Shown: piece by piece, positions 1-47,714 of the stretch
How the letters are laid out: the number at the start of each line of letters is the position of its first letter
Numbering within the stretch: position 1 is the first letter of the stretch
Source of the DNA: a virus
Strand: one strand, 5' to 3'
IMG/VR virus record: IMGVR_UViG_3300009551_000061
Coordinates: 1 to 47,714 of that record
Length of the DNA: 47,714 nt
Made by a program: the position numbers and the translations under genes
Notes under the pieces: model-generated
The model's input: only the letters and a program-made list of their open reading frames with translations
What the model was told of the DNA's origin: nothing
The model's database searches: none

Positions 1-191
1 AGCTGAGCATGAGCGCTTTCTATGAATATTTCGATGCTAGCCCGGCCTTCTTTTCGTGGCTGCGCGCCGCCCTCCCAGCCCCGGTATGTCTGCTGTGATG
101 TGTACAGCAGCTCTGCCATCGCATGGAGACTCAGGCCCAGCATGTCTCGAAGCTGTTTCAGTTGCACGGCAAGGGCGGGGGGTTCGTTCAC
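1..191 (-). CDS. Helix-turn-helix (XRE-like) protein, 3' end cut by window edge
   Basis: An open frame starts at a GTG (plus-strand 189-191) and runs off the left edge, so only about 63 residues are visible. It has a good Shine-Dalgarno (GGAGG, plus-strand 200-206) about 8 bases upstream. The visible part contains LKQLRDMLGLSLHAMAELL followed by SQQTYRGWEGG, the pattern of a helix-turn-helix in which the second helix reads DNA and a W-E-x-G turn follows. This suggests a repressor-like DNA-binding protein. It lies downstream of the terminator at 240-274, so it is probably transcribed separately from the Ig-like gene. Family is inferred from pattern; the C-terminus is not visible. Confidence 0.6.
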   Translation of the reverse strand, partial: MNEPPALAVQLKQLRDMLGLSLHAMAELLYTSQQTYRGWEGGAQPRKEGRASIEIFIESAHAQ

Positions 192-239
192 AGGGGATCC
201 CTCCTCAAGGAGTGTCCCATGGTAGCGCCACCCCCCGAC

Positions 240-274
240 AAAAAGGAACCCCCTCCGGGAGGTGAGGGGGTCCC
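240..274 (-). terminator. Rho-independent terminator after the Ig-like gene
   Basis: On the minus strand an 11-bp GC-rich stem (GGGACCCCCTC pairing with GAGGGGGTTCC, one G-U pair) is followed directly by five T residues (plus-strand 240-244). It lies about 40 bases past the stop of the leftward gene at 313-822, the expected place for an intrinsic terminator. Confidence 0.8.
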
Positions 275-312
275 CTGTTGCAGGCAGTTGGTCGCCGGCT
301 GTCCAGGCCAGG

Positions 313-822
313 CTACACGTCCGGAGTGACCTCCTCCGGAGCGCCGGCCGTGATGTTGACCCGCTCAGCGAGACCGGCCACGACCACAAGCTGGAGGTCA
401 CCGGTGACCGTGTGCGAGACGCCGTCGTCGTCGGTGAACGTCGCGTCCAGGTGCACGTTGGCCGTACCGAGCGTGCCCGTGGCGGCGGCCTCAGCCGTAC
501 CGTCACCGTTGTCCGTCAGGTTGATGATGGTCGGGTCGTCGACCGTGTACACGGTCGTGCCACCGGCCGGGGCCGGCACTGGGTTACCAACCTCGTCCGT
601 GTACTCCACGGACAGGGCTACCTTCTTGTCTGCCTGGAGGTCCATCCGGACGTCCACCTTTCCTGTTGGTTGGCTGTATGGCGGGGGCTTGATCACTCGA
701 TCAGCCGTGGTGGTGTCCCGTGGCGGTCCAATGTGAAAGATCACCTTGGGTGGCGGCGCTTTATGTAGCCCTGGGATATCTAGCTCGATAACCAGGTCCG
801 CGTCGCCGAGAGGAATGCGCAC
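313..822 (-). CDS. Ig-like (Big-type) domain protein
   Basis: This 169-residue protein has a GTG start with a strong Shine-Dalgarno (GGAGG) 8 bases upstream. From about residue 50 it has alternating hydrophobic beta-strand patterning, a YTVDDPTIINLTDNGDGTAE segment and a GTANVHLDATF segment, the layout of bacterial Ig-like (Big) domains that state a value, then a 'time' element, then strands. Such domains often decorate phage virions and bind loosely to surfaces. It is the only structural-looking gene read leftward in this part, divergent from the terminase. No signal peptide or membrane segment is visible. A virion decoration role is inferred; a lysogeny-expressed or host-surface role is possible. 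Confidence 0.6.
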   Translation of the reverse strand: MRIPLGDADLVIELDIPGLHKAPPPKVIFHIGPPRDTTTADRVIKPPPYSQPTGKVDVRMDLQADKKVALSVEYTDEVGNPVPAPAGGTTVYTVDDPTIINLTDNGDGTAEAAATGTLGTANVHLDATFTDDDGVSHTVTGDLQLVVVAGLAERVNITAGAPEEVTPDV

Positions 823-879
823 TCACGTACCTCCAAACAGGCGAACGCCTGGGACTCACCTTGGTTATACCATGATCGC
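823..879. promoter_or_regulatory. Divergent intergenic region between Ig-like gene and terminase
   Basis: This 57-base gap separates two divergent genes, so it should hold leftward and perhaps rightward promoters. It contains a near-palindrome at 863-873 (TGGTTATACCA, 9 of 11 symmetric) that could be a -10 element on either strand (TATACC or TATAAC). No convincing -35 box is visible for either direction. Confidence 0.3.
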
Positions 880-2307
880 GTGTCCTTCTCACTCGCAGAG
901 CGAGTGGCCCTGTTGCCGGCAAACGATCGTGAGGCGTGGATCAAGTCCCTGCCCCCGGCGATGGTGCGCGACATCCTCAATGAGGAGTGGTGGTGGACCG
1001 CCAGACCTGAGCAGGTACCCCCCCCTGGTGATTGGTTGGTGTGCCTAGCCCTGGCCGGACGTGGGTTCGGCAAGTCCCGAGCCGGTAGCGAATGGATCGT
1101 GGACCGGGTCAAGAAGCACCCGTTTGATCGGCAAGGGGTCCCCACTGAATGGTTGGTGGTCGCTGACACCTTGGCCGACGCCAGGACCATCAATGCTGAG
1201 GGCCCCTCCGGAATCCTCAACGTTCTGAAACGACGTGGGATCCAGCACCGATATAAGCAGAATCCTCGGCCAATGATCCTGTTCCCCAAGGGTGCGAAAA
1301 TCTACCTCGAAGGTGCAGACACACCGGACACGGGACGTGGGTACAACGCTGCCGGGATCCTCTGCGACGAGTTGGCCAAGTGGCTCAAGCCATACGAGAC
1401 CTGGTACCACGGCCTGTTGCCCTCCCTCCGCGCGGACCTTGTAGATGACCACCCGCGCGCCTTCGTCACGACCACTCCTAAGCCAATCGCTCTGCTGGAG
1501 GATTGGGTTGCCCGGGTCGATGGGACCGTTCACCTGATCACCGGTTCCACGTTCGACAACGCCTCCAACCTGTCCAGTCACGCCCTGACTGAGATGAAGC
1601 GGCAGTACGACGGCACCGCGATCGGAGAGCAGGAGCTGTACGGCAAGCTCCTGGAGCTGGCTGGTGGGGGACTGTTCCAGCGCAAGGACATCATCAAGAA
1701 CCGCGTCGTTGATGCTCCTGATGACATTGTGTCCATTGTGGTCGGTTGTGACCCTAACCTGACCGGTGAGGATGCCACGTTCGGAATTGTCGTGGTGGCC
1801 CGAACCCGAGACAAGCACCTCTACGTCCTGGCCGACCGTTCGACGCCACACTCTGGCCGAGCGGCTGTACTTGAGGCGTGGAAGGCGGTGGCTGAGTTCG
1901 CGGCCGATGTCCTGGTGTATGAGGAGAACCTTGGTAAGCGGTACCTGGAGGAGGTCCTTCGGGATGCCTACCGGGAGCTGATTGACCAGGACTACTTCCC
2001 ACGGCATACCTCCCCTCCCATGCAAGCAGTTCATGCGAAGCACGGCAAGAAGACGCGGGCCGAGCCGGTGGCCATGAGAAACGAGCAGGGTCGGCTGCAT
2101 ATGGTGGGGGACTGGCCCGAGCTGGAGAAGGAAATGGTCCTGTTCGACCCCGAATCCACCAGGGAAAGTCCAGACAGGATGGATGCCATGGTGCACGCCG
2201 CTATCAAGCTGATGGCCGGTGAGCGCAGGGAAATGCGGGTGGCCAACCCCAACATTTACGAGTTCCGGATGGACCAGAGCTTCTACGATCTGACCAACTT
2301 GTATTAG
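880..2307 (+). CDS. terL: Terminase large subunit
   Basis: This 475-residue protein is the ATP-driven DNA packaging motor that translocates phage DNA into the prohead and cuts it. It has a Walker A motif GRGFGKSR at residues 60-67 and a Walker B motif ILCDE at 160-164, then a coupling motif FVTTTP near 195-200. A nuclease domain follows, with acidic residues at VVGCDP (D291), LVYEEN (about 346-350) and RMDAMVH near 443. The length is normal for the family. The start is GTG; no other ATG or GTG in this frame lies close upstream, but the Shine-Dalgarno is poor. No small terminase subunit was recognised in the window. Function is clear from motifs. Confidence 0.96.
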   Translation: MSFSLAERVALLPANDREAWIKSLPPAMVRDILNEEWWWTARPEQVPPPGDWLVCLALAGRGFGKSRAGSEWIVDRVKKHPFDRQGVPTEWLVVADTLADARTINAEGPSGILNVLKRRGIQHRYKQNPRPMILFPKGAKIYLEGADTPDTGRGYNAAGILCDELAKWLKPYETWYHGLLPSLRADLVDDHPRAFVTTTPKPIALLEDWVARVDGTVHLITGSTFDNASNLSSHALTEMKRQYDGTAIGEQELYGKLLELAGGGLFQRKDIIKNRVVDAPDDIVSIVVGCDPNLTGEDATFGIVVVARTRDKHLYVLADRSTPHSGRAAVLEAWKAVAEFAADVLVYEENLGKRYLEEVLRDAYRELIDQDYFPRHTSPPMQAVHAKHGKKTRAEPVAMRNEQGRLHMVGDWPELEKEMVLFDPESTRESPDRMDAMVHAAIKLMAGERREMRVANPNIYEFRMDQSFYDLTNLY

Positions 2308-2351
2308 TTGCCTCTCCCTCTTGTGCCTAGGGAGCCCGTACGCTATACGAC

Positions 2352-2642
2352 ATGCTGATCACTAGCCTCGTCGTGGCGGCCCTGGCCGTGGCACGCCTTA
2401 CCAGGCTGCTTGTGTCTGACAGCATCACCGTCTTCATTCGGCAATGGGTGATCCGAACCTGGGGACCGGACTCCCTCCCCTCCAAGCTTTTCCATTGCTC
2501 ATGGTGTATGTCTATCTGGATCGCGATACCGGTCATGCCGGTAGCCGCCTTGTTCCCTAACCGCTGGGTTATTGCCATCCTGGCCATCCCGGCAGCCTCA
2601 TACTTGACCGGGTTTCTGGCGAATCGGGAAGATGGAAACTGA
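2352..2642 (+). CDS. Small membrane protein, DUF1360-like
   Basis: This 96-residue protein has a hydrophobic N-terminal segment (about 1-20), a central FHCSWCMSIWIAI segment (about 47-60) and further hydrophobic stretches at about 60-90, giving two to three membrane segments. The C-x-x-C inside a membrane segment resembles the DUF1360 family of small phage and Bacillus membrane proteins; the match is by pattern only. Its stop overlaps the portal start by one base (TGATG), which suggests translational coupling. The position between terminase and portal is unusual for a membrane protein. Function unknown. Confidence 0.65.
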   Translation: MLITSLVVAALAVARLTRLLVSDSITVFIRQWVIRTWGPDSLPSKLFHCSWCMSIWIAIPVMPVAALFPNRWVIAILAIPAASYLTGFLANREDGN

Positions 2643-4552
2643 TGGCACTAGGCCGGTCCCGCAAATCGTTGGTGCCAGTCACCACTGGGCACGACGCCTC
2701 TGAGAGCCTGGTCGCTGCGGCCATCAGGATCACCAACATTGAGGGGCGAGCCTGGCCCACGTACAAGTTCGGTGACGACTCCTGGCAGAACGAGGCCTGG
2801 AGGCTATACGACGTCATCGGTGAACTGCGGTTCGTAGCCAACTGGATTGGCTCGGCCCTGTCCCGGGTCCGGTTCTATGTGGCCGAGGTTGACAAGAACG
2901 GCCGGGTTCAGGCGGAGACCAAGAAGGTCAAGGTGGCCGCCCTGGCTGACACCTTGCTGGGAGGTCCGGCCCGTCGACCTGAGCTGATCCGGCTGGCGGG
3001 GATCAACCTGACTATTGCCGGGGACGCTTACTTCATTGGCCGCAGCACTGATGATCCACAGTCAGATGAGTGGTTCGTGCTGAGCCGGTCGGAGCTGAAG
3101 CGGTACACCACCTCAGGCCAGAACGAGATCACAAACATGATGGGGGACCCAGGGAAGCTGGACCCCGAGACTGACATGATCATCAGGACGTGGACCCCCC
3201 ATCCACGCCGCACTATGTGGTCGGACTCCCCCACCCGGGGAGCCATGCCGATGCTGTTTGAGATCGAGCGACTGACCCGGTACGTGTTCGCCCAGATCGA
3301 CTCCCGGTTGGTGTCCGCCGGCCTGCTCGCCATTCCCAAGGAGACCAGCTTCCCGGACGAGGAGGGGAACTCGGTGGATGGCGCCGAGGCCCTCACTCAG
3401 ATGATCATGCGGTTTGCCTCCGCGTCACTGCGGGGCGAGGGCACAGCGGCCGGGGTGGTTCCCACCATCGTGGAGATGCCGCTGGAGGCTTTGGGCAAGC
3501 TCCAGCTCATCCAGTTCACGTCGGAGCTATCCAAGCAGGCCCTGGAACTTCGCAACGAAGCCATCCGCCGCTTCGCCCTGGCGATGGACATTGACCCGTC
3601 GATTCTCAGTGGTGCCGGAGAGGCCAACCACTGGGGTGCCTGGCAGATCATGGAAGGCCAGATCAAGGTTCACATTGAACCGCTGGCGAGTCGCATATGT
3701 GACGCATTGACTCAAGCCTATCTGCTTCCAGCTCTGAAGTCGATCAAGGAAGACCCCGAGAAGTACGTCCTCTGGTACGACACAGCTCCACTGACGGTAC
3801 GGCCCGAGCGCCTCAAGGAAACTCGGGAAATGTATGACGCCGGACTTGTATCAGCACAAGCGGTACGAATCGCGGGGGACTACAAGGACTCTGACGCGCC
3901 CACCGACGAAGAGGCTTCTCAGAAGTTCGTCAAGGAACTGATGCTGCGAGACCCGAACCTGTTCCAGATCCCTGCGGTTCGTCAGTTGATCGGCATTTCA
4001 GACGATGTCCTACCCCCGGACAAAGTCTTCCCGCCACAGCAAGGCGGAGCCGGTGCTCCCCCGCCACCGGCTCCGCCGACCGGGATCAGTGACACCTCAG
4101 GTCCGCCCATGCCACAAGTCACCGAGGCACAGAACGCACCAGGGGGGCCACCTCCGGCCCCGGCAGGAACCCCGGCCGGGCTCACCGCATCAGTGAGCGT
4201 GCAACCCCTCAACGTCTTCGTCGTCAGCAACGCTACCGTCCTGCGAGCCCTGGAGCTGGCGGGGAAGAGGCTGGTAGGTAACCAACATCGATCCGAATTC
4301 ACGTGCCCGCCGTACGAGCTGCACACCAAGATCCAGGTCCGCGACGAGGCGCACGCCCATAAGGTACTGGCCAACGCTTGGGACCATCTCTCGCTTCTGG
4401 CGGAACAAGTGGACCCGACCTTGGACTCCGAGGCGTTGCGAGCGGCCCTCGACCGATACTGCACCACTTTGCTGACGCGACAGAAGCCACACCATGTCTA
4501 TCTATTGCAGGAGTACCTGACCAGAGCCGGGTTCCTTCATGAGCAGGGCTGA
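2642..4552 (+). CDS. Portal protein
   Basis: This 636-residue protein is the dodecameric ring at the packaging vertex through which DNA enters and leaves. Evidence is its place directly after terminase and before the MuF gene, its length, and typical portal segments such as the N-terminal wing RFVANWIGSALSRVRFYV (about 60-80) and a long helical region with ALELRNEAIRRFALAMDI (about 300-318) followed by an NHWGAWQ turn. Residues about 460-520 form a Pro/Gly/Ala-rich linker, and residues 520-636 are an extra C-terminal domain beyond the core portal fold. That extension may contact the next protein, whose gene overlaps by 14 bases. Confidence 0.93.
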   Translation: MALGRSRKSLVPVTTGHDASESLVAAAIRITNIEGRAWPTYKFGDDSWQNEAWRLYDVIGELRFVANWIGSALSRVRFYVAEVDKNGRVQAETKKVKVAALADTLLGGPARRPELIRLAGINLTIAGDAYFIGRSTDDPQSDEWFVLSRSELKRYTTSGQNEITNMMGDPGKLDPETDMIIRTWTPHPRRTMWSDSPTRGAMPMLFEIERLTRYVFAQIDSRLVSAGLLAIPKETSFPDEEGNSVDGAEALTQMIMRFASASLRGEGTAAGVVPTIVEMPLEALGKLQLIQFTSELSKQALELRNEAIRRFALAMDIDPSILSGAGEANHWGAWQIMEGQIKVHIEPLASRICDALTQAYLLPALKSIKEDPEKYVLWYDTAPLTVRPERLKETREMYDAGLVSAQAVRIAGDYKDSDAPTDEEASQKFVKELMLRDPNLFQIPAVRQLIGISDDVLPPDKVFPPQQGGAGAPPPPAPPTGISDTSGPPMPQVTEAQNAPGGPPPAPAGTPAGLTASVSVQPLNVFVVSNATVLRALELAGKRLVGNQHRSEFTCPPYELHTKIQVRDEAHAHKVLANAWDHLSLLAEQVDPTLDSEALRAALDRYCTTLLTRQKPHHVYLLQEYLTRAGFLHEQG

Positions 4553-5252
4553 CGATGAGCGTTCTCTTGGTGCAACGGTTGGCAGTGCACTGCGCCGATG
4601 GCTCGACAAGGCACGTGCCGCTGTCACCCGGTCAGGAAGTCCAGATCCAACTGCGATCTATGGACTCCAGTCCAACTGGGACTCCGAAGTGGACACCATC
4701 CTTAGTGAGATCGGGCGAATTGGTGTCAGCGCCTGGAGTTCTGCGACTGAAGTCCCTCCAGTTTCACGCCACGCTTTCGTTGTCAGCTACCTGGCGGATG
4801 TACAGAATCTGCTCGTGCGCATTCCCGACGAGGTTGCGAACCTTGTCTTTGCCGAAATTACCGATGGCACCAACGCTGGCGAGAGCAGGGATCAGATCGC
4901 GGCGAGGGTTGACAAGGTACTCAGTTACACGGGCTCTGAGCGCTGGCCGAACCGAGCCAAAGTGATTGCCCAGACCGAGGTCAACCGTGCTTATGGTGCG
5001 GGCACCATGGCGGCCGGTATCGAACAGGCCAGAGTAACCGGTCGACAGTTGACCAAGCGATGGGACACCAAGGACGATAACCGTGTGCGATCCCCACATC
5101 AGCAAGTTGACGGAGTGACGGTGCCAGTCTGGTACCCGTTCTACGTCGATGGTGTGCCGATGATGTTTCCAGGGGATCCATCGGCCCCGCCAGAGCTGGT
5201 TATCAACTGTCGGTGTGAGCTGCACATTGGAAACGAGGTGACCCGTGGTTGA
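4539..5252 (+). CDS. MuF-type minor head protein (head morphogenesis)
   Basis: This 237-residue protein carries the C-terminal MuF (phage Mu gpF-like) domain. Residues about 170-230 hold the conserved sequence of RWDTKDDNRVRSPHQQVDG, then a PGDPSAPPELVINCRC ending, matching the family pattern of H-x-x-x-D-G, P-G-D-P and N-C-R-C. MuF proteins bind the portal and act in head assembly or are ejected with DNA. The gene overlaps the portal by 14 bases and the protease by 8 bases, as expected for a tightly coupled head module. Confidence 0.9.
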   Translation: MSRADDERSLGATVGSALRRWLDKARAAVTRSGSPDPTAIYGLQSNWDSEVDTILSEIGRIGVSAWSSATEVPPVSRHAFVVSYLADVQNLLVRIPDEVANLVFAEITDGTNAGESRDQIAARVDKVLSYTGSERWPNRAKVIAQTEVNRAYGAGTMAAGIEQARVTGRQLTKRWDTKDDNRVRSPHQQVDGVTVPVWYPFYVDGVPMMFPGDPSAPPELVINCRCELHIGNEVTRG

Positions 5253-7638
5253 TCCGAACCCAGCCAGGGGTATGCCGATCCAGTTCCAGAAGTACTGGCT
5301 CGCCGGCAAGGGTGCTGCGAAGATCCGCTGGAATGTTCCAGGGGACTTCAAGCGGTGTGTGCGGAACTTGCGTAAGTACTTCCCCACCAACCCCGAAGGC
5401 TTGTGCAACATCCTGCACACCAAGGCAACGGGGGGCCCTCCCGGCCACGGCTCACTGGAACCCCGCAAGCTGAAGCACAGCATCGTGGCGGCCATGACCT
5501 CGGAAACCATGGACGCCCTGGTGGCCGCTCAGGAGCTGCTGGCCAAGCAGCCGAGTCTTGGTCAGTACACGTGGGCCGGTCTGATGGCGCCCATTGGACG
5601 CCCCACTGGGGAGCCACGGCGCTCCCGGATCTTCGAGCCTGGTGCCCTGTACCACCGGGTGCTCCCGTTGCCCCTGGACTGGCGTGAGCGCCAGGGCCCG
5701 GGCCATGGTGGGGGCCTGACTGTGGGTCGGATCCTGGGCATGACCTACGGCCCCGATGAGAACGGCCAGGAGTGCTGCTGGGGCTGGGGCGACTTCCTTG
5801 ACGACGAAATCATCCCGGAGGCAAAGAAGGCCCGGTACCTGGCTCAGATGGGAGTGGTGGGTCCTAGCCTGGACCCGGGTGGGGACGTGACGGCCACCGT
5901 CAACCCGGAGAACGGCCAGGAGCACATGCTGAAGTTCGGCATCGGTGGCTCAACCCTGGTGCCAATTCCGGCGTTCACCCAGTCCGGTCTGTACGTGTTC
6001 GACGGTGACGGGGACTGGCCGGACGACGACATGGACATGTCGATGAACGGGCCGGAAGAGGATTGTGGGTGCGGCCACTCTGGGCCACCCCTGACCCCGG
6101 AGAAGGCCGTACCCAAGGTCATTACAGCGGGCAACGAGTACACCGTCAACACCTCAGGGTGGCGTGGCCTCCCCCTGGCCCCCCGTGAGGCCGTGTTCGA
6201 CAACGACGACGCGGTGAAGCGGATCACGGCATGGGCGGCCGGTGACCCGAACAAGATGCGTAAGGCGTTCATGTGGTTCTCCCCGACGGGGAACGCCCTG
6301 GACCCGACCAGCTACCGGCTGCCGGTGGGGGACATCATCAACGGCAACCTGACGGTGATCTTCCATGCCATCTACGCCGCCGCTGCTCTGATGTCAGGTG
6401 CCCACGGTGGCCTTCCGGACGTGAGCCCGGAGGACGTAACCAAGATCCGTTCCACGATCTCCGACATCTATGCGGAGATGTCCAAGTCGTTTGGGGATGC
6501 CAGTCTCCGGGCGCCTTGGGACCGTTCAGCTCAGGAAGGTGTACAGCTCGCCATGGATGAATTTGCAGCCGCAGAGCCCTACGGCGACGTGAAGTACGCC
6601 GACCCGGGCTACAACGGTGAGAAGAAGTACCCGATCGATAACCCGGACCACATTCGTAGCGCTTGGGCGTACATCAACGTGCCCAAGAATGCGGCCTTCT
6701 ACAAGCCGAACCAGTTGGCTGCCATCAAGCAGCGGATCAAGGCTGCCGCTGCCAAGGCTGGTATTGAAATCTCCGACTCCAGTGGAGCTGACGAAGGCAT
6801 GAAGGAAAAGAAGAGCAAGGGGGGGGATGCCTACTCGGCCACTGGAATCCCGGTGCACCCGCCCAAGGCCTGGTTTGAGAACCCGAACCTGACTCGTAAG
6901 ACCAAGCTCACGGTGACTGAGGATGGTCATGTGTTCGGTCACCTGGCGGCCTGGAATGAGTGCCACCGGGACGTGACCATGCGGGAGTGTGTCCTGGCTC
7001 CTCACTCCGAGCAGGAGTACCGGCCGTTCCACCTTGGTTCGGTTCTGACGGCGGAGGGCGAAGTCATTGACACCGGCAAGATCGTCATGGACACCCGGCA
7101 CGCCGGTATCAACCTTGGCTACGCTGCTGCCGCACTGCACTACGACAACACTGGCGATGAGATTGCAGCTATTCGCTGCGGTGAGGACCAGTTCGGGATT
7201 TGGTTTTCTGGAGCCATCGTCCCAGAAGCAACTCCCCAAAGGGTTGCTAAGCTCCGTCGTTCTCCTCTCTCAGGTGACTGGCGTCGGGAAGGTGGATCTC
7301 TGGAACTTACTGCGGCCCTCGCAGTTAACGCCCCAGCTTTCCCCGTTTACAGCATGGAAGACGATGAGCGAACCGCCCTTGTAGCGGCTGGATCGGTGTG
7401 GTTCGAGGATGACGAATTCGAGTATGCCGGGCCGCCTACCACTGGTATCACTGGTCTGATCCAGGACGCGGTGAACGACGCCTTCTCCGCCGCTGGCTGG
7501 GATGAGGAGGACACGCAGGAGTACCGCGCACAGCGCCTCCGTGATCTCATCGAAGACAGTGAAATCTACGAGAAGCGCGACCGCCAGCTTCGACTCCACG
7601 CCATCTTCGCGGCCGATCAGGAAGCAGCACAGCAGTGA
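5245..7638 (+). CDS. Capsid maturation protease, large multidomain form
   Basis: This 797-residue protein most likely cleaves the scaffold part of the capsid protein during head maturation. Residues about 155-245 (VGRILGMTYG, then MGVVGPSLDPGG) resemble an HK97-type prohead protease segment. Residues about 460-510 (YPIDNPDHIRSAWAYINVP) resemble the DUF6582 helical module. Residues about 590-760 carry a second conserved block with H-A-G-I-N-L-G-Y (about 618), GEDQFGIWFSGAIVP (about 645) and SPLSGDWR (about 672), as seen in actinophage maturation proteases; a His-Ser pair there is a candidate catalytic set. The length is much greater than a simple prohead protease. The GTG start overlaps the MuF gene. 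Role is well supported; catalytic residues are inferred. Confidence 0.85.
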   Translation: MVDPNPARGMPIQFQKYWLAGKGAAKIRWNVPGDFKRCVRNLRKYFPTNPEGLCNILHTKATGGPPGHGSLEPRKLKHSIVAAMTSETMDALVAAQELLAKQPSLGQYTWAGLMAPIGRPTGEPRRSRIFEPGALYHRVLPLPLDWRERQGPGHGGGLTVGRILGMTYGPDENGQECCWGWGDFLDDEIIPEAKKARYLAQMGVVGPSLDPGGDVTATVNPENGQEHMLKFGIGGSTLVPIPAFTQSGLYVFDGDGDWPDDDMDMSMNGPEEDCGCGHSGPPLTPEKAVPKVITAGNEYTVNTSGWRGLPLAPREAVFDNDDAVKRITAWAAGDPNKMRKAFMWFSPTGNALDPTSYRLPVGDIINGNLTVIFHAIYAAAALMSGAHGGLPDVSPEDVTKIRSTISDIYAEMSKSFGDASLRAPWDRSAQEGVQLAMDEFAAAEPYGDVKYADPGYNGEKKYPIDNPDHIRSAWAYINVPKNAAFYKPNQLAAIKQRIKAAAAKAGIEISDSSGADEGMKEKKSKGGDAYSATGIPVHPPKAWFENPNLTRKTKLTVTEDGHVFGHLAAWNECHRDVTMRECVLAPHSEQEYRPFHLGSVLTAEGEVIDTGKIVMDTRHAGINLGYAAAALHYDNTGDEIAAIRCGEDQFGIWFSGAIVPEATPQRVAKLRRSPLSGDWRREGGSLELTAALAVNAPAFPVYSMEDDERTALVAAGSVWFEDDEFEYAGPPTTGITGLIQDAVNDAFSAAGWDEEDTQEYRAQRLRDLIEDSEIYEKRDRQLRLHAIFAADQEAAQQ

Positions 7639-7889
7639 CCGCACCCATGGCTCCTGCCCCGGTGCCCCAGTCCACCGCTGTTGCCCCGGGGGCTCCCGGT
7701 ACGCCCCCGGCAGCGGCGCCGGGGCAGGCCCCTACCCCCCCTCCCGACAACTCACCACCAGGTGGAGGTCAATCAGAAACAGATGCCGCTGCGGGTGATC
7801 CAATGGCCTGGTTGACAGCAGCAGAGCTGGACGCACGGTACGGAGCAGTTGAACGGCCCACCCTTGATACGGGCGTGTTGGGAGCGTAG
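7635..7889 (+). CDS. Short Pro/Ala-rich protein
   Basis: This 84-residue protein starts at a GTG that overlaps the protease stop (GTGA). About residues 3-47 are almost only Pro, Ala, Gly and Thr, so they are disordered; the C-terminus has a short ordered stretch, DPMAWLTAAELDARYG. It is followed two bases later by the giant head-module gene. It could be a small scaffold-like or linker protein, but no family was recognised and no function is claimed. Confidence 0.65.
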   Translation: MTAPMAPAPVPQSTAVAPGAPGTPPAAAPGQAPTPPPDNSPPGGGQSETDAAAGDPMAWLTAAELDARYGAVERPTLDTGVLGA

Positions 7890-7891
7890 TA

Positions 7892-10800
7892 ATGCCGGGC
7901 TTCGGCGATTGGGACCCGAACCTCCACCCACGGGGGTTCCACGGTCGTTTCATCAAGAAGTTCAAGCTGGCCCCTTGGCTTGACCATCTGCTGAAGTCCT
8001 CCACGCCCCGCACTTTCCAGAGCGACGGCCAGGCCGCCCAGTTCAACTTCAACTCTGCCCGTGTTCAGCCTGGTGGTGCGTTCAACGAGCTGGAGCTTCG
8101 CCGCCTACGCATGGACTGGGATGAAGCTGCTGACCATATGCGAGCCGGGGAAATTGATCCCCTGACTCAGCAGTACGTGGACATGGTTAGCAAGCGAATG
8201 CACCCCACCAAGGAAGGCCTGATCCTTGGTCGCACCTTCACCCCGGAAGCGTTGGGCCTTACCCCGCAACAGTTGAATGAGACTGATCCCAACGGGATCA
8301 TCCGTATGACCGGAAACACGATCACCGACAAGGCCTTCTCCCCCACCCACTTGGGCTCTGACATGTCCCATGGGCCGGGGAAGATCACCATGCGGATCGC
8401 GGTCCCCCAAGGCGTCAACGTTGCTCACATCGGTGAGAACCGTAACGACCGTGGCGTGCTCCTGGACAAGGATCAGAAGCTACTGGTGACCCGGGTCTAC
8501 CCGGACGGTTCCGGTGGCTGGTACATGACCGCCGTGGCCGAACCAAGCGGCGCCACCACCGGTACCCCCAATGAGATCGTGCAGGGTCGCAAGGGGGCCA
8601 ACCTCACCCCCGAGCAGCGGCAGGCCCGCATCGGTGGGCCCAGTGTCATGCCACAGCCGGCTGAGCCACCGCGTGCTGCGACGCAGCAAGCTGAGCTTGC
8701 GCCGGTCCAACAGCCTGGTGTGAGAGGTGTTGAGCCTGCACCCGCCGGACCGGCTCCGACCCCTGCCCGGCAAGCTGCCCGTGAGGCCCGTCGTGCCGGC
8801 TACCAGAAGGCCGTAGCCAACGAGCAGCAGCAGATCAACGCCCCGGCCCCGGTGGCCGCTCCGCCACCAGAGGCGGTCACCCCAACTCCCAGCCCGGCCC
8901 CACCGGCTGGCGTCGGGGAACGCACCGAGCCCGTGCACGGTCCCATCGGTGGCGTTCCCACCGAGGGTAAGAGTGCGTCGGAGATTGCCAACACCCCGGC
9001 CGAGGCACCTCCCGCTCCCGCTGCACCGGCCCCTCAGGCATCGGCCGCCAGTTTCAAGCAGGAGTTCCAGGGGCGTGGGCTTCAGTCGCCCACTGCCGGT
9101 CCGCAGCGCAAGGAGTTCAACGACGCCTACCTTGGTGTGACCGGGGGCAAGAAGGACCCTGCTGATGCTCTGCGGGAACTCGACGCGGACATTGAAAAGA
9201 ACAAGACCCTCCTCGCTGGACCCGAAGGCAAGGTTCCGCATGAGGAATTGCGGGCCAACGTCACCAAGCAGGAGAAGCTTGCCGACCTGATTGCCGAGCA
9301 CTTCAACACTCCTCGTGCGCACAAGCCTGAGACCGCTGCGCCGACTCCTGAGGCTGCCCCGGCTAAGAAGGGCTTCACCTCGGTCAAGGAACTGACCCCG
9401 TCGGAACGGTCCGCCTACGACAGCCTTGACCAAAGTGGACGGTCCAAGTATCTGGCCCGGCGTCGAGCTGGCCAGGAGCATGCCGCTGCGTTGACCGGTG
9501 CGAAAGGGGAGAAGGCCCCGGCTAAGGCTGCCGAGAAGGCGGCCCCGGCTCCAAAGGCTCCAGCTCCTACGTCTCAGACCGAGAAGAACGCTGCTGCTGC
9601 TGCCCGTCGTGCTGAGACCGGGCAGCAGAACCCCACCGTCAACCCGGTCAATATGAAGAAGGGTGACACGATCCTTGTCCGCAAGAACAAGGATGATAAG
9701 TGGGAGCGAACTACTACCAAGACTGGCGCCACGCCCATCACGGTTGATCGTGTCGAGATGCGCCAGGAGTCGGCGGGAAGTGTCTACAGGACTCCCCGGC
9801 GTGGTTACATAATCCACGGCAAGGACGCCGAGGGTAATGACATCAGCACCAAGTCCCATGCCGGGAATGTTGCCTTCCGGCGCCACGAGGAGAAGGCGCC
9901 ACGGGCCACCAAGGCAGCTAAGGCCGTACCGGAGAAGGCCCCCGAGGCGGCCAAGGCTGCCCCGGCCAAGGTTGCCAAGGTAGCTAAGGCTGCACCGGCC
10001 GCCAAGGCTGTCAGTGAGGTTCAGACCCGGGCCGACGAGGCTGGTCTGCCGAACACGGTGACGGCCCTGCGTCAGGCTGCCCGGGAGAAGAAGATCCGTG
10101 GCTTCTCCACCATGAACAAGGAGCAGTTGCAGCGGGCACTGCTCGGCGAGGAAGTGGGCACTGGCGGGAAGCTTGGGGCCATTGCCCCGGAGAAGCTGAC
10201 CCCCCACCTCCAGGCCGCCAAGTCTGGGCAGGAGGCAAATGCCCTCCTGGAGGAGCACACCGTTGCTGACCTCCGCGCCCTGGCGAAGCAGAACGGCATC
10301 AGCCTCAAGGGGACCACCACTAAGGACCGCATGAAGGATGCGATCCTGAAGGATCTTCGTGGTCCTGAGGGTGCTGCCCTTCGCCCGGAGAAGCCGCTGA
10401 CTTCCCTTGAAGAGGACATCAAGGGTGTCAAGGTTCCCGACGAGGCTAAGTCCCTTGTGGACGGTGTCAGTCCTGACGATCCCGACTCGCTACGCAACGC
10501 CTCCGATGAACTGGAGGCCATGGCCAAGACTGCGGAAAACCCCACCGACGCTGGCCGGCTTCAGAAGCTCAGCGACGCCATGGGCATGCGGGCCCAGATC
10601 ATCTCCGGTGTGGAGGCGGCGCCCCCCACCAAGAAGGCAACCAAGGCTGTCAAGAAGGCACTGCCGGCTAAGAAGCTGAGTGTCCACCAGGAGCGTGTCC
10701 GCAAGCAGCACATTGCTGACGGCATGGATGAGGCCGAGGCCCGGCGCCTGGCCGAGGAGGCGCCTACTCGGGCCCCGGCTGGTACTAAGGCTGCCACAGC

Positions 10801-13800
10801 CAAGCGTGTTGCGGAACGCAAAGCTTCCTCCCTTCCTGGCCCACGGGCTGAGGGGGAAGCTGGCCCCAAGCTGTCCGCTCCTAAGCGGGCAGCGAAGGTT
10901 GCACCTACCCCGGTAGCTCGGGAGAACCTTAGTGGCCCTGCTAACCGTCCAGGCAAGGGGCAGCTTGGTCCCAACCTGACTCCGGAAGAGAAGATCCAGG
11001 CCCTGGGTCCTGGTGGCCGTACCACGCCACGTGCACCCAAGGTCAATGAGGCCGATCTCAAGGCCCGGTTGACGCGCGGCAAGCTCCGTAGTGCCGACGT
11101 TGTGCCCGGTGACCGGGTCATGGTGGAGCGAGACTCCGAGGGTCAAGTTGTTCCGGAGATGATTCGTGGCGACAAGGCCGCGTTCCCGGTCGACGTGGTT
11201 GGTCGTAACGAGGATGGCAGTCTCCATGTCCGTGACTCTGCGGGCAATGAGATGGACACGGTGCCACCGGCCAAAAGTGGCACCAGCTACCGGCCAGAGA
11301 GTCCGACCGAGGCGCGTCGTGCTGCTAAGGCTGCCGCTCCTGGAGAGCAGCCCACTCGTGGCCGTAGCCAGGCGGAGGTCCTTCGGCAGGGCAAGCTCGG
11401 TGGGGCACAGCTTGCTCCCGATGCCGCTGAGATCAAGCGGGTCCTTCGGGAGCAGACGGAGAACCCGATCTCCCGCGAGGAAGCTGATGGCCTGCTCCGT
11501 GGCCTGACCAAGGCTCAGCTCATGGACCAGGCTGATGGCCTCAACATTCCGCGCGCCAGAACATTGACCAAGGACAATCTGCGCCGGGAGATTGTTGACG
11601 CCACCGTAGGCCGAAAGATCGATTCCCAGGCAACCCGTGGATTCAAGGGACCGCTGATCGCCAAGGAGGCCGTTGCTCAGGCCGAGAAGGCTCATCCTGA
11701 GGCGCCCCCAGTGGCAGTCAAGGCAACCCGGGCCAAGGTGGCCAAGGCTGTTCCTGATGGGTCTGTGGGTACCCGTGGTGGCGAACTGATCGACAACGCG
11801 GAACGTGGTCTCCAGTTCGAGGATGGCTGGAAGAAGGCCAAGATCCCCGATGTTGGGGATCCGTCCATGCAGGAGATCCACGACGACGTGTCAGCCGGTC
11901 GCATCTCCCCAGAGGAGGGCATCCGGCGCATGGAGACCGAGGTCTCCATGAACAACGAGGAACTGGACTCGCTGCGCCGCGACCTTCGAGCCCGTGAAGG
12001 TGAGAGCGGCCCCGATGTTGACCAACTCAAGAGTGAAGTTGGCGCCCTGGAGCGGAAGATCGCCGCTCAGGAGAAGGCCTCCACCTTCATGCACCAGCAC
12101 TTCGGCAAGGAGCGGGTGACCGTTCCTGAGGTCCAGGGCAAAATCATCGACGCCCAAGGCCAGAAGTGGTGGGACAACCTCAACAAGGAAGACCCGGAAG
12201 AGTTCCGTCGGATCCTCAAGGAGGAGACCGGCCTGGATGCTAAGGGCGGCAACGCTCAGGAGATTTTCCAGGACGCTCTCAAGCAGACCATCAAGGGAGA
12301 ACTGGACAAGCGGGCCGCTGCCAAGGAAGCCCGCAACGCCCAGAAGGCCACCAGGGAAGCAGCTAAAGCCAAGGCTGTTGAGGAGTTCAGTCCCGGTGGG
12401 GCCAAGCACCTGGACGCTAAGGCCATCGCCGGAGACCTGAACATCGACCAGAGACACATTGATGCGGCTCAAGGTGATCTGAACCAGGGCATGAGCCCGG
12501 CCAAGGCTGCCCAGAACATCCGCGATCGCGCCCAAAGAATGTCTGACGCCAATGCCATCATCAATGGCGGGGTGGATGCCAGTCGCACTTCTCCCGAGCA
12601 TAAGGCCGAACTGGACCAGAAGTACCGTGCTGGCACGGAGGAGGTCGCTAACCTTCGTCAGCTTGCGGACAAGGTCGCCGAAGCTAAGCGTCCCCGGGTA
12701 ACCCGCACCCCGGCTAAGGCTGCTGCTGAGGACCTGGCCAAGGCCAAGGAGACGGTCAAGGAACCGGCCGCCAAGAAGGCCGTGGCCCGCGCTGAGGCTG
12801 CGGTCAAGGAGGTCGGGGACGAGGCTGAGAAGTTGAAGCAGCGTGTCCTGGACCGTCACCAGAAGGCTTGGGACGCCTCCACCACACGCGCTGAGGCTGA
12901 GCAGGCGGCCACCAACATGCGCCAGGATCTGCTGCTGTCTGAGATCCGCGACTGGGCTAAGCCCATGGGCATCACCGGCCGGTCGAAGGATGACATCCTC
13001 AAGAAGGCGGTGGAGCGCCGGTTCGGTAGTGGCGGGGATGTCATCAGTGGGGCGCCCGGGGCTCGACCGGAAGTTGCGCGGGTCAACTCGCGGATGGAGG
13101 CGGCGAACCGGGTGAAGAACATTGGATCAACACTGTCCACTGTGGATGAACTGCTGAACAATGGGGCCAGCGAACGGGCTGTGAGCCACCGTGTCCGTGG
13201 CTCGGAACTAGGGCGCAGCGACCCAGAGCTGGCTCAGCGCATCGAGCGGGCAGCCGTGGCCGGAGACCAGGCAGAGCTGGACCGGATCGCCTCGGAGCAC
13301 GGCCTGACTCGTAACACTGGCCCGGTCGGAACTGTGGAGCCCTTCGAGCCTGGAAAGCACCGGGGTATGGGCGACTCGTCACCTCGTAAGGGGCAGGCGG
13401 TTCAGGTCATCAGCCCCGGATACCAGGGCACCGTGGAAGGTCGGGCCTTCCAGGCCCACCCAGCCGGGGTTCTTGAGGCCACCCCGGAGCAGAAACAGCA
13501 GATGCTTGATCGCCTGGCCGGGGAACGGCGTGATGCGATTGCCAGCCTGCCAGCGGAGACCCGGGCGGCTGTCATTGCCCGGTCACAACGCCAGCGGGAG
13601 AACAACGCTGCAATCCGAGCTGGCAAGCGGACCCCGGCGGCTGCCCCCGTTGCTGAGCTTCCGACCAACAAGCAGGAGGAGGTTGCTGCCAACCTGGCCC
13701 GGCTCAATGCAGCCAAGGCTGTGAAGGCAGCTCCAAAGGCCGAGGCGGGTACTCCCACCTCTCGTGCGTTTGAGTCCCAGTTGGCCAATGCCACCACTGT

Positions 13801-15187
13801 GGACCAGGGTCGTCACATCCTGGAAAGCATGGGCAACAAGAAAGGCCCGTATCAGGAACTTGCCAAGCAGGTGGGCATTGAGGTTCGGCCCAGTGACAGC
13901 ATCGCGAAGCTGCGAGAGAACATCCTGCGTCGCACCGTGACAACCCGCCTGGAGCATGCGGCCTATGTGCGCCTTGGTGGATCGAATCCTTCTGAGATTA
14001 CGAAGACTGCCATTGCTGCCGAGCGTGAAGCCCGAGCCGCCAAGAAGGCGGCCCCCAGTGCCGGTGAAGGCGCAGCGGTCCTGGCTAAGGGTGGATTCAA
14101 TGAGCCCTTCATCTCGGATAAAGGACCGGTGAAGAGTGTCCGTGTCCGGTTCGACGAGGGCACGAGCGCTGCCACCTTTGGCCGGGGCGATGACCTGAAG
14201 GCGCCTAACGGTAGATGGTCCGCCGATCAGGGTCTCATTCACATGGATTCCGAGATTGGTGGACTGTGGAAAGACCTTGCCAGCGATGACCGTGTGTCAA
14301 CGCCGGATCTCAACAAGATCACTGAGATTGGCCAGCAACTGCACGATGGGAAAATCGACGTACCTACGGCCCGGGCTCTGATCCGCGACATCAAGCCTGG
14401 CAATGCTCAGGTCCGGGAGCGGATCAACCAGGCCGTAGCCGGCTTGGATACCAAGCCGAGCAAGCTTGACCTCCCGGATAACACGCCGGCTCAGGTGCGG
14501 GACTTCCTGGAGAAGGTGAACGAGATCCCGGCCTACCACGACCGCACAAATGTTCGTGAGGGCAAGACCCCCATGCAACACCTCCTGGATTCGGTAAAGA
14601 TCATCTCCAAGGGGGACCGAAACGACCCGAACTACGACGAGGCCCAGCGCGCCATTGAACACGCAAGTGGTCGTGTTCATGAGTCGGGCGATGGCGTGTA
14701 CTGGGCTCAGCGTGAATCCGGGAAGCTGTCACCCATCAACCAGAGCGCCGAGGTGCGCAAGTGGATCCGTGGTGGTGGAGCAACCCCGGCAGCTCCCGAG
14801 CCGGCCAAGGCCACCCCGGCACCGGCTAAGGCTGCCAAGAAGGCGGCTAAGGCTGCCCCAACGGTGACCAAGGCGGAGCTACGTTCCCCGGTGCCCAAGG
14901 CTGGTAACGAGGCTCCGGCCGCCCCCACGGCCAACGTGACGGCGAAGGGTCTCACCCCGGGTGAGGGCGTCCCGGTCAGCACGTTCCTGACCCTTCAGAA
15001 CAGACTGGGCAGTGGTAAGAGTCAGGACCTGCGCACACTGGATCGGTACGCCCGGGTGCCCGGGGACTACAGCAAGGTCCCTGACCTGTATCGCAAGATC
15101 CTTCAGCAGTTGCAACAGGCTGGGGTTGGGCCTGATGATCCTGTACGTAAGGCTTTCGAAAAGTGGTTTACTGACCACTTCAGCTAA
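7892..15187 (+). CDS. Giant head-module protein: ART-like N-terminus, SAP-like and Ala/Lys-rich repeats
   Basis: This 2431-residue frame is uninterrupted. Residues about 60-220 look like an ADP-ribosyltransferase fold: LILGRTF (first strand Arg, about 113), DKAFSPTHL (about 147) where the family has S-T-S, and NDRGVLLDKDQKLLVTRV (about 186) where the family has E-x-E before V-L-L. The last position is Gly instead of the catalytic Glu. Residues 255-390 are Pro/Ala-rich. Possible SH3-like barrels sit near 582-667 and 1063-1140. Five helix-turn segments resemble SAP/Rho-N DNA-binding repeats (about 709-753, 767-825, 1193-1246, 1677-1713, 1970-2023). A coiled coil is likely at 1330-1397. Many tracts have the composition of histone H1 (KAAPAKAAK type). 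It is probably packaged inside the head or ejected with DNA; this is inference. Confidence 0.85.
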   Translation: MPGFGDWDPNLHPRGFHGRFIKKFKLAPWLDHLLKSSTPRTFQSDGQAAQFNFNSARVQPGGAFNELELRRLRMDWDEAADHMRAGEIDPLTQQYVDMVSKRMHPTKEGLILGRTFTPEALGLTPQQLNETDPNGIIRMTGNTITDKAFSPTHLGSDMSHGPGKITMRIAVPQGVNVAHIGENRNDRGVLLDKDQKLLVTRVYPDGSGGWYMTAVAEPSGATTGTPNEIVQGRKGANLTPEQRQARIGGPSVMPQPAEPPRAATQQAELAPVQQPGVRGVEPAPAGPAPTPARQAAREARRAGYQKAVANEQQQINAPAPVAAPPPEAVTPTPSPAPPAGVGERTEPVHGPIGGVPTEGKSASEIANTPAEAPPAPAAPAPQASAASFKQEFQGRGLQSPTAGPQRKEFNDAYLGVTGGKKDPADALRELDADIEKNKTLLAGPEGKVPHEELRANVTKQEKLADLIAEHFNTPRAHKPETAAPTPEAAPAKKGFTSVKELTPSERSAYDSLDQSGRSKYLARRRAGQEHAAALTGAKGEKAPAKAAEKAAPAPKAPAPTSQTEKNAAAAARRAETGQQNPTVNPVNMKKGDTILVRKNKDDKWERTTTKTGATPITVDRVEMRQESAGSVYRTPRRGYIIHGKDAEGNDISTKSHAGNVAFRRHEEKAPRATKAAKAVPEKAPEAAKAAPAKVAKVAKAAPAAKAVSEVQTRADEAGLPNTVTALRQAAREKKIRGFSTMNKEQLQRALLGEEVGTGGKLGAIAPEKLTPHLQAAKSGQEANALLEEHTVADLRALAKQNGISLKGTTTKDRMKDAILKDLRGPEGAALRPEKPLTSLEEDIKGVKVPDEAKSLVDGVSPDDPDSLRNASDELEAMAKTAENPTDAGRLQKLSDAMGMRAQIISGVEAAPPTKKATKAVKKALPAKKLSVHQERVRKQHIADGMDEAEARRLAEEAPTRAPAGTKAATAKRVAERKASSLPGPRAEGEAGPKLSAPKRAAKVAPTPVARENLSGPANRPGKGQLGPNLTPEEKIQALGPGGRTTPRAPKVNEADLKARLTRGKLRSADVVPGDRVMVERDSEGQVVPEMIRGDKAAFPVDVVGRNEDGSLHVRDSAGNEMDTVPPAKSGTSYRPESPTEARRAAKAAAPGEQPTRGRSQAEVLRQGKLGGAQLAPDAAEIKRVLREQTENPISREEADGLLRGLTKAQLMDQADGLNIPRARTLTKDNLRREIVDATVGRKIDSQATRGFKGPLIAKEAVAQAEKAHPEAPPVAVKATRAKVAKAVPDGSVGTRGGELIDNAERGLQFEDGWKKAKIPDVGDPSMQEIHDDVSAGRISPEEGIRRMETEVSMNNEELDSLRRDLRAREGESGPDVDQLKSEVGALERKIAAQEKASTFMHQHFGKERVTVPEVQGKIIDAQGQKWWDNLNKEDPEEFRRILKEETGLDAKGGNAQEIFQDALKQTIKGELDKRAAAKEARNAQKATREAAKAKAVEEFSPGGAKHLDAKAIAGDLNIDQRHIDAAQGDLNQGMSPAKAAQNIRDRAQRMSDANAIINGGVDASRTSPEHKAELDQKYRAGTEEVANLRQLADKVAEAKRPRVTRTPAKAAAEDLAKAKETVKEPAAKKAVARAEAAVKEVGDEAEKLKQRVLDRHQKAWDASTTRAEAEQAATNMRQDLLLSEIRDWAKPMGITGRSKDDILKKAVERRFGSGGDVISGAPGARPEVARVNSRMEAANRVKNIGSTLSTVDELLNNGASERAVSHRVRGSELGRSDPELAQRIERAAVAGDQAELDRIASEHGLTRNTGPVGTVEPFEPGKHRGMGDSSPRKGQAVQVISPGYQGTVEGRAFQAHPAGVLEATPEQKQQMLDRLAGERRDAIASLPAETRAAVIARSQRQRENNAAIRAGKRTPAAAPVAELPTNKQEEVAANLARLNAAKAVKAAPKAEAGTPTSRAFESQLANATTVDQGRHILESMGNKKGPYQELAKQVGIEVRPSDSIAKLRENILRRTVTTRLEHAAYVRLGGSNPSEITKTAIAAEREARAAKKAAPSAGEGAAVLAKGGFNEPFISDKGPVKSVRVRFDEGTSAATFGRGDDLKAPNGRWSADQGLIHMDSEIGGLWKDLASDDRVSTPDLNKITEIGQQLHDGKIDVPTARALIRDIKPGNAQVRERINQAVAGLDTKPSKLDLPDNTPAQVRDFLEKVNEIPAYHDRTNVREGKTPMQHLLDSVKIISKGDRNDPNYDEAQRAIEHASGRVHESGDGVYWAQRESGKLSPINQSAEVRKWIRGGGATPAAPEPAKATPAPAKAAKKAAKAAPTVTKAELRSPVPKAGNEAPAAPTANVTAKGLTPGEGVPVSTFLTLQNRLGSGKSQDLRTLDRYARVPGDYSKVPDLYRKILQQLQQAGVGPDDPVRKAFEKWFTDHFS

Positions 15188-15196
15188 GGAGGGGCC

Positions 15197-15364
15197 ATGC
15201 CTTGTGCATGCGGTGGTGGGGACAGCCAGGCTGTGTCGGCCGAGGAGCCGAAGTTTGAGGTCCGGCTCCCTAATGGGCGCACGGAAATCGTCAGCGGTGA
15301 GCACGCTGCCAAGGTCGCAGTGACGATGGCCGGTGGTGGTACGTACAGCATGGTGTCGCGATGA
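15197..15364 (+). CDS. Cys-containing microprotein, 55 residues
   Basis: The gene starts at ATG with a strong Shine-Dalgarno (AAGGAGGGG) just before it. The protein begins MPCACGGG and continues with FEVRLPNGRTEIVSGEHAAK and a Gly-rich end, a pattern seen in small actinophage proteins of the DUF7196 type (match by memory of pattern only). The Cys pair could bind a metal. Its stop overlaps the next start (ATGA). It sits between the giant head protein and the capsid gene. Function unknown. Confidence 0.7.
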   Translation: MPCACGGGDSQAVSAEEPKFEVRLPNGRTEIVSGEHAAKVAVTMAGGGTYSMVSR

Positions 15365-15501
15365 ACGTCATCCAGATAATTCTGTGGGTTGTGGCCGGGA
15401 TCTTTTTCCTTGGTGGTGCGGCCAAGATTCCAACGCGATTTGACCTTGGTTGGATCGGGGCCTTCGTGGTCGTGTTGGCGGTCCTGGCTTCCCAGGTATG
15501 A
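15361..15501 (+). CDS. Membrane microprotein, 46 residues
   Basis: The protein has two hydrophobic segments, about residues 4-21 (IQIILWVVAGIFFLGGAA) and 30-44 (WIGAFVVVLAVLAS), joined by a short polar turn KIPTRFDLG, so it is a hairpin-type membrane protein. It overlaps the previous gene by four bases and is probably co-translated with it. A membrane protein inside a head module is unexpected; no family was recognised. Confidence 0.7.
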   Translation: MNVIQIILWVVAGIFFLGGAAKIPTRFDLGWIGAFVVVLAVLASQV

Positions 15502-15506
15502 CCCCC

Positions 15507-15535
15507 TTGTAAAGCACCACTAATGGATCTATGAT
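15507..15535 (+). promoter_or_regulatory. Sigma-70-type promoter candidate for the capsid gene
   Basis: TTGTAA at 15507-15512 and TATGAT at 15530-15535 are separated by exactly 17 bases. They match the -35 and -10 consensus at 4 of 6 and 5 of 6 positions. The site lies in the 130-base gap ahead of the major capsid gene, where a strong extra promoter would make sense. Confidence 0.6.
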
Positions 15536-15550
15536 CCGTTCTAATCGGGC

Positions 15551-15596
15551 GCTGAGCTATGGGCCGGGCCTTGGAGTGGTGGCTGAGCTATGGGCC
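15551..15596 (+). repeat. Two 15-bp direct repeats upstream of the capsid gene
   Basis: GCTGAGCTATGGGCC occurs at 15551-15565 and again at 15582-15596, both exact, 31 bases apart start to start (about three helical turns). They lie downstream of the promoter candidate, in the transcribed leader of the capsid gene. They could be a protein-binding site pair; function is not known. Confidence 0.75.
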
Positions 15597-15602
15597 TGCA
15601 CC

Positions 15603-15619
15603 AGAAGTGATCAACTTCT
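15603..15619 (+). promoter_or_regulatory. Leader hairpin directly before the capsid ribosome binding site
   Basis: AGAAGT and ACTTCT form a perfect 6-bp inverted repeat around GATCA. It ends one base before the Shine-Dalgarno AGGAG (15620-15625) of the capsid gene. It may protect the mRNA 5' part or set the ribosome loading rate. Confidence 0.5.
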
Positions 15620-15631
15620 AGGAGCAGGAAC

Positions 15632-17383
15632 ATGCCTTTCCAGATTCCCGACCCGGAAAGTCTTGACCAGTTTTCCATCGCTGGTCTCGAAGACCTTCGC
15701 CGTGTCGCCAAGGCCGAATACGACAACCTCAAGTCGACGGTCGCTGTTGAGACCATCACGGTCGAAGAGCTGACCCGTCTTGAGGACCTTCAGAGCTTCG
15801 TCTTCACCACCATCCCCGATGAGCTTTCCGTGCGCCGCGAGGTGTCCGACCGGTTCGCTGCTGCGACCACGGACCCGGAGGAAGACGCCGAGGAAGAGCC
15901 TGAGGCTGAGGCCGAGGCCGAGGTTGAGGAGCCCGCTGACGCGGTTGTCGCCTCCACCAAGGTGACCGTGGCCAAGATCAAGGCCAACGGTGGCGGCCAG
16001 GATGTTGAGCTGCCGCACCCGAACCGGGTGCCCATGTCCACGCTGGTTGCAGCGGCCAGCACGTCCAGTGCTGACGGGTCGTTCGAGAACGGCCAGGTCC
16101 TGACGACGATGCTGGAAGTGGCCAAGATCTTCGAGGCCCGCAGCGCGTCGCACCAGAGCATGGACAAGAGCGGGGTCAAGAGCAGCAACGGCCCCATCCA
16201 GTCCCCCGTCGCCACCCTGATCCGCAACTACCCGGACGAGTTCTCCGTCAACGGAGACCAGACGGACTACGACAAGCTGCTGAAGGTGGCTGACGAGTCC
16301 CGCCTGCCCGGTGGATCACTCCTGGCCAGCGTGGAGCTGGACCGCAAGCGCATCAAGGCCGAGCAGCCTGAGCGTGACGCGATCGTGGCCGCCCAGGGAT
16401 GGTGTGCTCCGTCTGAGACGGACTACGACATCTGCCTCCAGATCACCACCGACGGTCTCGCGGACTTCCCTGAGGTTCAGGCCCGGCGTGGCGGCATCCG
16501 GCACAACACCGGTCTGGACTTCTCCACCATCTTCGGTGTCCAGGGTGGACAGACCCCCAACGGCTTCTTCGACCTCACTGAGGCTCAGGTTGCCTCTGGT
16601 ACCACCAAGACCTGTATCGAGATCCCGTGTCCGTCGTTCGTGGACACTCGTCTCGGCGTGACGGGCCTGTGCCTCACCGGCAACATCCTGGCCATCCGTG
16701 GCTACCCGGAGTACACCGCCACCTTCACCCGTGGCGCCATGGCCGCCTCCGCTCACCAGATCAACCGTGAGCAGATTTCTGACGTGGTCACTGGTTCCAC
16801 GGCGGTCGACCTGACCGCTCAGGCTCCGTGGGCCACTGACGGTTCCACCACCTCTCAGATCATGAGCGCGGTGGAGATGGCCATCACCGACATCAAGTAC
16901 CGGCTGCGGATGGCCCGCAACGCCACGCTTGAGGTCATCATGCCGTGGTGGGTTCTGGCCCAGATGCGGGCTGACTGGATGCGGCGCCCGTTCGTGCAGG
17001 ACCCGAACCTGACCGATGCGGAGATCAACGCCTTCTATACCACCCGTGGTGCCCGTGTGCAGTACGTGTACGACTGGCAGGACGCGTTCAGCACGGCCGC
17101 CCTGTCCGGTACCGGACCGGGTGCGTCGACCCCGATCAACTTCCTGCCCAAGTCGTTCCAGTTCCTGGTGTTCCCGTCGGGCACCTGGATCCGGGCCGTC
17201 TCGGACGTGATCACCCTGAACTCGGTGTACGACTCGACCAAGCTGGCCACCAACCAGGTCACCCACCTCTTCACGGAGACGGGTTGGGCCATGGTTCAGA
17301 TGTGCCCACTGAGCCGGGTCTACACCGTGCCGATCTGCCCGAGTGGCAAGACCACCAGCACTGGAACCCTCACTTGCCCGTAA
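15632..17383 (+). CDS. Major capsid protein with fused scaffold-like N-terminus
   Basis: This 583-residue protein forms the head shell. The N-terminal part (about 1-190) is helical and acidic, with an almost pure Glu/Asp/Ala/Pro run at about 88-112, which is the character of a scaffold (delta) domain removed by the maturation protease. The remainder (about 190-583) has the order and size of an HK97-fold capsid protein: a spine-helix region, then LRMARNATLEVIMPWWVLAQ (about 429-448), then strands near FLPKSFQFLVFPSGTWIRAV (about 508-527). No separate scaffold gene is present, which agrees with a fusion. It has its own promoter candidate upstream and a strong hairpin after its stop. Confidence 0.93.
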   Translation: MPFQIPDPESLDQFSIAGLEDLRRVAKAEYDNLKSTVAVETITVEELTRLEDLQSFVFTTIPDELSVRREVSDRFAAATTDPEEDAEEEPEAEAEAEVEEPADAVVASTKVTVAKIKANGGGQDVELPHPNRVPMSTLVAAASTSSADGSFENGQVLTTMLEVAKIFEARSASHQSMDKSGVKSSNGPIQSPVATLIRNYPDEFSVNGDQTDYDKLLKVADESRLPGGSLLASVELDRKRIKAEQPERDAIVAAQGWCAPSETDYDICLQITTDGLADFPEVQARRGGIRHNTGLDFSTIFGVQGGQTPNGFFDLTEAQVASGTTKTCIEIPCPSFVDTRLGVTGLCLTGNILAIRGYPEYTATFTRGAMAASAHQINREQISDVVTGSTAVDLTAQAPWATDGSTTSQIMSAVEMAITDIKYRLRMARNATLEVIMPWWVLAQMRADWMRRPFVQDPNLTDAEINAFYTTRGARVQYVYDWQDAFSTAALSGTGPGASTPINFLPKSFQFLVFPSGTWIRAVSDVITLNSVYDSTKLATNQVTHLFTETGWAMVQMCPLSRVYTVPICPSGKTTSTGTLTCP

Positions 17384-17417
17384 GCGAACCGGGGGCCGGG
17401 CAACCGGCCCCCTTCGC
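17384..17417 (+). terminator. Strong hairpin after the capsid gene (attenuator or RNA end protector)
   Basis: GCGAA, two unpaired C, and GGGGGCCGG pair with CCGGCCCCC and TTCGC around the loop GCAA, a GNRA tetraloop. The stem is 14 bp with one 2-base bulge. No T run follows, so it is more likely a partial terminator or a 3' stabiliser that lets capsid mRNA exceed that of downstream genes. Confidence 0.65.
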
Positions 17418-17442
17418 CCTACCAGGCAGTTGAGGAGACGCC

Positions 17443-18303
17443 ATGGCAACGATCAACAACGCACCAGCCCTCATCGACGCGCCCCCACCGCCACCACGGC
17501 CGTACGGGCTCTTCGATGTGGCCTTGGGGCCTATGCCGTTTCCGGTACCAGAAGCAGTTGGTGGAGGTCTCCAGTACGTCCCAGACGACTGCGTCAAAGA
17601 CATCTTCATGTACCAGATGAACTGCCCGGCAGTGTCTGGTTCCAAGACGTTCTCTGTGCTGGACACCCCCATCTCTGGGTCCCCGTTCGGGATCATCACC
17701 TCCTACGTCTGCGGCAGCATCGGGTTCTCTTTTGATGAGGCTGCGGAGCGGGTCCGTACCCGCATGACGTTGCGGGAGCAACGGGGTGTGGAGCGACGGG
17801 TCTGGCAGGGCTGGGATGCCTCCAACGGCCTGGGAACCGTGCCCGGGCTGTTCCGTAGTGCGACCGACCTTGGCACGTCAGGTTGTGTCACTGAGGCCGT
17901 GGAGATGCTGGAGCAGGCTCTGGCTGACAACGGAATCGTGGGCGGAGCAATCCACGCACGACCAGGAATGAGTGCTCACCTGTCCAACAACTACCTCGTT
18001 TACGAGGGGCCAGGGCGACTCAAGCGCACGGTGTACGGGACTCCTTACGTGTTCGGTCAGGGCTACGACGGAAGCGGCCCAGCCGGACAGGCGGCAACTG
18101 GTTCCGACGAGTACATGTACGCCTCGGGTCGGGTGCTCATTTGGGGCACGGACATTGCAATCCCAGACCCCCAGCAGACCATGGATCGGGCTCTTAACCA
18201 GATGTACGTTCTCGGCGAGAAGGTGTATCTGGCGGTCGTGGAGTGCGGTTCCTGGGCAGTGAAGGTAACCCGTACCTGCACCACAGCAGGAGGCGGAACG
18301 TGA
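17443..18303 (+). CDS. Virion structural protein next to capsid gene
   Basis: This 286-residue protein follows the capsid gene and has a Shine-Dalgarno GAGGAG. The N-terminus is Pro-rich (about 12-20). The body has recognisable blocks: EAAERVRTRMTLREQRGVERR (mid-protein, helical), GGAIHARPGMSAHL (about 167-180), GTPYVFGQGYDGSGP (about 198-212) and a C-terminal strand region ending VYLAVVECGSWAVKV. This order recalls capsid-like or capsid-associated proteins in actinophages, which may reflect a second coat or vertex protein. I do not recognise a defined family, so the call is by position and pattern. Confidence 0.65.
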   Translation: MATINNAPALIDAPPPPPRPYGLFDVALGPMPFPVPEAVGGGLQYVPDDCVKDIFMYQMNCPAVSGSKTFSVLDTPISGSPFGIITSYVCGSIGFSFDEAAERVRTRMTLREQRGVERRVWQGWDASNGLGTVPGLFRSATDLGTSGCVTEAVEMLEQALADNGIVGGAIHARPGMSAHLSNNYLVYEGPGRLKRTVYGTPYVFGQGYDGSGPAGQAATGSDEYMYASGRVLIWGTDIAIPDPQQTMDRALNQMYVLGEKVYLAVVECGSWAVKVTRTCTTAGGGT

Positions 18304-18334
18304 TCCCTCCTATGGGGCTGGAGAGTAGGAACCC

Positions 18335-19045
18335 ATGACCTCAACCTGTTTTACGCCCTTCAAGATTCCGAAGGTGCGGGTGACTCAGCTCAACTCCTGT
18401 GGTCAGGCGGTCACTGGGTGCTCCACTGTGGTCAGTGACGGCATCATCTCGGTCGCCTTGACCAAGGAGTATGAGGCCCGCCAGGAGTTCTTCGTCAAGA
18501 ACGGCAATGGTGACTTCTGCGTCAAGGAGACCAACCCACCGATCTTGAAGTGGATCAACCTGGTCCTCACCTTCTGCAACGTGGACCCGGAACTGATCAA
18601 CATCATGTCCGCCGAGCCCACGTACCTCAACGACGCTGTCTCGCCGTCCGCGATCGGTTACAACACCCAGGAGGGGACGGCAGCTAACGCCAACTTCGCC
18701 CTGGAAGGTTGGACCCGGATCACCAACAGCTCGGTGCCCTGTACGGGTAACACTCCCTTCGGGTACATGATCTTCCCGTGGGTGGTCGAGGGAACCGTTG
18801 GTGACGTGACCTATGAGAACGGTGCAGCCAGCTTCGTCCTCAACGCCCGGACCCGGTCCAACAGCCTCTGGGGTACTGGCCCGTACAACGTCAGCTACTC
18901 CGACAACCCAGTGGGATCCACGACACCACGGCCACTGTTCACGCCGATCACGTCAACGCAGCACAGTCGGATGTTCATTACTCGACTGGCCCCACCGGCT
19001 GCGACGTGTGGTTGCACGACCCTGGCCAGCCTGATCCCTAGCTAA
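18335..19045 (+). CDS. Probable major tail (tube) protein
   Basis: This 236-residue protein has the pattern VRVTQLNSCGQAV, then VVSDGIISVALTKEYEARQE, FVKNGNGDFCVKE, and WINLVLTFCNVDPELINIMS (about 70-90), which matches the order of actinophage major tail proteins (a DGF-V-S-V strand, a K-N-A-G-D-C-V turn, and F-C-x-V-D-P-E-L). The second half is beta-rich with many Thr and Asn. No other gene in the window fits the tail tube, and the usual place between neck and chaperones is empty. The unusual position just after the capsid genes lowers certainty. Confidence 0.65.
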   Translation: MTSTCFTPFKIPKVRVTQLNSCGQAVTGCSTVVSDGIISVALTKEYEARQEFFVKNGNGDFCVKETNPPILKWINLVLTFCNVDPELINIMSAEPTYLNDAVSPSAIGYNTQEGTAANANFALEGWTRITNSSVPCTGNTPFGYMIFPWVVEGTVGDVTYENGAASFVLNARTRSNSLWGTGPYNVSYSDNPVGSTTPRPLFTPITSTQHSRMFITRLAPPAATCGCTTLASLIPS

Positions 19046-19061
19046 CCGAAGGGGGGTCGCC

Positions 19062-19601
19062 GTGAGCGCGCTCATTGTCGTTGACGGCGACCCGTCCAAG
19101 GTCAACGTCAACGGATACACCAAGGGTGACCTCCTGGCCGCCAACGCGGTTGGGACGTTGCAGCCCATGCACATTGGCACCAACACCAATGTGCTGACCG
19201 CTGACTCAGCTCAGACCCTGAGCCTGAAGTACGCGCCTGGTGGCTCTGGTGGCTTGCCGGTCCCGTTCGTGCTCCCAGCAGTGAACCTGACCGACGCTGC
19301 CACCATTGCCACCAATGCGGCACTGGGCAACAACTTCCGGGTCACCTTGACGGCTACTGGTCACGTTCTGGGCGCCCCTACCAATCCCACTGATGAGCAG
19401 ATGTGTATGTGGGAGATCAAGCAGGGTGGGACTGGGAACAACGCTTTGACCCTGGCCAGCGGGGCGGGGGGGTTCCTGTTCGGGACCGACCTAACTTCCA
19501 TCACCTTGTCCACTGCGGTCGGGGCTACGGACCTCCTGGGCTGCCGGTACATCGCCAGTGCTAACCGGTGGTGGGTCATCGCCTTCATGAAGGGGTTCTA
19601 A
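19062..19601 (+). CDS. Beta-rich virion protein with fibre-tip-like domain
   Basis: This 179-residue protein starts at GTG after AAGGGGGG. Residues about 75-179 have the pattern DAATIATNAALGNNFRVTL, then NPTDEQMCMWEIKQGGTG, SGAGGFLFGTD and the ending WWVIAFMKGF, which is a module common at the C-termini of phage tail fibres and other virion spikes. The N-terminal 70 residues are an adapter of unknown type. Its place among head and neck genes suggests a head-decorating or early tail fibre role. Confidence 0.65.
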   Translation: MSALIVVDGDPSKVNVNGYTKGDLLAANAVGTLQPMHIGTNTNVLTADSAQTLSLKYAPGGSGGLPVPFVLPAVNLTDAATIATNAALGNNFRVTLTATGHVLGAPTNPTDEQMCMWEIKQGGTGNNALTLASGAGGFLFGTDLTSITLSTAVGATDLLGCRYIASANRWWVIAFMKGF

Positions 19602-19742
19602 GTGGAGTTCCTGTATGGCCTGGAAGTGACCGCCGAGATTGAGGTCATCCCCGCTGGCACGTTGCAGCCGGGGGACCTTGTCAAGGTCGAAGAAGGCAAG
19701 GTAACTGTGCTCCGACCGGAGCCTGAGGAGGACGAAGAATGA
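19602..19742 (+). CDS. Small acidic protein, 46 residues
   Basis: The gene starts at a GTG one base after the previous stop (AAGGGG Shine-Dalgarno) and its stop overlaps the next start (ATGA). The protein is acidic, with a C-terminal run of Glu/Asp (RPEPEEDEE), and a Gly-rich turn LQPGDLVKVEEGKV that suggests a small beta unit. No family recognised. The tight packing with both neighbours supports it as a real gene. Confidence 0.65.
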   Translation: MEFLYGLEVTAEIEVIPAGTLQPGDLVKVEEGKVTVLRPEPEEDEE

Positions 19743-20125
19743 CTGTCGGTCTGAGCCCCACCCTCCTGGCCAACAAGTGGCTGGACATGCTGGGAGGTAC
19801 TGCCTTCACCGCCCCGGCCGGTGCCTTTGCTGAGCTTCACCTGGGTGATCCTGGCGTCAACGGAACCTCTAACCCGTCGACAGAGACCACCCGAAAGTCC
19901 ATCACCTACGGTGCGGCCTCTGCTGGTTCCAAGGCCATGACCAACACCCCGTCTTGGGCCTGGGTTCAGGGCACGGAGACGATCAGTCATCTGGCCATTT
20001 GGGATGCCGTCTCCGCTGGCAACTTCCTGTTCTCCATCACCCTGACCGCCAGCAAGCAAGTAGCGAACGGTGACACCTTGAACCTCACCGCCTTGTCTAT
20101 CTCGTTCACCCCACTGGCGGCATGA
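19739..20125 (+). CDS. Small beta-rich virion protein (tail-fibre-like family)
   Basis: This 128-residue protein has the pattern FAELHLGDPGVNGTSNP (about 29-45), then ITYGAASAGSKAM, HLAIWDAVSAGNFLFSITL and a C-terminal GDTLNLTALSISF strand pair. This is the layout of a widespread small phage virion family (L-H-T-G-D-P-G, then W-D-A) found with tail fibres and decoration proteins. The exact structure it joins is unknown. Confidence 0.65.
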   Translation: MTVGLSPTLLANKWLDMLGGTAFTAPAGAFAELHLGDPGVNGTSNPSTETTRKSITYGAASAGSKAMTNTPSWAWVQGTETISHLAIWDAVSAGNFLFSITLTASKQVANGDTLNLTALSISFTPLAA

Positions 20126-20126
20126 C

Positions 20127-20717
20127 ATGAGCCTTCAGACCTGGGAAGAAACCCTCACCACACTCAAGGTCGACAGCCCCCTCCAGACCACGTTCACCAC
20201 GGCCAAGTCCATCTTCGGCGTGGACGGCACCGACAAGTCCGCAGCGGCCAAGTACACGCTGCCGGCCAACTTCTGGGTCCCGGGTAAGTCGGTCAACGTC
20301 CGCCTGATGGGGGACATCTCTAACATCGTCACCACCCCCGGCACGATCGTGTTCCAGTTCATGCTCGGGGCGGTCATTGCCTGGACATCAGGCAACATCC
20401 AGCTCTCCACCACGGCACACACCACGCTGCCGTTCTGGCTTGATCTGGAACTGACCTGTCAGAACGAGGGTGCGGGCACTCAGGCCAACCTCATGGGGCA
20501 GGGCATCATCACTTCTCAGACCGTGGTCAACACCAACGTTGCCGACTCGGTGGCCAACACCCTGCCGACCCTGTTGCTGCCCAACACCACCCCCGCAGTG
20601 GGAACCGGCTTCGACTCGACCGCAACACAGAAGGTGGACATCTTCGTCGGGTTCTCCGTCAGCAATGCGGGCAACGGCGTTCGGGCCCGGCAGTACCGAC
20701 TCCGCGCACTGAACTAA
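20127..20717 (+). CDS. Beta-rich virion protein, unknown family
   Basis: This 196-residue protein has repeated hydrophobic/polar alternation with strands such as VNVRLMGDISNI and LPFWLDLELTCQNEG, suggesting a jelly-roll or beta-sandwich fold used by capsid decoration and fibre proteins. No charged enzyme-like motif is visible. It follows the previous gene after one base. Function in the virion surface is inferred from context. Confidence 0.6.
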   Translation: MSLQTWEETLTTLKVDSPLQTTFTTAKSIFGVDGTDKSAAAKYTLPANFWVPGKSVNVRLMGDISNIVTTPGTIVFQFMLGAVIAWTSGNIQLSTTAHTTLPFWLDLELTCQNEGAGTQANLMGQGIITSQTVVNTNVADSVANTLPTLLLPNTTPAVGTGFDSTATQKVDIFVGFSVSNAGNGVRARQYRLRALN

Positions 20718-20744
20718 CCCCACCGGCCCTCATAGGGAGGTGGG
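20718..20744 (+). promoter_or_regulatory. Hairpin that includes the ribosome binding site of the repeat-fibre gene
   Basis: CCCACC (20719-20724) pairs with GGTGGG (20739-20744), and inside it CCCT pairs with AGGG around a CAT loop. The Shine-Dalgarno GGGAGG (20735-20740) is within the stem, so the structure could hide it and lower translation of the gene that starts at 20748. Confidence 0.55.
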
Positions 20745-20747
20745 CGC

Positions 20748-22088
20748 ATGAGTCTCAACTTTGGTGCCGCCAACTCTCACGTCAACTTTTCCATTGGTAA
20801 CGCCGCCAATGTGAGCAACGGCGCGTTCACCATGATGACCCTGTGGCTTATGCCCAGCACGGGGCTGAACAGTGGCTTTATTGCTGCCCTGCTCAGCGGG
20901 ACCGACCAACGCGCTTATGGTGTGGATACCGCCCACCTGTTCGGTGACAACGACTTCTCGTCCGGATTCGGCACCCTGACCGGAGCCCACTGGTATTGGA
21001 CAGCCATCACCAAACCAGCCGGAGCGGCCCACTACCGTTGCCACTTCAAGGACTACACGGCCGGTGGGGCCTGGTCACACGGCGAGGCCGTCGGGGCAGC
21101 TAATCACACCGACCCCGGCACGTCCAACTCGCTCCAGGTCGGGGCGGGCACCAGCTTCGCAGCCTCCACTGGTGACGTGGCTGTTGCTGCCCTGTGGACT
21201 TCCGAGCTGGCCGACCTGACCATTGAGGCCCTTGCCACCTCGGCCTTGAAAGACCTCATGGCGGGCAACCCGCAATGGGCAACCCGCTTCATGCAGTCAG
21301 CGCCCACCTCCATCCAGGACCTGACTGGTGGAGGTGGTAACGAGACCAGCCGGACCGGCACCATCACCACGACGGCCGACCCACCGGCTTTTGATTTCTC
21401 CCTGACCGCAACCATCGGTCAGCAGGCCACTAACCGGCACCCCGGCAAGGGTCCGGGTAAGGCGAGGTTCTTCCAGTCCCCACGGCCGACCAATACCGGC
21501 AACGTCGTCACCATTGACGGCTCCCTGACCGTCACGGCGAACCGCACCGCCACTGTGGCTATAACCCACACCATTGGTGGTTCTCTGACCGTCACAGCGA
21601 ATCGCACTGCCACTGTGGCTGTAGCCCACACCATCGGTGGTTCTCTGACGGTTACAGCAAACCGGACTGCCACGGTGGCGGTGACCCACACCATCGGTGG
21701 CTCCAGGCCAACGACGGTCAACCGGACCGCCACGATAGCGGTGACTCACACCATCGGTGGCTCCCTGGTGGTCACTGCGAGCCGTACTGCCACGGTTGCG
21801 GTGACCCATACCATCGGTGGCTCCAGGCCGACCACAGTCAACCGAGCGGCCACCGTGGCGGTTACCCACACCATCTCCGGATCTCGGCCAATCACAGTCA
21901 ACTTGGCTGCCACGGCCGATGTACCGGGAGTGGTGACCATTAGCGGATCCCTGGTGGTCACTGCATCCAGGACCGCCACGGTGGCGGTCGTTCATACTGT
22001 CTCTGGTTCGTTGATTGTCGTAGTTACTAGGTCAGCTACGGCTGGCGGTTCACAACGCACGTACCTGTTCCTGCCGTTCTTTGGATGA
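20748..22088 (+). CDS. Lectin-like protein with nine 20-residue tandem repeats
   Basis: This 446-residue protein has two parts. Residues about 1-190 have the strand pattern of a LamG/concanavalin-like beta-sandwich (starting with FGAANSHVNFSI and AFTMMTLWLM), which suggests sugar or surface binding. Residues 257 to about 435 are nine tandem units of about 20 residues, each like GSLTVTANRTATVAVTHTIG; unit 7 has two extra residues. The repeats have regular alternating small and hydrophobic residues, so they may form a stacked beta fibre. A C-terminal tail YLFLPFFG ends the protein. Likely a surface fibre or decoration, inferred. Confidence 0.7.
   Translation: MSLNFGAANSHVNFSIGNAANVSNGAFTMMTLWLMPSTGLNSGFIAALLSGTDQRAYGVDTAHLFGDNDFSSGFGTLTGAHWYWTAITKPAGAAHYRCHFKDYTAGGAWSHGEAVGAANHTDPGTSNSLQVGAGTSFAASTGDVAVAALWTSELADLTIEALATSALKDLMAGNPQWATRFMQSAPTSIQDLTGGGGNETSRTGTITTTADPPAFDFSLTATIGQQATNRHPGKGPGKARFFQSPRPTNTGNVVTIDGSLTVTANRTATVAITHTIGGSLTVTANRTATVAVAHTIGGSLTVTANRTATVAVTHTIGGSRPTTVNRTATIAVTHTIGGSLVVTASRTATVAVTHTIGGSRPTTVNRAATVAVTHTISGSRPITVNLAATADVPGVVTISGSLVVTASRTATVAVVHTVSGSLIVVVTRSATAGGSQRTYLFLPFFG
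21516..22050 (+). repeat. Nine-unit tandem repeat inside the fibre-like gene
   Basis: Units of 60 bases begin at 21516 and repeat in frame up to about 22050, with one unit of 66 bases (21876-21941). Units 1-3 are very close, units 4 and 6 carry a GSRPTTVNR variant, and units 5 and 8 carry GSLVVTASR. This alternation points to duplication of blocks and to unequal recombination. Confidence 0.85.
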
Positions 22089-22100
22089 GAAGCTGATCAC

Positions 22101-23216
22101 ATGACCGTCTCGTTGGTATCAGGTGCAGGGGGACCCCTGGTTCTGGAGGTGCGCCAATTTGACGGTGGCCCCCTAGTCAACCTGGACTCGCTGCCCACAA
22201 TCACCATTCAGAACCTTCAGAATGGTGCGGTGATCGTGGGCCCCACCACGACCGGGGTTCAGCATCCGGCCACAGGGGTCTACACCTACAACTGGTCTGC
22301 TGCGGTCAGCGGTGGCCTCTACCTTGACATCTGGAATGGCGCGGTCAGTGGGACCCCATACCAGGGGTCAGAGTCGATCATTGTCTACAACGCCTCCACG
22401 GTCACCGTGGGCCCCTGTGAGGATGGCTGGGAAGTAGACACCTCCTGCTGCGCGGAGTGGGACACGTACACCACCGAGCTTCAGGACGCGGCCAAGACCT
22501 ACGCCAGGCTCGTGCTCTGGGCAGCCACCGGGCGCAGGTTCGGCCTATGTACCGTCACAGTCCGACCATGTGGCCGCTATTGCAGCGGCAACGACGGTTG
22601 GGGGGACGTGTATGGGTACTACTGGAACGGCGAGGGGTTCTTCGTTCCGTACCTGTTCAACGGAGCGTGGCGCAACTGCTGGTGCGGCAATGGCGCTGGA
22701 TGTATGTCCTGCCAGCCGGATTGCCAGGTCTACCTGGATGGGCCCGTCAACTCGATCGTGAACGTCATTCAGAACGGTTCCGTAATCGACCCGGCCACAT
22801 ACCGCGTCGACAACAACACCTGGTTGGTCCGGACTCACGACCAGTCGGATGACAACTGCTGGATCCTCAAGCAGGACTATAACAAGGGGATCACTGCTGA
22901 CAACACTCTTCAGGTCACGTACCTGAAGGGCATTCCCGTCCCAACGGCTCTGGTCAATGCTGGCGGGGAGCTGGCTTGCGAGTGGGCTAAGGCCTGCTTG
23001 GGTCAGGCCTGCCGGTTGCCCCAACGGGTCACCTCGATCTCACGGCAGGGGGTAACGGTTTCATTGGCCGACGTGGATGCGCTGCTGATGAACAACCTGA
23101 CCGGAATCCCCACCGTGGACAACATCATCCACGCCTTCAACCCCTACCATATCCAGTCACGGATGAGCGTAGTGTCCCCTGACATCCCCCTACCTAGGAA
23201 GACGACCTGGCCGTGA
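22101..23216 (+). CDS. Head-to-tail adaptor protein
   Basis: This 371-residue protein has an N-terminal beta-rich domain (about 1-100, Ig-like strand pattern) followed by a helical adaptor domain. Conserved blocks are WRNCWCGNGAGCMSCQPDCQ (about 191-210), QVYLDGPVNSIVNVIQNGS, RVDNNTWLVRTHD, VTYLKGIPVP and the ending CRLPQRVTSISRQGV, the pattern of the actinophage connector that caps the portal. The many Cys residues (over 15) are notable and could bind metal or form disulphides. The N-terminal domain is an addition to the core connector. Confidence 0.75.
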   Translation: MTVSLVSGAGGPLVLEVRQFDGGPLVNLDSLPTITIQNLQNGAVIVGPTTTGVQHPATGVYTYNWSAAVSGGLYLDIWNGAVSGTPYQGSESIIVYNASTVTVGPCEDGWEVDTSCCAEWDTYTTELQDAAKTYARLVLWAATGRRFGLCTVTVRPCGRYCSGNDGWGDVYGYYWNGEGFFVPYLFNGAWRNCWCGNGAGCMSCQPDCQVYLDGPVNSIVNVIQNGSVIDPATYRVDNNTWLVRTHDQSDDNCWILKQDYNKGITADNTLQVTYLKGIPVPTALVNAGGELACEWAKACLGQACRLPQRVTSISRQGVTVSLADVDALLMNNLTGIPTVDNIIHAFNPYHIQSRMSVVSPDIPLPRKTTWP

Positions 23217-23821
23217 GTTTTCCTAGCCCCGATCCGCTTTTCGTCATCAGCCAGGCCGCACTGACCTGTCTGAGCAGTGCCATCGCCACGGTCACGGCGG
23301 CTGCCGCTGCGGCCGGAACGGGCTATGAGTGGAAGGCCCCCCAACAGGTTTGCTACCGGGTCTCCACTCAGATCCCCTTCGACATCGACAAGTACCAGGA
23401 CCTGTGTTGCCAGGGTCTGGGCTATGTGGCCATCGGGGGTACCTGGCCCACTGCCAATCAGTTCCCCGAACAGGACATCCAGCGCCAGGCTGAGACCTCT
23501 TGCTTCCCCCCGGCGTGGGGCCAGGAAGTCAGGATGGGCCTGGTGCGCTGTGTCCCGGTGGGAACGCAGGGCACTGGTGCGGCCGAGTTTGGGATGCCGA
23601 CCTGCACCGAGTGGACCGCTGCTGCGATCGAGAACATGTGGGACTCCGTGGTGCTGCGCAAGGCCATGTGCTGCTTCCGGGCCGCCATCCGCAACAACGC
23701 CAACACGTTCTTCGAGGGCATGTCGTTTGTGATCGACCGCCAGATTCAGGGACCCCCCCTGGGTGGTTGCGTGGAACGGTATGTCAGCGCCACCGTTCAG
23801 TTCCCCAACTGTGATTGCTGA
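23213..23821 (+). CDS. Head-tail connector / neck protein
   Basis: This 202-residue protein overlaps the adaptor gene by four bases (GTGA). The pattern ALTCLSSAI (about 16-24), YQDLCCQGLGYVAI, EVRMGLVRCVPV (about 106-117) and a C-terminal strand pair ending QFPNCDC fits the stopper or tail-terminator position of actinophage necks. It is Cys-rich like the adaptor. Exact identity (stopper or terminator) cannot be decided by eye. Confidence 0.65.
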   Translation: MSFPSPDPLFVISQAALTCLSSAIATVTAAAAAAGTGYEWKAPQQVCYRVSTQIPFDIDKYQDLCCQGLGYVAIGGTWPTANQFPEQDIQRQAETSCFPPAWGQEVRMGLVRCVPVGTQGTGAAEFGMPTCTEWTAAAIENMWDSVVLRKAMCCFRAAIRNNANTFFEGMSFVIDRQIQGPPLGGCVERYVSATVQFPNCDC

Positions 23822-23973
23822 TGCGCCTGGTCCTGGTGATCCCCATGAAGACGTTCGACGACTTCGAGCGGGACGTACCACGGTGGGTCTACATGACCGA
23901 GCGCACTGCTAACCTGATCGTGTTGAATTACCTCCGCCTCGTCTGGGATCCGGCCTGGGATGCCTCAAGCTAG
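23821..23973 (+). CDS. Hypothetical protein, 50 residues, neck region
   Basis: The ATG overlaps the previous stop (TGATG) and its end overlaps the next gene by 14 bases. The protein begins MRLVLVIPMKTFDDFERD and has aromatic residues (RWVYM, VWDPAW). This tight nesting on both sides supports a real gene. No family recognised. Confidence 0.6.
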   Translation: MRLVLVIPMKTFDDFERDVPRWVYMTERTANLIVLNYLRLVWDPAWDASS

Positions 23974-24454
23974 AGTTCGCATCAATATTCCGAAGGCCTA
24001 CGCGGTCGCCGGTAGGGATGCTGCGCAGTTCATGGAGATGATTCTCCAGGAGATGCGCGCCGGGGCGGTGGCGATCCTGAGCGAGGGCCCGTACGTCACT
24101 GGGGAGCTGGCGGCCTCCATCGAGTTGCAGGGCCCGAAGGTGTACGGCACTCAGGTCCGTGGTGCGGTCGGGTCCCGACTGCCTCAGGCCCTAGTTGTGC
24201 ACGACGGGGCCCGGGTGCACGACATTTTCCCGAAGAACGCCTCGCACTTCTACCGGTTCGGGTCCAGGAAGCGACCACAGCTCAGGTTCTTCTGGCGCAA
24301 GGCTGGCAAGGTTGTGTACTTCCCTCACATCCCTGGCTCGGCCCGTCGGATCGGGTACTCCCATCCGGGCATGAGGGGCAAAAAGTATCTGGAAATTCCC
24401 CTCCAGGTGGTGGGACGTCGCCATGGTTTCAAGGTAACTACCCGGGATATATGA
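23960..24454 (+). CDS. HK97 gp10-like neck/tail component
   Basis: This 164-residue protein has the pattern of HK97 gp10-type proteins: an N-terminal helix with AAQFMEMILQEMRAGAVAIL, then GPYVTGELAASI (a conserved T-G-x-L-x-x-S turn), a GAVGSRLPQALVVHDGARVH block, and the ending KKYLEIPLQVV. Gp10-like proteins act at the head-tail junction or tail completion. The gene ends by overlapping the first chaperone gene (ATGA). Confidence 0.75.
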   Translation: MPQARVRINIPKAYAVAGRDAAQFMEMILQEMRAGAVAILSEGPYVTGELAASIELQGPKVYGTQVRGAVGSRLPQALVVHDGARVHDIFPKNASHFYRFGSRKRPQLRFFWRKAGKVVYFPHIPGSARRIGYSHPGMRGKKYLEIPLQVVGRRHGFKVTTRDI

Positions 24455-24822
24455 TCCCCCCCATGACGCAACCTGAGGACCGGGCAGAGCGCCGGACTAC
24501 CACAGTTCCCATCGCTGGACATGAGTTCCTCATCAAGGAACTGACCGACGTCCAGGTCATGCACCTCAACCGCTACGCCCGCATCCTGGCGGCCGACAAT
24601 GTGCCCTTCAGCTCCAAGTCTGAGGCCATGGACAAGATGTTCTCCATCGTTCACAACTGTGTGGCGGAGGCTGAGCAGCTCACCTTCCTCATTGCCCTGG
24701 AAGAGGAGGGCGAGGTGACCCTGCGGGACCTGGTCATTTTCGCCAGGGCCTTCAATGAGAAGCCTGAGACCACCGAACCCGCTGTGGTGAGACGCCGTGG
24801 TCGGCCCCGCAAGTCAGCCTGA
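24451..24822 (+). CDS. Tail assembly chaperone, first frame
   Basis: This 123-residue protein lies two genes before the tape measure, where siphoviruses encode tail assembly chaperones. Its body FLIKELTDVQVMHLNRYARI and LRDLVIFARAFNEKP is acidic and helical, and the last residues RRRGRPRKSA are basic. The CCC codon at 24805-24807 is followed by a C, so a +1 slip would continue into the next frame, giving a fused long form as in lambda gpG-gpT. A second in-frame ATG at 24463 is a possible alternative start. Confidence 0.75.
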   Translation: MIPPMTQPEDRAERRTTTVPIAGHEFLIKELTDVQVMHLNRYARILAADNVPFSSKSEAMDKMFSIVHNCVAEAEQLTFLIALEEEGEVTLRDLVIFARAFNEKPETTEPAVVRRRGRPRKSA

Positions 24823-25360
24823 AACCCCCCGGGCCAACGTCCCCCGGACCAACCGAGATCCGGTGCGTTCACTGCGCCCGGGTCCGGTTGCGTTCATGGT
24901 TAAGGGCAAGGAGTACGAGATACCCGCCCTGCCCGCTGCGGACTGGCTTGAGGTGCTGATGCGCCCCGACTGGGGTGGTGATGACATCTTCGTTGAGCTG
25001 ATGCCAGAGGGCATCAGTCTGGTCCTTGGTGACCTGGAACCAGACCAGGCAGAAGACCTGGCACTGGACGTCATTGAGGAGGTCACCGGGCGCCATTGGT
25101 GGGTAGCAGTACGGCTCATTCAGACCCTGGCGAAGACCTGGGACGTCATGGGCGCCGAGGCCACCTTCAACCACGTGGACCCGGAGAGGCTGTCTCTGGC
25201 CGCCTGGATGGACGCCATGTTGGTGCTGCTGATGAGCCGGCTCAAGGACCAGGACGCCACCATGTTCGCGGCCCAACTGGAAGCTCCACCCTTTGGGGAG
25301 GAGATCCCCGAGGAGGAGATGGCTATTTCCGAGGGACAGTTCCTCTCCATGTCTGACTAG
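24797..25360 (+). CDS. Tail assembly chaperone, second frame
   Basis: This 187-residue frame overlaps the end of the first chaperone by 26 bases and is in the +1 frame. It holds EIPALPAADWLEVLMRPDWG (about 42-61), DDIFVELMPEG and a helical acidic C-terminus with WMDAMLVLLMSRL, the layout of second chaperone halves. It could be made by +1 frameshift at 24805-24808 or from the GTG at 24797, whose Shine-Dalgarno is weak (GGTGAG). It directly precedes the tape measure. Confidence 0.75.
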   Translation: MVGPASQPETPRANVPRTNRDPVRSLRPGPVAFMVKGKEYEIPALPAADWLEVLMRPDWGGDDIFVELMPEGISLVLGDLEPDQAEDLALDVIEEVTGRHWWVAVRLIQTLAKTWDVMGAEATFNHVDPERLSLAAWMDAMLVLLMSRLKDQDATMFAAQLEAPPFGEEIPEEEMAISEGQFLSMSD

Positions 25361-25380
25361 CCGTAGCATGGTCATGTGGC

Positions 25381-25426
25381 GCCTCACCTTTAATGGCCCA
25401 CATTGGTTCTGAGGGGCAGGTGAGGC
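25381..25426 (+). promoter_or_regulatory. Inverted repeat masking the tape measure ribosome binding site
   Basis: GCCTCACCT (25381-25389) is the exact reverse complement of AGGTGAGGC (25418-25426), which lies directly before the tape measure ATG at 25427. The 9-bp stem spans a 28-base loop and covers a Shine-Dalgarno (AGGTGAGG). A second purine run GAGGGG (25411-25416) in the loop stays open. It may control how much tape measure is made. Confidence 0.6.
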
Positions 25427-27337
25427 ATGACCAACCCACTTGGTGGCGAGGACATCGGCAGGGCCGAGATTGAGGTCCATGCCGACACCACCCCGTTTCC
25501 CGGCGAGGCCAAGCGTGGTGTTGAGCGCGCCTTTGAGGACATTGACCCCTCCGTTAAGAAGACCGGGGAGCACTGGGGGGAGAGCCTCTCCGAGAACCTC
25601 AGCCGAAAGCTGGAGTCGGAGGCTCCTAAGGTCGCTCGGGACCTGGAACATGCTCTGGATCGCGAGACCGTTCACCAGCACATCAAGGTTGTCCCTGACT
25701 ACGACAAGAGCCAGGTCCGCACCGTTGTTCATGGGATCGCCACCGAGGTGGAGAAGGGCCTGACGGAAGGGCTTCAGAGCAGTGGAGTCTTCAGCAAGAT
25801 CGGTGCGGGCATCCAGGACGCTGTTGGTGCCGCCTTCAACGTGTCCGGCAAGTCCCCCCTCATTGCTCTGCTGATCCCTGTCATTGGTGGTATCGCTGGG
25901 CTGATCCTGGCCGCCGTGCAGGCTGTGTACGAGCTGAGCGCGGCCCTGTTCACGCTGCCTACCATCCTGGCCGCGATCATTGCTCAGGCTGGTGTGCTGT
26001 TCCTGATCTTCAAGGCTGTGGCGCCTGTCATCTCGGCGGTGCTGAGCGCCCAGAACGCCAAGGAACTACAGATTGCCCTGATGGGCGTAGCACCACCCAT
26101 TGCTGAGTTCGCCAAGAGCCTCATCCCCATCCGAGACTTCTTCGACCTGTTGAGCAAGAGTGCAGCGGTTGCGTTCTTCCGAGAGCTTGGTAACACCCTC
26201 AGCCTGATCTTCAACGCCAACAGTCGTGAGTTCTTCTTCGGTGTCATCAAGGTAGCTGGGGCACTGGGAGACTGGTTCAAGGTCGTTGGTAAGGCTTTCC
26301 AGTCACCCGTATTCACCAAGTTCCTTAAGGACCTGTTTGACTCCATCGCTCACTTCCTGGAGCGAGATGGGCCTTACTTCGAGGTGCTGCTGGAGAAGTT
26401 CTTCCAGTTCCTGGACATGATGATCGGTCCTGCCACTGATCTTGGTGCAATCTTCGACCTTCTCCTGATCAAAATCGGAGAATGGTTTGACATGCTCAAG
26501 ACCAGCCCTGACTTCAACAACTGGCTGGAACGACTTCCCCTCATGCTCATCGACGTGGGGGACGCCATTGGGTCAGTCCTGGAGCTAATTGGGACTCTCT
26601 TCAAGGACATCGATGAGGAAGGTGGCGCGGACTTCCTCAACAACTTCACCGTTGCGGTGAAGGAGCTGAACCTGATCTTCGAGAGTGACGCCGGCAAGCA
26701 AGCGATCAAGGTCCTCATCCAGGCCATTGAGATCCTCTCCCTGTCCTTCTTCGGCTTGATCGTTGTGATCATCTCTGTGCTGGCCTTCTTCGGAAAACTG
26801 GAAGAGGGAGTCAAGTGGATCGCTGACAGGATCCGTGACTTCTTCCACTGGATCTCCAGTGGATCTGATGAGGTCAGGACGCTCCCCGACAAGATCGGGC
26901 AATTCTTCGAGGGCCTCATCAGAAGTGCACCTGACTGGGGACGGCGACTGATGCAGGGCTTCATTGACGGCATCATGAACATGCTCGGTCCACTGGGCCG
27001 GGTCCTGGCCTTCATTGGAAAGCAAATCTCTGACCACCTTGTGACCCACTCCCCGGCCAAGGTGGGACCCCTGTCCATGGGCGGGGGGCCTGAGGGCTGG
27101 GGTGCCAACCTGGTGAAGGGCTTTGCCAAGGGCATCATGGCCGGCGGGGATCAGGTAAACACCGCAGTGAACTCCGTAGCCAGTGACATCAACTTCGGGC
27201 CAGGATCAGTGATCGCCACCTTTAACGGTTCCAACCCCACCCCGTCACAGGCCGCTGCTCTGGGCCAGGCCCTCGGTGGCGGGATCATCGACCAGCTCAC
27301 GGCACGTAATGCCCGGCTCGCAGTAAGGACCATGTGA
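25427..27337 (+). CDS. Tape measure protein
   Basis: This 636-residue protein sets tail length and is a scaffold for tube assembly. The N-terminal 130 residues are highly charged and helical, residues about 143-205 contain hydrophobic segments (SPLIALLIPVIGGIAGLILA and LPTILAAIIAQAGVLFLIF), and the rest is long amphipathic helix, ending in a GVN-like HSPAKVGPLSMGG block seen near the ends of tape measures. It follows the two chaperone genes, as usual. It is short for its class, so a short tail is predicted. The stop overlaps the next start (TGATG). Confidence 0.9.
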   Translation: MTNPLGGEDIGRAEIEVHADTTPFPGEAKRGVERAFEDIDPSVKKTGEHWGESLSENLSRKLESEAPKVARDLEHALDRETVHQHIKVVPDYDKSQVRTVVHGIATEVEKGLTEGLQSSGVFSKIGAGIQDAVGAAFNVSGKSPLIALLIPVIGGIAGLILAAVQAVYELSAALFTLPTILAAIIAQAGVLFLIFKAVAPVISAVLSAQNAKELQIALMGVAPPIAEFAKSLIPIRDFFDLLSKSAAVAFFRELGNTLSLIFNANSREFFFGVIKVAGALGDWFKVVGKAFQSPVFTKFLKDLFDSIAHFLERDGPYFEVLLEKFFQFLDMMIGPATDLGAIFDLLLIKIGEWFDMLKTSPDFNNWLERLPLMLIDVGDAIGSVLELIGTLFKDIDEEGGADFLNNFTVAVKELNLIFESDAGKQAIKVLIQAIEILSLSFFGLIVVIISVLAFFGKLEEGVKWIADRIRDFFHWISSGSDEVRTLPDKIGQFFEGLIRSAPDWGRRLMQGFIDGIMNMLGPLGRVLAFIGKQISDHLVTHSPAKVGPLSMGGGPEGWGANLVKGFAKGIMAGGDQVNTAVNSVASDINFGPGSVIATFNGSNPTPSQAAALGQALGGGIIDQLTARNARLAVRTM

Positions 27338-30300
27338 TGGGCGTCTATAACCCAAACATTCCCCGAGTGGTTGGCGAGGAGTGGGTGCCGATCCGGGATG
27401 AAGGCATTGTCTTCTCCCCGTCTATCAACACCGTGGAGTACGGCCACACTTTCACTCCGACTGCGAACCGCGTGCTTCAGTCTGGGAAGTTCTATGTCAA
27501 TCAGTTCCCGGCCTCGGTAGAGCAAGACCAGGTAATGCTGATCGGGGTTTATCCAACCGGCCGCGAAGGGCTGTCTGGCCCGGTCCGTTCAGTGATCATC
27601 CCTTGCAACAATGCTGAGATCACTGGCTCTGTTGACAGCGGCTCCAGTGCGCCCGTCCCTCAGGTGTTGCTCACTCCAGGCGACAACTTCTATATGAGAG
27701 GGCAGCCCAGCTCTAACGTCAACCCCAAGCGTCTGGCTCTTTATTTTGCCGTTAACCAGTTCTCTCAGTTGCTTGCCAACAAGCGGATCCTCAAGGTGGA
27801 GTTGATACATCAACTGAGCTGGGATCCGACCCTTAGTGGAACTGGCACAGCCTCTAGCAATCCCCCCTTCCTGGACGCAGGAGTAAGCCAGCTATCCATT
27901 GAGCGGACTGGTAGCCCACCGGCCCCCCGGGTGGCTCTGTACTCCCCGCTGGTTGACTTCTTTGGCTGCGGTCTCAACTTCCTCGGTTCGGGAATCCAGC
28001 TCGGATTGCCGGGTCAGGTTCAGATCACCACTGTCAACATGGGGGAGATCAACCCGGCGTCTGGCCCCATCTTGTTTGGTAACAGCACCACTACTGGCAC
28101 CGCGAGACTCCCGTGGCGGTACGAAGATTTGGCCCTGTTCGAAATCTCGGCAGGGGTCAATAGATACAGCATGATATATGACTTTGGCGCAACCAACGGA
28201 ACCTGGGCCGGCATCTATTATTTGGGCTATGCGGCGCTCAGAGTCACGTTCTGCGAAGAGCAACGAGTGGCCTATGGAGGAGCCCAATTCGGTAACTTCC
28301 TTCAGTACCTCAATGGCGCTAACGCAGTACCAATGTTTGACACGCACTACAACCAGAACCCTGTCATCATTGGCGGGACTCAATACACCGTTACGGTGTC
28401 TGCTCCCGACATTGGAGACATCCAGGGTCCGATCATTGCCGGCATCACCAAGCCAGCTTCAGCTAACGGTTATCCCACCCTCAGCGCCCTACGTGAACTG
28501 GACGTTAATCCGGTCCACGTAGGTATCAAGGTGAACCTCACTCAGACCGAAGGCGAAGTCTTCAGTCGCGAGACCACTCACGTACTACCCCAGCTTTCAC
28601 TGCACACCTCCGGTGGGCCTGTCACTGAGGTGCACGTCTACGGACGACAGGCCAGGGGTCAGGTATTTGGCTCCGTCACCGCCAGCCAGAATGTCCAGGA
28701 TGGGACCCTGGGTTTGTTTGGTGCCCGAGCGCAGGGTCTCACCCTGCCCGGTGGTTCAGGCAACTACGTGTCCACTCCCGACAATGCCGCACTTGACATC
28801 GTTGGTGACATTGACCTTCGTGCTGATATTCAGACCAACGACTGGACCGCCAACGGTGGACTGGTCACCAAATGGGGTGCGGCCGGAGTACGTAGCTATG
28901 AGTTTGCGATCAACCCAGACGGAACGCTTTCCATGGTGTGGTCAACGGATGGCACCTCCGTCCAGTTCGCCAACTCCACTATCCCCGTTCCAGCTCTTGA
29001 CGGACAGCGCCTTGCGGTACGTGCAACCCTGGACGTTGACAACGGGGCAGCGGGAAAAACGGTACAGTTCTTTACGGCACCAACTGCCGCCGGACCATAT
29101 ACACAGCTCGGCGCCAGCGTAACTTCCGGTGGTACGACAAGCATCTTCTCGGGGGCGGCCCAGGTTGAAGTCGGCAGCCACACTAATGGCACCGGCGACG
29201 TTTTCACCGGCACGGTCTACTCCGCTGAGATTCGTAATTCAATTGGCGGCACGCTGGTTGCAAACCCCATCTTCAGCGCGCAGCCCCCAGGGACTACCAG
29301 CTTCACTGACGCACCAGGACGAACCTGGACCCTCCATGCGTCGGCGGCCATCACTGCGGCCACAAGCTTCACCTTCCCACAGGTGCGGTTCTACGCCCGC
29401 CGGTTCGGCAACACGACCGTGCCACTGACCCTGTCGTCACCTGTCATCACGGGTACCGGAACCTCGGTATCTATTACGCCACCTCAGTTCGATGCCCTGC
29501 CCGAGATATTGGACGGCTGGAAGCAAGTGGATCTGCGGTTCAGCGGCACGATTGCCATGGGATCAATCCCCGATCCCCAGTGGACATGGTCGGCCTCTGG
29601 CGAACTTCAAGGCAACCGCTGGGAGGTCCTAGGGGCAACTGCACCGGCTCTGTCCGGCACGCCGGGCAGCCTGTTCACCTTGGCGCCCAACGGCAGTCTC
29701 AGTTCAGCCACCTATGGGCAGCCTCCTGCTGGCGCAGCTATCAACATGAGCTGGATGCCGCAGTATGCCCCTCCGGTATCTGGTAGCGCCAGCGATCAGA
29801 CCTCAGACGCCGTGCTGATGTTCGGCCAGGACATGCCCCTCGTCACCGGCTTCACGCTCACCCAAAGCAACCAGCCGTTGTCGGGCATAGGCCTGGATTG
29901 CAACGCTTACCCGTGGTACGTGCCGCGCTCCATGTCTTATAACCAGCTCACCTGGTCAACGATCACCCCCTCGCCATTGGGTGGCGTAGTCCTGCCAGCC
30001 GTGCCAGGTAACTACATTTCAACGCCGGATACGGCGAGTCTGGACATCACCGGAGACATAGACCTTCGTGCCGACTTTTCATTGCCGACTTGGGCACCAA
30101 CTGGCATCAACCATATGCTGATAGCTAAGTGGATTGATGGGGGCCAAAGGGCATACCTTTTGTGGATTGACGGTAACGGTGACATGCGATTCAACTGGTC
30201 CGCCGATGGAGTAAGTGGATTTGTTGCAATCGCCACGGTGCAGCCACCCGTGCTGGCTAATGGTGCACGTCAGGCGGTGCGAGTGACATTTGATGTTGAC

Positions 30301-31290
30301 AACGGCGCAAGCGGTCATACGGCAACGTTTTACACGGCACCAACCATAGATGGACCCTGGACGCAGCTTGGTGCCCCCGTCACCGCAGCCGGGGTAACGA
30401 GCCTTTTCAACTCAAATTCAATCGTTGAGGTTGGATCACTGAACAGCGGCACGACGGATTTCGGGTTCGGAACAATGCATGCGATTGAGATTCGCAATGG
30501 CATAAACGGAACCTTGGTCGCCAACCCCAAGTTCTGGAACAACGCCCCCACCGGGGCAACGTCCTTCACTGACAGCTTCGGCTTGGTCTGGACCATCAAC
30601 GGTGGGTATCAGTTCTCCGGGTTCGAGCACTATGAGATCCAGCGCATGGACACGATAAGCACTGACTGGAAGTCCATCGCCTACGTCCAGGCCCCACTCA
30701 CCAGTGGCTTCAGGGACTATGAGGCTCGGGTGGGGATCCTGACCAGTTACCGGATACGTGGCGTTGGCAACTTGCTCTTCACCGGGCCGTGGTCGACCAC
30801 GGTGACTGGAACCTTGGCGGCACCAGGAGTCACCGGCATTGGCATGGGGGCTAACGCCAAGACTCTCCTGTTCACCACCAACGAAGTCCAAAGTGGAGCC
30901 AGCAACTTGGCCTATGCCCTGGCCTTTGAGTCTGATACCACGGAGGAGTTCAAGTTTCCGGAGGCCGCGTTCAACCAGTACCAGCTCATGTACAACCGGG
31001 ACTTCCAAGTCGCCTTCCGACCACTGGAGCGGGGCGGTGAGACGTTCAGTCGCACGATCCTCGTCCAGGCCGCAGCCATCTCACCGCCGACTCTGGCTGA
31101 CTTCACCAGCCTGCGGAACCTGGCTTGGGATGACACGTCCTACGTGTGTGTCAGGGACGAGGATGGCAACCGGTGGTTCGCCAATGTCACTGTGCCTACG
31201 GGCCGGGTGAAGATGAACAACCGGGAGCTGTACCTGGCTGACATCAATGTCATTGAGGTCACCCAGACTCCGTCGGTGGTGCTGGCCTGA
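27337..31290 (+). CDS. Minor tail protein with duplicated lectin-like domains
   Basis: This 1317-residue protein begins at ATG overlapping the tape measure stop; a GTG three bases earlier is in frame. The N-terminal part (1 to about 450) is beta-rich. Two modules, about residues 456-668 and 878-1088, share the pattern GNYVSTPDNAALDI then GDIDLRAD, a V-x-x-T-x-DVDNGA strand and GTLVANPxF, with the layout of LamG/concanavalin-like domains. About residues 1089-1170 resemble a fibronectin III domain. Residues 668-878 and the C-terminus are further strands. It probably forms part of the tail tip or side fibres and binds host sugars; binding is inferred. Confidence 0.85.
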   Translation: MGVYNPNIPRVVGEEWVPIRDEGIVFSPSINTVEYGHTFTPTANRVLQSGKFYVNQFPASVEQDQVMLIGVYPTGREGLSGPVRSVIIPCNNAEITGSVDSGSSAPVPQVLLTPGDNFYMRGQPSSNVNPKRLALYFAVNQFSQLLANKRILKVELIHQLSWDPTLSGTGTASSNPPFLDAGVSQLSIERTGSPPAPRVALYSPLVDFFGCGLNFLGSGIQLGLPGQVQITTVNMGEINPASGPILFGNSTTTGTARLPWRYEDLALFEISAGVNRYSMIYDFGATNGTWAGIYYLGYAALRVTFCEEQRVAYGGAQFGNFLQYLNGANAVPMFDTHYNQNPVIIGGTQYTVTVSAPDIGDIQGPIIAGITKPASANGYPTLSALRELDVNPVHVGIKVNLTQTEGEVFSRETTHVLPQLSLHTSGGPVTEVHVYGRQARGQVFGSVTASQNVQDGTLGLFGARAQGLTLPGGSGNYVSTPDNAALDIVGDIDLRADIQTNDWTANGGLVTKWGAAGVRSYEFAINPDGTLSMVWSTDGTSVQFANSTIPVPALDGQRLAVRATLDVDNGAAGKTVQFFTAPTAAGPYTQLGASVTSGGTTSIFSGAAQVEVGSHTNGTGDVFTGTVYSAEIRNSIGGTLVANPIFSAQPPGTTSFTDAPGRTWTLHASAAITAATSFTFPQVRFYARRFGNTTVPLTLSSPVITGTGTSVSITPPQFDALPEILDGWKQVDLRFSGTIAMGSIPDPQWTWSASGELQGNRWEVLGATAPALSGTPGSLFTLAPNGSLSSATYGQPPAGAAINMSWMPQYAPPVSGSASDQTSDAVLMFGQDMPLVTGFTLTQSNQPLSGIGLDCNAYPWYVPRSMSYNQLTWSTITPSPLGGVVLPAVPGNYISTPDTASLDITGDIDLRADFSLPTWAPTGINHMLIAKWIDGGQRAYLLWIDGNGDMRFNWSADGVSGFVAIATVQPPVLANGARQAVRVTFDVDNGASGHTATFYTAPTIDGPWTQLGAPVTAAGVTSLFNSNSIVEVGSLNSGTTDFGFGTMHAIEIRNGINGTLVANPKFWNNAPTGATSFTDSFGLVWTINGGYQFSGFEHYEIQRMDTISTDWKSIAYVQAPLTSGFRDYEARVGILTSYRIRGVGNLLFTGPWSTTVTGTLAAPGVTGIGMGANAKTLLFTTNEVQSGASNLAYALAFESDTTEEFKFPEAAFNQYQLMYNRDFQVAFRPLERGGETFSRTILVQAAAISPPTLADFTSLRNLAWDDTSYVCVRDEDGNRWFANVTVPTGRVKMNNRELYLADINVIEVTQTPSVVLA

Positions 31291-32342
31291 TGTTTACAAC
31301 GCTGCCGCAGAACGACCTTCTTGACCTACCCCCCTGGGCCGGGCAGCGTTCAGTCACTTGGAACTTCAAACTGGTTAATGGAACAACGGGGGAACAGCTC
31401 GGGACGGTTACGCCATTACGTAGCGCGACCCTCCGTCATGAAACGACCCAGACCATCAAGCGCACCTTGAACATCAGTCTCGGCAAGGTCGATACCAACA
31501 ACATCGATGCCGTCTCGGCTCGCATTGAACTGGAGATGGTCCTTCAAGACAGAAGCGTGTGGCCACTGGGTCGGTACATGTTCACTGACCAGACCAAGAT
31601 TCAGTTCACATCGGGACTGTTGTCCAATGCTGTACTCAATGATGAGATGTTCCTGGTCGACCAGCCGATCATCAAGGGCTTCGACGCCACTCGCAAGAAT
31701 GCCACTGAGTGCTACGAGGAACTGCTTGAAGACCTGCCCGTTGAGTTTGTTGGTGAGCCAGGCACTTTCCTTATGACCCAGGGCTGGGGGGCCAACACCT
31801 CCCTGGGTTCGATACTCAACACCCTTGCGGTCAACGGAGATTACTTCAACCCGTGGTTCGGCAACGACAAAAAAATGCACCTGATCAGAACCTTCAACCC
31901 GGTGGATCGGGTGCCACAGTTCGACTGGGATTCCAGAAGCCAGGTAATGCGAGAGGGCATTACTGAGTCGTCCAATGTTCTCACGGCCCCCAATAGATTC
32001 ATGGTCACCAGCAACACGAACGTTGACACTGCACCCATTGTTGGCGTAGCTACCGTCCCCCCCACCGCTCCCAACTCGTTCACCAACCGAGGGTTCTACA
32101 TCACCCAGGCACAGACACTGCAATTATTCAGTGTGGCCCAAGCACAGGCGGTTGCTGCGGGACTGGCGAACAGATTCACGGTGTTCGAGACGGTCAACCT
32201 CAACACCCTCCCGGACCCTCGCCATGACTCCTATGATGTGATCTTCTGGAATGGATCCTTCTGGCTGGAGCTGGCCTGGAGTATGAACCTCACCCCTGGA
32301 GGTCTCATGGGACACACGCTACGTAAGGCCTACATGCCATGA
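31290..32342 (+). CDS. Minor tail protein, hub-like
   Basis: This 350-residue protein overlaps the previous gene by one base (TGATG). It begins with WNFKLVNGTTGEQLGTVTPL and has the pattern LRSATLRHETTQTIKRTLNI, PLGRYMFTDQ (about 95-104) and a C-terminal domain with VFWNGSFWLELAWS. This order (sandwich, then central insertion, then closing strands) is common for the tail hub proteins after the first minor tail protein. Exact function unknown. Confidence 0.75.
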   Translation: MFTTLPQNDLLDLPPWAGQRSVTWNFKLVNGTTGEQLGTVTPLRSATLRHETTQTIKRTLNISLGKVDTNNIDAVSARIELEMVLQDRSVWPLGRYMFTDQTKIQFTSGLLSNAVLNDEMFLVDQPIIKGFDATRKNATECYEELLEDLPVEFVGEPGTFLMTQGWGANTSLGSILNTLAVNGDYFNPWFGNDKKMHLIRTFNPVDRVPQFDWDSRSQVMREGITESSNVLTAPNRFMVTSNTNVDTAPIVGVATVPPTAPNSFTNRGFYITQAQTLQLFSVAQAQAVAAGLANRFTVFETVNLNTLPDPRHDSYDVIFWNGSFWLELAWSMNLTPGGLMGHTLRKAYMP

Positions 32343-33046
32343 CGGCACCAGATCAGACGGCCGACTCCCCGCAGCCCGTTGCCGCCTCAGCCACCGCTGA
32401 TGCCCTGGTGCAGAATGCAAGCCGTCTAGGACTCACCTGGGATCTGAAGCCCGCCACTGTTAAGTCGTTGAGTCCGCTCACTGTCACATTTGATGATGAC
32501 ACTGTGGCCGTAGGTGCCACGTCAATGATTGGAACGGTCGCTGCCGGCCAGAGGGTCTATGTGATCATCGTCCCCCCATCTGGCAACTTTATCACTGGAA
32601 CAGTTGGCCCCAACGCGGAACTAGGCCAGGGGCTGGTAGCAAGGGCGGGAAGTACCTCCAGTACCGCTGCCATTGGGGCGGAGACTGTAGTGCTTACTAC
32701 CAATACCTTTACGTTCCTTAGAGGGCGCGCATATCGATGGCTGATCATGGGCTCATACAATCAGAGTGCGGCCGGATTCTGGATCGTCAACATTCGTAAA
32801 AGCCTGGCCGGTCTCCTCTTGGGTCAAGTGGCCGACAACACCACCGTGGCCAACGGGCCATACCGAATGCATACGGGAGTATTTGTCGCCGCCACCGCAA
32901 ATGTCACGACATCCATAGTCCAAACAAATGCCTTCAGTGGTGCCGGCACCGTCACTGAGACGGCTAATGGAGTCTCGCCACGAACGCTAGAAATCTTCGA
33001 TGTTGGGCCCGCGAGCGATTATCCAATCTATCCGGCCATAACCTAG
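32339..33046 (+). CDS. Minor tail protein with OB-like N-terminus
   Basis: This 235-residue protein starts four bases before the previous stop. Residues about 30-90 have the pattern GLTWDLKPATVKSLSPLTVT, then VGATSMIGTVAAGQRVYVII, which recalls the OB-like barrel of baseplate/hub protein V families. Residues about 95-235 are a separate beta-rich domain with a FLRGRAYRWLIMGSY block. It ends the tail module before a run of sugar enzymes. Receptor contact is inferred only from position. Confidence 0.65.
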   Translation: MTAPDQTADSPQPVAASATADALVQNASRLGLTWDLKPATVKSLSPLTVTFDDDTVAVGATSMIGTVAAGQRVYVIIVPPSGNFITGTVGPNAELGQGLVARAGSTSSTAAIGAETVVLTTNTFTFLRGRAYRWLIMGSYNQSAAGFWIVNIRKSLAGLLLGQVADNTTVANGPYRMHTGVFVAATANVTTSIVQTNAFSGAGTVTETANGVSPRTLEIFDVGPASDYPIYPAIT

Positions 33047-33053
33047 GAGGAGC

Positions 33054-33236
33054 ATGCAGCCACAGCCACCGATCGACCCAACACTGCCCGAGTACAGCGG
33101 GCCGTACGATGCTGTCGACAATGGAACGTGCGCATGCCACGACTTGCCGGTCAACACGTTCGGCCGATGCGAACCACTGAACCAACCTGATGCCCAACCG
33201 AGGGGGACTAGTGCGAGTAGTGGTATTCCCGGCTGA
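33054..33236 (+). CDS. Small Cys-containing protein, 60 residues
   Basis: The gene has a very strong Shine-Dalgarno (AGGAGGAG) right before ATG. The protein is polar and Pro-rich, with a CACHDLPVNTFGRC core (C-x-C-H then C) that may bind a metal. Its last 26 bases overlap the chosen start of the glycosyltransferase that follows. No family recognised. Confidence 0.55.
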   Translation: MQPQPPIDPTLPEYSGPYDAVDNGTCACHDLPVNTFGRCEPLNQPDAQPRGTSASSGIPG

Positions 33237-34272
33237 CGCCTGGGCGTGTGGCCATTACCGGGTGATCTGGCCAGCCAACATACTCCAGCAGGAGGGCTGG
33301 GAAATCTTCATCGTCCCTCCTAACGAGAAGACCGGGTTCAACGTCAAGACCCAGGAGGATGAGCACGGCAAGCAGATCCTGACTGAGCTGACTACGCCCG
33401 AGTGTGACCTGGTGGTGTTGCAGCGACCGGGGCATCATCTTCAGCCTCAGCTCATCAAGGCTCTGCGTATGGCTGGCATCGCCGTGGTCATTGACATGGA
33501 CGATGACATGTCAGCACTGAGCCAGCATCACATAGCGTTCAAGATGTACTCGACCCGGACCAGCACCGACTTCTCCTGGCGGAATGCTCTGGAATCGTGC
33601 AAGCTCGCGACCTTTGTCACAACCAGTACGGCCGAGCTTCAGCGGACCTATGCCCCCCATGGTCGGGGCATGGTATTGGACAACTACGTGCCCGAGAGTT
33701 ACCTGAGCCTCGGTGAGCCGTCACCAGATCTTGGGTTCGGATGGGCCGGCACCGTGTCCTCACACCCTGATGATCTTCAGGTGTGTGGCAACACGGTCCA
33801 GAAGCTCGTGGCCGAAGATCACAAGTTCCGGGTGGTCGGTGACGGTAAGCATGTAGGCAAGTTGCTGCGCCTGCCTGAAGATCCTGAGGCCACCGGGGGC
33901 ACCGGTCTGGATCAGTGGGAGCGCACCATCCAACGCACCTTGAGCATCGGTATGGTGCCTTTGGCGCCAACCAAGTTCAACTCTTCCAAGAGCAGACTCA
34001 AGGGGATAGAGTACATGGCGGGAGGGATCCCCTGGGTAGCTTCACCGAGGCAGGAGTACCGTCGCCTCGCCCGCGAGTCGGGGTGTGGCCTCCTGGCGGA
34101 CACCCCCAAGGACTGGTACCGCCAGCTCAAGCTCCTGCTGACGGACGATGTCCTGCGTAAGGAGCAGTCGGAGCGTGGCCTGGAGTACATGCGTGACCAG
34201 ACGTACCAGGCCCAAGCCTGGCGCTGGGCGGAGGCCTGGACGCGGGCGGTGGAGATTCAGAGGGGGAAGTAA
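33211..34272 (+). CDS. Glycosyltransferase, GT-B fold (GT4-like)
   Basis: This 353-residue protein transfers a sugar from a nucleotide donor. The GTG at 33211 is chosen because GAGGGGG lies 7 bases upstream; an ATG at 33190 in the same frame is weaker. The N-terminal half has VVVFPADAWACGHYRVIWPA and the acceptor-side strands; the C-terminal half has GFGWAGTVSSHPDD (about 166-179), then TKFNSSKSRLKGIEYMAGGI (about 250-270) and WVAS, the typical donor-binding E-x-x-x-x-G-P region of GT-B enzymes. It opens the glycan cassette. The sugar and acceptor are unknown. Confidence 0.85.
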   Translation: MRVVVFPADAWACGHYRVIWPANILQQEGWEIFIVPPNEKTGFNVKTQEDEHGKQILTELTTPECDLVVLQRPGHHLQPQLIKALRMAGIAVVIDMDDDMSALSQHHIAFKMYSTRTSTDFSWRNALESCKLATFVTTSTAELQRTYAPHGRGMVLDNYVPESYLSLGEPSPDLGFGWAGTVSSHPDDLQVCGNTVQKLVAEDHKFRVVGDGKHVGKLLRLPEDPEATGGTGLDQWERTIQRTLSIGMVPLAPTKFNSSKSRLKGIEYMAGGIPWVASPRQEYRRLARESGCGLLADTPKDWYRQLKLLLTDDVLRKEQSERGLEYMRDQTYQAQAWRWAEAWTRAVEIQRGK

Positions 34273-34344
34273 GTGGTAGTCATCGTGTTCGGGATCATCT
34301 TCCTGATCCTGTTGGCGATCATGTGGTCAGGACGGAACAAGTGA
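34273..34344 (+). CDS. Membrane microprotein, 23 residues
   Basis: A GTG directly after the previous stop opens a 23-residue frame ending RNK. Residues 2-17 (VVIVFGIIFLILLAIM) are a single hydrophobic membrane segment. Its stop overlaps the next start. Because it is so short it may be a leader or spacer, but the position and hydrophobic core suggest a real membrane peptide. Confidence 0.45.
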   Translation: MVVIVFGIIFLILLAIMWSGRNK

Positions 34345-35021
34345 ACTACAAGGGGCTACGGCCCCGTTTCGCTGTGATCCCCACCAACGGCCGGGCCTGC
34401 CTCAAAGACTGCCTCATGGCCATCGCGCCTCAGGTGGACAGCACCATCCTGGTGTACACCGTGCCATGGCAGGACGGGGAGGTTCGACCTCATCCTCACT
34501 TCGGGGTGGCCCTGCGGGATATAGGGTCCCCGAACATCTCCCGGTGGTGGAATGAGGGCCTGGACATCTGCACACAGGTCATGGATATGACGGAGGGGGA
34601 CACCCCTGGTCGTTACGACGTGGCCATCCTCAACGACGATGTGATCGTCCCCCCGGGCTGGTTCGATGCGGTCTCCGATGGGATGCGGATGTACGAGTGC
34701 GCGGCAGCCTGCTCGGGCGCCCCGAGCAGCAGTCCCGTTCTGCTTCAGAGACCGGGCCCGGTGCCTTTGCACACCCGTCTCCAGGGCTTCGCATTCATCC
34801 TGGCCGGGGAAAAGGGAATCAGGGCCAATGAGGAACTTCGCTGGTACTTCAGTGACGACTACATTGACTGGCGGGCCCGGGAGCTGGGGGGCATGGTCAT
34901 GGTCCCCGGCCACAGTGTCAATCACCTGTACCCCAATGAGCAGATGACCGGGGAGCTGCACCAGTTCAGTGCTGAGGATGCGGCCAAGTTCAAGGAGATT
35001 TGGGGAGTCATGCCGTGGTAA
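34341..35021 (+). CDS. Glycosyltransferase, GT-A-like
   Basis: This 226-residue protein starts at a GTG (34341) that overlaps the microprotein stop; an in-frame GTG at 34323 is an alternative. It has FAVIPTNGRACLKDCLM (about 10-26, a typical GT2 opening), AILNDDVIVPPGWFD (about 95-109) with the acidic N-D-D at the metal site, and HTRLQGFAFILAGEKG (about 140-155), then a final HLYPNEQM. This is the sugar-nucleotide binding layout of GT2 enzymes. Substrates unknown. It is nested in the cassette by overlapping ends. Confidence 0.75.
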   Translation: MNYKGLRPRFAVIPTNGRACLKDCLMAIAPQVDSTILVYTVPWQDGEVRPHPHFGVALRDIGSPNISRWWNEGLDICTQVMDMTEGDTPGRYDVAILNDDVIVPPGWFDAVSDGMRMYECAAACSGAPSSSPVLLQRPGPVPLHTRLQGFAFILAGEKGIRANEELRWYFSDDYIDWRARELGGMVMVPGHSVNHLYPNEQMTGELHQFSAEDAAKFKEIWGVMPW

Positions 35022-35665
35022 CTAGACACCAGCTTCTGACCATGCTCCATGATCTTCTGAAGCCACCGGTGTACCTGGAGGTGGGGGTCCAATATGGACT
35101 GTCCCTGAATCTGGCGGTGCACTCGAAGCTTGCAGTGGGGATCGACCCAGAACCCCTTGTCCAGGCCGTTGGTAATCAGGTCATTTTCCCCATGACTTCC
35201 CAGGAGTACTTTGAGGACGATGTTAAGTACCAGCCTTCCATCGACATGGCTTTCATCGACGGGAGCCACCTCTGGGAAGACGCTCTGGAGGATTTCCTGT
35301 GGGTCTCCAGGTTCTGTCATGAGCGGTCAGTGGTCGTCTTTGACGATGTGCTCCCATACAACGCGGATATAGCTACACGGGAACCACTACCCGGTGACTG
35401 GACCGGTGACGTCTGGTACACCATGGTTGTCCTTGAGCCGCTACTCAAGGAGCGAGGCCTGAAGTCAGCCCGGGTGAACACTTCTCCTACGGGAACCTTT
35501 GTCGTATGGGGATTTGCCCAAGGCGACGGGGCCTGGATTGATGAGAACGTCCAGGCCGGAACACCACCGAGCACTCCGCCCGCTGATGTGCTCTTCCGGT
35601 TCAACGCCTACGAGGCGCAAGATGTCATTGATCGCATCAAGGAGGATCTGTGCGAATCGCAGTAA
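35015..35665 (+). CDS. SAM-dependent methyltransferase
   Basis: This 216-residue protein has class I methyltransferase motifs: motif I YLEVGVQYG (20-28), an acidic residue in AVGIDP (about 40-45), and DMAFIDGSHLWEDALEDF (about 77-94), which is typical of the methyltransferase 24 group acting on sugars or similar small acceptors. The GTG at 35015 follows GGGGAG with proper spacing; a longer TTG start at 35000 is less likely. In this cassette it may methylate a sugar, which is inferred. The C-terminus beyond 180 is Pro-rich. Confidence 0.8.
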   Translation: MVTRHQLLTMLHDLLKPPVYLEVGVQYGLSLNLAVHSKLAVGIDPEPLVQAVGNQVIFPMTSQEYFEDDVKYQPSIDMAFIDGSHLWEDALEDFLWVSRFCHERSVVVFDDVLPYNADIATREPLPGDWTGDVWYTMVVLEPLLKERGLKSARVNTSPTGTFVVWGFAQGDGAWIDENVQAGTPPSTPPADVLFRFNAYEAQDVIDRIKEDLCESQ

Positions 35666-36474
35666 CTGGTGGCTCGGGCTTCATCGGCCAGGCCGTCATC
35701 AAGCGGGCCCTGGCGGTCGGGCACGAAGCCTGGTCGGTGGATCGGGAGACCGGTCACGACATTGTGGAGAACAGCCTGGAGGAGGGGCTAGCTGACGCTG
35801 ACACTGTCATCCACCTGGCCGGCATCCTTGGCACCTCTGAGTTGTTCGAGATGCCCCACAAGGCCATCAAGGTCAACATTGGTGGCACCGTGCGGATCCT
35901 CCAGTGGTGCGCTGACGTCAGTGCGTCCTATGTGGGCATCACCATGCCCGACAGCTCCTGGGCGAACGTGTATCAGGCCACCAAACTGGCAGCTATGAGA
36001 ATGGCCACCGCATGGCACCGGTACTACGACGTACCCGTCTCTCACGTCAGAGCCTTCAACGTCTATGGACCGGGGCAGAAGTATGGCAATGGGCACCCGC
36101 AGAAGTTCCTCCCCACCTTCGCCACCCGGGCCTGGAGAGGTCTACCTCTGCCCATCTTTGGAAACGGGCTACAGACCATCGACCCTATCTATGTCGACGA
36201 CGTGGCACGGATGCTGGTGGACGCTACCGGATTCGGCGACGATGAGGTTTTTGACGCAGGCACCGGTAACCCGGTGACGGTGCGCGCATTCGCGTACATG
36301 GTGAACCGGATGTGTGGTCAGCCTGCGTCCAATGTGGACTTCCTTCCCATGCGCGCAGGGGAGACCGAGGAGACCTCTATCTGTGCTAGGGGTGAGGGCT
36401 GGGACAAACTGGACTGGCACCCCGAGTTCACCCCGGCGCTCATTGAGGACACGGTGAACTGGTACAAGCCGTGA
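35650..36474 (+). CDS. NAD-dependent epimerase/dehydratase (SDR)
   Basis: This 274-residue protein has an NAD-binding TGGSGFIG at residues 6-13, a DTVIHLAG strand at 51-58 and the catalytic YQATK (Tyr108, Lys112) preceded by Ser102-103. It is shaped like UDP-glucose 4-epimerase/dTDP-glucose 4,6-dehydratase enzymes, which rebuild a nucleotide sugar. YVDDVARM (about 181) and VFDAGTGNPVTVRA support the fold. The GTG start overlaps the methyltransferase end. It probably makes the sugar used by the glycosyltransferases around it; its exact product is not visible. Confidence 0.88.
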   Translation: MRIAVTGGSGFIGQAVIKRALAVGHEAWSVDRETGHDIVENSLEEGLADADTVIHLAGILGTSELFEMPHKAIKVNIGGTVRILQWCADVSASYVGITMPDSSWANVYQATKLAAMRMATAWHRYYDVPVSHVRAFNVYGPGQKYGNGHPQKFLPTFATRAWRGLPLPIFGNGLQTIDPIYVDDVARMLVDATGFGDDEVFDAGTGNPVTVRAFAYMVNRMCGQPASNVDFLPMRAGETEETSICARGEGWDKLDWHPEFTPALIEDTVNWYKP

Positions 36475-37187
36475 TCGTTCAGGCTTACAGTGCCATCTAC
36501 GGCAACTATGACCACCCGAAACCCATCACAGCGGCCGGGTTCAGTCGTACCCCCATCATGTTCACTGACTCAGAGCAGACCGCTACTGAGGCTGAGCAGA
36601 TGGGGTGGTGGCCGATTGTGGTTCCGCACCACTTCGATTCCCCCCATGGGGATCCGACAATCGTGGTGCCGATGCTGAACCACAAGTACTGGAAGTGTCA
36701 TCCCGATTGGCTGAACTTCTACGTGGATGACGAGTGGCCGGAGCGCACCTCCAACTCAGTTGATGTATCTATCTGGCTCGATGGATCAGTGGAGCCTCAT
36801 CCTGGGTTCGAGGAGAAGGCTCTGGCAGCCCTCGGTGATGATGACTGGGCCTGCGTACCACACCCGTCCCGGAGCTGTATCTACCCGGAGGCTGATTACA
36901 GTGCAACCCTCACCTGGCGATATGACGGCCCCTCCATCCTCGCCCAAGCCAACCATTACCGTGACTTCCATCCGCCCGGATGGGGCCTGTTTGCAACTGG
37001 GGTCAATGTCCGTCGTCATACACCAGAGGTCATCGAACTGTCCCATCTGTGGTGGGACGAGATTCTTAATTGGTCCCACCAAGACCAGTTGAGCCTGCCG
37101 GTGTTGCTGAGGCTATGGGAGGGGAAGGTCAAATGGAACACGAGACTGACATGGCACCAGGATTGGATCCTTCATCCGCACGGATAA
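36471..37187 (+). CDS. Putative glycosyltransferase, DUF616/TOD1-like
   Basis: This 238-residue protein begins YSAIYGNYDHPKPI (about 5-18), then has MFTDSEQTA, MLNHKYWKCHPDW, VDVSIWLDGSVEPHPGF (about 89-105) and the ending WNTRLTWHQD, which is the order of the DUF616/TOD1 group of glycosyltransferases with a W-x-D-G acidic site. It overlaps the epimerase by four bases (GTGA) and the next gene by about 55 bases. Sugar and acceptor unknown. Confidence 0.7.
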   Translation: MIVQAYSAIYGNYDHPKPITAAGFSRTPIMFTDSEQTATEAEQMGWWPIVVPHHFDSPHGDPTIVVPMLNHKYWKCHPDWLNFYVDDEWPERTSNSVDVSIWLDGSVEPHPGFEEKALAALGDDDWACVPHPSRSCIYPEADYSATLTWRYDGPSILAQANHYRDFHPPGWGLFATGVNVRRHTPEVIELSHLWWDEILNWSHQDQLSLPVLLRLWEGKVKWNTRLTWHQDWILHPHG

Positions 37188-37840
37188 GCGACGACTTCTA
37201 TGAAGAGGATGAGCCCCTAGAGAAGGCCATGGAGGCATTCGACAGGAGCCGGAAGCGCATCAGATTACGTCCCGGCGTCACGGTATGTATCGCGTCGCAT
37301 CCAGCTCGGACTAAGACGTGGTTGCCGATGGCCATCCAAAGTGTCCTTCAGCAGTCCCGCCAGCCTGACGCGATCCTGGTGGTAAATGATGTTGGAGCCA
37401 AGGGCGCAGGCTGGACACGTCGTACCCTGCTCCAGGCCGTGCAGACAGAGTGGATTGCTTGGCTCGACTCGGATGACGAGTGGTATCCCGAGCACCTGGA
37501 AAAGCTTCTCAACCACGCGTTGGAGACGGGTGCTGTGTATGTCTACTCGTGGTTTGACGGCCCCGACCCGCTTGGTCACTTTGGCCTGAAGTTCAAGCCG
37601 TGTACGCCTCACCACACCACTATGGGCCACCTGGTCAAGACCGAGCTGGCCCAACGGGTGGGGTTCCACGACTCGCAGCCCGGCCCATTCAGCAATGAGG
37701 ACTGGCTGTACATCGTGGGCATTGCCGAGATTGCTTGCCGTGAGAGCCTGATCATGAGTCACTTGCCTGAGAAAACATGGTTGTACCGCCAGGCAGGACA
37801 AAACAGCTCGGGGCAGCCCGGACAAGGGGATGCCCGCTAG
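37133..37840 (+). CDS. Glycosyltransferase family 2
   Basis: This 235-residue protein has VTVCIASHPARTKTWLPMAI (about 49-68), AILVVNDVGAKG (about 80-91) and EWIAWLDSDDEWYPEHLEKL (106-125), whose D-S-D-D is the metal and nucleotide-sugar site of GT2 enzymes. The ATG at 37133 is chosen because GGGAGGGGAAGG lies just upstream; it overlaps the previous gene by 55 bases. About 45 residues before the catalytic domain are acidic. The C-terminus is short for GT2. Role in the cassette is to add sugar to a growing glycan or protein; the acceptor is unknown. Confidence 0.82.
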   Translation: MEHETDMAPGLDPSSARISDDFYEEDEPLEKAMEAFDRSRKRIRLRPGVTVCIASHPARTKTWLPMAIQSVLQQSRQPDAILVVNDVGAKGAGWTRRTLLQAVQTEWIAWLDSDDEWYPEHLEKLLNHALETGAVYVYSWFDGPDPLGHFGLKFKPCTPHHTTMGHLVKTELAQRVGFHDSQPGPFSNEDWLYIVGIAEIACRESLIMSHLPEKTWLYRQAGQNSSGQPGQGDAR

Positions 37841-37855
37841 GTAAGGAGAAAGATC

Positions 37856-39145
37856 ATGGAACCAGATAGGCCGGTGCGATCACATCGAGCACCTAGCACG
37901 TTCCCGGTCCGCTTCCTCATGGCCGCCATCATCCTGTTCGTGGCAGCAACCACGTGGGCCATTACGTACCATGCTTCTGCTAAGGAGCAGCCCACCGCTG
38001 CCACCCCGGTCGACCTCATCGTGCCCAACCTGTCCGGGGACGAACTCAACGCCTGGTGCAAGGCCCGCGTCGCGGCCGGCACTCAAGGCCTGTCGACCCG
38101 GGCGAAGAACTGGCTGACTGACTGTGTGGCGGTGACCAATCCCTTGCCGTCCCCGAGCCCCTCCCCGTCGCCAAGCCCAAGCCCATCACCCTCCCCGTCG
38201 CCAAGCCCGTCACCAACCCCCACGACACCCTCACCGACCCCAACCACGCCATCACCGACACCCACCACGCCCAGCCCGTCCCCGTCTCCTAGCCCGGCTG
38301 GCTGCCCGGTAGCCGGCACCAACGTGCCCGGTGGAGCTGACCTGTGGGGCGGTTGCTGGCCAGGGCCTGGCAACACTGGCGTCCCGGCCAGCGCGGTGCT
38401 AACCGCGTACACCGGGTCATGCACCATCACCGTCGCCGGGACCGTCATTGACCACAAGCTGGTGACTTGCGCAACGCTTGACATCCGCGCGGCCAACGTG
38501 GTGATCCAGTTCTCGATGTTCAACGGGACCGACATCACCGACTCGGCCACCTCGTCGGCGTCGTTCACCATCAGCGACTCAACGGTAGTCAACGGTGCGC
38601 GGGACCAGTGCTTGTGCATTGGTGACCACAACTTCACCGCACTGCGGGTTGAGGTTCGTGGTGGGAACCGTTCGATGTACTGCGCCCGTACTTGCACGGT
38701 CACCGACTCGTGGCTGCACGGCCAGCAGTTGCAGGGCTCGCAGCACGGGTCGGGGCTACGCGAGGAGCAGGGCACCATGGCCACCCACAACGTGTTGGTG
38801 TGTGACTTCCCGATCGTGGATGACACCACCACGTTGGGGTGCTCGGCTGACCTGACCGGGTACCCGGACTTCGCACCGATCAAGAACAACACCATCCGGC
38901 GCAACCTGTTCCTTGCCTCACCGACTGACAGCTTCTGTGCCTACGGCGGTGCGACCAGCGGTAAGCCGTTCAGTTCAGACCCGACCAACGCCACTAACCA
39001 GGTGTTCACGGAGAACGTGTTCCAGCGGGGCGCCAATGGCAAGTGTGGTGCCTTCGGACCGATCACCGACTTCGCCACCGGGCGCACCGGCAACGTCTGG
39101 TCTGGCAACGTATGGGATAACGGCGGAGTGGTGAGTCCGGCGTGA
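37856..39145 (+). CDS. Membrane-anchored protein with Ser-Pro stalk and beta-helix-like head
   Basis: This 429-residue protein has a basic N-terminus, one membrane segment (about 19-40, FLMAAIILFVAATTWAI) and then an extracellular part, so it reads as a type II membrane protein. Residues about 60-95 carry two Cys. Residues 97-148 are a run of Ser-Pro and Thr-Pro dipeptides, a typical stalk and O-sugar target. The head (about 150-429) has repeated strand patterns such as TFTISDSTVVNGA and VTDSWLHGQ, recalling right-handed parallel beta-helix (pectate-lyase-like) proteins; no catalytic set was recognised. Surface display on the infected cell or virion-spike use are both possible. Confidence 0.75.
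   Translation: MEPDRPVRSHRAPSTFPVRFLMAAIILFVAATTWAITYHASAKEQPTAATPVDLIVPNLSGDELNAWCKARVAAGTQGLSTRAKNWLTDCVAVTNPLPSPSPSPSPSPSPSPSPSPSPSPTPTTPSPTPTTPSPTPTTPSPSPSPSPAGCPVAGTNVPGGADLWGGCWPGPGNTGVPASAVLTAYTGSCTITVAGTVIDHKLVTCATLDIRAANVVIQFSMFNGTDITDSATSSASFTISDSTVVNGARDQCLCIGDHNFTALRVEVRGGNRSMYCARTCTVTDSWLHGQQLQGSQHGSGLREEQGTMATHNVLVCDFPIVDDTTTLGCSADLTGYPDFAPIKNNTIRRNLFLASPTDSFCAYGGATSGKPFSSDPTNATNQVFTENVFQRGANGKCGAFGPITDFATGRTGNVWSGNVWDNGGVVSPA
38146..38300 (+). repeat. Ser-Pro / Thr-Pro coding repeat
   Basis: About 155 bases encode a run of Ser-Pro dipeptides followed by three copies of the unit SPTPTTP and more Ser-Pro. The bases are a low-complexity C-rich series. It is the stalk of the anchored beta-helix protein. 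Confidence 0.85.
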
Positions 39146-39159
39146 TGTAGGCGTTAGAC

Positions 39160-39229
39160 TGGAGGGGAAGAGAAGATCCCCCTCCTCCTCCTTGAAGGGG
39201 CAGCCCTACCTCCGTCGGGTTGCCCCTTC
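39160..39229 (+). terminator. Two hairpins after the beta-helix gene
   Basis: A first stem joins GGAGGGG near 39160 to CCCCCTCC near 39178-39185. A second, strong one joins GAAGGGGCAGCCC (39194-39206) to GGGTTGCCCCTTC (39217-39229) over a 10-base loop, 13 bp with one G-U pair. It is followed by ACCTTTCC, a weak T-run. Together they form a likely terminator between the cassette and the lysis genes. The rest of the 163-base gap (39146-39308) shows no clear promoter, although CATACT near 39250 is a poor -10 candidate. Confidence 0.7.
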
Positions 39230-39308
39230 ACCTTTCCTAGGGATGGCCTCATACTGTGTCTTGGAGTCGCCACCAAGATCCAACCCAAGGCTCCATCGAA
39301 GGGGAGTC

Positions 39309-39401
39309 ATGAACTTCATCTGTGGGCCATGCAAGGACCGGGAGCACGACAAGTGCCCTGGCGGTAGCTGGTGTGACTGTCACCACCGGGCGCCGAAATG
39401 A
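39309..39401 (+). CDS. Cys-rich zinc-type microprotein, 30 residues
   Basis: The ATG has a GGGGAG Shine-Dalgarno and lies past the terminator. The protein has the pattern C-x2-C (CGPC), then C-x6-C-x-C-H-H, ideal for binding one or two zinc ions. Its stop overlaps the endolysin start (ATGA). Similar small proteins occur next to lysis genes in actinophages, as far as I recognise by pattern. Function unknown. Confidence 0.7.
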   Translation: MNFICGPCKDREHDKCPGGSWCDCHHRAPK

Positions 39402-40171
39402 CTGTCACCACGTATCAGGGCTGGGTCAACGACGGGAAGCCGTGGAAGAACTGCCAGCCCATTAACGACTTCATCGCCACCCTGTACCGGCACGGGTACA
39501 CCGGTCCCACTGCGGGCATCGGGGACCAGTCTCATTTGACCGCCACGCCACCAGAGGACCACTGCCCTTACAGCCACACCCCCTGGCCTGGAGTGCAGCC
39601 GTACCCGTTCGTGATGGCCATTGACATCATGGGCGGCGAGGGCCTGGACCTGATTCGACTTGGCGGGCTCATATTCAACGACAAGAACTCGAATGTGCCT
39701 GGTACCGAGCCGATCAAATACATGAACTGGACCGACTCGGCCAACAACTGTTTCCATGACTCGTGGCAGCCCAATCACACTCGCTACAACTCCAGCGACC
39801 GGGGGCACATCCACATCAGCTTCCGCACTGACTACGTCACCAGCAACCGCATGGCGATTTACGACCCGTACGGCTCTTCCACTGAGGATGAAGACATGCC
39901 CTACTTCCTGGCAAGCGACGACAGCCAAAGCATCTATCTGGTGACCGGGGCGACGGCACCCAGCGGCAAGATTGCCGCTTATGGCCTAAGCCTGGATCAG
40001 TGGAATGCGCACAAGGCGCTTGGCCTGAAATCGGTCACGCTGACCACGCTGTCTGGGTCTATGTTTGACACCAATCCGCAGCCGTGGCCTGCCGGTGGTG
40101 GCGGTTCTGGTCCGGCCCCTTCTCCGGCCAACTACACGATCAATTTGTCCGGAGTTGCAAGTCCCGAGTAA
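39398..40171 (+). CDS. Endolysin, zinc metallopeptidase (M15/LAS-type)
   Basis: This 257-residue protein cuts peptide bonds of peptidoglycan to burst the cell. It shows the three-part metal site of LAS/M15-like peptidases: H55 in PPEDHCPYS, D76 in MAIDIM and H137/H139 in DRGHIHIS. It has no signal peptide, so it needs a holin. The C-terminal part (about 165-257) has a YFLASDDSQSIYLVTG block that may be wall-binding, then a Gly/Pro-rich tail. The gene is directly after the Cys-rich microprotein and before a holin-like gene. Confidence 0.85.
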   Translation: MTVTTYQGWVNDGKPWKNCQPINDFIATLYRHGYTGPTAGIGDQSHLTATPPEDHCPYSHTPWPGVQPYPFVMAIDIMGGEGLDLIRLGGLIFNDKNSNVPGTEPIKYMNWTDSANNCFHDSWQPNHTRYNSSDRGHIHISFRTDYVTSNRMAIYDPYGSSTEDEDMPYFLASDDSQSIYLVTGATAPSGKIAAYGLSLDQWNAHKALGLKSVTLTTLSGSMFDTNPQPWPAGGGGSGPAPSPANYTINLSGVASPE

Positions 40172-40190
40172 TCGTTGCTTACCCAACGAT
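40171..40190 (+). promoter_or_regulatory. Inverted repeat between endolysin and holin genes
   Basis: ATCGTTG and CAACGAT form a perfect 7-bp inverted repeat around CTTACC, starting at the last base of the endolysin stop. No T-run follows, so it may be a stabiliser or weak terminator that tunes holin level. Confidence 0.45.
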
Positions 40191-40213
40191 CATGACCCAG
40201 ACTGGATCATGTG

Positions 40214-40591
40214 ATGCCATACCAGGACCCCCCAAAGGCCCAGCTCACATGGCCTCAGGCCATCGTGGTTCTGGGACTGGCGGCCATGCTCATGACCTCA
40301 GTCACTGTACTGGCGCTCAACAACAAAGATGTGGGCGCCATCCTCTCCGCCGTCGGCGGCATCATCCTGGTCGTTGGTGGCCTGTTCGGATACAGCCTGC
40401 ACAACAAAGTCGACCGGGTTGAAACCATGGCCAACGGCCGTCTCAGTGAGCAGATCGAGTTGAACCAGAAGCTGAACGAGAAGGTTCAGGCCCTGGCGTT
40501 GCTCGTGCAACCTCCCCCATTGCCTGACCCCCCGCTACAAACCCCTGACACGGTCGGTCCGACATCAGGAGTTCCGGTGGCTCCCCAGTGA
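40214..40591 (+). CDS. Holin-like membrane protein
   Basis: This protein of about 125 residues has two hydrophobic segments, about 13-33 (WPQAIVVLGLAAMLMTSVTV) and about 42-60 (AILSAVGGIILVVGGLFGYS), then a helical charged stretch and a Pro-rich tail. A two-segment topology next to the endolysin is typical of phage holins that open the membrane at a set time. The ATG at 40214 is chosen; a GTG at 40211 is also possible and neither has a strong Shine-Dalgarno. Confidence 0.7.
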   Translation: MPYQDPPKAQLTWPQAIVVLGLAAMLMTSVTVLALNNKDVGAILSAVGGIILVVGGLFGYSLHNKVDRVETMANGRLSEQIELNQKLNEKVQALALLVQPPPLPDPPLQTPDTVGPTSGVPVAPQ

Positions 40592-40896
40592 CCACCACCC
40601 GCCACTACGAGTTCCAGTGCCCCGCTGAGGGCGCGGAACGGGCCCTGCGGACCATGGAGTACCAGTGCGAGCGACACTGGTGGTACACCGACCCTCATGT
40701 AGAGACACGTGATCCCGGGTTCAGTTTCGGGTTCACCGTTGCTGCCCGGGATCAGTGGTGGTGTCACTCTAGGGCTATGAAGCTCGCGATGGCGGTGTGC
40801 GAGGTACTACAGATTTCCCCGCGTACTTTACCAATCCCCGACTGGTCGTCCCCAGAGCCGCACCATAACCGGGGCTATCAATATCCACGTCGGTAG
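40588..40896 (+). CDS. Hypothetical protein, 102 residues
   Basis: The GTG start overlaps the holin stop (GTGA). The protein has YEFQCPAEGAERALRTMEYQ, a CERHWWYTDPH segment and a WWCHSRAMKLAMAVCEVLQ helix, with Cys and Trp enriched. The last 37 residues are encoded over the end of the leftward gene at 40775. No family was recognised. It is the last rightward gene seen. Confidence 0.6.
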   Translation: MTTTRHYEFQCPAEGAERALRTMEYQCERHWWYTDPHVETRDPGFSFGFTVAARDQWWCHSRAMKLAMAVCEVLQISPRTLPIPDWSSPEPHHNRGYQYPRR

Positions 40897-41053
40897 CGAT
40901 CCCCAGCATGGCGAGAATCTCGTCACGCTCCTCCTCGCTTAGGCCATGACGCTGGTACTCCCCCTGGACATAGGCGCGAGCCCTCCTGCGCTCCTCCCGC
41001 TTGGCCTCCAAAGTTTCTTGGGCTTGCTGTCGGTGGTACTCGGCCTCACTCAT
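40775..41053 (-). CDS. Hypothetical helical protein, 92 residues
   Basis: The ATG at 41053 overlaps the previous gene's stop region (ATGAGTGA) and has GGGAG upstream. The N-terminus MSEAEYHRQQAQETLEAKRE is strongly helical and charged; the middle has LSEEERDEILAMLGI; the C-terminus is Gly/Ser-rich. It is the last gene of the leftward operon and its last 122 bases overlap the rightward gene at 40588 on the opposite strand. Function unknown. Confidence 0.6.
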   Translation of the reverse strand: MSEAEYHRQQAQETLEAKREERRRARAYVQGEYQRHGLSEEERDEILAMLGIATDVDIDSPGYGAALGTTSRGLVKYAGKSVVPRTPPSRAS

Positions 41054-41225
41054 CGGGGTAGCTCCCATCGGGGCGCCAGTCACCGCAGCCTGGACAGCGC
41101 CACAGGACCTCGCCCTTGAATGGGTGTCGCCAGGACCAGTGCTTGACCCTCACCCAAAGGTGCCGGCGGCCGGTGTGCCCGTCACAGTTGTTGCCCGGCC
41201 ACAGGTATGGGCTCTCATTCGTCAT
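41046..41225 (-). CDS. Small zinc-type protein, 59 residues
   Basis: The frame begins at an ATG inside the end of the upstream gene (11-base overlap). The protein has NNCDGHTGRRHLW (C and H residues) and RCPGCGDWRPDG (a C-x2-C zinc knuckle), spaced about 40 residues apart like a C-H-x-C-C zinc ribbon. It overlaps the next gene by eight bases. The family is unknown but zinc binding is likely. Confidence 0.6.
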   Translation of the reverse strand: MTNESPYLWPGNNCDGHTGRRHLWVRVKHWSWRHPFKGEVLWRCPGCGDWRPDGSYPDE

Positions 41226-41400
41226 GGAGATGATCCAATTCGTGTTCGTGGAGAATGTCGACGGCTACCAAGCTGGAGATGCGCTCCTCCTCCTTGGCGT
41301 AGTCAGCCTTCGTCTTGCCGGGCTCCGGGAACCAGGGACCGTAGGTCTTGCACTGCTGAGTCACGTGTCGCGCGTCTCCACAATTCCTGCACCGGCTCAC
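41215..41400 (-). CDS. CCHC zinc knuckle protein, 61 residues
   Basis: The GTG start has AGGAG upstream. Residues 4-17, CRNCGDARHVTQQC, are an exact C-x2-C-x4-H-x4-C zinc knuckle, the type that binds single-stranded nucleic acid in retroviral nucleocapsids. The rest is a charged helix with KADYAKEEERISSLVAVD. The gene is in the replication and recombination part of the right arm, so nucleic-acid binding is plausible; it is not demonstrated. Confidence 0.65.
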   Translation of the reverse strand: MSRCRNCGDARHVTQQCKTYGPWFPEPGKTKADYAKEEERISSLVAVDILHEHELDHLHDE

Positions 41401-41747
41401 GTCGGGTCTCCTGGGTAGTACCTGGACCGCACCTTGGTCGCCTCATGGTTCAATCTGGACCAGGCCAGCTTGCGGTAGGCCCGGGAACCAGGAACGTGGG
41501 CGATGGGTTCAGTCGACGGACCGGCCATCAGCTCTTGGAAAGCGCGTTCCTTCTCCAGGAGGTCTAATGACTGTTCTCTCATACGTCGAATTCCAGCCCT
41601 GGTCTGTCGATACTGGCCACGGTGGCGTCCGACGTGTTGATAGCGGCGGATGACCTTCTCGTATCGCTGGGATGACGACTGTATCCTCGGAGCCAGGAAG
41701 TCCCACAGGATTGCTGGGTTGTACCGGTCGCTCTTCCACCAGTTCAC
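41397..41747 (-). CDS. C-terminal half of an apparently frameshifted gene
   Basis: From a GTG at 41747, or without its own start, this frame encodes about 116 residues with WWKSDRYNPAILWDFLAPR, a helical basic middle (QRYEKVIRRYQHVGRHRGQY) and a charged helix with SLDLLEKERAFQELMAGP. It looks natural while the residues upstream in this frame do not. The Shine-Dalgarno for the GTG is weak. It joins well to the N-terminal half encoded in another frame at 41509-41886; see that entry. Function unknown. Confidence 0.5.
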   Translation of the reverse strand: MNWWKSDRYNPAILWDFLAPRIQSSSQRYEKVIRRYQHVGRHRGQYRQTRAGIRRMREQSLDLLEKERAFQELMAGPSTEPIAHVPGSRAYRKLAWSRLNHEATKVRSRYYPGDPT

Positions 41748-41886
41748 CAATCGTGTCCAGAAGGATGCGACGAAGCCGGATCCACTGGTGTGATTCAAGG
41801 TGAACGGTGGCATGAGATGGTTTCGGCCATACATCATGGAGTATGTCCAGAATCTCGCCTGCAAGTACAAGTTTCTCATCACTCAT
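41509..41886 (-). pseudogene. N-terminal half of an apparently frameshifted gene
   Basis: From an ATG that overlaps the RusA stop (ATGA) the frame gives MSDEKLVLAGEILDILHDVW and SHQWIRLRRILLDTIGELVE (to about residue 52), natural-looking helices. After that it becomes Pro/Ser-rich nonsense until 41509. The natural sequence seems to continue in the +1 frame near 41722-41750. Either a +1 programmed frameshift, an old mutation, a sequence error or two overlapping genes could explain this. Confidence 0.45.
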
Positions 41887-42341
41887 CTCCCAATCCCTTC
41901 TCGTGGCTCTAGTTTGGCAATGATGATGTACGCCCCCGGCGTCTCCAGGGAGTCCTCATCCTCGCCGCAGTAGACCTTGGCAAGTCTGGTGTATTCCACT
42001 ATCAGTGAGTCATCAGCGATGGCCCCCGCTGCCTTCAGTGCGTCCTCTGTGGACCGACACAGCTTGGACAGGTCGGGGTACACGCTGGGGAACGGTCTCT
42101 TGTTGAACTTGATCGTCTTGGGTCTGCGGAAGCTGAACACCATCCTGGCGATGATCGGCCCGTCGAGACAGGCGAGCATCTGTCTGGTCAAAACTTCCCG
42201 TGCTGCTGCTATGACATCGGAGCGCCAGGGGGCCAGCTTGGGGCTACTGTCCACAATGGTCACAGCACGGTTCGCGTTGCCACGGTTGACGGCACGCTTG
42301 CTGCCCTGTGGTGCTGGCTCCCCATACGCTCTAATGATCAT
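41883..42341 (-). CDS. rusA: RusA-like Holliday junction resolvase
   Basis: This 152-residue protein resembles RusA, which cuts four-way DNA junctions in recombination and replication. It has GEPAPQGSKR at residues 7-16, YPDLSKLCRSTEDALKAAG at 88-106 and ADDSLIVEYTRLAKVY at 109-124, the family signature blocks. Acidic residues D90, D100 and D110/D111 fit the metal site. One position where the family usually has a second Asp (D-x-D) is Ser92. The gene overlaps its neighbours by 4 bases on both sides. Confidence 0.85.
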   Translation of the reverse strand: MIIRAYGEPAPQGSKRAVNRGNANRAVTIVDSSPKLAPWRSDVIAAAREVLTRQMLACLDGPIIARMVFSFRRPKTIKFNKRPFPSVYPDLSKLCRSTEDALKAAGAIADDSLIVEYTRLAKVYCGEDEDSLETPGAYIIIAKLEPREGIGR

Positions 42342-42457
42342 CGCTTGCCCCTCCCGGCCAGGACCTCAATCAGGAGCAGCAAACCAAACGCGATCATCAG
42401 TGACCCGCCGATGATGTACAGGCCATGACTGATGAGCTGGTTCTGCTCATATGTCAC
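42338..42457 (-). CDS. Membrane microprotein, 39 residues
   Basis: A GTG within the end of the upstream gene opens a frame of 39 residues. Residues about 12-32 (YIIGGSLMIAFGLLLLIEVL) are one hydrophobic membrane segment, followed by a basic tail AGRGKR. Its stop overlaps the RusA start. Function unknown. Confidence 0.6.
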   Translation of the reverse strand: MTYEQNQLISHGLYIIGGSLMIAFGLLLLIEVLAGRGKR

Positions 42458-42926
42458 TGAGGTCCACCCCGGTCTGGGCGGTCACCAGGCGCTTGTAGGC
42501 CTCCCAGTTCCCTGCCCCAGCCACACCGTCAAATAGACGATCAGACTGTTCCTCGGTGAGACCCAGAAGGTCCCGGGCCCGGCACTCCAGGCCGACGTAG
42601 TTTCCCTCCGGGGTGCGCACTGTGTCGGCGTAGCCGAGGTCGTCCAGATCGAAGACGATGGCATCCCCGGCTTCCAGGACGGCATGCCCTGCGAAGCAGA
42701 ACTTGGTGCCACAGACACCTTCGGGAATGATCGCGTCACTGAATAGGAGACGGTCTTCGCCCCCTTGAGTGAAGTGGAACAGTGCCTCCTTCAGGTTTGC
42801 GACAGCGGCCTCGTAATCCTCGTCGTTGTCATATTCCCTGACTCCGGCCCAAATTTCCTGGTCCCATTGGTCCAGATGGTTCTGGATCCGCTGGACCACT
42901 CGGCGGATCATGTTAGCGTTCGGCAC
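42447..42926 (-). CDS. Acidic hypothetical protein, 159 residues
   Basis: The GTG at 42926 is chosen because AGGAG lies 7 bases upstream and it gives a short 14-base overlap; longer frames up to 43028 would invade the neighbour. The protein is acidic and helical (REYDNDEDYEAAVANLKEAL), then has VCGTKFCFAGHAVLEAGD with two Cys and a His, followed by LLGLTEEQSDRLFDGVAGAG. The Cys/His block is also hinted at in the protein at 47279. Family recognised only as common in actinophage right arms. Confidence 0.65.
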   Translation of the reverse strand: MPNANMIRRVVQRIQNHLDQWDQEIWAGVREYDNDEDYEAAVANLKEALFHFTQGGEDRLLFSDAIIPEGVCGTKFCFAGHAVLEAGDAIVFDLDDLGYADTVRTPEGNYVGLECRARDLLGLTEEQSDRLFDGVAGAGNWEAYKRLVTAQTGVDLSDI

Positions 42927-43302
42927 CGTCTGGCTCCTCTCCTCCGGCAACGCGGAACTCTCGGACACGATATTTGTTAGCGATGTCTCCATGTACGAGT
43001 GCAAATGATTCGATGTCAAGTTCCTCAACTTCCCTTCTCTTCATGTAGTGCTTGGTCAGCTCCGGGTTGTCCCGAACCAGGGCCGCCACCGCGTACTTGT
43101 CCTTGTACCGGTACGTCACCACCAGCCTGCCGTTGACCAGACCCCCCGTACTGTCCCCCATCTGGTCCTCCAGCTTGGCCCGGAGGTCGGCAGCACGCTG
43201 ACCCCACGCCATGGCCTGCTCCCTGGCGTCCTGCCAGGCCCCGTACAGGTCACCCTGGACTTCGGTACGGGGCTCATCGTCGTGCTTACCTGGTACTGGC
43301 AT
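42913..43302 (-). CDS. YqaJ C-terminus-like protein
   Basis: This 129-residue protein has AAD-LRAKLEDQMGDS, then GGLVNGRLVVTYRYKDKYAV, and RDNPELTKHYMKRREV, which recalls the end part of YqaJ-type phage recombinase proteins (A-x-x-L-R-x-x-L, then a G-x-x-V-x-T-x-R strand, then a P-E-L helix). The nuclease part is absent. It may be a separated accessory domain in DNA recombination. The match is by pattern only. Confidence 0.55.
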   Translation of the reverse strand: MPVPGKHDDEPRTEVQGDLYGAWQDAREQAMAWGQRAADLRAKLEDQMGDSTGGLVNGRLVVTYRYKDKYAVAALVRDNPELTKHYMKRREVEELDIESFALVHGDIANKYRVREFRVAGGEEPDGAER

Positions 43303-43304
43303 AG

Positions 43305-43646
43305 TTAGTTCCTCGGTGCCTGGTTCATGACCTGGGAGATGAGCGTCAGCACGGTATCCCGGCTCACGAATCCCATCACGTTGGTCTGCATCCGGACCCG
43401 CATGACCAGCTCAGCCAATCGGGCCTCCTGGACCTTACGGACCCGCTCGAAGGCCTTCGGAACGGCCGCCATGACGGCCCTGGTGGCGATTTCCTGGAGT
43501 TCCTGGGTCAGCGCCCTGGTCTCCAACGTACCAAGCCCCAGCTCCCGCCCAAGGGCTCCAAACTCGACCAGGTCGGCCGGGGTGAGACCCGGCACGGGCT
43601 CGAACAGGACCGCCTCGACCACGGGTACAGACACTTCTTTACTCAC
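43305..43646 (-). CDS. Helical hypothetical protein, 113 residues
   Basis: The GTG at 43646 is chosen because it overlaps the upstream stop (GTGA). The protein has a hydrophobic beta-like start (VSVPVVEAVLFEPVPGL) and then a long helix region, ELQEIATRAVMAAVPKAFER and RLAELVMRVRMQTNVMGFVS. No family recognised. Confidence 0.6.
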   Translation of the reverse strand: MSKEVSVPVVEAVLFEPVPGLTPADLVEFGALGRELGLGTLETRALTQELQEIATRAVMAAVPKAFERVRKVQEARLAELVMRVRMQTNVMGFVSRDTVLTLISQVMNQAPRN

Positions 43647-43798
43647 CCTTGTGTTCCCTTCATGAGAAACTTCAACTCGACCCACTGGCGTGGATCCAGG
43701 AATGCTGCTCCGAGCAGCCAGCGCCACGGTGGGCACCAGCGGTACAGCCACCAGAAGCAGTCCCGGTACGCCCGGGCGTATTCATGCAACAGGCTCAT
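43643..43798 (-). CDS. Trp-rich hypothetical protein, 51 residues
   Basis: The frame starts at an ATG that overlaps the upstream stop (ATGA) and ends with a GTGA overlap. It holds CFWWLYRWCPPWRWLL, a very Trp-rich block with two Cys, then FLDPRQWVELKFLM. It may be a membrane-surface or zinc protein. No family recognised. Confidence 0.55.
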   Translation of the reverse strand: MSLLHEYARAYRDCFWWLYRWCPPWRWLLGAAFLDPRQWVELKFLMKGTQG

Positions 43799-44007
43799 AT
43801 CAGTGGCTTCGCTCTTACGTTGGCGGCCTGGTAGTGAGCCTGGGCCAGGCTGATCAGAAGCTGAACCATGGCAACGGTGGCAACGATCTCGTCGTTATCG
43901 GTTTCCGATATGTCTTCAAACTCGGTCATCATTTCGGCCACTACGTCCATAGCCTCATCGGCCTTGCGCACATGTTCCTCGCGCCATTCCTGAGTGAGTG
44001 GCTTCAT
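43795..44007 (-). CDS. Helical acidic protein, 70 residues
   Basis: The ATG overlaps the upstream stop (TGATG) and the end overlaps the next start (ATGA). The protein is a long acidic helix, EEHVRKADEAMDVVAEMMTE then DNDEIVATVAMVQLLISLAQ. It probably forms a small helical bundle or coiled coil. Function unknown. Confidence 0.6.
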   Translation of the reverse strand: MKPLTQEWREEHVRKADEAMDVVAEMMTEFEDISETDNDEIVATVAMVQLLISLAQAHYQAANVRAKPLI

Positions 44008-44228
44008 CAGAACAGCTCCTCCTGCCCTTCCAGGACCTCGGCCGGGATCGGCCTATTGGACTTCACGCACTTGTTGCAGTACTTGACATCCAGGGGGAGC
44101 CCGGTGAGGGACTCCCCCCGCCACACACGCCAACCACGAGCCCGCAACATGTCATCGCTGGGATAGTCGTACGACCAGTCCAGGACAACACCGTGGCAGG
44201 TGGCGTAGTTGGTGCAGTACGCGTTCAC
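44007..44228 (-). CDS. Small zinc-type protein, 73 residues
   Basis: The protein has YCTNYATCHG (C-x5-C-H) near the start and YCNKCVKSNRPI (C-x2-C) near residue 50, consistent with a zinc site of four Cys/His residues. Between them is a Trp-containing strand region (RARGWRVWRGES). It overlaps neighbours by 1 and 4 bases. Function unknown. Confidence 0.6.
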   Translation of the reverse strand: MNAYCTNYATCHGVVLDWSYDYPSDDMLRARGWRVWRGESLTGLPLDVKYCNKCVKSNRPIPAEVLEGQEELF

Positions 44229-44524
44229 TCTCCTTCGACCGCCATCTGTGCCTCCGCTTCCTTGATGTCCTTGAGGTCGGCCCCGGTGCCTTCGACGTCA
44301 GGTTCCTCTTCAGTGCCGAGGATGCGAGCGCTCTGGCCCTCCCAGGCCGTATCCCAGTCCGCGAAGGCGGCAACAAGCTCATCTTCTTCGTTGTAGAAGC
44401 TGAGAACCCTGTTAGAGGAGGTCTCCTCGGTGACCACACCCATGTACTCGGCCTCAACCGAGTAGTACGTAATCCGGCGCCCCTTAGTAATCCAGGCCGT
44501 AGTGGCTACGGTGAATGTCTTCAC
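44225..44524 (-). CDS. Acidic hypothetical protein, 99 residues
   Basis: The GTG at 44524 is chosen because it overlaps the upstream stop (GTGA) and an AGAGG lies upstream; longer frames up to 44584 are less likely. The protein has KTFTVATTAWITKGRRITYY, then a beta-like VLSFYNEEDELVAAFADW, and an acidic tail with GTGADLKDIKEAEAQMA. No family recognised. Confidence 0.6.
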   Translation of the reverse strand: MKTFTVATTAWITKGRRITYYSVEAEYMGVVTEETSSNRVLSFYNEEDELVAAFADWDTAWEGQSARILGTEEEPDVEGTGADLKDIKEAEAQMAVEGE

Positions 44525-44736
44525 GCGGCGGACCTCTTCTCGATCAGCGGCTGCATCGATTCCATCACATGACACACTTTGCATGTGCCGGTCTCCAGAT
44601 CGAACCCTTTACGGGTGGCCGACCGGAGAGCGGCTTGTGGACTGGTGCAGATGTGGTACCGGGTGCCACACTTGGAGCAAAAGATCCAGTACTTGGTCCG
44701 GTGCTCATCGGCGTCGTAAAACGTATGAAGGTTCAT
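44521..44736 (-). CDS. Small zinc ribbon protein, 71 residues
   Basis: The ATG at 44736 overlaps the upstream stop (ATGA) and has GAGAGGG before it. FCSKCGTRYH near residue 20 and TCKVCH near residue 52 form a two-knuckle C-x2-C zinc ribbon. The middle is a helix with AALRSATRKG. Zinc ribbon proteins often bind nucleic acids or proteins; the partner is unknown. Confidence 0.65.
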   Translation of the reverse strand: MNLHTFYDADEHRTKYWIFCSKCGTRYHICTSPQAALRSATRKGFDLETGTCKVCHVMESMQPLIEKRSAA

Positions 44737-45041
44737 CGATCCCTCTCCCATGTCTCAACGTGCTCTTCGAGAAACTCCAAAATGCAGACGTACATGTCTT
44801 TCGGGGTGGCTGAGTGTTCGGCACTGTACTTGCGTCGAAGGAACTCAGCCGGCCGCCAGGACTGCACCTGGCGAACCAGGTAGTTCATGGCCTGGAGGCG
44901 GATCACCCTGTCCCGCGCCCTGGTGAGGAGGAGATCATTACGGTGAAGCTCCTCCACCACGTCCTTGCCTTTATGGATCGCCTCCACGATGGTGTCCCGT
45001 ACCCGTTGGTACGTCTGGGCATCAAGGGGCGTGCGGTCCAT
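44733..45041 (-). CDS. Helical hypothetical protein, 102 residues
   Basis: The ATG at 45041 follows a strong GGAGGAG Shine-Dalgarno; a longer frame to 45086 is less likely. The protein is helical, with RVRDTIVEAIHKGKDVVEEL, then LQAMNYLVRQVQSWRPAEFL and a final LEFLEEHVETWERD. No family recognised. It begins after a 113-base gap (45042-45154) that contains GC-rich inverted repeats but no clear promoter. Confidence 0.6.
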   Translation of the reverse strand: MDRTPLDAQTYQRVRDTIVEAIHKGKDVVEELHRNDLLLTRARDRVIRLQAMNYLVRQVQSWRPAEFLRRKYSAEHSATPKDMYVCILEFLEEHVETWERDR

Positions 45042-45154
45042 TACTCCTCCGTCGTTCCCACGACCCGGCCGGGATTTGGTGGTCACCGACCGGGCCGGGG
45101 CCTTGTTGAACGTCCATCAACCTTACCCCCCCATCCCTGGGGATGAGAAGACCC

Positions 45155-45430
45155 CTAGGCCGCTTCTTGCTCGCGACGTCGAAGCCTGCGACCCTCCTCC
45201 ACGAGCCGGGCCACGGTCCCCGGGCGGGCACCGATCGTCTCGGCCAGCTTGGTGGTCGAAAACTCACCAGACTCAACCAGCGCCACAGCGGACAGGCGCC
45301 GCGTGTTCGCTAACTCGGTCAGGGTGTCCCGCATGATCCTGGTGATCACAGAACTCACCAGCACGATCTTGTTCGGCCCCACCTCCGCATCAATCTGATC
45401 CCAGAGCACTTCCTCCCAACTCCGGTCCAT
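45155..45430 (-). CDS. Small helix-turn-helix protein, 91 residues
   Basis: The ATG has a good Shine-Dalgarno, CGGAGG. The N-terminal 30 residues include IVLVSSVITRIMRDTLTELA, a helix pair, and residues about 57-80 (STTKLAETIGARPGTVARLV) are a helix-turn-helix with a typical A-E-x-x-G-A-R-x-x-T-V-x-R turn. It ends in a basic run. It is likely a DNA-binding regulator, as found in many actinophages. Its upstream neighbour overlaps it by 41 bases. Confidence 0.7.
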   Translation of the reverse strand: MDRSWEEVLWDQIDAEVGPNKIVLVSSVITRIMRDTLTELANTRRLSAVALVESGEFSTTKLAETIGARPGTVARLVEEGRRLRRREQEAA

Positions 45431-45593
45431 TGGTGCCTCCGTTCAGTTCTTGGATTCGGTCGCGTAGCGACTCCACCGTTTCCAGGGAGATATCCCTCCC
45501 GTCGGACCAAGCATAAAGATCACCTTCCACCCGTTCAAGACGGAAGCTAGTTGCAGCGCCGCAACTACGCGGCTCTCGGGAAGGGGAGGGCAT
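45390..45593 (-). CDS. Hypothetical protein, 67 residues
   Basis: The ATG at 45593 follows AAAGGAA, a good Shine-Dalgarno; longer starts are less likely. The protein has TSFRLERVEGDLYAWSDGRD then SLETVESLRDRIQELNGG, a beta pair followed by a helix. It overlaps the next gene by 41 bases. No family recognised. Confidence 0.55.
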   Translation of the reverse strand: MPSPSREPRSCGAATSFRLERVEGDLYAWSDGRDISLETVESLRDRIQELNGGTNGPELGGSALGSD

Positions 45594-46038
45594 CAGGTTC
45601 CTTTCGTAGCAACGGTGGTACGTGCAACGGGTCATCGACCCAGTCGACCTGTAATGTCAAAATCCTCGCCCGCTTCGCCTTGTCACGGCAATCCACCGTT
45701 CCTTTGCTTGTCGGGTGCATGAACGCCACACACAGGTCCGCTCCAGCGGTCACCATGGCTGCGTTACGCAGCGGCCCGGCAGCCTTGCCGTAGTGGACCC
45801 AGTCGGCTGGGAATTTGAGGGGCTCCGGCAGTTCCACGCCCAGACGCATCGGGGCGTTGACAGACCACCACTGTTGGGTCTCCTGGTCTGCGCCAGCGCC
45901 GTCCCCGTGGATGAACTGGATCTCTCGGTGTCCACCGATGGAGGCGAGGGTCAGGATGTGATCAAGAACCAGGTGCAATCGATTTACATTTATCGTTGAT
46001 CCGGTCCAGTGTCTCCACCCAGTGGTAATGACTCTCAT
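45565..46038 (-). CDS. SLOG-family protein (YspA/DUF2493-like)
   Basis: This 157-residue protein has VITTGWRHW at residues 3-11, FIHGDGAGADQETQQWW (about 42-58) and GPLRNAAMVTAGADLCVAFM (about 88-107) followed by SKGTVDCRDKAK, the Rossmann-like pattern of the SLOG superfamily, which senses nucleotides or nucleic-acid ligands. Many phages carry such a gene of unknown exact role; ligand sensing or defence-related tasks have been suggested for the superfamily. It lies next to two repressor-like genes. Confidence 0.8.
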   Translation of the reverse strand: MRVITTGWRHWTGSTINVNRLHLVLDHILTLASIGGHREIQFIHGDGAGADQETQQWWSVNAPMRLGVELPEPLKFPADWVHYGKAAGPLRNAAMVTAGADLCVAFMHPTSKGTVDCRDKAKRARILTLQVDWVDDPLHVPPLLRKEPDALPFPRAA

Positions 46039-46319
46039 TCGATGTCTCCGTCGCCCTGGTGTGGTGTGGTGATGGTGGCGATGGTGATGCCCAGAGCTTG
46101 AGCAACCACCCGGGTCTTGGACAGCCAGACCTCGTAGCCACGCTCGCCACGGGACACCGTGGAACCGGCCACGCCGGCCATGGTGCCAACCTGTTCAATG
46201 GTGAGTCGGCGGCTGAGTCGTTCCTCTCGGATCAGCTCCCAAATAGGGTCTGTCTCGCCCGGTCGGCTTCCAAATTGGTAGCCAAGTTGCCGCCCCTCGG
46301 GGAGCTTATCAGACATCAT
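46035..46319 (-). CDS. XRE-family DNA-binding protein 1
   Basis: This 94-residue protein has DPIWELIREERLSRRLTIEQ (about 24-43), then VGTMAGVAGSTVSRGERGYE, a Cro/CI-type helix-turn-helix, and a dimer-like helix RVVAQALGITIATI. It probably represses or activates phage promoters. It is the paralogue of the gene just upstream, and overlaps the SLOG gene by four bases. Confidence 0.85.
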   Translation of the reverse strand: MMSDKLPEGRQLGYQFGSRPGETDPIWELIREERLSRRLTIEQVGTMAGVAGSTVSRGERGYEVWLSKTRVVAQALGITIATITTPHQGDGDIE

Positions 46320-46590
46320 TCATCTCCTCTTTGGGAACAATCTTCAGGTCATATCCAAACGCCTGGAGAATCTTCCGGACAGTTGCCATTGAGACATGTC
46401 CCCCACGTTCTCCCTTGGAAATGGTGGAAGATCCACATTCAACGACTCTTGAAAGTTCGTCGATGCCAATTCCATTCTTGACCCGCAGATCATGGATAAA
46501 GATCCAGGTCGGATCAACAGCATTGTGATCGAATTCCCCTCGGAATGTTCCCAGGGGTGTGAGATAGTTAGTCTTGACTTTCTCCGACAT
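46309..46590 (-). CDS. XRE-family DNA-binding protein 2
   Basis: This 93-residue protein has the same plan as the gene downstream of it: DPTWIFIHDLRVKNGIGIDE (about 26-45), then VECGSSTISKGERGGH, and TVRKILQAFGYDLKIV. The shared D-P-x-W, S-T-x-S-x-G-E-R-G and C-terminal helix show a duplicated pair. Its base composition is lower in GC (about 43-53 percent in several 60-base lines) than its neighbours (up to about 67 percent), so it may have come from another source. Confidence 0.85.
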   Translation of the reverse strand: MSEKVKTNYLTPLGTFRGEFDHNAVDPTWIFIHDLRVKNGIGIDELSRVVECGSSTISKGERGGHVSMATVRKILQAFGYDLKIVPKEEMNDV

Positions 46591-47122
46591 TTCTTCCTCC
46601 GTCAGTCAGCACCCGAAGTGCCAATTCCTTCCGTTCTAGGACACGTGAAATTTGCTCGGGCATGGGCCAACCCAGAGTGATCAACCTGTTGATGGCGGCC
46701 ATGACCGCAGTCGCCCCCTGGCCTTCCATCACGGCACCGTCCAGCACCTCATCCACAACCTCCCGGAAGCCCTTGTCCTGGGTCAGGAGGGGCTCCAGGG
46801 TGTCCAGCACGATGCCCAGAGCCACCCCGGTGATGGTCCACCGGTAGACCTGCGGCATGGTGCGGTCGTCGTTGACGTGCACGTGGGGCTCGGCGCAGTG
46901 CTCGGCACAACCTCGCCGCATGAAGTCCTTCATCGGCTTGGAGGTCATGGCCTCCGGTTTGGTGCCAACCATGGCACCCATCTCCCGGATGATGCCGGGG
47001 TACCGGGACTCGACCATGAGCACGTACTGGGGGGTGGCTCGCTGTTGGTTCTTCTTGGTGTAGATCTTGCCCTTGAGATCAACAATCCCAGCCATCCATC
47101 CCAGCTTCGCTGGTGTGATCAT
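46568..47122 (-). CDS. LAGLIDADG-like protein lacking the catalytic acid
   Basis: This 184-residue protein starts at ATG with AAGGAAAC upstream; longer frames to 47230 would overlap a zinc protein. Residues 9-20 (WMAGIVDLKGKI) follow the LAGLIDADG motif of homing endonucleases, with Asp15 kept but Lys17 in place of the catalytic acid (position 8 of the motif). Downstream, KNQQRATPQYVLMVESRYPG (25-44) and GAMVGTKPE fit the same fold, and RGCAEHCAEPHVHV (about 70-84) may bind metal. It is probably a DNA-binding protein without nuclease function; similar sequences are common in actinophages. Confidence 0.75.
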   Translation of the reverse strand: MITPAKLGWMAGIVDLKGKIYTKKNQQRATPQYVLMVESRYPGIIREMGAMVGTKPEAMTSKPMKDFMRRGCAEHCAEPHVHVNDDRTMPQVYRWTITGVALGIVLDTLEPLLTQDKGFREVVDEVLDGAVMEGQGATAVMAAINRLITLGWPMPEQISRVLERKELALRVLTDGGRNVGESQD

Positions 47123-47298
47123 CCTATGTTTCCTTCGCTTCTGCTGATGATCCCTCGTTCGGCCAGGAAGAGAGCCAGCCGGGCCATCTGCTCGGCGGCG
47201 TAGGCGGCGTACGTTCCCTCGCCGTAGCACTCGTCGCAGCCCTTCCCCTGCCCCTCACAGGAGGGGCAGGGGGTATCGCTAGACGGTGACGGGTGCAT
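47119..47298 (-). CDS. DnaJ-type zinc finger protein, 59 residues
   Basis: The ATG lies within the end of the upstream gene. Residues 11-28 have C-P-S-C-E-G-Q-G-K-G-C-D-E-C-Y-G-E-G, two C-x2-C-x-G-x-G type units as in the DnaJ zinc finger. The C-terminal half is an Ala-rich helix (YAAYAAEQMARLALFLAERG). Its stop overlaps the LAGLIDADG-like start (ATGA). A partner-binding role is inferred. The coding sequence includes a perfect 12-bp hairpin. Confidence 0.65.
   Translation of the reverse strand: MHPSPSSDTPCPSCEGQGKGCDECYGEGTYAAYAAEQMARLALFLAERGIISRSEGNIG
47245..47272. repeat. Perfect 12-bp inverted repeat inside the zinc finger gene
   Basis: CCCCTGCCCCTC (47245-47256) and GAGGGGCAGGGG (47261-47272) are exact reverse complements with a 4-base loop. 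It falls in the Cys/Gly codons of the zinc finger. No T-run follows on either strand, so it is not a typical terminator. Confidence 0.8.
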
Positions 47299-47641
47299 TG
47301 AACCGGCTCAGATGGCCGCTGAAGGCCTTACGGGCCTCGCCCCAGGTGTCGCCCTCGTCCTGGGACGTCTGGGCCTTCTGGAGCGCGTCAATGGCGTTCT
47401 GGGGGATGCTCAGGCCCAGGCTGTCGTAGTCCACCTGGTCAGCGGGCTGGCCCTCCTGAAGCGAGAGCATGCCCGCGCTGGCTCCGAGGCGGATCAGCAC
47501 ATGGCCGACCAGACACCCGGGCTGAGTCCCGTGCAGGTACTGACAGATGGTGCCCTGGGGGACATAGACGAAGTCCTCTCCCTTGGCCCGCACTGCTTCA
47601 TCTAAAACGTCCGCAACCTCGGTTACGGTCACTTCTCGCAT
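47279..47641 (-). CDS. Hypothetical protein, 120 residues
   Basis: The ATG at 47641 is chosen because GGGAGGAAG lies before it. The protein has VTEVADVLDEAVRAKGEDFV, then VPQGTICQYLHGTQPGCLVG and HVLIRLGASAGMLSLQEGQP, a C-x-Y then C-L-V-G-H-V-L pattern seen in small actinophage proteins. The rest is helical with NAIDALQKAQTSQDEG. It is the first visible gene of the leftward operon. Function unknown. Confidence 0.65.
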   Translation of the reverse strand: MREVTVTEVADVLDEAVRAKGEDFVYVPQGTICQYLHGTQPGCLVGHVLIRLGASAGMLSLQEGQPADQVDYDSLGLSIPQNAIDALQKAQTSQDEGDTWGEARKAFSGHLSRFNAPVTV

Positions 47642-47714
47642 GATCTTCCTCCCTCTCCCCGGGGGTACATCCCCCTGGTCTCCACGATACATGCTAGGGA
47701 CGCCGCTGACCAGG
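47642..47714 (-). promoter_or_regulatory. Leader region of the right-arm operon
   Basis: On the minus strand this 73-base region holds the Shine-Dalgarno of the gene at 47279 and a GGGGG-TACAT-CCCCC hairpin (plus-strand 47661-47675) just upstream of it. TAGCAT near 47690 is a weak -10 candidate; the -35 would lie at or beyond the window edge. The promoter itself cannot be confirmed. Confidence 0.3.

Follow-up and report, generated by a model that had tools for sequence, protein, structure and literature searches.

Six sugar-enzyme genes in a fixed slot of soil actinophages as a putative virion glycosylation cassette

The window analysed here, a stretch of 47,714 nucleotides (IMG/VR record IMGVR_UViG_3300009551_000061), comes from a soil virus of actinobacteria and carries six adjoining sugar-enzyme genes between tail and lysis genes (Table 1). 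All six open reading frames were found where a preliminary description of the DNA had put them and are real, comprising a GT-B glycosyltransferase (GTB), a GT-A glycosyltransferase (GTA), a methyltransferase (MT), an epimerase/dehydratase (EPI), a TOD1/DUF616-like glycosyltransferase (D616) and a family 2 glycosyltransferase (GT2), with Pfam support for five and a predicted fold for GTA. Homologues of the encoded proteins give full-length, conserved alignments in many viral contigs, and the cassette genes appear to be maintained, since dN/dS is 0.09-0.31 for all six in the close pair L003/L006. That description had seen one overlapping run; the six genes are indeed tightly packed, but GTB and GTA are separated by about 50 bp. 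This gap can encode a 23-aa membrane peptide, which was rejected as a conserved anchor because similar frames occur there only in L004 and L052, making three of the contigs checked, the window included. The first open reading frame of the region (33054-33236) lies outside the six-gene set. As for the placement, the tail side is certain from the tape measure, LamG tail and tail-tip genes, while the lysis side is suggested by position and weak similarity. No near DNA matches to the window exist in cultured phages.

Table 1. Features of the cassette and its surroundings (window coordinates)
Feature	Position	Strand	Remarks
LamG protein	27334-31290		Tail fibre / receptor-binding candidate in a rival reading
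Conserved tail-tip protein	31290..32342	+	Upstream of cassette; anchor for finding relatives; homologues in 39 IMG/VR loci
Tail-associated protein	32339..33046	+	N-terminal 90 aa conserved, C-terminal part variable; directly before cassette in relatives
GTB, soluble GT-B glycosyltransferase	33211..34272	+	PHROG_7162; Pfam Glyco_trans_1_4 (9e-7); start (GTG) placed by homologues
Possible 23-aa single-TM peptide MVVIVFGIIFLILLAIMWSGRNK	34273..34344	+	Putative coding
GTA, GT-A fold glycosyltransferase	34323..35021	+	Pfam search without a match; homologue of Streptomyces phage Zuko gp108
MT, class I SAM O-methyltransferase	35000..35665	+	Pfam Methyltransf_24 (5e-9); COMT/MeT1-like model; start 35000 or 35015
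EPI, short NAD-dependent epimerase/dehydratase	35650..36474	+	PHROG_540; Pfam Epimerase (2e-32); YxxxK kept
D616, TOD1/MUCI70 (DUF616-like) glycosyltransferase-like protein	36471..37187	+	Pfam TOD1_MUCI70 (6e-6)
GT2, family 2 glycosyltransferase	37151..37840	+	PHROG_14775; Pfam Glycos_transf_2 (3.5e-13); start uncertain
Signal-anchored Ser/Thr-Pro stalk protein	37856..39145	+	Cys-rich, possibly beta-helix domain; neighbour outside conserved module
Putative endolysin	39398..40171	+	D...HxH, L-Ala-D-Glu peptidase/M15-like pattern; function inferred; lysis side
Putative holin/spanin-like membrane protein	40211..40591	+	

None of the six enzymes contains a transmembrane segment. The predicted structure of GTA adopts a GT-A fold (pLDDT 84), a generic fold match; polypeptide GalNAc-transferases and TarP/RmlT are among its structural neighbours. 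In profile searches of the PDB, GTA gave a weak match to GmaR (2.6e-5) in its N-terminal part only, which may be taken as a lead, not proof, toward protein O-GlcNAc transfer; the same searches with GTB, D616 and MT returned no sequence match. The predicted model of MT resembles O-methyltransferases, not a DNA methyltransferase. EPI obtained no specific name in NCBIfam, where every match fell below the cut-off, and GT2 probably starts near 37151 rather than 37070.

The enzyme combination, initially thought uncommon, is common in uncultured soil phages. A search for the same six-gene order in other phages, as the preliminary description had proposed, recovered all six families together on 22 IMG/VR contigs, within 4.6-7.3 kb; 19 of these are distinct, three pairs being 100% identical. 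Throughout the 22 contigs the order GTA-MT-EPI-D616-GT2 is invariant, with GTB at one end or the other. The complete set also occurs in a prophage of Micromonospora sp. CPCC 205371, in the order GTA-MT-EPI-D616-GT2-GTB, and no complete set turned up in the searched part of the cultured-phage collection. A scan by the upstream tail gene alone, which is unbiased for the cassette and counted only contigs with sequence beyond that gene, found at least one glycosyltransferase downstream in 35/35 contigs. Relatives of the backbone that lack the slot content are Gordonia phage Phlop and Microbacterium phage Leaf. Within the slot, GTB and GT2 are kept near the ends, and the interior may hold MT-EPI-D616, a C-methyltransferase with a nucleotide-sugar dehydrogenase, an FAD oxidoreductase, or a phiAsp2-type glycosyltransferase. 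MT, EPI and D616 together behave like an optional unit added to a GTB/GTA/GT2 core, and the cassette interior is exchanged between phages as in a capsule locus.

To our knowledge, wet-lab proof of phage virion glycosylation is recent and covers only a few mycobacteriophages, which are distant from the phage studied here; it was reportedly described by Freeman and colleagues in 2023 for Che8 (gp108-gp110), and also for Corndog and Myrna. The virions of Che8, Corndog and Myrna are glycosylated, and Che8 gp110 and Corndog gp38 are the two glycosyltransferases named as essential for capsid glycosylation (PMC12363180). Mycobacteriophage glycans are carried on the C-termini of capsid and tail tube (PMC12619734). 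The GT2 profile of the window matches the N-terminal domain of Che8 gp108 (E 1.9e-12) and also Pas33 of phiAsp2 (7e-11), all three proteins belonging to PHROG_14775. Actinoplanes phage phiAsp2 is the closest cultured head relative of the window (MCP 46% identity), and in the same slot after its tail genes it holds a glycosyltransferase, a glycosyltransferase fused to a methyltransferase, and a further glycosyltransferase (Pas33-Pas35).

Cytoplasmic glycosylation of virion proteins, with a putative acceptor, is the best reading of the cassette and probably the right one. It is favoured because of the homology to Che8 and phiAsp2, because no enzyme is membrane-bound, and because searches of the window's clade yielded no thymidylate-synthase-like, bactoprenol-initiating, flippase or PMT family. 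The homology, the missing hydroxymethylase and the O-methyltransferase-like MT model likewise support the original view of a self-contained glycan module beside tail genes that is more likely to act on protein than on DNA. Inside the infected actinobacterial cell, EPI would act in the cytoplasm to turn a nucleotide sugar of the host into a modified donor, which soluble GTB, GTA, GT2 and the D616 protein could use to assemble a short O-linked sugar chain on a structural subunit, donor sugar and order of addition both being presumptive; MT would cap a sugar hydroxyl. Swapping the cassette interior would place different coat sugars on different phages, and the purpose might be particle shielding or adsorption tuning.

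By analogy with the mycobacteriophages, the acceptor would most likely be the capsid and/or the tail tube, the C-termini of which contain Ser/Thr. The C-terminal tail alleles of the MCP are mosaic (KTT, STGxQR, KTGLQR and NQQ types) and fail to match the tree of any cassette gene (Fitch test, p >= 0.1 throughout); the capsid is therefore neither named nor excluded as acceptor. At the C-terminus of the tail tube, the clade conserves '..CGCTTLSSLTPS', which phiAsp2 shares in part, and the CGC-SSLTP end is missing in three Gordonia relatives; as an acceptor hint this pattern is suggestive only.

Modification of the host surface, in which a cell-wall or membrane glycan would be altered for superinfection exclusion or serotype conversion, is unlikely. 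TarP/RmlT, which are among the structural neighbours of GTA, act from the cytoplasmic side to add sugars to wall teichoic acid, and some carriers are temperate, as the Micromonospora prophage illustrates. However, the phages contain no flippase, initiating transferase or membrane glycosyltransferase (PF02397, Bac_transf; PF02366, PMT; and PF01943, Polysacc_synt, were absent in them and present in the host control), late expression from a tail-lysis slot would come too late for cell protection, and virions are the target suggested by the Che8 and phiAsp2 homology. About equally doubtful is the view that only the tail fibre or receptor-binding protein (the LamG protein or ORF32339) would be glycosylated, to adjust adsorption and not to protect the particle. 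The cassette always lies directly downstream of tail-tip genes, and the ORF32339 family is the most variable among the compared proteins (median 25% identity, six-gene phages); yet this target is argued from position, the proven mycobacteriophage acceptors are capsid and tail tube (PMC12619734), and Zuko-type cassettes stand elsewhere in the genome.

Less likely still is DNA hypermodification, in which the glycosyltransferases would add sugars to a hydroxymethylated base, the situation in T4-like and TET/JBP phages. Phage glycosyltransferase clusters acting on DNA are known from Pyle 2024, as cited in PMC12619734, and six distant relatives (G018, G019, G021-G024) possess thymidylate-synthase-family genes. 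Against this, no thymidylate-synthase-fold hydroxymethylase was detected in the window, an incomplete genome, or in the near clade, with positive controls detected, so that the original remark about a missing hydroxymethyl pyrimidine synthesis gene stands; the MT model is not that of a DNA methyltransferase, and the slot is linked to tail genes, not replication genes. A TET/JBP search, run on a set outside which the window lay, gave 0/30 matches with a silent positive control. The exported Ser/Thr-Pro stalk protein, formerly seen as the cassette's end point and glycosylation target, is rejected as a highly improbable acceptor, for although its gene is the immediate neighbour, beginning 15 bp past GT2, related domains in relatives are confined to L091 and to L032/L063 (a single contig, with the domain on the opposite strand), outside the cassette, and a signal-anchored stalk would ordinarily be expected to receive its sugars from a membrane PMT instead of soluble glycosyltransferases of the cytoplasm.

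With virion glycosylation as the preferred reading, the locus goes beyond the proven mycobacteriophage cases in both breadth and elaboration: its gene set includes enzymes of its own for making and capping sugars and is kept in one slot of at least 19 distinct contigs and a Micromonospora prophage. Because the six-gene set recurs in 19 distinct contigs, sugar-coating of particles may be far commoner than the few proven cases. The slot might even constitute a 'phage glycotype locus', fixed in a large soil-actinophage clade, with glycan-building genes shuffled as in bacterial capsule loci; this we propose tentatively, as a serious possibility rather than the expected outcome, and if true, close relatives would wear chemically different coats, selected for diversity. 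The locus also provides a route for testing what phage glycans do, and small soluble enzymes that glycosylate proteins could be drawn from it.

Among known systems, phiAsp2 shares with the window the head backbone, the slot, the GT2 homologue and a methyltransferase of the same Pfam family, but has three genes instead of six, without EPI, GTB or D616, and with putative roles. Its Pas35 is homologous to Che8 gp110 (both PHROG_854) and has no relatives in other family contigs, whereas the glycosyltransferase part of Pas34 does (L030, L051 and more). Che8 likewise combines soluble phage glycosyltransferases, including the GT2 family, with a methyltransferase; however, its genes occupy the right end of the genome, gp108-gp110 as annotated include no epimerase, GTB or D616, and the window has no convincing match to gp110 (GTA profile, E 0.15 only).

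The Arthrobacter phages Atuin, Mimi, Racecar and Talia1610 possess GTB (34% identity to Atuin gp165) and GT2 homologues, but in a 194-kb genome, where they lie among genes for tRNAs and DNA metabolism. Streptomyces phages Zuko and KimJongPhill encode GTB, GTA and GT2 homologues, a methyltransferase of its own PHROG and a UDP-glucose dehydrogenase; their glycan genes differ in standing at both genome ends, without D616 or a match to the MT profile (none to Zuko gp107). Since Zuko has an unrelated backbone, these glycosyltransferase families evidently travel together. Finally, while the window has no flippase, polymerase, initiating lipid-linked transferase or membrane glycosyltransferase, it resembles bacterial capsule/O-antigen loci and Gtr serotype-conversion cassettes in its conserved ends, swapped interior, and union of a nucleotide-sugar enzyme with glycosyltransferases.

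The six-gene glycan cassette, placed by the preliminary description between tail and lysis genes of this 47.7-kb viral record, is a real, widespread and modular locus. The terminase, portal, MuF/protease, major capsid, tail tube, tape measure and tail-tip genes are of the phiAsp2/Rosebush type, phiAsp2 being a cultured Actinoplanes phage. Four of the five cassette junctions overlap, the GT-B/GT-A junction being a gap of about 50 bp, and GT2 is followed by a signal-anchored stalk protein, a putative endolysin and a holin-like protein. Hydropathy revealed no membrane segment in any of the six enzymes (highest 19-residue mean 1.24, versus 2.06 in the stalk protein and 2.47 in the holin-like protein).

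Coordinates of the cassette and the genes preceding it
Feature	Position	Remark
Tail-tip genes	31290-33046	directly before the six enzyme genes
GT-B	33211-34272	same strand as tail-tip genes
GT-A	34323-35021	same strand as tail-tip genes
Methyltransferase	35000-35665	same strand as tail-tip genes
Epimerase/dehydratase	35650-36474	same strand as tail-tip genes
TOD1/DUF616-like GT	36471-37187	same strand as tail-tip genes
GT2	about 37151-37840	same strand as tail-tip genes

A possible 23-aa single-TM micro-ORF (34273-34344) lies between GT-B and GT-A, with like-placed small TM ORFs in contigs L004 and L052. The tail protein at 27334-31290 carries two LamG-like repeats, a family also found in Streptomyces and Arthrobacter phages, and this region differs among relatives. 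Between the head protease and capsid genes, a 2431-aa Ala/Lys/Pro-rich protein (7892-15187), possibly an injected head protein, has 230 N-terminal residues resembling an ADP-ribosyltransferase-type domain by eye and matches PHROG_2724 at residues 780-814.

The GT-B scan returned eight viral contigs, most ordered tail-GT-B-GT-A-methyltransferase-epimerase-DUF616-GT2, and wider scans yielded 39 loci with the tail-tip protein and 80 with the GT-B profile. In the tail-gene scan, which was not conditioned on sugar genes, at least one of these glycosyltransferase families lay downstream in all 35 contigs reaching past the tail gene, a count that leaves out L034, L035, L045 and L046, which end too early. 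All six families occur on 22 of 90 distinct contigs (19 once three sequence-identical pairs are collapsed); 12 have the exact window order, the others placing GT-B at the far end or adding a GT, and the order from GT-A to GT2 is kept in all 22. The six-gene cassette is not due to chance. In this tally, counted on the cassette strand, the DUF616 family never appears without the methyltransferase and epimerase, which points to a sub-module that may make, transfer and methylate one sugar. Two contigs (L021, L033) contain a reversed DUF616-like frame.

A Micromonospora sp. CPCC 205371 prophage (L127) carries GT-A, methyltransferase, epimerase, DUF616, GT2, a second epimerase and GT-B behind phage tail genes, and the same genome holds a capsid gene of the window type. 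Together with phiAsp2, this prophage suggests hosts in the Micromonosporaceae or related groups. As a full cassette in a named isolate, it offers a practical test organism.

The cassette interior is variable. Between contigs L003 and L006, dN/dS is 0.09-0.31 in all genes. The tail-tip genes and GT-B differ at synonymous sites by 0.11-0.20 and GT2 by 0.26, against 0.41-0.69 for the four genes between; this higher divergence indicates that the interior was probably replaced through recombination. L005 and L008 keep GT-B and GT2 around different interiors, including a GDP-mannose-dehydratase-like protein, a C-methyltransferase (Methyltransf_13/14), a UDP-glucose/GDP-mannose dehydrogenase, an FAD oxidoreductase and more GTs. 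In one group of contigs lacking GT-A, the tail genes are followed by a gene homologous to the GT portion of phiAsp2 Pas34. In L005, a secreted ricin-B-type lectin (17955-18602) follows GT2 at the stalk-protein position.

No Pfam family matches GT-A; the predicted structure (pLDDT 84) adopts a GT-A fold nearest to polypeptide GalNAc-transferases, RmlT, TarS/TarP and KfiA, a generic fold match. The methyltransferase model is COMT-like, its structural neighbours including the sugar O-methyltransferase MeT1 of M. hassiacum. The epimerase is a short SDR with YxxxK and Pal as its best PDB relative; family matches assign no product. TOD1/MUCI70 is the sole match of the DUF616-like enzyme, which is nearly missing among cultured phages (three records, cyanophage or marine).

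The locus quite likely serves glycosylation of virion proteins, for which acceptors are candidates only. The major capsid protein (15632-17383) ends in a Cys-bounded tail with Ser/Thr, the last 18 or so codons of the gene, which falls into discrete alleles (CPSGKTTxxGTLTCP, CPNGSTGVQRAVTC, CPNGKTGLQRDVTC, CPSGRTGNQQTITCP; L130-L150) that jump between capsids of just 45-70% identity: tails differ between the sister capsids G001 and G004, and the distant G026 and G015 have one in common. These alleles followed none of the cassette gene trees. The tail-tube C-terminus bears a conserved terminal Ser/Thr-Pro motif. By analogy, both C-termini are candidate acceptors fitting the glycosylated places of mycobacteriophages, the glycan sites in PMC12619734 being the C-termini of capsid and tail tube.

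Lipid-linked surface glycans are an unlikely product of the cassette, since initiating transferase, flippase and PMT families are present in the Micromonospora host genome but were found in none of the phages. DNA modification is still less probable: neither the window nor its near clade has thymidylate-synthase-family genes, which occur only in a distant subgroup. That subgroup (G018, G019, G021-G024; L160-L163) combines such genes with GT cassettes. A TET/JBP search confined to relatives of the window gave no match, nor did its positive control. The stalk protein is a highly improbable acceptor, related domains occurring only in L032/L063 and L091, without cassette linkage. This signal-anchored protein (37856-39145) combines an (SP)n/(PSPTPTT)n stalk with a chain containing 14 Cys and has no match among cultured phages or in the PDB.

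Virion glycosylation has been described in the mycobacteriophages Che8, Corndog and Myrna, with Che8 gp110 and Corndog gp38 named as the two GTs essential for capsid glycosylation, in PMC12363180, which, like PMC12619734, cites Freeman et al. 2023. The window GT2 profile matches Che8 gp108 (E 1.9e-12), a GT2-methyltransferase fusion, and phiAsp2 Pas33 (E 7.4e-11), all three falling in PHROG_14775, while PHROG_854 holds phiAsp2 Pas35 and Che8 gp110. With a slot between tail-tip and lysis genes matching that of the window and two genes matching those of Che8, phiAsp2 is a bridge between them. No gp110 homologue was found in the window, which is therefore not a plain member of the Che8 gene set.

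Follow-up and report, generated by a model that had tools for sequence, protein, structure and literature searches.

The virus record analyzed here raises the question of what a LAGLIDADG protein does once the acid of its motif has been replaced. The window, meaning the whole 47,714-base stretch of this IMG/VR virus record, contains a minus-strand gene in which the motif reads WMAGIVDLKG. An earlier note, made from the DNA letters, read this gene as a homing endonuclease possibly domesticated by an actinophage in parallel to WhiA, in the company of repressor-like genes. Such a gene could be a decaying nuclease, a nuclease with altered chemistry, or a fold put to another use.

Results and discussion

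The gene and its motif

The gene has an ATG start and coding-like codon usage. Its start overlaps the stop of the small upstream ORF by 4 bases (ATGA), and its 3' end overlaps the first HTH_3 gene by 23 bases. The ORF and its Lys17 are real and lie at exactly the coordinates that had been proposed (Table 1). The earlier note had said that a second motif with an intact acid would overturn its reading; the 184-residue protein has a single LAGLIDADG motif and no second one.

Table 1. Features of the gene and its neighborhood in the window.
Feature	Position	Strand	Basis or remark
59-aa ORF, CxxCxGxGxGCxxCxGxG (DnaJ-type zinc-knuckle-like)	47119..47298	minus	Pfam: no match
LAGLIDADG-fold protein without catalytic acid	46568..47122	minus	184 aa; predicted fold and family alignment
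Degenerate LAGLIDADG motif MAGIVDLKG, residues 10-18	47069..47095	minus	
Lys17 codon	47072-47074	minus	metal-binding acid replaced (I-CreI D20 equivalent)
Putative zinc site, Cys/His insertion RRGCAEHCAEPHVH, residues 69-82, C72-x2-H75-C76-x3-H80-x-H82	46877..46918	minus	
RWTITG, LAGLIDADG-fold strand 4, residues 94-99	46826..46843	minus	
Asp116 codon, equivalent of I-CreI active-site Lys98, charge reversed	46775..46777	minus	hhalign and column counts
HTH_3 (Xre/Cro-like) protein, 93 aa	46309..46590	minus	Pfam HTH_3 3.6e-05
Second HTH_3 protein, 94 aa	46035..46319	minus	Pfam HTH_3 5.6e-05
SLOG-like (YspA/cpYpsA-related) protein	45565..46038	minus	phrog_289 1.5e-20
91-aa protein	45155..45430	minus	downstream in L044 too, 48% identity

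A family without the acid

Single-sequence searches of Pfam, PHROGs, the PDB, cultured phages, viral contigs and bacterial genomes returned nothing useful. A degenerate DNA pattern built on the conserved GC.EHC...H.H stretch recovered about 20 relatives from viral contigs, and further DNA patterns and a profile search enlarged the family; the acid codon was left free in every search that built it. The family has at least 38 distinct members including the window protein, all from uncultured viral contigs. The acid position is occupied by Lys in 27 of the 38, by Arg in 7, and by Gln, His, Ile and Ser in one each. The earlier note had suggested checking whether the Lys is constant; what holds throughout is the loss of the acid, as Asp and Glu are never found and Lys or Arg fills the position in 34 members. 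The alignment used for the other positions covers 36 distinct members (Lys 25 and Arg 7 at the acid position), and the two later finds both have Lys.

Asp15, the non-catalytic residue that precedes the acid position, is kept in 35 of the 36 aligned members. Asp fills the Asp116 column in 21 of the 36 aligned members; only 2 members have Lys there. A charge pairing between positions 17 and 116 was considered, since Lys116 occurs only in two of the four members that lack Lys or Arg at 17, but the association (Fisher p 0.009) is uncorrected for relatedness and is not claimed.

No family member was found in cultured phages, in plasmids or in one-per-species bacterial genomes. A Gordonia match at E ~2 was rejected as a cultured-phage member because it is antisense to an annotated gene. 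The open-licence literature searched holds no description of an acid-less LAGLIDADG-fold family with a Cys/His loop, and the family is previously unlabelled.

The Cys/His insertion

The hallmark of the family, which is absent from the earlier note, is an inserted Cys/His stretch that separates strand 3 from strand 4 of the LAGLIDADG sheet (model strands 57-59 and 92-98). C72, H75 and C76 are present in 36 of 36 aligned members, H80 in 35 and H82 in 34. Several searches required this motif, so an unbiased count comes from the eight members found by an N-terminal pattern (L042-L049), of which all eight have C72, H75 and C76 and seven have both H80 and H82. Position 74 is acidic (E/D) in 33 of 36 members. 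The loop is preceded by two Arg, and Arg69 is near-invariant. The pattern of residues suggests that the insertion is probably zinc-binding. It is the least confident portion of the core AlphaFold2 model (block pLDDT 69-79).

Predicted structure

AlphaFold2 predictions from 19 and then 36 sequences gave a mean pLDDT of 88 and then 91, with a pTM of 0.80 and then 0.82. The best PDB matches to the predicted model in Foldseek are I-MsoI (3.4e-05), I-CvuI and I-CreI. VIA comparison of the model resulted in a Z of 11.1 for I-CreI (rmsd 4.6, 108 residues), 10.7 for I-CvuI (rmsd 3.9, 107 residues), 9.2 for the bI3 maturase (rmsd 3.0, 108 residues) and 8.4 for Streptomyces venezuelae WhiA (rmsd 3.6, 92 residues). 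The LAGLIDADG fold proposed in the earlier note is borne out by the prediction and these matches.

The family profile aligns by hhalign with I-CreI and I-MsoI, whose sequences were checked against their PDB entries, over residues 5-138 (E 0.0018), at a probability of 14.8% that is weak taken alone. The alignment places AGIVDLKGKI on AGFVDGDGSI, with K17 on I-CreI D20 and D116 on K98, which we take to be active-site residues. A profile search of the PDB aligns the same K17 column.

Acid-bearing relatives and selection

The phage profile phrog_5046 matches 17 of 19 family members (E up to 1), with a best value of 5e-08 and 0.014 for the window protein alone. Mycobacterium phage LittleE gp14, which is related to I-CreI and located in an intron of the capsid gene (PMC3706429), matches this profile at 3.4e-41. 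The profile is labelled "HNH endonuclease", which is misleading since it includes LAGLIDADG proteins such as LittleE gp14 (L050:9064-9597). It also matches proteins that are not of the HNH type and are unlikely to be nucleases.

A FastTree analysis of 167 columns places the acid-less family in one clade apart from its acid-bearing homologues with a support of 0.68, which suggests that the two are likely separate. Acid-bearing LAGLIDADG genes of Curtobacterium and Arthrobacter phages (L071, L076 and L077) also share a 4-base overlap with their upstream gene. They are located close to, or immediately ahead of, a recombination directionality factor, a conserved position that is unusual for a homing gene.

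The dN/dS ratio (Nei-Gojobori) is 0.075-0.116 among L002, L008 and L016 and 0.20 for L063 and L066; these values rest on close pairs, as synonymous sites are near-saturated in more distant ones. The low ratio indicates that the protein is maintained and is not the product of a decaying homing gene. The acid-less motif is not due to chance because it is family-wide, the predicted fold is that of LAGLIDADG proteins, and the relatives are under purifying selection. The family is thus firmly described as catalytic-acid-free, selected and of predicted LAGLIDADG fold, with an added Cys/His loop. Purifying selection is consistent with the domestication proposed in the earlier note, while the parallel with WhiA extends to the outcome only.

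Genomic context and host

The repressor-like neighbors of the window gene are real, as both match Pfam HTH_3, but they are not conserved partners. In the related locus L044 the SLOG-like orthologue, which matches Pfam YAcAr and is 43% identical to the SLOG-like protein of the window, directly follows the LAGLIDADG-fold gene, the orthologue of the 91-aa gene comes next, and both HTH genes are absent. The HTH genes must therefore have been acquired or lost separately from the LAGLIDADG-fold gene. HTH_3 matches occur in only 3 of the 88 near neighbors scanned, and two of those three are the window's own. An HTH_3-type gene lies at most two genes downstream in L064, and L029 has a weak one. An HTH gene was therefore rejected as a conserved partner.

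The neighbors of the family gene vary. Several related phages have the large terminase there, and other loci have TROVE, ParB-like and SLOG genes or small unknown genes. TROVE (Ro60/Rsr-like) genes directly follow the family gene on its downstream side, or lie near it, at L028:6509-8110, L029:6509-8131, L045:2-1573 and L011:2719-4404. Proteins with a von Willebrand A domain are encoded near the LAGLIDADG-fold genes of some relatives.

The assignment of the phage to actinobacterial hosts is not established. Among the best matches listed, the window terminase shares ~35-39% identity with terminases from phages whose hosts belong to several phyla, including phages of Gordonia, Microbacterium, Vibrio, Brevundimonas and others, so from sequence likeness the label of actinophage seems premature. 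A PHROG scan of 35 other window proteins detected no integrase and thus gave no support to a temperate lifestyle. On the minus strand, an Xre-type HTH ORF that resembles the HTH gene of L064 stays open across the joined ends of the window (47714|1). The record therefore probably represents a near-complete genome that is circularly permuted. The window also has a giant ORF of 2431 aa (7892-15187, plus strand), whose sole PHROG match is phrog_2724, a family of unknown function.

Interpretation

The gene may encode a non-cleaving, zinc-stabilised, homodimeric nucleic-acid-binding protein, most likely a DNA-binding regulator, and the probability of this reading is put at roughly 0.55 from the combined analysis. 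An ancestral single-motif LAGLIDADG nuclease would have lost its chemistry while the fold was kept for binding nucleic acid. A homodimer would be expected from the single motif and the I-CreI-like architecture. The Lys at the acid position would be unable to bind the catalytic metal ion and would lie close to the scissile phosphates; with the equivalent of Lys98 usually being Asp, the charge of the old active site would be reversed. The beta-sheet saddle of the predicted fold retains its overall shape, and a Cys/His loop that probably holds zinc would have been gained in the region of the sheet that homing endonucleases turn toward DNA, where it could supply DNA contacts or rigidity.

The fold, the charge reversal and the precedents of WhiA and a BamHI mutant argue for a non-cleaving DNA-binding regulator. 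The catalytic-deficient BamHI mutant D94N/E113K is reported to bind and protect its site without cutting (PMC8845596). The window gene appears to be coupled with the two HTH genes into an early-type minus-strand operon, which makes control of early phage transcription the most likely role; since these HTH neighbors are not conserved, gene context alone does not point to transcription control. Dimerisation, binding of zinc and DNA, and regulation are what we infer for this protein. It should not be classed among active homing endonucleases.

The main rival is a protein that reuses the fold to bind RNA, in the manner of a maturase or chaperone, which is unlikely. The bI3 LAGLIDADG maturase is among the structural matches given above and TROVE genes lie at or near four of the family loci, but these loci are a minority and no TROVE gene is known near the window gene. 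The window also has no Rfam intron match and its gene does not lie within another gene; an intron location was rejected on the lack of this match and because the gene overlaps its neighbors. It is quite unlikely that the protein is still a nuclease, encoded by a freestanding homing gene, whose chemistry has shifted to the Cys/His insertion or to another metal arrangement. The near-invariant H75, H80 and H82 and the acid at position 74 could make a metal site, and the varied contexts of the gene resemble those of a mobile gene. However, both active-site residues of the I-CreI type are gone, H80 and H82 are substituted in a few members, and the Cx2HCx3HxH loop is not recognized as a known nuclease motif by Pfam, PHROGs or NCBIfam.

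An accessory protein that uses the dimer scaffold to act on other proteins, as an anti-defence factor, a decoy or an inhibitor of a host nuclease or regulator, would fit the accessory-like distribution and varied neighbors of the gene. The saddle fold that has been kept and the near-invariant Arg69 point rather to nucleic acid, and this role is very unlikely. Loss of the catalytic acid is also the expected early step in the decay of a passively carried homing endonuclease gene. Such decay is hardly credible and was rejected on the dN/dS of ~0.07-0.2 in close pairs; it is further contradicted by conserved positions across 38 divergent members, by the conserved Lys or Arg replacement, and by a conserved Cys/His motif that was gained.

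Extending the regulator reading to the whole family, as an undescribed and widespread group of phage regulators that are zinc-stabilised, non-cleaving, homodimeric DNA binders with a reversed-charge active site and a lineage separate from WhiA, is a tentative proposal whose chances fall somewhat short of even. To our knowledge, few cases of homing endonucleases turned regulators are known, WhiA being the textbook one. If the proposal is true, the family would be an example independent of WhiA that comes in many natural variants, and it would offer a natural scaffold for DNA binders that resemble meganucleases but do not cut.

Comparison with known systems

The closest annotated phage family is phrog_5046, with LittleE gp14 and its relatives. 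The eight cultured-phage LAGLIDADG proteins compared (LittleE gp14 and seven reached via it) all carry EGEG and lack the Cys/His insertion. The family shares with I-CreI, I-MsoI and I-CvuI a predicted fold over residues 1-138 (Z 9-11), one motif per chain and the order of strands and helices. It differs from them in having Lys or Arg for the catalytic acid, mostly Asp at the Lys98 equivalent and the insertion between strands 3 and 4, at an identity of 17-20%.

The comparison with WhiA (DUF199) holds in outcome and outline, since both have a degenerate LAGLIDADG domain without metal-binding residues. The fold of WhiA has lost metal binding and is retained for non-nuclease work; its degenerate endonuclease domain is larger and is followed by a C-terminal HTH which does the binding (PMC3781837). 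In contrast, the window family has one motif, a Cys/His loop and no recognised HTH. Pfam found no HTH match in 19 family members scanned as full proteins, with the C-terminal helices 137-175 as part of them, and scans of Pfam and NCBIfam with E values up to 1 gave no WhiA model. The window protein is not a WhiA, but on this comparison it may work in a WhiA-like way.
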